Shown in pieces: positions 1-64,000 of a stretch of DNA of 64,000 nt. A model generated the notes under the pieces. The model had not been told where the DNA came from, made no database searches, and worked only from the letters and a program-made list of their open reading frames with translations. The DNA comes from Selaginella tamariscina. Lineage: Eukaryota; Streptophyta; Lycopodiopsida; Selaginellales; Selaginellaceae. Each line of letters opens with the position of its first letter. Positions within the stretch are counted from its first letter, which is position 1. The position numbers and the translations under genes are program-made. Location: contig PUQB01000128.1 of assembly GCA_003024785.1 (NCBI GenBank), positions 441,812 through 505,811 of the forward strand, in the 5' to 3' direction.

Positions 1-3000
1 CAAGTCCAACTATGAAATCTCAGTTGGAGGGCTGATTCTATTGATGTGGACCTTGAGGAGATGTTTAAAAAAGCAAGGATATTGATATTTCCTTAGGCAA
101 GGAGCATCGTAATATAGAAGTTATGGACGTTCTATCGTGATAAGGGACGGTTTGATCGTCATCACCACCCTTATGATAAGAAAGGGGGTTTGGAAATAAC
201 CCGTATGACAGAAAAGAAGAATTCAGAAAAAATTCAAATATACATGTCAAGTCTTATCAAGCCACTAAAGGATGCTTTAAGTGTGGTGACACTACACATG
301 TGGTTAGAGATTGCCCCTTAGAAGAGTTATCCATTAAGGGTAGTCTAAAAAGCTTTCTAATACAGAAACAAGTGAGCTGTATTGTTGGGAAAACTCTTCC
401 TGTTGGTCCAGAAGAACCAGTCATTGTGCTTATGGCTCAAGTACATGGTACTTCTGCAAGTGTATTATTGGATTCTGGTAGTTCTGATAATTGGGTTTCA
501 TGGAACTTTGTTAATCATTTGAAGTTACCAGTGAAAACTACAGATCCGTATTGTATTGAAGGGGTTGTTATAGATCCACAAGAGCATCATGGTATAGTTA
601 CTATACCATTAACTGTAGAGGGCACTACAGTGAAGGAGGATTTTTTTGTGGCTAACTTGAATCGATATGATATTATCTTTGGCATGCCTTGGTTTAAGAA
701 GATGACACCAGTAATTGATTAGAATACTTATGAAGTTTCCATGGAGCACAATAATTCCAAGATAGTTTGGCATGGAAAGAAGTATACTTCTCCTAGTAAG
801 TTACTTTCTGCAACTTCCATGAAGCGAGCAATAAGGAATTCCACTGCAAGTTATTTGGTGTATGTGTGTGATATGGAGGATGCTTCAAAGATCGATAACA
901 ATCATGTTCAGGTACGTCCTTTAATATTAGATGAACATGGTTAATATAGTTATTAGAGATAGACATACCTTATTTTCTGCCATTAAACTTAAAAACGTAA
1001 TTAATGCTAATCGAGGTTTAGGTGTTAACCTGTTCACATTAGGATTAACCCTAGAACCCTAAATTCACTTACTTGCAAGCCAAATTGTCATAAAGTTATA
1101 GCTAAGGAGAATTCCATAGCTGAAAATGTCAAATACGATAATTCTTGCTTAACTTCAAAGTTAAGTGTTAAACTTACAACACGTGAGAATAAGGACTTGT
1201 ATAATGCTCAATTGCAATATATATTAAAGGAATATACAGATGTATTTCCTGATACATTGCCTCAGGAGCTTCCCCCACGGCGAGAAATTGAGCATGAAAT
1301 TGATCTTGAGAGTGGGACTAAGCATGTCTCTCGAAGTCCTTATCGATTAACTCATCTAGAGGAACTTGAGGTTAAAAAGCAAGTTCAAGAGCTTATATCT
1401 CAAGGTTTATACAACCTAGTAAGTCTCCCTTTGGAGCACCTGTGTTGTTAGTTAAGAAAAAGATGGGTCTATGAGACTGTGTATTGATTATCGTATGCTT
1501 AATAAGACCACTATCAAAAATAAACATCCTATGCCACGAGCTGATGATATTTTTGATAGGTTGGCGGGTGCCACCTGTTTTACAAAGATAGACCTAAGGA
1601 GTGGCTATCACCAAGTAACTGTTCGAGAACAGGATGTGATGAAAACAGCTTTTCGAACCCGACAAGGTCATTATGAATTTCTAGTAATGCCTTTTGGTTG
1701 ACTAATGCACCTGCTACTTTTATGACATTAATGAATAACATTTTTTCACAATATATTGACCAATTTGTGCAAGTGTTCTTAGACGATATTTTAATATATA
1801 GTAAAACTCCTACCGAACATTTGTTACATTTAAAACAAGTGTTAGAAGTTTTACGTAAGCATAAATTATATGCGAAAATGTCTAAGTGTGAATTTTTTAA
1901 ACCCGAAGTAGAATATCTAGGTCATGTGGTTTCTTCTAAAGGATTAAAAGTTGATCCTAAAAGGTGGCAGTTGTAAAAAACTGGCCAATTCCACATGATG
2001 TGAATGAACTACGTAGTTTTATGGGTTTAGCTAATTATTATAGACGTTTTGTCCTTGGATTTTCAAGGGTAGCTTTGCCTTTAACAAACCTACTTAAGCA
2101 CGATGTACCCTTTGTGTGGGAAGCTAGTCAAAACGATAGCTTTGAAATGCTTAAGTCGTTTGTTAACTGAAGCATTGTGCTTGCTATAGCAGATAATGCA
2201 AAACCTTATGTGGTATATGCGGATGCCTGTGGGCAGCACTCGGTGCTATCATGCAAGATGGGCATGTAATTGCTTATGAAAGCAGAAAACTTAGTGATGT
2301 GGAAAAACGTTATTCCACATATGAACAGAACTATTGGCTATTAGTTCATGCATTAAAGTTATGGAGACATTATCTCCATAATGGCCAGCCGTTTAAGGTG
2401 TTTACCGATCATAAACCACTGCAGTATTGTAAGATACATAGAGATTTAAATGCTCGCCATGCACGATGGAAATTGTTTTGGATGAATTCCTATATGGAAA
2501 TAATATTAAGGAAGGTAACATAATGTGGTGGCAGATGCATTATCACGTGTTAAATGCTTAAATACTGTATCCAAGTTGCATAGTCCCTTGGTGAAATACA
2601 TTCTGGCTGCTCAAAACTAAGGACCAGGAAGCTAGAAAGTTGCTTTCTGTGCCTGTAGAGCGTATACCGTGCATAATGGCATGTTATTTTATAAGGGGCG
2701 ATTATATGTCCCTAAGGATAGAGAAATACTTTCTCGTATTATGTTTGAGATGCATGATAGCCCGCTGGCTGGACACTTGGGTGAAAAGAAAACATATGAT
2801 CTAGTTAAACGAAGGTTTTACTGGAAACATATGAAGAATGATATATGTAATTATATCAAAACATGTACTACGTGTCAGTCAGTTAAGGCTGAGCGAGTTG
2901 CACAGCCTGGCTTATTGCATCAGTTAGAAGTTCCACATGAACGTTGGGAAAGTATCTCTATGGATTTTATTACTCATTTGCCAAAGACACAGCAAAAGCA

Positions 3001-4256
3001 TGAGCAAATATGGGTTATAGTTGACCGTTTAACTAAGTATGCTCATTTTTTACCACTCAAAAAAGATGCTAAAGCTGTGTGGACTTAGCACGTTGTATAT
3101 GTCAGAGGTGTTTCCTACCATGGGTATGCCTTGTGATGTGGTTAGTGATCGAGATACTAAGTTTACTGGTGATTTTTGGCTTAATTTTTTTCGAGGTTTG
3201 GGAATTAAGCTTAAACTTAGTAGTGGTGATCATCCACAAACAGATGGCCAAACTGAAAGAGTTAATTAAGTTCTTGAGGATATGTTACGAGCTACTGTGG
3301 GTAATCACCCAGGTAAATGGGATAAATATATTCCCTTAATAGAGTTTGCTTATAATAATAGTAAGCATGATTCTACCTCTATGAGTCCTTATTATGCAAT
3401 GTTTGGACGACATCTCGTACTTCTTTGGATATTGGTATAGATTGGAAAGAACGTATGGCTGATAACGAGGCTTGTGAGTTAACAACACACTTGGAGAATC
3501 ATGTGGGTGATAAAGTCTATTTCGAGTGATATTTCCTTTCGACTTATAAAAGATCTTCTATTGAAGCACTACGCAAAGGTAAATGTGATAAATTGGCTCC
3601 TAGGTATGCTGGTCCATTTGAGATTATTGAGAAAATCAATAATGTTGCATATAAATTACAGCTACCTGCTGGGGTGCGTATACACCCTGTTTTTCATGTT
3701 AGCCAGTTGAAAAATGCTTTAATCCGAGGTGAATATTGGATTGATATTCTTAAAGATGCACAAGCAGTTGATCAACTTCCAGAGCAAGTTGATGATGCTC
3801 CTCCAAAACGTCGACGTGGTAATTATGAGTTAATGTGTGCACACTGAAATTTAGTTCTTCGATCTTTGAGGACAAAGATCTTTGTAAAAGGGGAGGAATG
3901 TAAGGAAGTAGACTTACGTAGAGGACTCATAACTGCTAGTGGAATATTCAAGAATATACCCAATGACATGTGTACATAGATCTGGAGTCCCATAAAAGGT
4001 TACACAGTCCGTAAATAGAGAGTCCATAAATGAAAAGGATATAGGCCTATGATATAAAAAGGGACAAGAGTGTTTAGGGTGATCACGGTCCTTAGGACGA
4101 GCTGGTACTAGCGAAAAGTACTGTACTAGTGTGTTAAGCACACGATATTACAAGTCGCGTATTGCTCGGGGGAGAACACCACGTGTTCTTTGGTTGGGAG
4201 GTTTGAGTTGGCAGATCTTGTGTGCGTGTCTATACACGTGTTGTAGGAGCGTTACA
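1..4256 (+). mobile_element. Ty3/gypsy LTR retrotransposon, 3' part, decayed
   Basis: The 5' LTR and most of gag lie outside the window. Parts in order: a gag-type zinc knuckle (CFKCGDTTHVVRDCP) near 270-312, an aspartic protease (LDSGSSDNW) near 420-700, reverse transcriptase near 1450-1970 (with FLDDILIYS), RNase H near 2210-2520, integrase near 2750-3400 (HHCC ending CTTCQ; VDRLTKYAHFLPL), and the integrase C-terminal GPFEIIEK region near 3600-3720. A polypurine tract (3887-3898) precedes the 3' LTR. The pol domain order and the VDRLTKYAHF type integrase fit the chromovirus branch of plant Ty3/gypsy. No chromodomain is evident after the integrase. The element is broken, with roughly ten or more breaks. 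No age can be given because only one LTR is present. It stops about 70 bp from coding-like exons of the next gene. Confidence 0.93.
3899..4256 (+). repeat. 3' LTR of the first Ty3/gypsy element
   Basis: The segment begins TGTAA directly after the purine tract AAAAGGGGAGGAA and ends in the mirror TTACA, so both edges are well defined at 358 bp. A TATA box (GATATAAAAA, 4051-4060) lies in the middle, as expected for an LTR promoter. Just upstream, 3860-3885 contains a small stem built on the word GAGGACAAAG, a common feature between pol and the purine tract in plant gypsy elements. Confidence 0.85.
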
Positions 4257-4329
4257 ATAATACATAAACATTGTACATTTGTGTGTGGACACATATACAA
4301 AGAGAGACACATATATACACCCCCCTTGC

Positions 4330-7116
4330 CAATCTTGGAGCTTCTTCCATGGATTGGATTTGTATCGCTATCATGACATGCCTGCATTTTAAATCCCAGA
4401 AAATGACTATCTCTCTCTCTCCAGTGTGTGTGTGTGTTCGTGTGTACTACTGCAACTCTGTGTTTGTGTTTGTGTATGCGTGTGTGTTCCTACATATATA
4501 TTACACGTGTTGAATAATCAACGTTCATGTAATATCTTTATATGCATGTGTCCATGTCTACTACAGTCCGGCTTCGAGCTTGCCACGCAAGGCCTTGCAA
4601 CGTCCGTAAAACCCTTCATAACCTGAGATGGTTTTGTGTGTGCGTGTATTACCTGATTATGGAACTCGCCACGAAATGCTTAAAACAAACCCATTTCATG
4701 TCCTATTCCGAGGGCATCGGAAATAAGAGATATTACAAGCGAGAACATGGCTGTATATGCTATCCGTAATTAAGAAATAGCACAATTATAGTTATACTCT
4801 GATTAAGTTATAATAAAATTCTTAAAACAATATAAAATCACGTAAATTCAAAATAACACACAAGTAACAAAGTAAAACCAACACACTTAAGTATAAAAAA
4901 AAAAAGTAGGACGTGTTCACTGCAAAGATTAACTTTAATATACGTCTGTATTAAGTTAAGAGAGTGTATGTACCAGTTAAGAGAGTGAGAAAGGGGCGGC
5001 ATCTGAGGACCTCGGAGGAATCAAACGAAAAGCGTAAATGTGATGAAAGAAAAGAAGCAGGAAATGGCATTCGCAACCTAAAAGAAAATAACAGTTACTA
5101 TATGCACACACTTTATGGATATAAGTGGAGATGGCAACCAGAAATAGAAAATAACAGTTACTATACACACACTTATGGATATAGCAAGTTACTTACCGCA
5201 ATAGCCCCCTGAATGGAAAAAAATCCATGCAAGGTCCACATAGCAGCGTTGCCCGTTGCTGAAGAGTGCGAGCCACGGATTGAAGTGCAAAGGAATCTTT
5301 GACATGAACTGGAAATAAGTAAATGATTATATCAAACATGTGTGTGTGTGTGTGTTAAGAGAGTACGAAGATACGCATATGACACAAAGACACACGTTAT
5401 ATATGTGTACACTTACTGCAGCGAGAAGTGGACCTACACCAGCAGAGGCCCGTAGTGGTGATACCCAATTTGGATAAACCCTCGAACAAAAACTGAAGGC
5501 GTGGTAGAACAACACCACAAGATGATAGCTCAACAACAGAGGAAAGACCACCTTGGGTTGCTGGTGGTCTTTCCCTCGTTTGTTTGGGCTATCATCTTCC
5601 CATTCCCAGTAGGCAAGACGGTATAAATGAGTAGCCTCACATAAGAAAAGCCAAAGATGTTGACAACTCCATGATACCAGTTTGTTATCTAGCTTCGGCT
5701 TCACCATGCAAATGACAAACCATACAACACAGTTCTAAGAGTAAGGAACAAGGCCACAAAAACAGTGAGGTTCGGCTCATTCTTCAAAATGCTGTTTAAT
5801 ATGCAACATGTAAGAACTATATGTGTGTTGTGTTGTATGTATGTACACACACACACACACACACATATATAACATATACAGTGTAACATGTGTGTTGTGT
5901 TTATTATAGTATGTATATATACAGCGTGATACTTACAAAGGACACATGAATAAGAAGGTAGACCACGCGCTGCAAGAGGTACGACTCCCCAGGTCTTGAT
6001 CCAACTCCCAACTGAGTCTCGTTGAGAAATGGCACCACATGATTACCAATCCATTGTAGTACCGAACCAACTCCATCTTCCCCGGCACCAAGTCTAAAAG
6101 AGAGACGTTATATATGTATATAGAGACATATAGAGACGACAATAGGAAAATATATGTTGTACCGGAACATAAGTTTTACATGTCAAATAATAAGGAGTTT
6201 TAACATAAAAAAAAAGGGATAAAAAATGAATTTTGGCACAACGTAGATAACAATGACAGTTACTCCAACTAGATTATTCTAAAGCGTACATGTAAATAGC
6301 TGTATGTATAACGTTCTATTTATTTATCTATACACTAGTTTTCTCTCTAAATATATGGTGTTAGGACAGATACATATACACGATAAATAGACGCACACAA
6401 TCTACATATACACATGATTTTAGTAAGTACAGATATGCAAATGTTGTATAGGTGCACGTATCAAACATGTAAATATAAACGTCTCTATATACATATGGAT
6501 TGACACACAAGCACGTATTTATAAATACCCACATGATCAGGAAATTTATTTTATAGATAAAGTTTATACTTTTAAATGAAGCAAAACCCAATAGATGAAA
6601 TAGAAGTGTTTTTAGCACAATGTATACACAAATACAGAATGTTACCTCAAATGCAGATGGCTCCTCCTGATTAGCATCTGCAGCAAGGTCGGGAAGCAAT
6701 GGCTGCTCCTGGGGTGAACTGCATGGTGCTTAATGAATCAAAAACAGGGCAAAAACACACACACGCACATGTCCCATACCTAATGGCACTCCCCGCATGC
6801 TCCATCTTGCTCCCCAGCACGCACACACACACACACAACAAAACCCTACTACTAAACTCACCCATTTAAGCTAAATACATATACCCAAATTCAATATCCG
6901 GCACATTCGTAAGCCGAGAGTTTTGTAAGGGAATATTCATAGAATGTGCCGGATATTGAATTTGGATATATGTATTTAGCTTAAATGGGTGAGTTTAGTA
7001 GTAGGGTTTTGTTGTGTGTGTGTGCGCGTGCTGGGGAGCAAGATGGAGCATGCGGGGAGTGTCATTAGATATGGGACATTGCGTGTGTGTGTTTTTGCCC
7101 AGGGCTTACGAATCTG

Positions 7117-7184
<68 letters not shown>

Positions 7185-7975
7185 CACTGTACCTCTCTCT
7201 CTATGAATATTTTACTGTACCAGCCCGGATTTCCCCAGTATCGTTCACGGTGCATACCAGAGCAGGATCTCAGGATAACCCGAATACCATAACTAACCAA
7301 CAGGACGCGAAGACAACGATGAAAAGGGAGCTCTACCCACTCCCAGCATCGTATATACATCATGTGTTGTAGAGCTACATGAAAACCAGAGATATAATAC
7401 ACACAAAATAACAATATTTCAGAAAGACAAGGCATATATGCAAAATACAATAATTCATACTAATAACAGATCATGTGTTGTAAAGCTGCATGAAAACCAG
7501 AGATATAAGCATTTGATAATACAACAAGGCATATATACAAAATACAATAATTAGATAAAATTATCAAATGAAGGTTGACACCAAGCATGACATGCTTTAA
7601 TAAAACTTGTATTCCACACATAATAAAACTTGAGAAGATATGTATACCATACCTGTTCTATGCTCCAGATGGTCTAGTCCACCGGTACCAAGTTCTTGTG
7701 CATCCGCACTTGGTGGGTGAAGCTTGTTGAGTATCCCCGTGGCAATAGAATTACTTGCACCAGTAGGGCATAGACACCAATGCTTGCCATGGCTATGGCA
7801 AGGCATTGGTGCCACCCTCTTGGGTTCTTACCACTTCCAGTATCATCACTAGGACATAGACACCAATGCTTGCCATGGCTATGGCAAGGCATTGGTGCCC
7901 CCCTCTTGGGGTTCTTACCACTTCCAGTATGAAATTCCATCACAGTTCCAAGATACATACAACACAAAAAAGTAG
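4330..7975 (-). CDS. Unrecognised spliced gene or gene relic, probable membrane protein
   Basis: I do not recognise the product. The minus strand shows exon-like stretches of higher GC, several bounded by convincing splice signals: 7918-7970 (donor GTAAGAACC), about 7673-7771, 6646-6718 (reads QPLLPDLAADANQEEPSAFE, donor GTAACA), 5937-6093 (reads GNHVVPFLNETQLGVGSRP, donor GTAAGTATC), 5705-5791 (hydrophobic, LTVFVALFLTLRTVLYGL), 5417-5688 (donor GTAAGT), 5197-5308 (donor GTAAGT), and an acceptor at 5077. Further coding-like segments lie near 4650-4760, 4560-4632 and 4330-4395. Several segments are hydrophobic, which suggests transmembrane helices. Exon phases do not join cleanly, as in the recognisable genes of this window, so single-base length errors or decay are likely. 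Exon boundaries are provisional. It may be a pseudogene. Confidence 0.35.
6747..7100. repeat. Large foldback: two ~160-bp inverted arms, 33-nt loop
   Basis: The left arm (6747-6908) and right arm (6942-7100) are near-perfect reverse complements, including the microsatellite stretches. The loop is 6909-6941. The inner edges read GGCACATTC and GAATGTGCC. Transcribed, this would form a long hairpin inside the 4.3-8.0 kb gene, about 30 bp from an exon. The loop plus the start of the right arm recurs at 18,448-18,545, so the foldback derives from a dispersed repeat. The near identity of the arms suggests a recent event or gene conversion. Confidence 0.85.
7119..7185. repeat. (TA)n microsatellite
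   Basis: About 65 bp of nearly pure AT dinucleotide repeat, directly outside the right arm of the 6.7-7.1 kb foldback. Confidence 0.95.
7358..7560. repeat. ~111-bp tandem duplication
   Basis: Two copies start with ATCATGTGTTGTA (about 7359 and 7470), followed in each by a conserved ATGAAAACCAGAGATATAA word and an AAGGCATATAT...CAAAATACAATAATT end. The second copy has small deletions. It probably lies in an intron or intergenic part of the unrecognised minus-strand gene. Confidence 0.8.
7769..7930. repeat. Tandem duplication of an 80-bp palindrome-containing unit
   Basis: The unit at 7769-7843 is repeated at 7854-7930. Each contains a long interrupted palindrome in which CACCAATGC and GCATTGGTG flank a core of TTGCCATGG and CTATGGCAA, so each can fold into a hairpin of about 17 bp. 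The unit ends at a splice-donor-like GTAAGAACC on the minus strand, so the duplication may have copied an intron edge. Confidence 0.8.
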
Positions 7976-8794
7976 ATCTGAGTAATGGAATATCCTATCA
8001 TGCCTATAACGTGGTATCTGAGTAACGGATTATCCATAACGGATATTCCGTTACTCAGCTACATATTTGAATTTTTATATAATGTACACTATGTCTGTGT
8101 ATTAAAATGTTTATGTATATATAATTAAAATATCTAATACATTTTATTTAATATGTAAGCCCTTATTAAGATAATATCTTATACAACAACATATTTGTAT
8201 AACATAATTATGTTATACAAATATGTTCTTCATGGTGTTAACTCTATTTAAAAGGTTGCATTTGCAAAAGAAACAACTGCAATTAAATTTATGACTTAAT
8301 TTGTATTATTAAAAATACATTTAAATATATATAATTGAACATATAATTTTGAGTCCAAATTTTCAATATTGATTGTAAAAGAACTATTACAAAAATAAAT
8401 TCTGAATGTCATTACATAGTAAATTATTTTAAATACATAACACATAATTATATATAAATTTAAGCATTCTAAATACAAAGATGTAGTGTACATTATATAT
8501 AAATTCAAAAGTAATGATTTTTAATAAGTAGATGTTTAACATATAATTTAATCAAAAACTTATGAATGAAACGATAAGAAGAAACTGAATTTTATTTATT
8601 ACTTGATAAATTTTTAGAAAGCATGTGATATAATCTTATGTGATAAACTATGTAAAATAATGAATGAAAAAAAAAGTACTGGGTGTTTATAATTATAATG
8701 GTGAGGTTATATTAAAAGGATGTAAAAATATTTATTAAAAATATTATTAAAAGTGTCAAGAATTAAGGTGTTTTTTTTAATTTAAATTTGGTAA
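7976..8794. repeat. AT-rich intergenic DNA with dispersed repeat R2 and a small hairpin
   Basis: No coding signal. An inverted repeat CTGAGTAACGGA (8018-8029) / TCCGTTACTCAG (8047-8058) forms a 12-bp stem with a 17-nt loop. Segment 8285-8750 is a diverged direct copy of 20,100-20,590: both share the order ATGACTTAATTT, AGTCCAAATTT, ACATAGTAAATTATTTTAAA, AAATACAAAGATGTAGT and GGTGAGGTT-like words. The repeat family is not recognised. Confidence 0.65.
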
Positions 8795-10985
8795 TGTATA
8801 TTCTTATATCATATTAAATATTTTTGTGTATTCTAGTGTACTTTATAATTATATATACTAATTTATTTAGAATATGTTATTATTTTTATATATAAATATA
8901 TACTAAAATATATAATCATATTTTGTATCAAACATACACAAAAATTATTTTCTTACTCATAAATTATAAATAAAATAAAGATATATACTTTTGATATTGA
9001 AAACATAATATAAAATATAAATACCTATTTTTTTGTAAAATAAAACATAACACATAAAAAAATTATGATGTTAATAAAAAAATATATATTAATTTAAAAA
9101 ATATTTATTAATCTTATCTTTGATGATACGAATTCAAAATTTTATTATATAATTACAATATTTATTTTAAATTTTTATTTAGAAACGATGACATTAATAA
9201 AAATTAATTGTTAAAATATAATGATAAAAGATAAAGTTTTTATTAAAAATTAATTGCTTTTGTTTTTAAAATGGAATAATTTAGTAATGTTAAATTTTTA
9301 TTCTATATTTTAATAAATGAAATTTTTATAAAAAAAGAATGTTCACTACTTGTTAAAAGAGAAAAACAAATAAAATAAATGTTTATGAGGTAAACACAAA
9401 TTTCATTAAAAGAATCCTATATTTTATATAAATGTAAAAGATATATATTTTCCCATTAAAAAACATCTTAAACATAAAAAAATATGTTTATAGATTATGT
9501 TTTTATTTTATAAAGAAATATGTATTTATGTAAAACTTGATATTAAAAACATGTATTTTTTATTAAAAAAACATTAAAAACACAAACTTTATATATTTTT
9601 ATATCAAATTTTCATTTTATGCAAAACTATAATCTTTATTTATGTTTTAATGCACAATAAAACTATATATTTTGTCATATATTTATGTGTAAATAATAAT
9701 ATATTCTAAATCAATTAATATATTAATTCTAAAGTATAATGAAATATATCATTGATGTATATTCTTATATCATATTAAATATTTTGTGTATTCCAATGTA
9801 CTTTATAATTATATATACTAATTTATTTAGAATATATTATTATTTTTATATATAAATATATATTAAAATATATAATTATATCTTGTATCAAAACATACAT
9901 AAAAATTATTTTCTAGATCATAAAACTATAAATAAAATTCAAGTGAAAGATATATACTTTTAATATTGAAACAAAATATAAATATAAATACCTATTTTTT
10001 ATAAAATAAAACATAACACATGAAAAAATATGATGTTAATAAAAAAAAATTATATTAATTTAAAAAGTATTTTAATTTTATCTTTGGTGATACGCATTAA
10101 AAAATTTAGTATATGATTACATATTTATTTTAAATTTTTATTAAGAAACGATGACTTTTTAAAAAAAATTAATTGTTAAATATAATGATAAAAGATAAGG
10201 TTTTTATTAAAAATTAACATTGCTTTTGTTTCTAAAATGGAATAATTTAGCAATATTAAATTTTTATTCTATATTTAATAAAAAGACATAAAAATTTTAT
10301 AAAAAGAAGAATGTTCATTGCTTAAAAAATAAATAATATAAATATTTATGAGGTAAACATAGATTTCATTAATAAATCGTATATTTATATAAATGTTAAA
10401 GAACACCTTAAATATGAAAAATTATGTTTATATTATGTTTTATTTTATAAAGAAGTATGTATTTGTGTAAACATTATGTTTCCAATATCAAAACATGTAT
10501 TTTCACAAATAAAACACCCAAAACACAAATTATTTATATATATATATATTTTACTATTTATAAAACTATATCTTATTTATGTTTTAATACATGACAAACT
10601 ATAATTTTTAGCCATATATTTATATATAATAATATATTCTAAATCAATTAATATATATGAGTCTAGAGTATAATAAAATATATATTAATGTATATTCTTA
10701 TATCATATTAAATATTTTTGTATTCCATTGTACTTTACAACTATACATACTAATTTATTTAGATATATTATTATTTACATATATAAATATATACTAAAAT
10801 ATATAATTATATTTTTATTAAAATATACACAAAATCATTTCTTAATGTTCTTTAGTGAAAGATTAATACTTTTAATATTGAAAACATAATATAAAATATA
10901 AATACTTAGTTTTCTATAAAATAAAAACATAACACATAAAAAAATTACTTTTGAAATGTTTAAGATGTTCTTTAATAAAAAAAAA
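8795..10985. repeat. AT-rich tandem repeat R1, ~0.95-kb unit, about 2.3 copies
   Basis: Units start at 8795, 9756 and 10,689 with TGTATATTCTTATATCATAT, giving periods of 961 and 933 bp. The third copy is truncated near 10,985. Within each unit the order of landmarks is kept: ACTAATTTATTTAGA, then AATATTGAAA-ACATAAT, then AACGATGAC, then AAATGGAATAATTTAG. Partial inverted copies lie at about 17,140-17,790 and 26,735-27,740. No coding capacity is visible. It could be a satellite-like array or tandem copies of a nonautonomous element. Confidence 0.8.
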
Positions 10986-11980
10986 AACATATCTTTTATA
11001 TCTTATACAAATATATAATTTTTTTTTATGTTTATTGACCATTTGATTTGTTATATACTTCTTTAATAAATAATAAATATTCTTCTTCATGATTTTTAAT
11101 AACAAATTTAATGTTGCAACGGCTAAAGAAATAATAATTAAATAAAACACACTAAAAACACATATACACATTAGCACACAAATATTAATCGTATACATAC
11201 TTTTTACTTTGCATTTTCCGTTTTACTTTTTTTAACATTTGCATTTTGAAAATCAATACTTGAATATTCATTATCATTATAAAAGAATATATAAAAAAAC
11301 ATAGATATGTACTTCACATGGAATATACCTCATTATGTTGAATATTTTTAAAAATAAAAATTATTAATTAAAATACAAACATTAAAATTATTTATGTACA
11401 TAATAAGGAAATTTTTATATATATCCTTGAAATTTATCATATTTACATATATATACCTTAAAAGTTTTAAAATTAAGTATAGATCCATTGTGAAAATTTT
11501 AAATTTATATTTATACCCTTTAAAAATTTCAATCCTTATATTTTTAATTTTTAAATAATAAGACTTAATAAAAATATGTATTTAACTTATAACATATTTA
11601 AAATGGAATAAAATGAAGTTTATAATTGTTAAATATTAAAAATGTCATAATAACAATGTTAAGAAATGACATATTTTTTTAAATAGTTATATTATATTAA
11701 TATAACTGTTTAATTAATGACATTTTAAAACAAATATAAATTAAATAATTATATTATTTACAATATAACTGTTTAATTAATGACTTAATATAATTAAATA
11801 TAAATTAATCATAAAATTTTGTTTAAGTTTTTAAAAAATTATATTTTAGTTTAATTTTAAAGTGTATAACTTATCCATGTTATGACTGACTTGTTTATCA
11901 TAGACTTGCTCAATGTACGAGTACTGTAAGTAATCTTCAATGATCTACATAGTTTAATTTCATTCATCTTAATTGTTCCA
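10986..11980. other. AT-rich noncoding DNA with inverted copy of repeat R4
   Basis: No gene is seen. Segment 11,391-11,525 is the reverse complement of repeat R4, which occurs in forward orientation at 18,590-18,690 and 21,361-21,490. Landmarks are TATATATCCTTGAAATTTAT and AAATTTATATTTATACCCTT. The remainder is low-complexity A/T. Confidence 0.6.
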
Positions 11981-11982
11981 GG

Positions 11983-12095
11983 TTAAGGAGTCAGCAGTGA
12001 TCGCTGAATTTTATCCATCAGATGAGCCAATGGAAAACGACATTAATCTCTTTGCTCGAGCTTATTTCAGAAATAAACCATGTATTATCCTCATT
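11983..12095 (+). CDS. Isolated exon-like island, product unknown
   Basis: A strong 3' splice-site context (pyrimidine-rich tract, then TTGTTCCAG) ends at 11,982. It is followed by about 105 bp of far higher GC than the surroundings, open in one frame (starting VKESAVIAEFYPSDEPMEND). It then runs back into A/T with a stop. No other exon is recognisable within several kb on either side. It could be one exon of a gene with very large AT-rich introns, or a captured exon stranded in a repeat block. I do not recognise the peptide. The call rests on composition, open frame and acceptor only. Confidence 0.35.
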
Positions 12096-12157
12096 TTAAA
12101 TCTTGATATGCAAATGTGTATATACTAATATGTTGCTTTACACTTTATATAGTTCCC

Positions 12158-12159
<2 letters not shown>

Positions 12160-12217
<58 letters not shown>

Positions 12218-12218
12218 A
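12160..12218. repeat. Compound (AC)n(AT)n microsatellite
   Basis: About 33 bp of CA repeat passing directly into about 25 bp of TA repeat. Confidence 0.95.
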
Positions 12219-15200
12219 ACAGACTTATTAAACATGTTTGTATAATGCATAAGTTAAATATTTTATAAATAATATTTAAATATTAGTATATTTTGTCTTA
12301 TTAGTTTTACATTTGTGTTTTTTAGTGCAGTACCATAAATTATAACACCTAAATTGTATTATATTGAGTTAGTAATATATTATATACTTATATTGAAGCT
12401 CTTGAATATATTCATATGTTAAGCTGTCAAATAATATCTATACACATACACATACAAGACTTTAAAAAGTATTAAGAAATGACATTATATGAATTTTAAT
12501 TTTAATTTAAATTAAAAAAACACCTTGTAAAACAGAACAACATTTTATGATGTAACATATTGTTTTAATTAATATAATAGTTCTTAACACTTTTAGTAAT
12601 TTTTTAATAAATATTTCTACATCTTGAATTAAACATTTTTAAACTAAAGAGAGAACGTTTTGATATGCATCTTAATGTGAATTTTAATATATTATTAAAT
12701 GATTTTTATTATCAAGAATGAGCTTAAAACATTGTATTTTTAATAATAAAAACATATATCTTTCATTAGAGCATTAAAAATGTGAATTTTATTTACATTT
12801 TTATGCCAAAGACTTATATACTAAGTGGTCTTATTTCATAAAAAAACATGTATTTGATGCATTCTATAGTATATTATTACAATATATTTTTATGTATATA
12901 ATATAATATATTCTAGATCAATTAATATATAATTTTAGAGTATAACGAAATACATCATTAGTGTATATTCTCGTAGCATAACATCTATATATACACGTAT
13001 ATATACATATTTAAAAATTAATATATGTTTTTTTTCTAGATTCACATTTTTGTTTTTAATTGTGTTATATTATGTTACATCAATAATATATTATTATATT
13101 ATATAATTTTTTTATATGTTGTGATAATATTACATTAAGCTTGAATACTATTCATGTGTGAAGTTTTCAAATAATATTTTATACACACATATACATAAAT
13201 AAATTCTTAAATTTGAAAAGTCTTAAGAGAATTAATTAATTTAAGTATTGTTATACCAAATTTGAATTAAAAGAAAAATTTTTTGAAATAAGAAAAACAC
13301 TTTTTGTGATTTGATATAATTTAAAAATAATATTTAATAAATGAATAAAGAAATTAAGGGTTTTACTTTAGTAACAACTTATTTCATTATCTTTTTTTTT
13401 GGTTTTTTTTTAATAAATTTTTGATACATAAATATACATAATATATATTTCATTTTGTATAACATCATATTTTTATATGAAATTAAAATATAAAAAGATT
13501 AATTTTGTTGTAAACATTTTTTAATCATATCTACATATATGTTCAAATGCCTATATTAGTTTACATTATATTTAATATACATTTGTATGTGTAAATATAT
13601 ATATTATAATTAAGAAAAAGAAATTTATAACATACACACATACATAGATATGATATTTACATGCATTAAATAATATTTTAAGAATGAGTGAAATGCTTTA
13701 ATAATGATATATATTGTAATTTTCTTTCTCTTTATAGGTGTGTGTGGAAGATAATATAATTTGTATATTATAATAAGCATTATATTCATTATTATATTTA
13801 CTCATTCTTTAAAGTGTGTATGTGTTTATTATGATGTGTTATGTGTGTGTTTTTGTAAATGTGTGTTAGAAAGAGATTTATTCTAGAATGTATATTTTGA
13901 CAAACATATATATATATAATATGTAACATATGATGTAAATTGATATAAGCACCAAAGACATGTGCATGACTAAAAATAATTCAAAAAGAATATTACTTAT
14001 AATGAATTAATTATATAAAACATAATGTTATATAAAAAATGAAGTTACATTACATGTGTAAAATATGCATTAAAAATATATGTATACAAAAACTTATAAA
14101 AGACAAAGAAATAAGTTTAGAGTCTCCAAATTTTTATTTTTATTTTAAAAATTATTATTTCAATGCAAATGATGATTATGTAATCATTTTTTTTTTTTTT
14201 TTCCATAAAGGTATTTTTATTATTTAAACATGATGCAACGGAAATACAAAAAAATTATAACAAAAGTAACATTAACATAAATTAATCTTTAAATGATTCT
14301 TATCTTAAAGAGAAATATGAATAATAAGTTTAATAAATAATTTGCATATAATAAATAATAAAATTCTTCATTATATGTTTATGAAACCTCCAAAGATGTT
14401 TAAGTAAATATATTATACATATGAATATGAAAAGTAGTTATAAATAATTAAATGTAAAATACTTAAAAAGAATGTTGAATTAAAATTAATAACAACTCGA
14501 ATATATCACATGTTATTTAGTGTGGATATTCACTTTATATATATTTTAAATATTATCCAATGAGCCCTTATTTATATTTTGCTAATATAATCTTTAAAAT
14601 ACAATAAATCCTAATAAAATAGAAATTACATTATATTTAAACAAATTTAAATGGACTATATCAAGTGATTTTTATATGGCATAAAATATATAAAGTATTC
14701 AAAATTGTTACGATGGTAATAAATTTGTTAACTATACACATATGATTTATATATATTTGTACATAGAAGAGACTAATGAATATATATGTATATATATTAA
14801 ATATATGATTATTAAGAAAATATTTAATTTTATAAAAAATATATTGTGAAAAATATATTTATCAGTTGGTTATTCATTAAAATCATAAATTATTCATGGG
14901 TTTGTATAATTTTAAAAATATTATATATATAAATAATGATTAAGTAATTAGCTAACTATTTTAAGTATTAATATATGTTCTTATGTTATAATAATAATAA
15001 TAATACATAAGATACTTAATTTTTAATCTTAGAAACATGATGTATTTATTGTTTTTATATAAATGCAAATTATATAAGTAGGTTGTTTTACTTTTAAAAC
15101 ACACATATACAAAGTTGTAATATGTGTCTATATATAAAACATAGACCAAATCGTTAGATAATAAGTGTGTGTGTATACATGTTATAATTTATAAACACCA

Positions 15201-16989
15201 TTATTGATTTAATTAAATTATGCATGTCAATATTATGTACATATTATTTATAAGTAAAATTTATAAGTTTCATTTGATTAAACTTAAACTATGACAAGTA
15301 GTAAACCAATTATATTTAAATAAAGATAAGTAATAAACAATAACATATTCAAAATTTATAAAATAATAATCTAAATTTTGCTTTAAAAAAATTATAACAA
15401 TGTATTTAATACTTTATACCTAAGTTCTATGAGATATTCCTTATATATAAAGCGCTAATGTTTATTTAAGCAAAATTAGTGTTAATTATCACAAAAATTA
15501 CTATATCTCTTTAATAAGTTATATATGTGTATGTATGTGTTTATGAGTTTCAATAATTTATTAATAAATACACATCACAAGGTGTGTTTACACATATAAT
15601 AAGAGAATATATTTCTATATATAATATGATACATTTTTTAAAAGTCATGTAAAGTTGTTCATGAGATTTTTTATGATCTTTCATTTTAAACGATTATTTC
15701 TTTTATATACATGTACATTGAATAAGCACATACATGTTTAATTTGTGTTTTTTGATATGTAACTCATGTGTAAGCATGCATGTGATATATACTAACAAAA
15801 TTACTTATTAAGTTTATTATAAGATGTTTATAATGAGTGACAACTTATGTGTATGATAATAAACTCTTTTTATCACATTTTTAAAAGTTATTTATAATGA
15901 TATATTAAAATATTATTATTTTTTCTAGGAACATCTTAAATGTTTTCACGATAAAGTTTTAATTTACTTTCATAATTATTTAATATTTTTTAATAAAACT
16001 ATCTCAAAAAAGGTGAGTTATCAATTTAAGATATTATTTTAATTTTTGTTATTAAATGTTTTTAAACCAATTTTAAAGGCTTACATATTAAATAAAATGA
16101 TGATTTAAGTTTATATTAGAATCACTTGAATAGATTTCAAGGATAAAATAAATTTAAATAATTTAATTAAAAATATATTAAATCCAGTTTCCAATTTAAT
16201 ATTAAGGGGATGACTCAGCCCCAATTATCATATGTAATCGTAATTATAAAGAAAAAATCCATTAAACACGAAAGTATAGTTTATTATTAGTTCTAATATA
16301 ATGATATATCATTATTCTTATTTTTTATTTTTTTTGTGTTATGTTAAGAATTAAATTTTAAATAAAATATGTATATATGTGTTTTTCTATTTGGTGTCTT
16401 TAACAATTTAATATCTCTTCAATAATTAGTTATGCAAACTATATGCACTTTGGTTATTTTGGAACTAAAATACATTTATATCACTAAATTTTAATTAATC
16501 ATCAATTAATATGTTTGTGTATATATGTTATAATTTGTAAGCACTGTTGTTAATTTTAATTAATTTTATTTCATGTCAATATTAGAGAGCTTTATATAAG
16601 GAATATTTTTAAAAAGTATAAGCTTTTTAAAAACAATATGTAATTGAGTTGAAAAGTACATATTGCATTTTATAACTATATACTTTGTAATGTATTTTTA
16701 TGTGTAAATAACATTTTATTTTAAATAAATTAACTCTAGAGTATAATGAAATATGTCACTAGTGTATATTATTATATTATGCATTCATATATATACACAT
16801 GTATATATACATATTTAAATACTAATATATTCTATCTTATCTAGATTCACGTTTGTGTTTTAGTTATGTGTGTGATAAACAATACAATACCACATATTAT
16901 AATACTTAAATTGTATTAGTAATACATTATTTTATTAATATTTTATGATTATGTGAAGCTTTTGAATAATATCTATATGTTAAGCTCTC

Positions 16990-17039
<50 letters not shown>

Positions 17040-17139
17040 TACACACACACACATAAACAAATTATTAAGACTTTGAAAAGTACTAAGAAATGACATTATA
17101 TAATTTTAAATTATGTTATGATAAACTAATTCAAAGTAT
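12219..17139. other. AT-rich noncoding block with dispersed repeats R3 and R6
   Basis: No gene is supported. R6 occurs at about 12,240-12,500, 12,900-13,230 and 16,690-17,100, sharing AGAGTATAA-GAAATA, a TATACAC-GTATATATACATATTTAAA stretch, and a conserved AAGCT-TTGAATA-TAT segment. R3 at about 15,795-16,015 is matched at 19,500-19,705 (shared landmarks TTTTTTCTAGGAACAT and AAACTAT-TCAAAA). A (TA)n tract lies at 16,993-17,035, followed by (AC)n. None of these families is recognised, and none shows coding remnants. Confidence 0.6.
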
Positions 17140-17790
17140 TATTTGCAATGATATATTCATTATACTCTAGAGTTATATATATTAATTGATTTAGAATATA
17201 TTATTATTTACACATAAATATATGACAAAATATATAGTTTTATTGTGCATTAAAACATAAATAAAGATTATAATTTTGCATAATAAATGAAATTTTGATA
17301 TAAAAAATATATATAAAGTTTGTGTTTCTAATGTTTTTTTTTTAAAAAATACATGTTTTTAATATCGGGTTTTACACAAATACCTACTTCTTTATGAAAT
17401 AAAAACATAATATATAAACATATTTTTTTTATGTTTAAGATGTTCTTTAATGGGAAAAATATATCTTTTACATTTATATAAAATATATAATTCTTTTAAT
17501 AAAATTTATGTTTACCTCATAAACATTTATACTATTTATTTTTCTCTTTTTAATGAGTAGCGAACATTCTTTTTTTATAATAAATTTCATATGCTTAAAA
17601 AAAAAAAAAAAAAACAACAAATCCATAATATATATATATATATATTTTCTTAAATATAGGATAAAAAGTTAACATTGCTAAATTATTCCATTTTAGAAAC
17701 AAAGGCAATGTTATTTTCCAAATTAAATTTTAGTTAATGTCATCGTTCAATAAATATTATAAATCATATCCTAATTTTTTAAAAAGTTTT
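17140..17790 (-). repeat. Inverted partial copy of repeat R1
   Basis: This stretch is the reverse complement of about 9,200-9,760. It shares ATTATACTCTAGAGTTATAT, TTAGAATATATTATTATTTA and, further in, the complement of the AAATGGAATAATTTAG landmark. It is separated from the tandem array by more than 6 kb. The inverted copy shows R1 moved as a unit, not only by local tandem duplication. Confidence 0.7.
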
Positions 17791-17882
17791 TGACCCATAC
17801 GAGTAAAATATTTTTTTAATTAATATTAATTTTTTATTTCCATCAAATTGTTTTTTTAACATTCCATTAAAAAATCTACATA

Positions 17883-18425
17883 TTTAAATTCAGATATTTA
17901 TGTATGTGATACATGTATATTATGTACGTTTCCGTGGTGTGTGTGTACACCTTAGCAGTTACTATAAACTACATGTATGCATTATGAATAGAGTTAATAA
18001 GATACACAAACTAGCATACACATTTGATAAGCCTGTCTGCATATGCCATATTTCTTAACTATATATTATTAACTCACAATACTCAATATGATGTCTAGTT
18101 ATTATTTAATGACTAACCTGAGCTTCGATCTTGCATGGAATTGTTTCAATAGCTAGTAAGTCTGCTCCGGAGGAAGCAAGTATCTGTAGATGCCTACGGT
18201 GAAAATCCTTGAGCTTTTGCACAGTCATCTCTGGTCCATATTGCCCACTAAAAACCAGCATTAGAACATATATGTGTTCTGTGTGTGTACATGTATTATA
18301 TTTTTTATCTATGTTTATGTATGAATTAAGTACACAAATTATGATGAACATAACCACACACACACACACCTGTATTCGGAAACCATCTGCAAGGTAAGCT
18401 CTATAAGACAACGTATTACTACCGT
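17883..18425 (-). pseudogene. Duplicated fragment of the homocysteine S-methyltransferase gene
   Basis: This 540-bp piece is a close copy of 29,070-29,640 inside the methyltransferase gene. It holds the whole of exon 4 (copy at 18,118-18,247), both intron flanks, and the 3' end of exon 3 (about 18,371-18,405). Introns are included, so it arose by DNA-level duplication, not by reverse transcription. Exon 4 reads through intact here (ending [11 protein letters not shown]), whereas the main locus has a one-base loss at that point. The exon 3 scrap has an extra base at the residue after LADG. It has no start, catalytic C-terminus or zinc motif and cannot make an enzyme. Differences between the copies are few, so the duplication is recent compared with the surrounding AT repeats. 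Confidence 0.9.
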
Positions 18426-18447
18426 ATTATATATATATATTTTCATA

Positions 18448-18690
18448 CAGATTCGTGAGAGTTTTATAAGGGGGAATATTCATAGAATATGTTGGATATT
18501 GAATTTGGGTATATTCTTTTACGTATTTAAGTTAAACGCATAATTTTTAATAAGTATATTATTTAAAAATTAAAATACAATAATTAAAGTTTTCCAAGGG
18601 TATAAATGTAAATTTAAAGCTGTCATAAGGTATATATATAAATTTTAAAATTTAGGGGTATATATATAAATATGACAATTTTAAGAATAT
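18448..18690 (+). repeat. Dispersed repeats R5 (foldback-related) and R4
   Basis: 18,448-18,545 matches the loop and right-arm start of the 6.7-7.1 kb foldback (shared: GAATATTCATAGAAT and GGATATTGAATTTGG). 18,590-18,690 is an R4 copy, in the same orientation as 21,361-21,490 and opposite to 11,391-11,525. No coding signal. Confidence 0.65.
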
Positions 18691-18850
18691 ATATGAAATA
18701 ATCATACAACATATAATTACAACAATATTCTAAAAATAATATAAACGTATCATATAAATATATTGAGTATATCTCATATTGATGATCTTTAATTCGAATA
18801 TCATAAAAGAAACACATAAATGGAAGGGATTGAGTTACAAATTTATAATT

Positions 18851-18886
<36 letters not shown>

Positions 18887-21501
18887 TATTCATATTTTGT
18901 TATTCAACTAAAATTTAATATATTTTACTTACCATTGTGTAGTTACTACTTATAAATTAAAATCTTTAATAATGATAAATCTTTGTACAAAAGTAAATAT
19001 GTAAATTATAAAATCATTATTTACCATGATTTATATAATCATAACATTTTATTAAAATTTAAATTTAATTCTTATATTTTTTAGTAACACTTGAATATTA
19101 CATTAGATTTTCTTTTTATAAAAATCATAGCAATCCCAAGTTATTTAAATTAATGTTAATCATACATTTATATATCTTTATGTCATATAAGAACCACTTA
19201 ACATAGGTCCTATTTAAATTAATCTTATGATAAATATTACAAAGATATAAATTGTATAATAGCGAAAAAAATCTTTATTTATATGTATGTTTAATGCAAT
19301 TTAATGTATTTCTTATAAAGAGTATTATTGTATTTCACATATTATATGAGAGGAATATAAATAAGAAACATTGAATAATATTTAAAATATGTATTATGAC
19401 AAAGATAATTACTTCTTTTATATTTAATCTACTTAAACATCTTTAAAGATTTCAGAAAACATATGTATAATAATGAAATATTTTTTTGTTTACTAATGAC
19501 TTACCAAACTTATTATAAAAAAGAATTTATATCTTATATAGTGAGTGAGAATTTATATGTATTATAATAATACTCTTTCTATTATTTTTATTACTAAAAT
19601 ATTGTTATATTTTTTCTAGGAACATTTTAAATTTTTTATAATAATTTTAAATTTATTTTCAAGACCATTCAATGTCTTTTCATAAAACTATTTCAAAATA
19701 TAAATTGAACAACCATTTTAAATTTGAACATTTTTGAAATTTTATTTCTTATGATACATTCATCATAAATCTTCTTATACTAAACTCCTTATCAAACATT
19801 AATATTTAATAATTATTTAAATAATAATAAAAAATTATTTAATCATTTACTCTAAATAAGGAATTGAACCATACAATTGTTGTCGATATTTGTAATACAT
19901 AATTAATTGTGCATTATTTGGCACCAAATTTAAATAAAAAATATTACATTAAACTTTTATTACATATGTTATAATAACAAAATATTGTATCGGAACATAA
20001 ATTTTTTATGTGGAATAATGAGTTTTAACATAAATGAAATTTACACTTTTAATGAAATAAAAATTCAACAAGATGAATTTTGGTACAAATACCCTGTTGA
20101 CACATAAATTTACGACTTAATTTTATATTAATAAAAATACATTTAAATATATAAAATATGAACTTAATATTTTTAGTCCAAATTTGCAAATTAAAATTGT
20201 AAAAGAAAAATTATAAATCATAAATTTTGAATTTCAATACATAGTAAATTATTTTAAATATATAATGTGTAATATATATAGATATATATTATAAATACAA
20301 AGATGTAGTACATTATATATAAATTCAAATCTAGCATATAATTTTAATATAAAGTTTATTATCTTTTACTTTGATTAATATTTTTTTTAAGTAATGTTAA
20401 CATAACTAAATGAGAAATTTATGAACAAGACAAAAAAGAAAAACTTGAATCTTATTTGTTACTTTATTTTAAAAGCATATAATACAATCTAAATTATAAA
20501 AAATAATTAAAAGGATAAGAGCACCATGTATTTTATGATTTATAAGGATGAGGTTGTACTAAAAGCGTTTATTTATATTATTATTTGAGAATAATCTTAA
20601 TTTGTATATTAATCAATTGAATTATTAATTAATGTCATAAGAGGTGAAACAATATGTACGATGATGATGTGCTTTTATTAATACATACACATGTTAATAT
20701 AAGTAATTATTTATTAAGTATTTAAATTAAAATTAAATATTCAAAAGAGATTTATGGTGTTTAAGTTAAATAGAATATATATCTATAGAAGAAACTTCAT
20801 CAAATTAATACTTATAACTTTTTTATATAAATTTTTTAATAAGTGAAATATGAAGTAGTTGTGCAAATTATAATTTTTTAATAATTTAAAAAGCTTTTGG
20901 GTATTATATATATTTTTATAAAAAAAACAAATATGGAATTTCTTACACATGTTCTTTTATATGATGTAAAAATGTGTAAATTAATTTTTTATTAAACATT
21001 ATAAGTGAAATATAGTATTTTATTAGTATTATTACAAATGGTTGAAATAAATTTTTTAAAGACTAAGGCTATGGTGAAATTGGTTATTTATTAAAGTAAA
21101 TAATTAAATAATATTTATTATTAATTTAAATAATTATTAAACATTAATGTTTGATAAGGAGTTAAGTATAGAAAATTTATGATGGATGTATTATAAAAAA
21201 ATAAAATTTGAAAAATGTTCAAATTTAAAATGGTTACTCAACTATTATATTATAGGAGAATATACCTTATATTAGAAAACAAGTTTTTTTATGTGAAATA
21301 ATGAGTTTTAACATAAAAAAGACCTTAGAGAGTGAGTCGGTATTGGGTGAGAATTAAAAGTTTTTTAAGGATAAAATTGTAAATTTAAATCTCTCGCAAA
21401 ATATATATGTAAATTTAAAATTTCTAAGGATAAATATGATTAATTTCAAGAATATATATAAATTTCCCTTATTATATACATAAATATTTTAATGATTGTA
21501 T
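18691..21501. other. AT-rich noncoding DNA with R2, R3 and R4 copies
   Basis: No gene is seen. It contains a (TA)n tract near 18,858-18,890, an R3 copy at 19,500-19,705, and an R2 copy at 20,100-20,590. A short repeat with GAGTTTTAACATAAA occurs at about 19,990-20,095 and again at 21,255-21,320; the same repeat lies in the minus-strand gene at 6,172-6,245. R4 occupies 21,361-21,490, ending about 12 bp from the second retrotransposon. Confidence 0.6.
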
Positions 21502-21704
21502 TGAAAGAGCAGATATATTAAATGAAAATCTGATATTTAGTTTACAAAAAACCCTGCTTATATACAGGAGGTTCCTGCCACGTGGCACACATGCGACACG
21601 TGGCGCTGACACATGGGGGCCAGATCACCACCCATGTGTCACTACGCATGTGCGTATATACACATGCGTATATACGGTACGTTACTAATATACAGTATCT
21701 TACA
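21502..21704 (-). repeat. 3' LTR of the second gypsy element
   Basis: 203 bp, beginning TGTAAGATAC and ending CTCTTTCA on the element strand. It contains CACGTGGCA and CATGTGTCGCATGTG words and a TATATAAGCAGG box. The purine tract lies directly upstream (about 21,705-21,720). The flank reads GTAT on both sides of the whole element. Confidence 0.95.
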
Positions 21705-24700
21705 CTATCCTCCCCTCTGCGGCTGTGTAGATGGTGATGGATCTGATGGTCCTGGATCCGTGTGAGCTGGGCCATCTAAGGTATGACCAAATGTACTCAA
21801 CGAGTCTCGAACGACAAACCGTTTCATTCGAACCACGTGAACTATCTCAACCTCATGAGATCCCACCAACTTACTTGATATACCTGAGGACCAACCTTTC
21901 GGAGTACTCGGTAGGGACCAAGCCACTTGTGTAATAAACCAGTTGCAAGCCCAGGTGCAGTCAGCTTGGGAAAACGTACCAGGACTAAGTCACCGTCAGC
22001 AAAATCTGGTGGAATTTGATGTCGTGCATTGTAAGAAGATTGCTGCCGCATTTGAGCTCGACCAAGATGTTCAGCAGACTCTGCACGCAGAAGAGGCAAA
22101 ACAGCATCCAAATGTCGAGCCCACATCTTTGCATCCTCGGCACGTGGCAGATTCGATGATAACCCAATTCACTAGGCAACTTAGGATCATATCCATACAA
22201 TGCCTTGAATGGAGAGATACCAATCGAACTCTGAATGCCTGTTACATAAGCAAATCTCAAACATCGCAAATACCAATCCCAGTCCGTGTGATTGAAGTTC
22301 ACATACTTCGAGATCATACCCTTGAAGGTCCGATTCAATCGCTCCACCAAACCATCAGTTTGTGGATGATACGGAGAGGCAAATGAATGTTTTACCCCTA
22401 ACCTCTCACACAACACTCGGAATACCTCTGCAATGAAAGCGGGGCCATTGTCTGATAACATCCGCTCTGGACAAGAATGCTGCAAAACCACATTATCGAA
22501 CAGAAACAAAGCTGTTGACATGGCAGTTGCATCCGGAAGAGCACCAACCTCCACCCATCGAGTTAAATAATCGGATACAACAATGATGTACTGGTTACCT
22601 TGAGAAGAACGTGGAAAAGGTCCCATTAAATCCACTGCAATTAACTCAAAAGGGCGAGAGACATTGATGGATTCCAACACCCCATGGCCCGAGTCGTAGA
22701 GGAATTCCGAGTTTGACAAGTGGGACAACTTTGAATATACCTGATCACATCACCACGCATGCTGGCCAATAAAATGATCGGCGCAGCTTCTCCAACACTC
22801 GTTGTGACCAAGATGACCTCCAACAATAGGTGAATCATGATATGCTCGAAGAAGGTGTGGAACATATGTAGAGGGTACAGCCAAACGCCATCTGTCCTCT
22901 GGATTTGTCCCAATAAAATACAATAAACCATCCTGAAGTCGAAACTGAGCATGATATTGTCGAAACCGAGGTTCGGAAGACGGATTGCAAACGCATCGCG
23001 TAATTGCCTCGTCCATGGTTCATGTTTTTGAGCATCCTGCCACTGTTCCAAGGATGGTAAGTCGGCATCGAATACCTGAGGGGCTTGTATCAAACCGAAT
23101 GCTGCAGCTACTGCATGAGCAGGCAAAGTGGAATCGGAGAGGGGTGCTCGAGAAAGTGCATCCGCATCCACCATTGTTCGCCCAGGCCTGTGCACCACCT
23201 TAAAGTTATATACCTGGAGACGTAATGCCCATCTGGCTACGCGACCCACTAAATTCTTCCGTTTTAATAAGGAAGTGACAGCAGCATGATCACACTCCAA
23301 AAGTGTTTCACTCCCATGTAAGTAGGCATGAAGTCGTTCAAAACCCCAAACAGCAGCAAGGCATTCTTTTTCAGTAGTGGAATAATTCCGCTCAGCCGGC
23401 GTGAGTACTCGACTAATGTAAGCCACCGGGTGTCGAATTGAAGAATCCACAGCATCAGTTTGCATCAATACACCACCAATACCAACATCTGAGGCATCTA
23501 CTCGTAAAATGAACGGACGAGTAAAATCTGGGTATTGAAGCAATGGTGGAGTTGTCAGGAACTCTTTTAACTGGTCAAATGCCTGCTGACACCTGCGAGT
23601 CCACCTGAAAGATACCTGTGGACGAACTAACTCCCGAAGAGGGGCAGTTCGATCAGTGAGATGATCGATAATCGACCCAAGTACTGCACCGTGCCCAAGA
23701 AACGTTGGACTTCCTGTACTGTACGGGGACGAGGAAACTCCTCGAACAGCTCGCAACTTCATTGGATCCACCTGTAAACCCTCTCGAGATATACGGTAAC
23801 CCAAGTAAGTGGTGTCGGTCGAACCAAACACACACTTTTCAAGTTTCAACTTCAGGCCAACTTCTCGAAATCGATCAAGAACGCGCCGTACATCACGAAT
23901 GTGATCCTCCCAAGAACCAGACCCATGAATGAGCACATCGTCGATAAAATCGGCAGTGATATCAGGCATATCGGAAAGAAGCTCATCCATCATGCGTTGA
24001 AAGGTGGCAGGAGCTGAAGTCAATCCAAAAGGCATAACCAAAAACTCGTAAAGACCAAATGGTGTCCGGAAGGCCGTTTTTGGAATATCCTCCTCAGCCA
24101 TAGGAACCTGCCAATATCCTGATGCCAAATCCAACTTAGTAAACCATCGACTCTGACCCAAACGATCTAATAGATCGGCAGAGTTCGGAAGTGGATAGAC
24201 ATCTTTGATGGTAACATCGTTAAGAGGTCGGTAATCCACACAAAATCGGAGAGATCCATCAGGCTTGGGAACCAAATGAGGTTCACATGCCCATGGACTC
24301 CGTGACGGACGACACACTCGTTTACCAATCATATCAGTAACAGCTGTTCGCATGGCTGATAACTCCTTTGGTGACCTGCGTCGAACCGGGACTTTGAAAG
24401 GCTTTGCATTGCCGGTGGGTATACAGTGTCGAGTCTTCACACGTGCACCTTGGGACAGATCAAATTTGAACAAACTTGCATACTGTTTCTTAAGTTGTTC
24501 GATGCAGTGTGCTCGACACTCAGGTGACGGATCCGGCATTTGAACCTGTTGAGATGAACACCACCCAAGACCGGAATCAAAGGAGCTGTATGCGTGATAC
24601 AAACAGCAACAAACTTCTCTGGACGTAAAGGAACAGACTGCAAAGACACAGACTCCAAGCGTAATACAGGAGGAGAGAGTGAAAAATCACATGTACCTTT

Positions 24701-26222
24701 CGACTGCTTTAACCAATCACATCCCAGAATGATGTCAAAGACCTGGGAAGGGACAACCCTAAGAGACCCAGAGGGAAACTTACAGTTGGCACCCATAACC
24801 AGTGTAGTCGAAGTGGTGTACTGTGATACTGCACGAGACTGCCCATTACCATATAAAATGTGCAAGACCTTATCTGCACGTCTCAAGGGTAATGAGCACC
24901 GATGCGCCAGAGAAGTAGTTATGGAAGACATACTAGATCCTGTATCCACAAGTACTGTGACTGAAATCATTCACTCGTGCAGAAAATGTGAAAACTGGAT
25001 GATTTGGTGGAACTTGCAACCCTTGATATGCATAGCGAAAAAAATGGAGGTGGTTTCCATCGCACGGGATCCCTCCGTCGCCCGTACGATTACTGGTTTT
25101 CCGCAACAGATCCACCGCAAGAGAGCGTCATCATCTGGAAGCTCATCATCAGACATAATGGCCGCCACAGGTACACCATCCGGAACATATGGTCGCCAGC
25201 CTGGATGTGGTGGACGCCAATCAGGATACACATCGCATGCCCGCCAAGTATGTCCAGGTGCCCAACAGGCCCAACAATGAACTTGATTGGGTCGACCTGC
25301 ATTGTTCCGATTCCTCCTGTCACGAATCCGTGGATTTTGACCACCACGGGCAGGACTGGAGCAGGTGCAGGACGATTTCGTGGAGGTGGTCCACGGGGTG
25401 GGCCCCGAGGTCGACCACGAAAGGCTTGTCGTGCGGGCACATATGCAGCAGCATCAACCTCCATTGGATCAGCACGCTGAACAAGAGGAGCAGGTAACCC
25501 AAGGGGAACACGGCCCTCACCAGGCACCAACTCAAAACGTTGAGCTAGTGCAAAAGCTTCCTCCAATGTGGTAGGACGAAGAGCCCGAACGAATCGAACA
25601 AGTTCGGGTCGCATAGTTGGCCATAACATACCGAGCTTAATAGGCTCAGGCATGTTAGGATATGCACGCCGAACTAAATCCCCGAACCTAATACTGAACC
25701 GCATAACAGACTCACCAGGATGTTGTCGTATCGCATGCAGTTGTTGGAAAGCATCATCTGAATCCTCAACTTTGCCAAACGTACGTTTGAGGCATTCCGT
25801 TAACCGATTACTATTGGCTTGAATCTCCGCAGCCAATCCATTATACCACTTGAGCGCAGGGCCTTCCAAACATGTAGGGAATTCTCTGAGAGCACGGGCC
25901 TCATCCCAACCATGGTAACGAACAATGACTTGGAAATGATCAAACCAGTGGTATACATCATCTCCCGGATCACCACAAAAAGATCGGGGTCGAACCCTCG
26001 GATTTGTGGCCTGTGAAGAAGATGAAGGAGTACTAGAAGCAGATCCCCCGGCATGAGGCTCAGACGGGGAAGAGGAGGACGGACCCTCAACGAAGCGCTC
26101 CAACAACTTAGTTTGTGCATCAATAGCAGTAGCAATAATGCTAAAAGCCGTCTCCATGTTCATTGTCATGGAAACAAGAAAAAGAAAATGCGGAAGAAAG
26201 GAATACCCAACTTCTCCACCAA

Positions 26223-26424
26223 TGAAAGAGCAGATATATTAAATGAAATGATATCTTAGTTTACAAAAAACCCTGCTTATATACAGGAGACTCCTGCCAC
26301 GTGGCACACATGCGACACGTGGCGCTGACACATGGGGGCCAGATCACCACCCATGTGTCACTACGCATGTGCGTATATACACATGCGTATATACGGTACG
26401 TTACCTAATGTACAGTATCTTACA
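26223..26424 (-). repeat. 5' LTR of the second gypsy element
   Basis: 202 bp, matching the 3' LTR apart from about seven to nine differences. The sequence immediately inside it (26,222 downwards) reads TTGGTGGAGAAGTTGGG. This is not the usual initiator-methionine primer site, and I cannot name the primer tRNA. The sequence has no complement within the LTR. Confidence 0.95.
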
Positions 26425-28150
26425 GTATTTTAATTAATAATTTTTAAAATTAAGAATATTCATAACATATGGTATATTCCATATGTATTTACATTTTACA
26501 TATATTCATTTAATAATGTAAATGGATATTGAATTTTTTATGCTAATGTATATATAATATTTATGTGTTATTTAATTATTATATTTCTTTAGCCGTTATA
26601 ACATTAAATTTGTTATTGAAAATCAGGAAGAAAAATATTTTATTTATTAAAGAAGGGTAAAATAAATAAACTGTTAACAAACATGAAAACAAATTATATA
26701 GTTGCTAAGATATAAAAAATATGTTTTTCATTTTTTTATTTAAAAACATCTTAAACATTTCAAAAGTTTTATTTTTCATATGTTGTGTTTTTATTTCACA
26801 GAAAATATGTATTTATATTTATATTATGTTTTCAATATCAAAGTATATGAGAAAATATGTACTTATATTTTATATTATGTTTTCAATATCAATATTCACT
26901 AGAGAATATTAAAAGTGTGATTTTTTATAGTTTTAAGAAAATGATTTTAGTGTATGTTTTGATATACAATAAACTATACATTTTAACATATATTTATATA
27001 TGTAAATAATAATATTTTAAATAAATTAGTATGTATAGTTGTAGAGTACAACAAATACACAAAAGTATTTAAATATGATATAAAAATATACACCAATGAT
27101 ATATTTCATTATACTCTAGAGTTATATATATTAATTTATTTAGAATATATTATTATTTACACATAAAATATATATAAATTATATAGTTCTATTGTGTATT
27201 AAAACATAATAAAAATTAAATTTTTGTATAATAAACAAGTTTTTAATATAAACATATATATCAAGTTTGTGTTTCTGTTGTTCTTTTATGAAAAATATCA
27301 CAAATACATATTTTCTATGAAAAAAAAAACAATATATAAACATATTTTTTGCATGTTTAAGGTTTTTTAATGGGAAAAATATATCTTTTATATTTATATA
27401 AATATACCGATCTTTTGAATGAAATCTATGTTTACCTACAACACAGTAGTAATACTTACTCCTCTTTTTAACAAATAATGAACACTTTTCTTTTTATAAT
27501 AAATTTAAAAATAAAAAACACAACAATCCAAAATCACAAAATAATATTTGTTTTTCATTAAAATATAGGATACAAAATTAGCATTATTAAATTATTTCAT
27601 TCTAGAAACAAAAACAATGTTATTAAACTGATCTTTTATCATTATATCTTGACAATTAAATATTTTTGTTAATGTCATCGTTCAGAATAAATATTGTAAT
27701 CATATCCTAATTTTCTTAAAATTTTAACCCATGTCATCAATTGTAAATATCTTTTTTTAATAATATAAATTTTTATTAACATTATATTTTTTGATTAAAC
27801 TCCATTCAAATTGAAATTCGTATTCAAACTTGAACTTATCAAGCAGTTTATGTGAATACATACTTCAGAAAACCACCCCTTAATATTCACATGTACATTT
27901 ATATATATTATATATATATATATATTATATGTGTTGTGTGTGTGTGTGTGTTACAACATACATACATACCTTTGTTATTTTGGATAGAATGGTACATTAA
28001 CCTATTCAAAGTAGGTATAAATTATATATATACACACACACATAAATCTCTCTCTCTCACACACATACACATGTCAAGATGTAGTGTGAGAATGTAAGCT
28101 TTAATAACGGAAAAGAAGATGCCCTAACTATGAACTTAAACTAAAACAAA
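26425..28150. other. AT-rich DNA with an inverted R1 copy; 3' flank of the methyltransferase gene
   Basis: About 26,735-26,900 and 27,095-27,740 are reverse-complement matches to parts of the R1 unit (compare about 10,860-10,975 and 9,200-9,760). The remainder is low-complexity A/T, with (TA)n and (TG)n near 27,900-27,950. No coding signal. The stretch next to 28,150 is the 3' untranslated side of the methyltransferase gene. Confidence 0.6.
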
Positions 28151-28156
28151 GTGAAC

Positions 28157-28369
28157 TTACTTAGGTAAACAGCCAGTTTTAATGGCCTTAATAGTGGCTG
28201 GTGTAGTTCTACAGCATCCACCAATCACAGAAGCCCCTGCTTTCCTCCATTCACCAACATACGAAACAAAATCCAAGTCTGAAACGCCGGTTGAAGGCTG
28301 CAAAATAGTAAAAATAATCTTATATTAACTCAGTCCCGCAATGTGTATGTGTAGGTTCTAAGAAAGTCA

Positions 28370-28400
<31 letters not shown>

Positions 28401-28636
28401 TACAATCCATTGTTTGAGTCTGGATCAAAGGTTTCTCCGCTGTTGGGATACACCAGTATTGGCTTGTTAGTCACCTGGCAATTAGACCATAAGCAGCGGA
28501 CAGAAAGGATGTGTGTGTGTGAACAGGCAGACCAACATGTGATTGCGCATGCATCAAAATTAAACAAGATCATTTATGTATAAGTATAACGTATACATGT
28601 TCTGCGAGGCCGTATACTAAGTTTCGGCAACTATTC

Positions 28637-28698
<62 letters not shown>

Positions 28699-30754
28699 AA
28701 TATATAGTACCTCTCGTGCCGTGGATATGAGGCCAAGGATAAACCGTGGAGGAGTACAGTTAATCCCGACACAGCCACGACTTTCGGGCAATTGTCAGCC
28801 AAAGCTGCACATTCACGTAAAGAATCCCGCTCACAATATTTACCCCATCTTTTGAGTTAAATGACAACCAGCTTGGAATTTGCACGTCTTCTTCCTCCAG
28901 AAGTTCCATAAGTGCCTGTAAAACATTTAATAATTAAATCTATAAAGCACACATTGCGTGCCCGTGTGTTTACAATCAGCCGCATGATTGAATATAAGCA
29001 TCATTTGTTACTATCATGTGTATATACAGCATGTCTCTCAAGTTCGATTACACATGCTTAACATGTCCATTTATGTATGTGATACATGTATATTTAGTAC
29101 GTTTCCGTGGTGTGTGTGTACACCTTAGCAGTTACTATGAGCAAAACTACATGTATGCATTATAAATAGAGTTAATAAGATACACAACTAGCAACACATT
29201 TGATAAGCCTGTCTGCATATGCCATATATCTTAACTACTCTATATTATTAACTCACAATACTCAATAGGATGTCTAGTTATTATTTAAATGACTAACCTG
29301 AGCTTGATCTTGCATGGAATTGTTTCAATAGCTAGTAAGTCTGCTCCGGAGGAAGCAAGTATCTGTAGACGCCTACGGTGAAAATCCTTGAGCTTTTGCA
29401 CAGTCATCTCTGGTCCATATTGCCCACTAAAAACCAGCATTAGAACATATATGTGTTCTGTGTGTGTACATGTATTATATTTTTATATCTATGTTATGTA
29501 TGAATTAAGTACACAAATTATTATGAACATAAATAACTATAATTAAGAACGTATAAGAAAAAAAACTGTTCATATAAGATATGTGAACACACACAGACAC
29601 ACACACACCTGTATTCAGAACCATCTGCAAGGTAAGCTCCGTAGCTTCCAATAGAAGCAGCACAGGGCAGGCTATAACGTAAACCCGATGACGAAGTCTT
29701 AGGCTTGATCTCTGTCCAGAACTTATCACGAGCTCACAAGCTAGTGAAACACTCTTCCTTAGCATTTCTTCCCCTTCTTTCTCAGATAGTCCTTTTGATA
29801 CAAAAACCTTGTACTGTTGCCTGTACAAACTACACTGGTTAAACTATGCATAAATACATACATAATTAAATAAATACGCACACAGAATATTTATACACAA
29901 GCTTACATATGTATACATAGAAATTGATGTAGGTATACAATCATGCGTACGCATTTGTACACAAACACATGCAAACACACCCATACACAGCACAAATATA
30001 TACAGCACCTTGGTTCCTGCAATTGCAAGCCACAATACACACAGGCACACACGACTTACATTTATACCCTTACAACTGTGATAGCAACTACTTACATTGT
30101 TAATATATCAAGTTTACATCTGTATTTATAATAATGTATCACACACACACACACACACATATATATATACGTGTGTGCGTCAAATATTGGAAATACTGAT
30201 ATGACGATGAAACAAGAATGTTCCGCACCTGCCTTGAGATAGTCCAATGCACCTGAAACACACAAGCAAATAGCACTTAAAATACATAAGATTAAGATAT
30301 ACAATAGATATTATAAGGTTATGGTCTGCATACAGACAAAATAGATATTTTCAACGAGAAGTTGACAACTTCCACTAACATATTACATACATGTGTGCGT
30401 GTCATATCTCTTTAACCCATATTTACATCCATCTTTAATTATGTTAATAATATGCATATGTTGTATATTATTTATTATATACATATACACAGATAACTGT
30501 GCATTTTATGCTTAATTACTGAAATAACACACATTTGGAAAATTTATAAGATTATCAAATTAAGTTTTTCATTGTTTTAATCAGGGAATTCATACCTTTT
30601 GTATAAGATGTGGGGACGTAATTAGACACAAGGCGCTCCACAGAGGATCATTTAGATCGGCCCCATTGTATTCAAGCTGCGTCGCTAGTCCGCCGTCGAG
30701 CACCGCTTGCCCGTCGTTAGCCTCCAGAAAGCTCCTCCAGCTTGTTCTTCCCAT
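28157..30754 (-). CDS. HMT: Homocysteine S-methyltransferase (S-methylmethionine cycle)
   Basis: Transfers a methyl group from S-methylmethionine to homocysteine, making methionine in the cytosol. Seven exons: 30,596-30,754, 30,197-30,252, 29,609-29,820, 29,298-29,426, 28,711-28,915, 28,404-28,474 and 28,157-28,297 (973 bp, about 324 codons, the usual plant size). Exon 1 starts [13 protein letters not shown] and carries [11 protein letters not shown]. Exon 3 ends [16 protein letters not shown]. Exon 4 has [11 protein letters not shown] and [10 protein letters not shown]. Exon 5 holds GINCTPP, exon 6 [11 protein letters not shown] and exon 7 GGCCRTTP before the stop. The three cysteines of GINC and GGCC are the family's zinc ligands. 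Introns contain long (GT)n/(AC)n tracts. Exons 2-5 carry about six small length errors (for example TTT to TT in exon 2, an extra T and a missing G in exon 3, one lost base before the exon 4 donor). The locus is therefore either a very recent pseudogene or, more likely, poorly polished sequence. Confidence 0.93.
28634..28697. repeat. (CT)n(CA)n microsatellite in a methyltransferase intron
   Basis: About 25 bp of CT followed by about 36 bp of CA, ending 14 bp from the exon 5 donor (exon edge 28,711). A second GT tract lies at 28,369-28,397 beside the exon 6 donor. Confidence 0.95.
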
Positions 30755-32118
30755 TCTCCCTAAACCTAGTCTTTAATCTTTCTTAAACTTAATTAAATGC
30801 AACGGGGCTATATTTGCTTTGCACATATAACACGTGTATATATATATGTATGTTTATGTATGTATATACGTACGTGTGTTGATGTTTATCTTAATTACAT
30901 ATAACATGTATTATATAAATAAACTTATAACACAGCTGTATGGCCTTCGTTAAATAAGACAAAGATGTGTACTAAAAGGATAACCTGTAAGAAGTAGACA
31001 TGCGGGATGTAGCCAACAGTTAAAAATATATCTTGTAATAATAAGTTATTCATTTAATATTTAATTAATGTAAATGCTATATTATATAAATTTATTATAC
31101 GTTCATTTAATTACTTATGTTTGTAGGGGAGTCCTTTAATATATGTACATTTTAATTATTATCATAGTCATCATTATTTAGTAAATTATATATATATATG
31201 TGTGTGTATCTATATATCTATATAAGTATATACAGACACACTTACATTCCAGAACATTATTATTTTAACATTGGAGAGTTTTGGATTCTTAATTTAATTG
31301 TTATTCTTAGTGATTACATAAATTGGTGAGTTTATCTAAGTCGATCCTTTATCTAGTTGTTGATATTTTTAACCTTGTGAATTTATTTTTGAACTCATAA
31401 GTTTACATATTTTGGGCTAACTATATAATAATTCTTAATATAATAAATTTATTTCTAACTTGAATCCTTAACTGAATTATTATTTTTAATTTAATGAGGT
31501 TAAGGGTCATTAAACATTTAAGTTCAAGAAAAATGAATTTATTTCTAATTGATCTATTCAACCTTACTCAACCTTGTTGATGAGTTTATTCTTAACCTAG
31601 TGAATTTATTTGAAGCACTCATCTCATGCATAGTCAACTGTCACATGGGATAAGATTTAAGATGACTGTTAGTGAGCTTAAAATTAATATTATTAACTTA
31701 GTAAGTTAGACTTAACTTAATAAGTTTACTCCTAAGTTGGACTCTTTAAGAAATTTTTTTTAAACTTCTAGATTTATAATTGTTAAATAAAATTTAAAAT
31801 AAGCATCAAGGTTAAATGAAATTAGGATATGTTAAATGAAATTTACAATGGTTGTTAATGAGGCGTTGATGTTAGACATATACACAAAAAATTTATTATA
31901 TAAAGTATATATAGTGAATACTTAATACATTTACCATTAATAAAGTGACAACCAATTGCGAGTAAAGCATCTCATAGTTTTTGGATATATAAGTATGAAT
32001 TTGCTTGTTTGTGATTTGTTTACCAAAAAAAAACACATTAATTCATGATAAGAATAACAACATTCTACTCAAAAAGAGCAGTTGTTCTTTAAGTGCATAG
32101 CAAATATCATTACATATA
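30755..32118. other. AT-rich intergenic DNA upstream of the methyltransferase gene
   Basis: Promoter side of the gene (30,755-31,000), then AT-rich DNA without coding signal. Segment 31,260-31,760 contains degenerate short repeats built on words such as TTCTTAACCTAGTGAATTTATTT spaced about 60-90 bp apart, an old tandem array too diverged to delimit. Confidence 0.5.
30831..30836 (-). promoter_or_regulatory. G-box CACGTG upstream of the methyltransferase start
   Basis: The palindrome CACGTG lies 77 bp upstream of the ATG at 30,754, in an AT-rich leader/promoter region. G-boxes bind bZIP and bHLH factors in plants. The position is compatible with a core promoter, but a single hexamer is weak evidence. 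Confidence 0.25.
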
Positions 32119-32303
32119 CAGTAGAACTTGTATAAATTAAACGTGTTGGGACTAGAGATAATATTTAATTTAGAGAGGGTTTTAATAAGGGAGGATAAAA
32201 AAATAGTAAAATACAATAATAATATATACAGTGGGACTATAATTTTTATTTAATTTAGAAAGGATTTTAATTTATACAGGTTTAATTTAAATAAGTTCTA
32301 CTG
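32119..32303. mobile_element. Emigrant-like MITE (pogo / Tc1-mariner type)
   Basis: A 185-bp element bounded by inverted repeats CAGTAGAACTTGTATAAATT and AATTTAAATAAGTTCTACTG, with a TA target duplication on both sides. The CAGTA-AAC-T-TATAAATTA type end is the known signature of plant Emigrant/Lemi pogo-like MITEs, and the element is short, AT-rich and noncoding as expected. A subterminal copy-like stretch (GGGACTA with TTTAATTTAGAGAGG, and TTTAATTTAGAAAGG) repeats inside. It needs a transposase from elsewhere in the genome. Confidence 0.85.
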
Positions 32304-32503
32304 TAGTATGAAATTACTTAATGTATTTCATAACACCTTACATCATCGTCCATGTGTCATTCTTTATTTCCATTTAAAAGAACATCACATTACTTACATA
32401 TGCAACGATAAGTCCAATAGATCTCGTTGTACACTTTATCACCTATATATAATATTCAATAGTCTTATTATTGGAAAATTTGGAAGTTGTACCCAGTTTG
32501 TGT

Positions 32504-32914
32504 CTATCTAAAAAACATTTGATAAAAATCAACACGAAAAGCCTTGCCCTCCATATAACACACTATAGAGTCAATGTATGGATGCATCCATTTCTTCATA
32601 GGTATGCACAAGGTTGCATCAACGATGGCCCACTCAACCAGATTGTGTGAAAAATTGAGAGTTGAAACTATCTTTTCCACTGGACAAAGTTCCTTCTTCA
32701 AGTGTTTAGAACTTATAAAGACAAAAGTAACAAGCTTTTCAACAAGAGTCTCCACCAAGTTATTATTGGGTTTTAACATGCAAACTTCTAAATTAATATG
32801 TTTTGTTATTGATTTTGTCATAACAGCACCATGAAAATATTCAAAAGCCTTTAAGACGATTGTATTACCAGTTTTAGAAACCAAATATAGAAATGTGGGG
32901 AGTGGTCCAAGCAT
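32504..32914 (-). CDS. 136-codon open frame, function unknown
   Basis: The frame is unusually long for this AT-rich neighbourhood and has ordinary amino-acid composition. I do not recognise it with confidence. The stretch EWAIVDATLCIPMKKW followed by YIDS...YMEGKAF has a faint resemblance to the catalytic-core start of HARBI1/PIF-Harbinger transposases (VDGTHIPI...YINRKG). That would make it a transposase fragment, and a clearer Harbinger relic lies at 39.5-40.2 kb. There is no splice evidence or recognised start context. Alternatively it is a chance frame. Confidence 0.3.
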   Translation of the reverse strand: MLGPLPTFLYLVSKTGNTIVLKAFEYFHGAVMTKSITKHINLEVCMLKPNNNLVETLVEKLVTFVFISSKHLKKELCPVEKIVSTLNFSHNLVEWAIVDATLCIPMKKWMHPYIDSIVCYMEGKAFRVDFYQMFFR

Positions 32915-33002
32915 AGGTTGTCTTTTGATATGAGAGCCACTAAATTGTTGCTTTATGGACTAATCTAATTATGAGATACGTGGAGAAAGGAAAGATCTTG
33001 AA

Positions 33003-33125
33003 ATCTATGAACTCATTATAGTTTTCTATAATATGTACAGTTATTTATTATATACCATATATTATAAGTCTTAGAATGAGTATACTTTGAATACACAAAC
33101 TCCAAGTTTACTAGAACTTACACAG
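33003..33125. repeat. Left copy of a ~120-bp direct repeat flanking the third gypsy element
   Basis: Shares AGTTTTCTATAATAT, ATTATAAG-CTTAGAATGAGTA and AACTCCAAGTTTA with 39,075-39,195 in the same orientation. The third retrotransposon sits between the two copies, but its own target duplication (CCAAT) is separate. The repeats therefore pre-date the insertion. Confidence 0.75.
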
Positions 33126-33315
33126 AGAAGCTAGCTCCAAAGTGGCTTTATATAAATACATGCTTCATCTACTTTATCAATGACTTGTGAGATATGGACA
33201 TTTTGTAATATAATGTTTGCATATCACATATATATGTATGCATTCATATAAATACGTATATCCATACATAATGTAGTAACCAATATATACTTATTGCAAC
33301 TTTCATCACTCCAAT

Positions 33316-33662
33316 TGTCAAGCCATGACCTAAGAGCAAGATAACAAACAAGAAGGCTTGACTCAAGAACAAGGCAAGAACAAGGAACAAGACAAGAATG
33401 ATCGTAGAATGACTGGTGTTGATAGTAACTGATTGTACAACAATTAGGTCAGAGCTTTTATACTCACAACTCCAAGCTAATCTGGTCATGAGTCTATATG
33501 GTCATGAGCTAAAAATAGTGACCCTTATCCTTTAGGCATATCCTGTAGTATATCCTGTAGGTATATTCTATAGGCATATCCTATAGGAATATCCTACATG
33601 CATATCCTGTAAGTATATCTATAGGCATATCCTGTACTCGTATCCTGTATCCGGTCGTGACA
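33316..33662 (-). repeat. 3' LTR of the chromovirus
   Basis: 347 bp. A TATA box (TATAAAA on the element strand, 33,462-33,456) lies 31 bases before the word CAGTTACTATCAA (33,431-33,419). About 33,535-33,655 is a run of degenerate units of about 11-12 bp built on CATATCCTGTAGG / CATATCCTATAGG, responsible for the length difference between the two LTRs. Confidence 0.95.
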
Positions 33663-36600
33663 GCACCTCCTCCTTAAGGACGAGTTTCACGAGTCTTAGG
33701 ACCTGGTTTTAGCAGGATAACGCCGATGGAAAGTAGCAACTTTGGAAGAAGCATGGAGTAAGTTGGATGCAGGTTCCCAAGTGCGATCGGTAGGCAAATA
33801 ACCTTTCCAATCCACCAAGTATTGAAGTTGGCGGCGATGAAGACGAGAATCAAGAATGGCTGCAACTTCATACTCAGGTTCACAGTCAATGACCATAACA
33901 GGGGAGGAGAAAGAAGCACGACCAAGAAGAGAAGAAGGATGATACGGCTCCAACAAAGAAGTGTGAACAGAAGATGAAGTTTCACCGTAGATGGTAACTC
34001 GAGTCGGAAAGCTACAGACTTGACCTCGACCGCAATCCTGTAAGGGCCCAATCGTTGAAAATCCAACTTAGAAGAAGGCCTGTTGGTGCGAATATGCCGA
34101 CGAAGAAGCCACATGAGATCACTAATCTTATATGTAGTGCCGGTTGACGATGAGCATCAGCATAATGCTGTACCATTTCTGTGCCTGTTGAAGATGAACC
34201 CGGAGATCCTCATGTACCTAAAAAGATGCTGGAGACGATCCTGTACTGCAGGAGCAGAAGAAGGAGAAGCAGGAGGAGCAAGTCAAAACGTGGATGGTAA
34301 CCTGTAAGAGCAAAGAAAGGTGTCTGACCTGTAGATGCTGGAACGGAGTTGTTGTAGGTAAACTCCGCCATTGGAAGAAGGTCCAACCAGTTGTTCTATT
34401 GGTAACTGATGAAGCAGCAAAGATATTGCTCCAAGGTCTGAATCATGCGTCTGACTGCCCATCAGTTTGTGGATATCCTGAAGAAAGGTCCGCTTTAACC
34501 TATAGACTCCGGAGAAGTCTCGCCAAAACTTGGACATGAATTGTGGGCCTTGATTAGAAATAATGCTCTCAGGAAGACCATGATGTCGGAATACTTCGCG
34601 GATCACCAACTCAGCAGTTGTCTGGCCTGTAGCAGTCTTGTGACATGGTAGGAAATGAGCTTGTTTGGTGAAACGGTCAACCACGATAAGAACTGCATCA
34701 AATCCACGAGAAGGAGGAAGATCTATGAGGAAATCCATAGAAATGGATCTCCAAGGAGCAAAAGGAACAGGAAAGGACGAAGAAGACCAGAGGGCGCGTG
34801 ATGAGGCATCTTCGACCTATTTGCAGGTGTCACAACTCCGTACAAACTTGTCCACAAAACCTCGCAACCCAGGCCACCAATAGTTGCGAGTCACCAACTC
34901 AACTGTCTTGGCCACACCAAAATGTCCTGTAGCCGGGGTATCATGACAATCCTGTACCACACGAGTCCTGCAAACACCAACAGGAACATACAGGAGACCT
35001 TCCCGTATAGGAGTCCGTCCTGTATGGTAAACAACTTGTAGTCTGTACGGGAACTGGAGGAAGAGGAACTTGCGATGTCAGGACTAATGTGTGAAAACAC
35101 ATTCCTTGCCAAGTCGTCTGTAGCCAACTGCAAACGGATGTCCTGTAGGAGTGTGGAATCTGCTGGAGCCTGATGAACTTGTAGTGCTGCAAGCCGAAGT
35201 CAATCAGGACCCAACAACACTTGCTTTTGACAGTCATATGCAGGATCGCCCGGGGTCGGTGCAAGGTAAGAGCGCCTAGACAATGCATCCGCCTTGCCAT
35301 TTGAAAACCAGGCCTGTAGATGATGACGAAATCAAAACGTGATAGGAACTCCCCCACCTAGCCTGTCGCCGACTGAGAACTCGAGCCGTTTGAAAATACT
35401 CCAGGTTCTTGTGATCCGTAAGAACTTGTACAGGATGCGCAGCACCTTCCAGGAAATGCCGCCACTCCTCGAACGAATCCACAATGGCCTTGAGTTCCTT
35501 GTCATGAATCTCGTAATTGATCTCCGCCGAAAGGAACTTACGAGAGTGAAAAGCTACAGGATGAAGCAACTTTATCTTCTCCAACTTGTGATAGAACAGA
35601 TCCTACTGCAAAATCGACATCTGCTTCAACGAAGAAGGGACGAGAAGGATCAGGATGTGCTAAAATCGGAGCTGTCGTGAAGATGTTCTTGAGTGTTGTG
35701 AATGCATGTTCTGCCTTGTCGGACCAAGAGAACACTCCTGTGCGCTTGGTGAGTTCCGTGAGTGGAAGTACACGCTTGGAGAAGTCCTGTATGAAACGCC
35801 TGTAGAAGTTTGCAAAGCCAAGGAAACATTGTACATCTCGTACAGACTTGGGCCTCTCCCACTCCGCGATAGTCTTCACCTTGTGCATGTCCATGGAAAC
35901 GCCAGCAGGAGAGACGATGTAGCCCAAGAACTCACAGTATCCCTGTCAAAGAAACACTTCTCCAACTTCGCATACAGGCCATGCTCGCGAAGCCTCTGTA
36001 AGACTAGTCGTACATGCTTGTCATGAGCCGCCTGGTCCTTGGAGAAAATCAAAATGTCATCGAGGTAGATTACCACAAACTGGTCCAAGAAGTCACGAAA
36101 GATGTCGTTCACCATGTGTTGGAACACGGCTGGGGCATTGGTAAGTCCGAAAGGCATCACCGTATACTCGAAGTGTCCATACCTTGTACGAAAGGCAGTC
36201 TTCCACTCATCGCCTGGACGAATCCGTACAAGATTGTAGCCCCTCGTAAGTCGATCTTCGTGAACACCTTTGCTCCTTGCAGCCGATCGAGAAGTTCCGG
36301 GATCAATGGCAACGGGTAGTTCCGAATGGTGACTTGATTCAAACCTTGTAGTCCACAACCAAACGTAAACTCCCATCTTTCTTCTTGACAAAGAAGATAG
36401 GTGCTCCTGCAGGGGACTTTGAGTGACGAATGAAGCCGGATGCCAAGTTTTCCTCGATGTACTGACGAAGAACCTCCAATTCTGTAGGTGACAGTGCATA
36501 AATCGGTCCGAACGGTGGAGTCTTTCCTTCCACAAGATCGATAGGACAGTCGTAGGACCTGTGAACAGGAAGAACTGCAGCCTTGTGCTTGTCAAAAACG

Positions 36601-38537
36601 TCTGAAAGGAGTGATACTTGGATGGCAGGGAAGAAGGAGGAGAAGAAGGAACAGGAGAAGGAGATTGAAAAACAGGGAATCAGATACAGGAAAGGTAGAA
36701 GAGGACGTAGGAGTTACTTGGAAGGCAAAAAGATGAAAAGGAGCAGGATCAGTGGCAAGTTCATGCATGGTAGTGGTAAGAACTCGAGAGGAGAAGGAGG
36801 GAGCTGTGATTGAAAAAGAGGAAGGATCTTGGGGGTGGAACAGAAAGAGTAATGAAAAGAGGCAGGATTGGGAGAAACATGTGTGGATGTTGACAAGTGT
36901 ACAGGATTGGAAGAATCCTGTACAGAAGTCCGTGGATGCACAGGAGTGAGGAGAACTTGTGAGTGTGCTGACGAACCAATAGGAGGTGGATCCTGTCGAG
37001 GAGGAGTCTTCAACACTGATACAGGAACAGGCACGGTCAATCCTGTAGCTTGTACTGCCTCAGACACTAAGATGTATTCTGCACACAGGAAGGTACAGGA
37101 TTGGTCCTGGTTGCCGGAGAGGAAAACGTGAACGTCCTAGACCTCCAGTTGATCTGAGGATTTGCAACAACGAACCATGGCATGCCCAAAATGATGGGAG
37201 TCGACCGAGTCTTGATCAAGTTGAAGGAAATTGAACAGTTGAATGCGCCATGACTGCAAGAGAGAGTTTGGTAGCATGGGTAACTGCGCCAGAAGCAATC
37301 AGACGACCATGGCCACCTCTACAGGAACTGCACGCTTCAACTTCACCATCGGAATGCCATGTTGAGTTGCAAAAGTGTCATCCATGAAGCATGCATTTGC
37401 ACCAGTGAGCAGCACCAATGGAGCCTGCACCTACGTCCAACTTCGTGGCTCCTAAACGAAGTGAACATTGAAGTTTCCGATTGAACTTCAGCTTCAACTT
37501 CACGCGTCTTGAACTTTAGTTCAACTTCACGCGTCTTGAACTTCCTGGCTTTAATAGGACATTTCGCCGCCTTGTGTCCTACTTCACCACAATACAAACA
37601 TAGATTCTCACTGCGGCGACGTTGCTTCTCAGCAGTGGAAAGTGGGCCACGTTTGTATTTCTCAACCTCCATAGGAACTACTTTAGAAGGTGTCGCAGAA
37701 GTATGTACCATAGCTGCAGGATTGGTTTGCAGGAACTGCTGAAGGGATTTTTCTTGACGACACTCGAACAAGCGGTTGTCGCAACGAACGGCCTGTTGCA
37801 TGAATCTTCGCTAATGTTTAGGCATCCGGTAACGAAAGGAGAAGGTCCTTCACATCATCCCTCAACCCAAAACGAAAGTGTTCAATCAATGCAGTCTCGT
37901 CCCATAGAATGTTCGTGCAAAGTTGCTGAAATTCGGATGCATAAACGGAAGCTAGTCGAGATCCTTGTGTGAGCTTTCGTAACTTCGTGCATGCGGAACG
38001 GTACTTATCGGGATCTCCAAATCAAGCTTCAAAGGCAGCCACGAAACCTTCAAAGTCTTCCATCAATGGGTCGTCACGTTCCAGCAAAGGGCAACCCAAG
38101 CCCGTGGAGATCCAACTAGTAGGGATGCCAAAAGGCCAACCTTTTGTGCATCAGTCGAGTAGCGACGTGGTTGCATGCGAATCAAAAGCCTAATCTGATT
38201 CAGGAACCCTTGGAAATCGGCACGATGCCATTGAACTTTTCTGGCATGCTAGTTTCGGCTCCAAAGAAGTGTTCGATGTAGAGGAAATCACGGATGCTTG
38301 AGAGAAGAGCATGTGCAGTAGCCTTGGAGGATGCATCAGCAGTTGCATGCACCGCATTGGTGGAACCTTGCAGATTTGTGACAACTTGGCACAAAGTGGC
38401 TAGCTCATGAAGCAATATTTGGTGCTCACGTTGAAATTGCTCAAAATCGGCCATGATTTATGAAAGAAAAAAAGAGAAAAAATGAAAAAGAAGAATCAAG
38501 GAAAAAAAAAGTAGCTGAAAATCAAAAGCTATGAAAG

Positions 38538-38655
38538 CAGTTACTATCAAACTGTCAAGCCACGACCTAAGAGCAAGATAATAACAAGAAGGCTTGACTC
38601 AAGAACAAGGCAAGAGCAAGAATGATCATAAAATGACTGGTGTTGATAGTAACTG
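38538..38655 (-). promoter_or_regulatory. Candidate self-priming site of the chromovirus
   Basis: On the element strand the 5' LTR ends at 38,553. Two bases later comes TTGATAGTAACTG (38,550 to 38,538). Its exact complement, CAGTTACTATCAA, lies within the LTR at 38,655 to 38,643. A TATA box (first T at 38,687) places the expected transcription start about 30 bases downstream, almost exactly at 38,655. The predicted RNA would therefore begin with the 13 bases that pair with the primer site. In the fission-yeast element Tf1 and its relatives, the RNA 5' end folds back in this way and replaces the tRNA primer. The site does not resemble the usual initiator-methionine site TGGTATCAGAGC. The start site is inferred, not observed. 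Confidence 0.6.
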
Positions 38656-38916
38656 ATTGTACAATAATATAGGTCGGAGCTTTTATACTCACAACTCCAA
38701 GCTAATCTGGTCATGAGTCTAATATGGTCATGAGCTAAAAATAGTGACCCTTATCCTTTAGGCATATCCTGTAGTATATCCTATAGGCATATCCTGTAGG
38801 AATACCCTGTAGGTATATCTTATAGGCATATCATGTAGGTATATCCTATAGGCATATCCTGTAAGTATATCCTATAGGCATATCCTGTAACTCATATCCT
38901 GTATCCGGTCATGACA
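38553..38916 (-). repeat. 5' LTR of the chromovirus
   Basis: 364 bp, TGTCA...TGACA ends, same TATA box and CAGTTACTATCAA word as the other LTR, and more units in the CCTGTAGG/CCTATAGG tract. Confidence 0.95.
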
Positions 38917-38921
38917 CCAAT

Positions 38922-39480
38922 TACTATTGGGACACACAGATGAAAGATGGGTGATGGGTGTTGTTTCTCAGATGGAGGATGGTTGGTTTTATCTTGAGGA
39001 TTTATTAACATCAATATTGGTATTAATTTATCACAAGCAATATTCTTAGTGATGTGTGTGCGTGCATGTGTTTGCTATGGACTCATGATAGTTTTCTATA
39101 ATATATATATTTATTTACTATATAATATGTATTATAAGCTTTAGAATGAGTATATTCTAAATACACAACTCCAAGTTTATTGGAACTTTTGGATAGGTTT
39201 ATTTGTGTGTGCATGCATGTTTTCTCTGTACATATCCTCACCTATATCATATATTACAAATGTATATATAATAGCCATGTGTATCGGGTTTTATATAAAA
39301 GACTACTATACATCTAGTTCATTGGCATGTGAACACACACATACATATATTATATTTAAGTATTTAAAAATATATGTTAAATCTCTTTTTTATAATTGTA
39401 CTATGTTTTTAGTAATTAAAAACACAATTATAAAGTTTCTAATTAAACTTTAAAATTTGTTTTTAACTACAAGGTTGTTT
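38922..39480. other. AT-rich flank with the right copy of the ~120-bp direct repeat
   Basis: 39,075-39,195 is the second copy of the repeat at 33,003-33,125. The rest is AT-rich, with no gene seen. Confidence 0.65.
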
Positions 39481-40150
39481 CATTACTCGTTGGGGTGCAT
39501 CCTTTAAGATGCCTAGAGCTTTGCCTTTATTCTTCTATGTGATAAGATACCAAATGTCCTCGTCATCACCTATTTCAATTAGAAGTAACATAATATATAA
39601 CATGTTACAATTAACCTTCTTAACCTTCCTTAATAAAATTCTCTAATGATTCTTTAAATGACCAAGGGTATGCTCAGTTACAATTTTAGTAAATGACAAT
39701 TTGAAATTAAATTGTTTTACTTGATCACTCATATTTTTAACATATGACATAACAAGTCAAGACAAATTAAAGTAACTTGAATCTTCCACAATGTATTTTG
39801 AAAACTCTTCATGAACCCTTTCTAACTCGAGGGCCATTTAACTGTTGCTTAGATTTAGCTAGGTTATAAAATCTTAACTTATGTAAGGTTCATGTCATTG
39901 TTGCTTCCAACCACCTTTGTATAGACATCCATAAACCTTGCTCTACTATGTATTATTTCTTGACAACTTATAATTTTTATCCTTGTCTATATAGTCATAT
40001 TGTATGTGCATTAGCTAAAAGTTTCGAGTTCAATAGTGTACAATCTATAACTCCACAACAGTTGAAAATTTACGAAGTGCTTCAAAATCATGTTTAACCT
40101 TTGTTTAAATCGACTGGCCATTTAAAAAAATGACTCATGTGTTCTAAAAT
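39480..40150 (-). pseudogene. PIF/Harbinger-type transposase relic
   Basis: Minus-strand translation, with stops and frame changes, gives the ordered landmarks of the HARBI1 family. Near 40,060-40,090 it reads GVIDCTLLNSK (first catalytic Asp block). Near 39,900-39,950 it reads RFMDVYTKVVGSNNDMN (the -GSxND block of the second Asp). Near 39,590-39,720 it reads FNFKLSFTKIVTEHTLGHLK followed by RILLRKVK (third acidic block and the LKxRWRIL-like segment). No inverted terminal repeats were found. The copy is heavily decayed and clearly inactive. The call rests on eye comparison with the family pattern, but three blocks in the right order and spacing make it fairly secure. Confidence 0.6.
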
Positions 40151-43100
40151 AACTCCAATGAATTTTTGATAATATTTACTTAGAATGGACTTTGCAACAC
40201 TTGTATGTTTCGATATTTAAAATAAAATTAATTCAATATTTAATCTTATCAAAGTTATTGCAACATGTTTCTCAACACTTATATTTCTATTAAACTTCAT
40301 TGTTGGGGCTGTCATGTCAAATATAAGTTTGAATTATTCTTAATTAATTTGAACCAATTCCTATTATCATTTTTTATCAATGAAAACATTTTAATGTTCT
40401 CACCAATAAAAAACCAAGGTCGAATGTAAATTTACCTTCAAAATCACCTTCCTTAAGCAAGAGCGTGTTTTTTCAACATCTTGTAAATTTGACCTAACCC
40501 TTTTTTAATACATACAATTAAATTACCAATGCTTCAAACAAAAAAGCATAATTGTTGTTATGTATCTTCATCCTCTTCTTACATCATTAAAAATTTTCTA
40601 ATTCCATAAGAATTTTGAAACCCTATCCTAACCTTTGCTCTTCCTAACATGGCAATAAAATTAAGTCACATGTTACCCTTACCTTTACTCTCACCTTGAT
40701 GAGGGTGAATGCACATGACTTTATCACATTTACTAATTACCCTTAAACTGATATGGCATTTAAAAAAGGGTCACATGTGTGCTTACCCTCACTCTCACTC
40801 CTATATTGAATTTTTTTTGTTTTTCAAAGACATTTAAAAACATACACGAAAGCTTATTTTTAAAGAGATTTATATACAAACCATTCCATCTTCTTATAAA
40901 TTAATTAAAATATTTCTTATTAAAGGGAATAAACAACAAAAATTAATTTATATTTTAATGGATGTGTACAATTGGGACTAGTGCTAAGGACATATTGAAA
41001 AACGATCAATCCAAGATTTTAAACACTTAATTTTCCAAATTTGATTTTTTTTGGTGCTTTGGCCACGTCCAGAGAAATCTTTACTCTACTACTAAGGTTT
41101 ATTAGAATATTCTTGTTTACATGTAGTTTACATGTATTGTAAAACTAGTCTTAATTCTAAGTATACTTTTTCCTTAAATAATTTCTTTTATGGTCTCTTT
41201 TTTCTTTGCATGAAAATGTATATCTATGTATTATATTTTGAAATTAAATTATTATCAATATGTTTAATATTAGAATATATTAATATATAAAGGACACATA
41301 TATATTCATATTAAAATTTGAAACATAATGTATGTTATAGTTTAAATATATTATCCATATACTTATATAAACATATATTCTATTAAAAGTTAGGATTCTC
41401 TTCAACATGAGCAATAAAATTTAAATAAATACATATGTCAAATAAAACTTAAACTATTTAACTAAGTATATACTTAAAATAAAATCTTAACATTGTTATT
41501 CTATAGGGTCTTAACCTAAAATACTTTCAACATAAAACCTTCTTGAAAACTAATTAGTCCCATACATGATGTAGACAGTGATCTTAAATACCTAATATAG
41601 TTCTTGTTTGTGTGACGCTTGCAGGCACATTAGAATATCCTAAAGTTAATTTTTGTAGCATTATATTTTGGTGGTTCATGATATATTCTTTTCTCATAAG
41701 CGATTTTCATGAGTAGCATCATGGTCTTGACGTGGCTTTTTAGTATAGTGGTAATAAAAACTAGCAATGGCAATTCTTTAAGTGTGGTCATTTGGAAGAA
41801 TAATTAATTTAATTGACAAGGTAATAAAATTTATCATGAAGAAGTTTGAAATTTACAAACAATAAAACATTAGCACTTTAGTGACCATCAAACTTGATGG
41901 TGAGACCATGCAATAATAGTTCTAGGACAAAGGCATAAAAAATTGAATGAACCTTTATGAAAGTGGGAAGTTGAAGGTAAAAAACAAGATCATTGTAAAT
42001 AATTCAAACATTGTGTTATAGTTTTGACTTTTAACATTACTTTTTTACTTGGGAAGTCAAGTGTTGTTAATAATGAATTAAGTTGTCGGGCCTTTGTATA
42101 TAGTGAGAAACATCCCAACTAGTGCACTTAAGTGTTTTAAATGTTAAATATCTTTAAAAAATGTTAAGTGAAAATAAAATTTACCTTTTTTAAAAACTCT
42201 TTCCTTTTCCGTTAATTCCAATTTGAGTTTACATTTGTGTTTAGTAAGTTCAACATGTTAAATAGTGAATACCCCTAGGGTTCATAAACATGAAAAAACA
42301 AGGGAGGGGCATTGTCACATATATTATGCGGAATAAGTGTAAAGGGGAGCATGTCAGAGATTGAGAGGCCTTTGACTTTTTTCCTTTCCTCGTCTACATA
42401 AGCCTAACTTGTTAAGGCACAGTTTTGTGCGTGGGTATGTCACATCCTAAAGCTATCAACTTACCTTTATTATTGGCAAATTTACACTATTGTGTTTGAG
42501 TATGCCCAGGTTACACCCTTAGTTTACACATGGTCACACACCCAAGATAAACACGATGTCCAATTATATTTGACACGTTTAAATCACCAAATTCAATTAA
42601 GAATATAATCAGTACATGAACAATGAGAGAAAAGTTTTTAAAAAGATAAGTTCTAACTTTATTAAAAGACAGCTATTGACACTAAGTAAATTATTTCCTA
42701 AATAACTAAGTACACCTACACGAGCATGTTTCTTATTATATATGGCTTATCAATATATTAAATTTTTAATAAGTATAATAATCAACCTTTAAATTATCGT
42801 ATAAAAACTATAATATATATATATTTTTTCATTCCTTGCGACCTTATCCATGTAGTCAATTGGATCTAATGACACAGTGTGCGCTCTAGACGTCTCATTC
42901 ACTCCACCCTAGCTGAGCTTTCATTTTAGGGAGGGCCCCCGCGGGTGACGGTGTTTTTGGCAAGTCGAATTTACGGATCCTTCTCATCTTACCTGACAAA
43001 ACATGGAGGCTTATGTGATTGGTGGATGCACTATTACTTTTAACCTGTAAAAAATTTATTTTTGCTGAATGGTTATTGATTAAAAGCAAATATTCTTTTG

Positions 43101-44790
43101 TTTTATTTTAACATAAGTATAGGAAAGTCTTGTGATATCCGAGCATCATACAAATGAACGGTCTTGTTGTATGTATGAGTGGAGAAATGAGGATATTCCT
43201 GTATTTCTAACTAAAGGTTCTACCTCCGTTCAAAACCAATGTATATTGCTGTCTGATTAGTGCCTATAGCTATAGGAAAATAGATTATAGTGGGGCTTCG
43301 TTTGGATGGACAAAGTATTCTAAACATGTAGACAGTCAGCACATACATCATTTTGGGCCTCTGATTGTGTGAGTATGTGAAGGATATTGGCCCAAAAATG
43401 GCTGGCTATATATGACATGTCTACACAATATGTAGTAATTAAATTAAAACTTGATTACTTAATAAACACTACAAAAGCAATGTAACACCTTAAGTTAGAC
43501 TACTAAATTATTAAAACCCTAATATGAGGAAAATCAGTATAATTTTTACCCTTTGGGACGCAGAGATTCGTATATATATCTATAATACATTATTAACATA
43601 TCAAAAATGATAGGGTTTAAATTTTACTTCTTATATAATTAATTTCTTAAAAAGAATTTAAAAGTGAAATAAAACAATTATCTTTTAAGACAAATATCAA
43701 TATGTATACACATGTGAATAAAAATGTCAATTATATGAAAAAAAATTTAATTTCATTAAGTAATTAGTTTCTTACTTAATTGATTTATAAAAATTTAATA
43801 TAAAATTCTTGGAATGTAATGATTATTAAATTTCAATTTCAAGTTTTTTTACTTGCTATTGATTTGGGAAAAGAGATTTAGAATCTAATAACCTAGTTTA
43901 TAATAACCTTGGTTTATTGATTCTATAAAAGAGTAAAATAGCAAAAAAAAATGTATAAGTAAACAACATGATTTACCAAATTTTGTACATTGTCCTTACA
44001 AGATGAAAACATATCACCAAATTTTTTTTATGAAATTAAAACATCATATATAATATTTAATATTTTAGTATATAATTTAGTAATCTATGCAATAGTTTTA
44101 AGTTATATATATTATTTGAATCTCAAAGTTTAGGAACCTCAAAAATTTAAGCTTTTTGTTTAGTTAAATGTGTATAGATATTGTATTCATTTCATTATTT
44201 AATTTTTAAGATAAAATTTATAAGTGCTCTTTATCATTATATGATTTGGAAAAATCTTGATTGAATATAAATTAATAAGTATTAAAAAATATAAATTAAC
44301 CCATAAACGAGCTAAAAATGATAAAATACTAAGATTTTAAATTTATAAAATATGTGGTATTAGAATGGCAATTGTAAATATGTATGTATATATATATATA
44401 TATATATGTGTGTGAGTTAGTCTAATTGATGCGCTGCATGTACTGTACAAACATCTATACAATTCCGTACAAATGGACAGCAAACAAAATTGTAGTTGTT
44501 TATATAGAACTTCATCTTTGGAGCCCAATTGGTGCCAATGATATATTCTTTACTAGAAACAAATTTTGAGTAAGTATATTATGATGTAGGAAATTTTAGA
44601 AAGGTGATATAAGTTTTGAATGATTATATTCTTTTGTTTTTCTAAACAAAGGGGAATCACTTCATAAATGATTCTTGAATCAAATTAAAAAAAAGGTCCA
44701 TTATTTCTTTATTGTAAAGAAACTTTCTAGTTGTGAACCAATCATGATTAATTTATCAATTTGAAGAAGATTGGTTAACATAATTAAATA
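40151..44790. other. AT-rich DNA without recognised genes; one GC-richer island
   Basis: No gene is supported. Segment 42,840-43,060 stands out as GC-richer, with words such as GGGCCCCCGCGGG; its longest minus-strand frame ends KTPSPAGALPKMKAQLGWSE near 42,895. There is no splice or family signal, so it is left as unexplained. A palindrome-like GTGCTAAGGACAT near 40,981 is related to the motif family of 44.8-49.5 kb. Confidence 0.4.
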
Positions 44791-47700
44791 AAAGGCCATC
44801 CTTGACATGGAAGATGGTTCATGCAACAATGTATTTCTGAATTGTATTATTAAGGACAATTATCCCATACTCAGCACTAAGGATAGTTTATGCAATATTA
44901 TGTGTCAGAACAATTGTTCCATCCTTGGCATCAAGTAAGATATAATGGATTAGGATACTTTTCACAATAATGTGCCCTCGATATCGAGGGTGGAGTAGGG
45001 CCCTACAGAAGCATTTTAGAGCTGGCGAATTTATCAAGGATGTTCATACATATGTTTCGTTTGTTTATTTTCTTCAAAAAAAACTTTATTTTGCTATTTT
45101 CTAGGTTACCTCTTTCTCTACCACCCTTTCACTTGTTGCAGCATCATCAAACACTCTTAGTGGGTATACTCTTGACAAGGCTGGATGTAATAAAAACAAC
45201 TTTTTAATTCTTCTTTTTGTCGTCGCAACAAATTGTTTTCCTTATGCATTCTTAATAGTTGCTTATTCCTTTTGGCTGCCCTTTTCCGCAATCGTTTTCC
45301 TCTTCTAATTGGATGGTGACATATTCTCTCCATCTTGGGACCTACATCACCTTCATTTAGGACGTCGTAACATCATTTCCTCATATTTGATAGAAGGGTT
45401 ATTTTTCTTTATCTTTTTGGGTGTGGGCTTATTTCCACTTCTGGTTCATAATCCAATTCTTTCTCCAACTATCTTTCTAGCGGCACATAGGGAATCTTCA
45501 ATAGTGAGAACCTAAACAATGATAACCCAAAACTTGTAGTCCATTTATACTTATGCAGTGTGGGTGAATGCATGGTGGGCATGCGGCAACCTTGTCGAGG
45601 AGCGTGCAAGAATATTCCATTGCACCCTCAAAGGTATATACCATGACACTATTTATGAATTTTCTCTTTAATTTTTGAGGAAAAAAAATTGTGTATAACT
45701 TGCAGGGTTTTTAATCACATATTCAAATTTGCTTATAAATGACAATATATAATAAATTCTATTATGATTCTATTAATATTAATGTCAAACGTTTACTATG
45801 AGAATGATTACAAACTCTTTATGTAATGTATAATAATATAGTAATGAATATACTATTAACTTAAACAATCAATTCCTTTGGGTTCATATTCAAAATTCAT
45901 GTTTTCTGTTTCATTTTTAGATTGTTCATCTTTATTGTGGTTTCTTATGAAATTGATTATAATATCTTATGAGAACATTAACAACGATATCCATGCAAAA
46001 GCAAGAGCCAGATTTACTTATGCAATTTGTTTTGTAAAAATTTCTTGATCAAATTGAAGAAAATCCTTATAGGATTCGAAGATCTCACAAGAGATATTTC
46101 ATTTGATAATGGCACGTTCCAACTTGATCTTGATTTAGAAATGGATTTCATAATCCATATGAAGGAGCTTGTTGTATACTAGTCAAGAACATCTCTTCAA
46201 ATGAGTCTCTAGAGATTTTAAAAAATTATATTGATGCATCAAACAAGTTAGGTGATGTCTTTCATTGTTGTTTTTATTTGAATAATCTAATATAAGGTCC
46301 TTAAGAAATCCAAATCTCAATTAGTCAAACAAAGAGCCTATAATTAAAGAGGAGGCCAATGAAAAGCCACCTTTATATGAATTCTTTATGCAGTCAAGTA
46401 TTTCATGTAAGGAATATCTTGAGCAAATGCAAGCGAGTCATATGCATTAAAGTTCCTCAAGCATACAATGGGGATATAATTTTTGAACTTACTCTTATTT
46501 CTAGAGAGACAAACAATTCAATGACATAAATATAGAGAGCAAAGGATGGACATGTTTAACTAGGAAATATGAATTGCACTGGAAAGATTTCAATGGTAGT
46601 TTGAGTTAGTTGGTACAGTGATAATCTTTCATGACAACATTAACTATTTGTATCTAAACAAGGTGGGTGCTAACCAACAATTCTAAAATTACACTTTGTA
46701 GTGTAAATTATAGTAGAATAGTTAAATTCAACTCAAGAAAAACTTAGGTGTAAATTTTGTGGCTTTTAATCGAAATGCATGCGTGCATGTGATGCTATCA
46801 TTGTAGTTTCTTCCAACACATACATGATAAGGTTATTCATCCATGTTGGTTAGCATAATCATCATGTTTCCCTTGGCACATCTCAAGTATTAAAGGATAA
46901 CATGTTGGGGAAGGTGCTTGTTCAAATTCTAAAGGCAACATTGAGCACCATCCATCATTAAATATCATTTTTAACTAAATGACAAATATTGACCCAACCA
47001 CTAGCAGTCTGTTGACACGAAAGGAACTGCAAGTAAATGAGATTTTGCCATTAATTAACAATCAAAGGTATGTTCATTGACTTAAAAATCCTTGGCATTG
47101 AGGATGGCAACCATTCTCATCAAAATCCATCTTCGACATCGATCATGTTACGCTTTGAAGCAATATCTTATGCTAATATTGGGTGTTTGTACAATTTGTT
47201 TTGTCCTTAGTGTTGAACATAGAAATTGTTACATTTTTTATTCATTTTTATTTGTTTACATCACGTAAATTATCCCTTTCTATCCATGGTCCAAGGACAT
47301 GCCTCAACATGACCAATGTCTTCAACACTTAGGATGTTAGTATACAAAGTTAGACCTTCTTCAAATGTATCTTAGGGTTTGCATATTTTTGTCCTTAGTG
47401 CTGAGGACAAGTTCTTCGATTCAACTCATTATTATGGTATATTTGAGGTAAGTAAAAAAACATTCTCATTGCACCTCATATAAGATAAAGAATTTATTAT
47501 ATTCGGCAAACATGAAGTTTATTGTCACTAGCTATGGTATGAACAAGCTTTTTAAACTTAAGAGGTCTTTGCAATGGCCTTACTTGGAGTCTTTCATTTT
47601 TCCTGAATAGTGCGTCGATAAGGTTCCTTATGTTTTTAAAATGTCATTTATGAGAATGAATTCTTGTTTGCACATAATTAATATAATGTGTTCCAGATTG

Positions 47701-49475
47701 GACTTACAAGATGCATATTTGTGTTTTGATTATATGCATAGAGTTGCCAATTGGGCCACTATAAACATTTTTGTCTATGACCATATGTAAGTATAAGTAC
47801 ATTGTTAACTTTTGAACACATGCAAATATCCAGAAGCACATTAAGTTCAACTAGTTCTACAATTTAAAATCCATATAGATAGTTGTTATATATGAGATGA
47901 AAACTGAAGATGTTTCATTTAACACATGAGTTATGTTGGAATAAACTTGTTAGTGTTGTTATGCATTTGGGATTTGAAGTACCCTATATTTGTAGTTTCA
48001 TGGGTGTAGCTGGTTGAAATGATGTGAAAAAAGGTGAGAAAACAACATTGGAGCCGACATTAATTTGCAAAGTAGCATTAACATTACATTTCTATTATGA
48101 TTAGCATTTATTTATAATGCAAGAAACTCTAGAGTAGTAATGCCTCATCCTTAATGTCAATCTTATTGAGTCAGGGAATAGTTTTCAAAAGCACTAGGAA
48201 AAAAGTTACACATTGTGAATGTTATTAAATTTAACCTAACTGATGATTTCATGTAATATACTAGAGCATCTTTGTGAATCAACATTTAGGTAGTGGCCCA
48301 TCGTCAATAAACCTATTATCTAGACATGTCAGTAAGACCACTGTATCTTAGAGATGTTGTTTTGATGATAGAAGAGGCTTCCTTTAAAGTTGATATTCAA
48401 TTAGATAACTAAATTATCAACAAACATACAAAATGTGTTAAGAAAAAAATTATATGTTCTTATTTCAAAAGGTGATTCATACATGCTAGACTATATAAAT
48501 TGCATAGTTTCCAAAAGGTTAAATACTGATAATTTTGCAACAACACTTTCTAGGCTTGATTTTGACAATGCTAATCATGTCTAAAACAATATTGTGCACG
48601 AAGAAGTTGTACTGATAAAAATTGGGTTATATATTGAAATAAAGGAAAAGCAAGGTGTCACATGAACAATTCAAATTCATATAAGAAATTGGTTTACCCA
48701 ATTTGTCTCTTGAGAGTGCATAATGTTCATGTTCCTTGTTTCTTTGGTGCTGTGAAAAATAGTACAAAGGACAAAATCATGCAACTGGTCCAAAACTTAC
48801 CTATGTAAATAGTGTCCTAGATGCCAAGGATGATAATAAAGCTTACATGAACAATCTTTTATTATATGTTTTGTCCTTGATACTGAGGATAATAAACTAC
48901 CAACTTCCTCCTCAAGAACCACATCTATGAACAAATAAGCATTAACAAATTGAAAGTAATATTAACAAATAATTTAAAAACCCATTTCATATTGATGTTG
49001 ATTTCAATTTATGTTACCATGTTAGTCTTTTACACATATGCTATTACCAATGCCATGAAATTCCAAATGTAAGGACCTTCTATATGGGTTTTTTATTTCA
49101 AAATATACCTAGAAGCAAGGAAGGACATCAAATCCAAAGTCACTGAAAGATATCTTAAAAAAGCAAGGAAATCAATCCACCGTGTTTATGTTATTCAAGC
49201 CTTCTCATTTAAAATATGTGATTATTATTATGTTTAGAACACTTGTTTCATCTTGTATATCACCGGGATGAATTATTCCTAGATGTATGTTGAATTCCCT
49301 TGTTTATATCTACGTGGTTCTACGTATGTAATAACACACTGCAATGCATCCTCTGTATAACGATGATTACTCTAGTGTTACACTACAGATGTAACGTGTC
49401 GATGTGTTCTCTTATTTATTTTAAAAAACACTAGATGTTGCTGGATAAGAACACGTCCTTGGCACCAAGGACAAA
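44791..49475. repeat. Region with ~11 copies of a ~20-bp imperfect palindrome
   Basis: The motif, best seen as TGTCCTTAGTGCTGAGGACA at 47,390-47,409, recurs in varied form at about 44,793-44,816, 44,861-44,886, 44,929-44,945, 47,088-47,107, 47,201-47,220, 47,284-47,300, 47,318-47,336, 48,811-48,832, 48,871-48,890 and 49,454-49,474. Each is an inverted pair of CCTTGG/CCTTAG-type halves. The surrounding sequence is somewhat richer in GC than the AT blocks and reads like decayed coding DNA, but no frame is long enough to identify. The motif spacing is irregular, so this is not a simple tandem array. Confidence 0.65.
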
Positions 49476-50477
49476 CGTGTGATACGGATTTATACCAAAT
49501 TGTACGGAAGTGGGCAAGTTTTAGTGTGCCTTTTAGCCTGCCCCTATACGTGTGTGTGAAAGACATATTACTTTTTCAACAAGTGGCATCAAATAAGATG
49601 TCCATTCAATTATAGCATTATATATAATATAAAATTATAAAATTATAAAACATTACAGTAATAAAATTACATAACTCTTTTCAAGTTGATTTAAACTTGT
49701 GCTGAATCTTTATATATATAGTAACTCTATTTTCAAGGGTAAAACTCGTACAGAAACAAAGTTTACATTGATGGATTGGCAAATATTAAGTATCCTTTTA
49801 TAAAATAGATTATAAAATATAAGTATTTATAAATACATCATTTTAAAGTATGTATGTTTAAAAAATACATAAAGAATATTTTTTATCTATATATAATGAA
49901 AATTATATATCACATTTACATATTTATAAAATGTACATTTAAACATTTAAACATTAATCACGTTTATATATATAGAGTATTTATATCCTAGCATTACATA
50001 GTTTTCCACATGTCAATTTTAGAATATTCTTCTCTCACTATAAACTGTACCTAATTAAACGCGTTGAGCTATTACATCAGCCATATGGCCAGTTGGAAGT
50101 TTCGACGCCATGGCGGCACTAGTAGTGGCGGAGTGAGCTCGCTGTGTATTAGGTACTCATCTGATATGTGCAAGGCGCGATTCAAGAAATCCCTGTCTAA
50201 TCTCAAAAGTCTCGTTTTTGCGCGTATAATCCCGTTTTTTCTCGTTTCACGGATTTCTTTATCGATTTCTTGTGAAATCCGGGTAATCTTGCATATTTCT
50301 TCATCGATTTGTGCTAAGGAGCGGCTGGAGTCCGCGAAATCCAGGTATCGGTCGAGGCGTCTCGTGACATTTTTCTGTCTAATCTGCGATAAGATCTTCA
50401 AAAATCGTTGAAGCATTCACTGATCTTGCTCGAAGAATCCGTGGAAAATCGTTCTTTTTGAGCAGCCTCTGTGAAAA
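49476..50477 (+). promoter_or_regulatory. Upstream region and probable 5' leader of the ankyrin-AAA gene
   Basis: DNA up to about 50,040 is AT-rich, with TATA-like words (TATATATATAGAG, 49,965-49,977). From about 50,065 to the ATG at 50,478, composition shifts to balanced GC without a recognisable protein, which suits a transcribed leader. A 115-codon open frame at 50,064-50,411, open on both strands, shows no family resemblance and is treated as leader sequence. Confidence 0.4.
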
Positions 50478-52979
50478 ATGCAGCCGCGGCAGCCGATGCG
50501 CGGTATGAAACCGGCGACATGCCATTCCTTGGCGCAAGCAGGCGATGTACAAGGCCTGCGGACAATGCTGATTCAAAATCCGTCTTTGATTAACTCTCGG
50601 AATCCTGTTGTAAGTTTCTCTTGTAATTCTAGTTTGTTTTTCCCATTTTATCGGATTGTTTCGTGAAAACAGATGTCACAGACGCCATTGCAAATGGCGG
50701 CGGCGAGCAACCAGGAAGACGTTGTCAGGATGCTGCTGGAGTGGAATGGATCTGAGAAAGTCGATCTGGAGGCTACGAACATGGTAAGAACCTTGATAAT
50801 ATCTGTGGAGTGTACGCTAAGAATCTCTGTTTTGCAGTACGGAGAACCGCGTTGCACCTGGCAGCAAAGAATGGGTGTGCGGAAGCTGTGAGACTCCTCC
50901 TAAAGTACAATGCATCTAAGGAAGCGAAGGCACTGGTATGTTGTGTGTGTCTATGTGGTGTTTGGCTCAACTTTTGGGAATAATGAATGCAGAATGGAAT
51001 GACGCCATTGCATTTGGCGGTATGGTCGGCAGTAAGGGCTGCCGACTGTAAGGCCGTAGAGGTGCTACTTGAATACAATGCAGACGTGTCTCTTGAAGAC
51101 AATGTAAGTCGTATAAAACATGACGTGTGTATGTGTGCTGGCAAAGCAATCAGATTATATCGTATGAATATATTTATTCGTACCATGCATGCTATATAGT
51201 ATGCCTCCATATGCTTTGTATTGAGATTCACTATACCAAGATACTGGTTTTGATTCAATGCATATGCATACCCAATACACAGACACACATGTTTGTGACA
51301 AGTTTGACTATGCAGGAGAAAACTGACACCCCTGAGCCACCTTCCAAAGAGCTCGGGAAACGAGAAACTACAAATCATGCTGAAAGCCCAGCTGGAGCTT
51401 CAAAGGAGACAGAAAGCGCAGAAAGCAATATCAGGCTCCAAGCTAAAGATGATGGAGCTTGAGAAGGAGGCTGGCCAAGATTGTGGGCCTAGACGATCTC
51501 AAGCTCCAACTTCGCAAGTGGGCAAAAGGTATGTCTTTTGCTTGTTTATGTGTGCGTGTGGCCGCCTATATACGCAAAAATGTACTAAAATGGATATATA
51601 TTCAGGCATGCTTTTGGACGAGCAGCGAGAAGCCTTGGCTTGAATGTTCCTAGGAGGAGGCTTCCTCATATGGCTTTCCTTGGCAATCCTGGAACAGGTA
51701 CGTGTAGTTTCTTCTATATAGTTTTCGCTTTTATCACATGAACTATCTTTAAAGAGACGGGAATACATCTGTTGTTTGTGAATGATGTATCTTCATTTTC
51801 TTGAATGCTTTTTGTTTTGCAGGAAAGACCATGATAGCGCGTTTGCTTGCCAAACTCTTGCACATGGTTGGTGTCTTAGAAACCGACAAAGTCATCGAAG
51901 TGCAACGAACTGACCTTGTTGGCGAGTTCGTTGGCCACACAGGCCCAAAGACGAGAAAAACGGGTAAATTTTCGTATTTATGTATGAATGTGATTCTATG
52001 TGTTATCAATACGACTGATGGATCTTATAAGAATACATTTGAGGTCATATTCAGCAGGCACACGAATGGATATGAGGCAACTTGCATCTCTCTCTCCTTG
52101 TGTGCTGCGTGTGTGCGTGTGTGTTTCAAGCTTATAAAATTATAATCATGCAGATTAGAGAAGCCGAAGGTGGTATCCTGTTTGTGGACGAGGCATACAG
52201 GTTGATCCCGGCACAGAAAGCTGATGATAAAGATTACGGCTTGGAAGCATTGGAGGAAATAATGTCTGTCATGGATAGCGGCAAAATTGTGGTCATCTTT
52301 GCGGGGTATATCATTATCATATATAATACATTTTCGGGATAATATATTGGCGGATTTATGACGTCTCTGAGTAGATATGCAGAGCCAATGAAGCGAGTCA
52401 TCGCTAGCAATGAAGGCTTCTGCAGGAGAGTGACGAGATTCTTCCACTTTCCGGATTTCAGCACATATGAGCTCGCAGGTATCTATACATGCTCTCTCTC
52501 TCCCTCTCTCCCTCTCTCCCTCCCTCTCTCTCTCCCGTGTGTTCACAAAGTATCCTTTCCAACAGACATGATTCACCTCAAGATAAAGGAACAAGATGAG
52601 TATTCGCCAGTTTATGGGTTGAAGCTAGATTCAGCATGTTCAACTGGTAATGTCTTAATGTTTATCAAAGTGTTATTTATTATTATTTTGGTAGGAGCCA
52701 TTGCGGAATTATTAGAGTGCAAAACAACAGAGAAGCAACGAAGCGAGATGAACGGTGGACTGGTCTGGCCGTTGCTTACGAATGCCAAGGATCATCTCGA
52801 CTATAGGTAAGCCATAAAACTCAATACATAAAATACGTAAGTTAATTAAACAATGTATTCCTGAATAAATCAGGTTGGATTTGGATTGCTTTGACGAGGA
52901 TGAGCTGAGTTCTATCACTCTTGAAGATCTCGAAGCTGGCCTCGAATTGATTCCTAGGCAATCAACGTTATCGATCTGA
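50478..52979 (+). CDS. Ankyrin-repeat / CbbX-type AAA+ ATPase
   Basis: Twelve exons: 50,478-50,609, 50,673-50,783, 50,838-50,935, 50,993-51,103, 51,316-51,528, 51,606-51,697, 51,823-51,963, 52,154-52,305, 52,375-52,478, 52,566-52,646, 52,695-52,806 and 52,874-52,979 (about 484 codons). Exons 1-4 encode ankyrin repeats (QTPLQMAAASNQEDVVRMLL; GMTPLHLAVWS), exon 5 a Lys/Gln-rich linker and KLQLRKWAKG. The AAA core has Walker A GNPGTGKT split across exons 6/7, pore-loop region DLVGEFVGHTG, Walker B GGILFVDEAYRL, sensor 1 VVIFAGY and arginine-finger NEGFCRRV. It matches the plant family of Arabidopsis At3g24530 in length and order. CbbX itself remodels inhibited Rubisco in bacteria and red-lineage plastids; the green-plant ankyrin form has no established client. 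Exons 3, 5 and 6 contain single-base length errors in short runs (for example AAA to AA in exon 3, GGG to GG in exon 6), while all other exons and splice sites are perfect. Confidence 0.95.
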
Positions 52980-53398
52980 TCAGTCAACATTTATTTTCAA
53001 GGTACTGCCTCCATATTTTCCTAGCCTATGTGTGTGTAATGACAATCGTTTTGCAGGCAAGTATTACCACATTCTTTAGAGTGCCTTTGATTCTTTCAGC
53101 ATCGGATTCTTTTGCGAGAATACCCGTACGTATGTCTATACCTTATACACATTGAAAATACGTTTTCTTAATACATATTAACAATCTAATACATATCTGT
53201 TGATACACGGGGCATTTACATACATATATATGTTCAAACACTCTATTCTCACTGCATATATACGTCCTTGCTCATTTGATATATATGTCAGTAGCTTATA
53301 AATTACAAGATAATTAATGGATTTATTTGCACAAGTTAGTGATTTACATTCTTAAATGCTATAATAAAGCATTTCACTATATAACCACACCTAGTGTG
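52980..53398. other. 3' flanks of two convergent genes
   Basis: About 420 bp between the stop of the plus-strand ankyrin-AAA gene and the stop of the minus-strand GDSL gene. AT-rich, with no further gene. It must hold the 3' untranslated regions and polyadenylation signals of both. Confidence 0.6.
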
Positions 53399-54216
53399 TT
53401 AGGATGTATATATTGGCTGACTCTTGAAGGTGTATGAATATTCCCCAGACATGAAAAGATCTGCCACGATCTTGTAGAAAGCCTCTGTGAAATGATAATC
53501 GTTCCAGAAGATATATTTGAAGGATTATTACATGCCTTAGCTTGTAACTCAACCCCATTGATAGAAACCGTATCCCCACATTCAACTGTTGTTGTTTTTG
53601 TGAATATTCCGCAACAGGCCTCCGAAAGATGTTTAAATCCTACACATTTGCATGTATGTGTAATGCATACACATACATGCATATGTATGTGTGTATGCAT
53701 ACATGTATTTATCCATGTATATATATACGTGTATCAATGTGTTTTATAGATATACTAAGTATACTATGTATATGAGGTATATCTGTAGTACTTGCAGTAC
53801 ACACACAGACACACACTCACGCATAATACATATATTTGAACAATACGCATACAATGATGTATACATGAAGTTAGTGCATGTCTGTGTATGAATTAATCTC
53901 ATATGGTTATATATAGTACTTACCATAATCATGATAATTGTTTATGATCTTCTCCATGACACCATAGAAGTCAGCAATAGTCAACACTGAACCGGTCAAC
54001 TCTCGACTAAGGTCTTTGACCGTTGACTCGAGCATTGAGCGATGGAGCTGACCGACCTTGTTAAATTCTGGGAGACAGCCCAGTGTATCGTATTGCTGTG
54101 TCGGGTCGTCTTGTATTGTGAAAGGTGGATTACACCCTTGAGCAGGTACATTTATTATTAAGAAATTCCTTGCACCTGCTTGATATAAACCCTACACAAA
54201 TATAAAACCGTATACT

Positions 54217-54264
<48 letters not shown>

Positions 54265-54994
54265 AAATTGTACATTAGTAACAATATAATTATAGTAGTT
54301 TACTTTAAACATTATGCATTTCATATTATATACGTGTGATTTAATGTGATATAGTATATATGCATGTACTTATGTATGTATATACCCGAATCATTTTCTC
54401 GATGTTTCCTATAACCAATGGAACATATTTGAGTAGGCCCTTGAAGCTTACTCCATTTCTGTATATGTAAAAGTAGTCATTCCCACCTATCTCACCAACT
54501 ATATATAATCCTTCTGCAAATTGCTTTGCACTTGGAAACGTCCCTGTATATAAAAAATCCACATATAAGTATGTATTGTATATTAATAACTCTCATTGTC
54601 TCCTCAGTTCATTCACCTATACATACACAGTGACATATATCTACAGTTCTACTAACATACACATGTATACACACATACACGTATGTGCACACACAACACA
54701 CACTATTATACCAAGCTTGCTGTGAGCGGCATCTCTCTGGAACTGAATGAACCATTGGAGCTGTGTGTTAAGTTGGACAGTGGGATTTAGAATTGTGAAA
54801 TTATTGAAGTTGAAGTAATCAAAACTCAGAGCTCCTGCTCCTTGAACAGCAAAGTTTGCACCACTTTGAAAGTCTGTGGATGCCAAGTATGGGTTGAGGA
54901 ATGGAAGCCCAAGTGCACTTGCTGTAGAATAACATGTACAGAGTTAGTGTGTGTGTGAACCCAATATCACAAAACATATAAATTTAAGAAATTA

Positions 54995-55038
<44 letters not shown>

Positions 55039-55636
55039 CATTGAAAGTTTTTAATTTACTTTTCCTATTTTAATTTTTTTTGTATTTTGATTTTTAAAAT
55101 TTATAATAATTAATTGAGTGTGTGTGTGTGTGTGTATATATATTTATTTAAAAAATAGAACAAAATATATTATGATATATATCTGTGTTTTGAACTTAAA
55201 TACTATAAATTACAAATTAATTATATATTCTTTTTAATTTTATTTTTTTAATTATATTTTATTTGTTATTTTTGAAATGCGGGAAGTTTTAAATTTATAT
55301 ATATACAATAAAACCTGTTGATCACAAAAATATGACCCATTTCACCATGTTTATTGTTGCTTGGAACCTACACACGTCTACACACACATATGTAAGTGTA
55401 TTATATACCTATGAAATCCCGATAAGCCGGCCATCTGTGTTCCTGCCAGTAGCATGTCCGAAGTATGTCATCCCATAAGGAGGCTGTGTATATCGGTGGG
55501 AAAACTCGGGAAATGCAACGACTGCATTCCCGGGATCGGACAGGGAATCCCCAAACTGGAAAATTGCTGGGAATTTCTGGGCAAGAATTATTTGAAATAA
55601 CGAAAGAAACACTGCAAAATTAACAACTAAAGCCAT
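53399..55636 (-). CDS. GDSL-type esterase/lipase, secreted
   Basis: Five exons: 55,409-55,636, 54,712-54,921, 54,386-54,543, 53,924-54,191 and 53,399-53,639 (about 368 codons, normal for plant GDSL lipases). A hydrophobic signal peptide (MALVVNFAVFLSLFQIILA) precedes QKFPAIFQFGDSLSDPGN, the block I serine. Block II lies in GANFAVQGAG, block III in GEIGGNDYF; later come ARNFLIINVPAQGC, SEACCGIF and ECGDTVSINGVE. Block V reads WNDYHFTEAF: the usual WDxxH aspartate position is Asn, with an Asp one residue later. Two single-base losses (just before the exon 1 donor, and in an A-run in exon 5) shift the frame, but the reading continues correctly afterwards. The substrate is unknown; the family hydrolyses acyl or acetyl esters, often in the cell wall. 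It is part of a local cluster of at least five related copies. Confidence 0.9.
54215..54262. repeat. (TA)n(GA)n microsatellite in a GDSL intron
   Basis: Lies 24 bp upstream (in gene direction) of the exon 4 acceptor edge, within the intron between exons 3 and 4. The pseudogene copy has a similar TA-GA tract at 57,397-57,466 outside its exon 3 remnant. Confidence 0.9.
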
Positions 55637-56363
55637 TTTTACAAAAGAAACCTCACGAGAATGTCGTATATATCACATTACGTTGTTGAATTGGTACGTC
55701 ATATTATAAAACAAAAAATTGGATTTTTTTAATGACTTATGCTGAAAGAAATAACCATAACAGGTGGCGTCAAAAGTATGGTCCGCAGAGACAGAACTAG
55801 GTGAGATGTCATTTTCCAATCAGTGTATATATATAACATCAGATAGAGTGTTATATTTAAATATAGCTTCTGTGTATGTTGTTAATTAATTCACTTCATT
55901 TAAACTGCAAAATTATTATTATATTTATTAATAATTTTTATTAGCATATAAAATGACTATAAATATAAAAAAAAATTATGTCGTATTCACTGGTTTTGCA
56001 TAGAGCACGAAAGGTATAATTCTCTTGAAATGGTTGTTATTTTTATATAATAACTGATGGTCTGACCCTTTGAAGAGAAGGTGAATATCTACTTGCCTAG
56101 CAAAATGTGTAATAGTTTTTCCTGTGTTTACTATGACATCATGTAATGATCTAATATATATATATATATATATATAATTTAAATGCAGAGAAAATTATCA
56201 TATTGTTTTATTAAATCACTAAAAAAGGCATTTAATTTTTAAATCCCCAAAACGATAAGTTTTAAAAATATCATTTAAAGATTCTAACCTTAAATTATAT
56301 ATATACATATATCAGCAGTAGTAATTATTTCTTAAATATATAATCCATGATAAACACACTCTC

Positions 56364-56394
<31 letters not shown>

Positions 56395-56619
56395 TTGAAT
56401 CATCTATTCAATCAATGGATTTTTTCTCAAATCAATAGAGTTGGGCCTAGGTTTTCAAAAAAGTTGTTCGTCCGTTCCCCTTGGACAATATATATATAGT
56501 ATAAAATTAAATAAAGGTTATCTTATAAAATATATAATAATTAAATTAATTAAGTTAAAAATTAAAACTTATTAAATTGATAAGCTTGCTAAATGTTCAT
56601 AAATAAATCTGTTTATGTA
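55637..56619. other. Promoter side of the GDSL gene and AT-rich spacer
   Basis: A TATA-like GATATATAC (minus strand, about 55,665-55,675) lies about 35 bp upstream of the ATG. The word ACATCAGATAGAGTGTT near 55,837-55,853 recurs at about 62,944-62,961 beside the exon 1 scrap, so promoter DNA was duplicated with the gene. (TA)n and (GT)n tracts occur near 56,157 and 56,365. No gene is seen. Confidence 0.5.
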
Positions 56620-57380
56620 CGAATATTCTCCTGACATTAAAGAATATGCTACAACCTTGTAAAATGGAAGTCGTTTCAAAAAAATATATTGTGACGGATT
56701 ATCGCTGTTTAACTCAAACCCGTTAAAATGAACTATATCCCCAATTTAATTGTTGTTGTGTTTGTGAATATTCCACAACACATCTCCAAAAGATGCTTGA
56801 ATCCTACACACAAATGCATGTATGTGTATTAAGTAGATGTATTAAAACTCACGTGTATACACACTGTACATTTTATATACATGTACATGTACTATACAGC
56901 GTATGCATCTGAGATTTAGTACTGCATATAAGTTATATACAACAATATATTATAGCTTACCATAGTCATGGTAATTGTTTATGACCTTCTCCATGACACC
57001 ATAGAAGTCGCCAATAGTCAACACTGAATTGGTTACTCTTGATTAAGGTCTTTGATCGTTGACTCGAGCATTGACCGGTGGAGTTGACCGACCTTGCTCA
57101 ATTCTGACAGGGTTGTGTTGTATTAAGAAAGACGGGTTACACCCTTGAACAGGTAAATTTATTATTAAGAAAGTTCTTATACATAGAAAACCGTATATAT
57201 ATACGGTTAAAACTTTATTTAGTTATTAAATACTGTACATAAGGTGTAGTATATGTGTGTGTGTACCCGAATCATTTTCTCGATGCTTCTTATAACCAAT
57301 GGAACATATGCAATAAGCCCTCGAAACTCACTCCGTTCGTGTATATGCCGAAGTAGTCATTTCTACCTATCACAACAATT
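56620..57380 (-). pseudogene. GDSL esterase pseudogene (exons 3-5 only)
   Basis: Decayed copies of exon 5 (56,620-56,802), exon 4 (about 56,961-57,160) and the 3' part of exon 3 (about 57,266-57,378) of the neighbouring GDSL gene, in the same order and orientation. Exon 4 still has the run encoding GVMEKVINNYHDYG and its splice donor, but contains an internal deletion. Exon 5 has lost the DxxH region and carries several stops and length changes. No exon 1 or 2, and so no catalytic serine, is found before a (TA)n(GA)n tract at 57,397-57,466, which may mark the break point. It is clearly nonfunctional. Confidence 0.85.
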
Positions 57381-57394
57381 GATTAGCTTGTGTT

Positions 57395-57396
<2 letters not shown>

Positions 57397-57466
<70 letters not shown>
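57397..57466. repeat. (TA)n(GA)n microsatellite
   Basis: About 20 bp of TA and 40 bp of GA at the truncated 5' edge of the GDSL pseudogene. Confidence 0.95.
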
Positions 57467-57467
<1 letters not shown>

Positions 57468-59430
57468 TATTTTTCTATGTTGTACAAGTGTGCATGCCAT
57501 TTAATATATATAATATATAAATGATCATAAGTGAGTCTCAAATATAATGTATATTTTATAATTAAGTAATTGACCGCTTAATGTTTGTTGGTATATAAAT
57601 ACATATATATAATAAGATAAAATGTTACTTTTACTTAAAGGTATATAAGTAAATGTCATAGACAAAGTGCTCATATTTCTACGTTAGGTGACAAACTATT
57701 TTCAGTATGATATTTACTTCAACAATACGCATTGTATTGTGACGTCCTTTCCTATATATACATTAATATATTATAAAGACTAGATTTAATAATAGAAGTG
57801 GATATGTTGTTGTTAGTATAATATACTAACAATAATTTTGTAAATTATAATAATATTAAATAATATAATAACAATAATTTTGTTTATTATTTTGTAAATT
57901 AAAATAAATATTAATATTATTTTAATTTACACATTAATTAACAAATTTAGTAAATTATAAAATTACACATTAATTAACAAATTAGTAAATTATTATAAAA
58001 TTTTGTTAATTACATAATACTATGTTAATGTTATATTTAAAGTTTTAATATACATATACATATGTATATTTTATTATATTTATAATGTATGGTTATTAAA
58101 ATACATCTTTAAATATATAATGAATGTATATTAAAAATGAGCTTCAACTATTATATAACTATATGTGTATTTAAAATATGTTATGTATGCATAATTTTTG
58201 TTTAAAATTAGTAATTATATGAAATTAAATTACTTTAGATTTATTGTACAATTTAAACCATGTTTTAACGCATGGAGTATTTAATTATTGCATAAGCATA
58301 AATTATTAAAAGGATAGTTTATACTTCATCAAAGGTAATAAAAATAGTATACACTATAATAATAAAATATAATTTAAGAATATGCTAATGAACATTAAAT
58401 TTAAAGACTCGTAAGATCAAGTAAAAAATAAATTTAAATAAGTTTTATTATAATTAAAAATAAATTGACTATATGTAATGTACTAATATATATATAATAT
58501 AATATTACTTTTATGATTTTCAGTTTTTGAGAACATATATTAATATCCAGTGTTATAACCCACAATTAAGTTTATATTATCACACACACACACACACACA
58601 CATGTGTGTGTGTGTGTGTATTTGTGTATAATATCTTAAATATAATATACATAATACATGTACCTCTATCCTAATATGTTTATAAGGACCTTTTTTAAAA
58701 TATAAACAATTCTTATATTTTGATAATGACTTATTAATAATGATTAAATTTTACATGATAGTTTTGTAAAAAAATATACAAATTTTTTCAAAACATTTCA
58801 TTTTCCAATGGTTCCCAATAAAGACAATCAATAAATATTGATGTAATTTAATTTATATTTTTAAAATAAGATTATTAAAACCATTAAAATTATAAATCTG
58901 ATTTTAATAAATAATTAACTTTACATTATAAAATCAAATCTAAATTTAAATGTCTAATCCAAATGATTAAGTTTAGATATTTTAAATACAACTTAATGTT
59001 GGCTATATTTTATATTTTTAAAATGTAAACTTTATTTTTTAATATCTTATATCAGCTAAAAATTATTAAATTTATAAATTTATATTAAAAAAAATAAATT
59101 TAAAATTTAAATGTAATATAAATAAATATTAACTTTAATATTTTAAACAAAAGTTCTTCATTATATGTTTTTAAATGTTAGAACATTTGTTTCAATATCT
59201 TAGATGGGCTAAATATGATTTATAAATTAAGAAATTTATATTATAAAATCAAAACTAATTTAAAAACCAAATTTTAAATATATAATATAAGTAATAGTTT
59301 TAAACACTGAAGCATTAAATGTATTTTAAGCTTCTGGGTTTTAACATAATAATTGCAATTAACTTTTGTTAATATCATCTGAAGATATTAAAATACGAGT
59401 AATTTTAATATAATAATTAATTAGGTCATT
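57467..59430. other. AT-rich spacer between divergent GDSL copies
   Basis: No gene is seen. It contains near-identical short repeats of ACACATTAATTAACAAATT (57,930-57,982) and a compound (AC)n/(GT)n inverted tract at 58,579-58,619. The last 70 bp before 59,503 form the leader of the plus-strand GDSL copy. Confidence 0.5.
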
Positions 59431-59502
59431 GAATATATGCTCAAAAATATAACGGCGGACTTTACTGTTGTTTTCCCAAAGGAGTGGAAGCGCACAGCAA
59501 CT

Positions 59503-59765
59503 ATGGTTCTAATAGTTTGTAGTTCAGTGCTTGTGTCGATCTTATTTCAAGTGGTTATCGGCCAGAAATTCCCGGCGATTTTCCAATTTGGGAATTCTGT
59601 CGGATCCCGGGAATGCAGTTATTGCATTTCCCGCTCATTATCATCTATTCACACAGCCTCCTATGGAATGATTACTTCGGACGTGCCACTGGGAGAAACA
59701 CAGATGGCCGGCTTATCGTGGACTTCATAGGTACGTTTGTGTGTGTGTCTGTGTGGTGTGTGTGT

Positions 59766-59803
<38 letters not shown>

Positions 59804-60972
59804 CACAATCATGCTTTCTGTAATTTATTTATTTATCTAATTTTCAATATAGCAAGTGCACTTGGTTCCATTTCTAAACCCGTATTTGGCGGCTTCTAAT
59901 TTTGAAAATGGGGCTAATTTCGCTGTTCAAGGAGCCACCGCTCTAAGTTTTGATTGTTTTAAACTGCATAATTTTACAATTGGTTACCCAACAGTTGCAC
60001 TGGATACACAGTTAAATGGTTCTCAACCTACAGAAGAGAGGCCAAAGCCATAAAAAGCCTGGTATGTGTGTACATATATACATGTATATCATGTTTTAAC
60101 ATAGTTATATAACGTATATAATGCATAGTTTTACATACAGGGAAGTTTCCAAGCGCAAAACAATTTGCAGAAGGATTATATATAATTGGTGAGATAGGTG
60201 GAAATGACTACTTCACAATATATAAAATGGAGTAAGTTTCAAAGGCCTATTGCAATATGTTCCATTGGTTGTAGGGAACATCGAGAATATGATTCGGGTA
60301 TACACATACATACATACACATATTGTATAAACATTTATCCACCGGGTATACACATACATACATACACATATTGTATAAACATTTATCCACATATATGTGT
60401 TTTTTGTAGAGTTTGTATCAAACAGGTGCAAGGAATTTCTTAGTAATAAATGTACCACTTCAAGGGTGTAATCAACCATACTTAGTACCACACGATTGTA
60501 AACCACAGTATGACAAGCTGGGGTGTCTCCTAGAATTCAACAGAGTTGGTCAACTCCATAGGTCAATGCTTGAGTCAACGGTCAAACATCTTAGTCAAGA
60601 GTTGACTAGCGCTGTGTTGACTAGCGCTGACTTTTACGGTGCCATGGACAAGATAATAAATAACCATCGTGATTATGGTAAGTGTATGTAACATATGTAA
60701 TGTTTATTTACATAAGCATTGTAGGATTTAAGTATCTTTGGGAGCCATGCTGTGGAATATTCGGAAACACAACAACAGTTCAATGTGGGGACACAGTTGT
60801 TATGAACGGAGTTGAAGTAAAAGCTGGGGCATGTAGTAACCCTTCAGAGCATATATACTGGAATGATCATTTTACAGAGGCATTTTACAGGACTGTAGCA
60901 TATTCTTTCTTATCTGGGGAATATTCAGATCCACCAGACACCTTCAAACCCGACTTATCATTTACTCTTTGA
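59503..60972 (+). CDS. GDSL-type esterase, divergent copy, probably damaged
   Basis: Same five-exon structure as the minus-strand gene: 59,503-59,730, 59,853-60,061, 60,141-60,296, 60,410-60,677 and 60,725-60,972. It begins MVLIVCSSVLVSILFQVVIG, a signal peptide, then QKFPAIFQFGNS. The block I GDS is read as GNS, with two bases missing directly after it, and two further frame changes lie in exon 1, with others in exons 2 and 3. Exons 4 and 5 are fully open (ARNFLVINVPLQGC; WEPCCGIF; CGDTVVMNGVEVK). Block V reads WNDHFTEAF, one residue shorter than its neighbour. Loss of the GDSL aspartate and the cluster of shifts in exons 1-3 suggest a pseudogene more strongly here than for the neighbouring gene. 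Sequence error cannot be excluded. Confidence 0.8.
60297..60390 (+). repeat. 46-bp tandem duplication in a GDSL intron
   Basis: The unit GGTATACACATACATACATA... through ATTGTATAAACATTTATCCAC is present twice in direct succession at the 5' end of the intron after exon 3. The splice donor (GGGTATAC) is duplicated too, so two donors 46 bp apart are available. Confidence 0.85.
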
Positions 60973-62385
60973 ATTGTACATTTGTTTAGCTATAATATCA
61001 TTTTTTAGATGCTAAACTCTGTTTTAGTACAACGCATGCAAAATATTGAATAATATAGATAAATAATTTATATATAAAGTTAAAACGTTAACATCTCATA
61101 TTTAAAAATTATTTTTTAAAGTCAATATAAGCCTTATCAAATTCTTTTATTTTAGTTATTTATAATATTTTAACTGGTTAAATGATTCTTCTTTATTAAT
61201 TAAAGTTAATTTTTGTTTGAATACAAACTGTTAATATTACTAATTAACTTGATTAACTGAACTGTTTAATAAAGGCGACATTCTATTTGTAATATAGGAC
61301 CCTCGTATGTATTTAATTAATCTTTAAGTAGGAATATTTGATATATCGGCTGCTTCCTTTTTATATTTGTGAAATATTAAGTATTAAATATTATAACATG
61401 ATGTATGACCTGTCTTTCTTTTATATATATTATATAATATATATGAGTTTAATTAAGAGTTCAATATTAAATTTTGAAAGATTTATTTAAAACTTCCAAC
61501 ATAAATGTACTCATACGCATGAAAAATTCTTATTTTGTGATTAGAACATCGAAAGCTTTAGAAATTTAATTAATTTAGTTGTGCGTGTTTGCATATATAT
61601 ACGTATGTGTGTATAAATATGTATATACTTACATACATACGTACACACGCACGTCCGCACGCACACACCACACACGTGTGTGTGTGTATGAGAGAGAGAG
61701 AGACTATATTACCTGGCAGTTTTCATATATGCATATATATTATACATATATGTATATCTGCGTACATCTAGATAAGATAATATAACATAGTAACACACAT
61801 TATTCTATGCATTGTGTTGCTTGTACCCGTTCGATGACAAGAATATGACATTTGCATGACGTAACGCCTATTTGTACACACATGTGAATTCATACATTTG
61901 TGCATATGTACGATTGAAGTGGTATATGCATGTGTGTGTGTGTGAGTTTAATTAAACAGAAAGTTACATATTGAATATTGTATGACCGGCTTTATTGTGT
62001 GTCTATGTGTTATACAAGTTCGCTTGAATTACATATACACGGTTCTTTCTAAATATACGCAAAGTATATTCTCACGCCACTTCATAATGTATGTATATAC
62101 ACGTATGAAGTTCAATTTCGAAACTAAAACATAGAGTTACATAACTTTATAAGATAAACAAATAATTTATTTAATTTTTTCATAACAAAAATTGTTTATA
62201 TAACTCCCACACAAATAGATTAATCTAATGTCATAGTAAGCTTTAATTAAAACTTTCAACATAATTAACAATGAAATAAGTGAAATGTATCTATTATAAA
62301 ATACTAAAATAAACTAATAATTAATCTTAATATATAATAATTAGTTAAAATAAAATTAATGTACAATAATAAATGTATCGTACTC
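60973..62385. other. AT-rich spacer with a duplicated microsatellite segment
   Basis: No gene is seen. About 61,780-61,945 is repeated at about 62,555-62,735 in the same order: GTAACA-ACAT, then GAATATGACATTTGCATGAC, then TATTTGTACACACAT-TGAAT, then ATATGCATGTGTGTGTGTG. The downstream copy encloses the GDSL exon scraps, so the repeat probably arose from the duplication that made them. Confidence 0.6.
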
Positions 62386-62387
62386 AC

Positions 62388-62480
62388 CTCCTGAAATTCA
62401 ACAAAATTGGTCAACTCCGTAAGTCAATGCTTGAGTCAACAGTTGACAGTTGCTGACTTTACAGTGACTTTACAGCTGCT
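62388..62480 (+). pseudogene. GDSL exon 4 scrap
   Basis: About 90 bp matching the middle of exon 4 of the GDSL genes (CTCCTGAAATTCAACAAAAT, GGTCAACTCC, TCAATGCTTGAGTCAAC, GCTGACTTTACAG). It has an internal deletion and no splice sites. Same orientation as the 59.5-61.0 kb copy. Confidence 0.8.
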
Positions 62481-62820
62481 GTGTACTTATATGTGCGTGT
62501 GTGTGTGAGAGAGAGTCCAATCCTTCATTTAGGTATATATATTATACATATACGAAATTAATAAAACGTAGTAACAGACATATTTTCTATGTATTGTATT
62601 GCAGAAGAATATGACATTTGCATGACGTAATGTCTATTTGTACACACATATGAATTCATACATTTATACATATGTACACGTATCTACATACATTTTAAAC
62701 GACTGAAGTCATATATGCATGTGTGTGTGTGTGTTGCTTTTTCTTGGTGATCACGATCTCATGGCATAAGAATATGTCATAGATAGTAAGAACTGCATAT
62801 GCCACACATATATACACACA

Positions 62821-62844
<24 letters not shown>

Positions 62845-62856
<12 letters not shown>

Positions 62857-62965
62857 CCACAGTAAGCCGGCGTGTCCACAGGGACAACAACAACGTAATG
62901 AACAACCTCATGTATAGGTGACCTAACATTTTTTTAAAATTTGATGCCAGATAGAGTGTTTAATA
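62845..62965 (-). pseudogene. GDSL exon 1 3' end and promoter scrap
   Basis: ATGAAATCCACAGTAAGCCGGC (62,851-62,872) resembles the minus-strand end of exon 1 at 55,414-55,435. CCAGATAGAGTGTT near 62,948 resembles upstream DNA at about 55,840. Most of the exon is missing. It implies a former inverted copy of the 55-kb gene. Confidence 0.5.
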
Positions 62966-64000
62966 ATTGAATTGTTACAAATGATAGCTAATTGATATTC
63001 TATAATTAATATAATATTTATGAAAATTTATATATATATATATATATTAAAAAATGGATTTAATAATACCTAAATAGACTATATAAAGAATAATTAACCC
63101 TTTGTCTTTTTAATTAAATGTTAATGTTAAATTATTAAAAGAGGCATAATACTCCCAAAGTAATCACTAGTTATAATAGAATGACTTAGATCTTTTTTTA
63201 TAAGAAATTTAATACAACTAAAAATATACTAATGTGTAAGATAAAGTATTAATGATCTAAGATATTTTAAAAATATGCATTACTTGGATGAATTAAATTT
63301 AATTGAATAAGAAGATTTTATCCATAAAATGTATCTTAAAATATACATTAATTGGATGAATTAAATTTGTATATACATGTGTGCATCTAACAATGTAAAT
63401 GCTTAATATAAATACTTATATAAATTGCATCTTTAAATATACCATGGGTGTGTATTTGAAGGAAACTATGTTATGCTCCATTATTATTTTAAAGCTTGTT
63501 TTAAATATGTTATATATGTATATTATAAAAATTATAATAAAATATTCATAATATTTTAATTTTAAGGAATGATATAATATAATTCAAACATGTGAAACAT
63601 TGATGATTCAATGAATTCTTTAATTTGTGCATTAAATAAATTCTCAAATAAGAATTTCATGTCACAGAAAGCATAAATATATAATATATATTAATAATAA
63701 ATATTAAATTTAAAAATAAAAAAAAATAGATTTAAATAACTTTTTATTATATAAACAAACTAAAAATTATTGACTAGACGTAACCTTCTATATTATATAT
63801 CAAAATAATATTAGTTTTATGATTTTTCTTTGTGATGATGAATTATTTTAATAAAGGTAAAGTTACATAGGCAATATTTTGATGCTTTTGTATTTTTAAT
63901 ACTTTTAAAAATTTGTTACATGTTTTGATAACCTTACGCATAAGAAGGGGTTATATAATGTACACAATATTATTTAAAATAATAATTATTACTTCCAAAC
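62966..64000. other. AT-rich DNA, nothing recognised
   Basis: Low-complexity A/T with short (TA)n tracts. A 19-bp phrase ATTGGATGAATTAAATTT-like occurs twice (63,283-63,301 and 63,350-63,368). No coding, RNA or mobile-element signal is seen. Confidence 0.6.

Follow-up and report, generated by a model that had tools for sequence, protein, structure and literature searches.

Self-priming, in which the 5' end of an element's own RNA primes minus-strand DNA synthesis, has been shown for Tf1 of Schizosaccharomyces pombe and proposed for Tj1 of S. japonicus (PMC7175516 and PMC4600332, in the portions available). According to the same portion of PMC7175516, the first 11 bases of the Tf1 RNA pair with the primer site, and the RNA is cut between bases 11 and 12. 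In plants, the accessible sections of Neumann et al. 2019 (PMC6317226) predict self-priming in the TAR lineage of Ty1/copia, which includes Houba and Osr-1, and in the Tcn1 clade of mosses and club-mosses. The predicted self-primer lies 0-5 bp past the LTR in most of the Tcn1 clade, and the plant Tcn1 elements are viewed there as near the fungal and vertebrate Tf1/sushi group. For SM-Tcn1 of Selaginella moellendorffii, the excerpt consulted of Novikova et al. 2010 (PMC2864245) states that no site for either tRNA priming or self-priming was found.

The window analyzed here is a stretch of 64,000 nt from Selaginella tamariscina. It contains a decayed copy of a large, apparently Tf1/sushi-like (Tcn1-type) chromodomain family, and this family most likely self-primes, the RNA 5' end of the element serving as primer for minus-strand DNA synthesis (probability about 0.9). 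Going by the parts of the published descriptions at hand, the Tcn1 clade and SM-Tcn1 share with the element a non-seed plant host (a Selaginella in the case of SM-Tcn1), a classical chromodomain, a 5-bp target site duplication (TSD) and TG...CA ends of the LTRs. In the same published description SM-Tcn1 is without a reported site, whereas the site of the family studied here is plain, abundant and co-varying. Tf1 and Tj1, as portrayed in the sources above, have an RNA 5' end complementary to the primer site, as is predicted for the present family; their hosts are fungi, and the pairing predicted here is 12-13 nt long. The TAR lineage is another case of a plant LTR element with predicted self-priming, but as summarized in PMC6317226 it belongs to a different superfamily, Ty1/copia.

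A sequence-only reading of the locus had assigned the element to a plant, which is the case. A DYW-PPR frame from the genome is 70% and 69% identical to two Selaginella moellendorffii proteins along its whole length, and the remaining 118 of 120 listed matches reach at most 48%. Of four matK matches, the two inspected read as antisense to 28S rRNA and were set aside as host evidence. The sequence-only reading had also named self-priming as not known to be described in plant elements of this type, and this view gives way to the earlier prediction for mosses and club-mosses in the section of PMC6317226 cited above. The novelty is therefore limited. Self-priming was predicted before for this clade, and what is added is the co-variation of self-primer and site and the contrast to SM-Tcn1. 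We found no mention of such co-variation in the literature searched, which does not prove its absence from print.

Structure and relatives of the element

The Ty3/gypsy LTR element lies on the minus strand at 38916-33316 and is flanked by a perfect 5-bp TSD, ATTGG (38917-38921 on the 5' side and 33311-33315 on the 3' side). The LTR ends are firm because this duplication matches on both flanks. The 5' LTR (38553-38916, 364 bp, TGTCATG...TTGACA) and the 3' LTR (33316-33662, 347 bp) both have TG...CA ends. A 2-nt spacer, GT (38551-38552), separates the 5' LTR from the putative primer binding site TTGATAGTAACTG at 38538-38550, and a purine-rich tract, TTAAGGAGGAGGTGC (33663-33677), adjoins the 3' LTR on its upstream side. 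The start of a gag-like frame, assigned to gag by position alone, is found at 38200-38457 with its ATG at 38454-38452. It is followed by a gag zinc-knuckle piece (37343-37810; PF00098, weak and below the cut-off), a reverse transcriptase (RT) piece (35942-36271; PF00078) near which the frame is broken, an RNase H piece (35538-35945; PF17919), an integrase H2C2 zinc-binding piece (34817-35077; PF17921) and an integrase core piece (34283-34816; PF00665, 29.3 bits, below the curated cut-off of 32.6). A chromodomain (33720-33872; PF00385, 52.9 bits against a cut-off of 25.1) lies downstream of the integrase pieces, all of these features being on the minus strand. Its motif EYEV...VDWKGY carries Y, W and Y at what we take to be the aromatic cage positions of HP1. 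Frameshifts break the coding region of this copy. Comparison of its two LTRs over 334 sites shows 22 differences, and the resulting K2P distance of 0.070 marks it as an old insertion.

In sequence identity the polymerase comes closest to elements of vertebrates and fungi, and the element does not resemble the chromovirus types of seed plants. Among the best 120 of 7281 matches of the RT piece, identity reaches 77% in Thamnophis, 76% in Micrurus, 75% in Heteronotia and 66% in Phyllobates (two snakes, a gecko and a frog), as compared with 48-58% in Tanacetum. Ranked by bit score, Tanacetum proteins lead the same best 120 of 7281, at least one of them (P0001) owing to an RT stretch that is present twice. 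With an RT-RH-INT piece of 666 residues from a sister copy, 14 of the best 120 of 6173 matches name an organism, 10 amphibian and 4 fungal, and the named vertebrate relatives are 49-65% identical over part of the length. In a 12-row RT tree built without a Tcn1 reference, six Tanacetum rows form a separate group (91/89, not starred), and the window row is not resolved among the vertebrate rows. We read the vertebrate relatives as sushi elements, and the element as a whole looks like a chromovirus of the Tf1/sushi (Tcn1) type. The vertebrate members of this kind are its closest named polymerase relatives by identity (RT 66-77%), with a different host and a different sequence. Seed-plant chromoviruses (Tekay, Reina, CRM, Galadriel) have a tRNA-Met primer site in most cases, whereas the leader of the present element is without TGG.

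The surroundings of the element contain several other features. Outside both LTRs, at 33005-33119 and 39075-39188, are two direct repeats of some 115 bp with 85% similarity, and given this arrangement the element may lie within an older repeat. A second LTR element occupies 21502-26428 on the minus strand, with repeats of about 207 bp that are 96% alike and with long open pol frames. Two direct repeats of about 460 bp (17896-18353 and 29069-29532; 96% alike, 11.2 kb apart) enclose it and reflect either a nested insertion or a long duplication. The region 8001-20000 is very AT-rich, with 16-20% GC in 4-kb steps, and holds several related repeats in both orientations. As read from the frames, 50400-52810 has exons resembling ankyrin-repeat and AAA-ATPase proteins, and at 53907-60972 three intron-containing plant genes that resemble GDSL esterases appear to be clustered, one of them inverted.

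Predicted pairing of the LTR word with the putative primer binding site

The primer binding site is the exact 13-nt complement of a word, CAGTTACTATCAA, that is present in the 5' LTR at 38643-38655 and, as an exact sequence match, in the 3' LTR at 33419-33431. On both strands of the window, exact matches occur only at 38550-38538, 38655-38643 and 33431-33419. No other inverted match of at least 12 nt links the 5' LTR to the internal region. A 13-bp LTR complement at offset 2 lies within the range for Tcn1-type self-primers (at least 10 bp, at an offset of 0-5 bp from the 5' LTR). Chance was rejected as the source of the complementarity by dinucleotide shuffling of the 120-nt leader, with the LTR kept unaltered and offsets 0-5 past the LTR scored. 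None of 20000 shuffled leaders gave LTR complementarity of at least 13 nt; 12 nt was reached once and 11 nt once.

These results agree with much of the sequence-only reading. The exact 13-base complementarity that it reported is confirmed with the word in both LTRs, and the Tf1-type self-priming arrangement that it proposed is supported by a 13-nt complement 2 nt past the LTR. Its offset of two bases stands, and its placement of the site inside the 5' LTR is corrected, since the site lies just outside, on the internal side. The TATA box that it saw 31-32 bases before the word in both LTRs is there: TATAAA at 38682-38687 precedes the word by 32 nt in the 5' LTR, and the distance is 31 nt in the 3' LTR. 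That reading had further noted that the usual site for an initiator-methionine tRNA is missing, which is consistent with a 100-nt leader (38552-38453) that contains no TGG.

The family is large. The word occurs 4950 times in the whole genome assembly (300.7 Mb, 1391 contigs), as against 8 occurrences of a reversed control pattern. An RT search of the genome gave 11637 first-look candidates, of which the best 150 were scored. The 5' junctions of 100 of these, selected by RT regardless of the word, were examined; the 50 outside the sample include the window copy. The 150 rank highest by RT match, which biases the sample towards close relatives. Word and site were readable in 84 of the 100 copies. 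The remaining 16, in which one or the other was unreadable, were left out, including five with a site and no alignable word (L062, L118, L137, L147 and L164). Perfect 13-nt pairing is present in 62 of the 84 copies and perfect 12-nt pairing, at positions 2-13, in 74. The distance from word to site ranges from 134 to 338 nt in the sampled copies and is 105 nt in the window copy, so the pairing is kept although the length of U5 changes. When genome copies were ranked by a vertebrate RT, the 136 listed were near-identical, with no other family visible among them. Many of these have open frames of at least 1000 codons, often near 1361 and with a maximum of 1420, and this points to recent replication. 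A scan of IMG/VR for relatives gave 4 pattern matches and 0 confirmed ones.

Word and site change together at one position. In the 84 copies, site substitutions within positions 2-13 are confined to position 8, where 4 copies are altered, and in all 4 the word is changed to match. In the same range the word carries 11 substitutions: 4 are matched by the site, 5 are unmatched (positions 7, 7, 8, 8 and 13) and 2, both at position 8, face a gap in the site. Fisher's test for position 8 gives p = 8.6e-6 in this sample, a value that ignores kinship. Across the genome, in one spacing range, 40 loci are altered at position 8, some of which also belong to the RT-selected sample. The change is complementary on both sides in 30 of them and confined to the word in 10, and none is altered in the site only. 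A search independent of the word, for a 19-nt context with the changed position-8 base, found 37 variant sites genome-wide, and 35 of the 36 readable ones have the matching change in the LTR word. Of the 35, 29 are shared with the 30 double loci and 6 are further cases. Beyond those 29, the variant sites number 8: the 6 with a changed word (spacings 202-339), L169 with a wild-type word and L170 without an LTR word in the stretch examined. At position 11, a control taken in another spacing range, 6 loci are altered on one side (5 in the site, 1 in the word) and none on both. The co-variation check of the two 13-mers put forward with the sequence-only reading is thus passed at the single position that is altered on both sides in numbers. 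Because the copies are related, and because the co-variation rests on this one position, it may represent one or few events.

The outermost pair behaves differently. In 9 copies the site carries a substitution opposite position 1 of the word, and only one of these, L069, is complementary there; its matching change runs counter to an absence of constraint at this position. The pairing constraint seems to end at the A of the word, with the outermost pair not kept. If pairing is kept only where RNA exists, this lack of constraint at position 1 suggests that the RNA 5' end is at A38654 (word position 2) and that the primer is about 12 nt long. A38654 is preceded by C, a pyrimidine-purine context, and lies 33 nt after the beginning of the TATA box. 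For the proposal that the RNA begins exactly with the word, at 38655, the TATA placement is supported, and the start would shift to one base further in.

Explanations of the pairing

A tRNA or half-tRNA could be the primer, with the LTR complement incidental. The consulted part of PMC6317226 reports that some copia lineages of plants use half-tRNA primers. In the present leader the CCA 3' end of a tRNA cannot pair, because there is no TGG in the 100 nt past the LTR, and on this ground priming by a tRNA 3' end was rejected. The variant sites track the LTR word, and shuffling did not once reproduce the LTR complementarity, so that a primer of this kind is very improbable. ARAGORN and Rfam (at the gathering threshold) found nothing in the window. 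The second LTR element offers a contrast case; a tRNA-type site, TGGTGGAGAAGTTGGG, is found at about 26221-26206, 1 nt after the LTR end as read.

The pairing could also be a relic, set in an ancestor and without a role in the present family. The age and the frameshifts of the window copy fit such a history, as does the shared ancestry of the copies. This reading was rejected, and its probability is very small, since the 12-nt duplex is kept in so large a share of the sampled copies and the derived position-8 variant is matched on both sides. The many long open frames, with their suggestion of recent replication, also stand against it. A somewhat better, though still unlikely, candidate is a helix that serves packaging, dimerization or translation control, with priming by another primer. 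The predicted fold of the 205-nt leader of the window copy does pair its 12-nt 5' end with the site (z -2.17, a modest value, as 4 of 200 shuffles fold as well), and co-variation by itself shows only that pairing is kept. However, the helix begins 2 nt beyond the LTR, at the place from which minus-strand DNA has to start and where no TGG is present for a tRNA 3' end, and the kept pairing stops just where the RNA would be expected to start. Tf1 primes with the same layout, as described in the available portion of PMC7175516. Self-priming at the level of the family is thus well supported as a prediction from sequence comparison.

In the self-priming cycle that we envisage, transcription would begin at the A of CAGTTACTATCAA, and the first 12 nt or so of the RNA would fold back onto the primer binding site that lies 2 nt beyond the LTR. 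By analogy with Tf1, RNase H would then release this fragment by a cut after about nt 12, and extension would proceed from its new 3' end towards the 5' end. Such a cycle leads to a further, tentative proposal, for which we consider the odds to be somewhat unfavorable: the primer binding site may be rewritten by copying of the RNA primer, so that a mutation in the LTR word passes on to the site in a one-way concerted evolution. The position-8 loci, with their 30 double, 10 word-only and 0 site-only changes, fit this process. The site-only change of L169 and the position-11 loci, 5 of 6 in the site and 1 in the word, count against it, and we read these site-only loci as later decay. The odds were also lowered for L015, a word-only locus; its 3' LTR word is wild-type, so the change in its 5' word may postdate the insertion. 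If rewriting of the site is true, the point at which copying ends would locate the RNA start to a single base with nothing more than the genome sequence.

The family fits the placement of plant Tcn1 elements near the fungal and vertebrate Tf1/sushi group, as presented in the accessible text of PMC6317226. In the published work consulted, self-priming in plants rests on short sequence matches. The joint change of word and site in a large family provides a second kind of support, and the family is a natural data set for the evolution of such primers.
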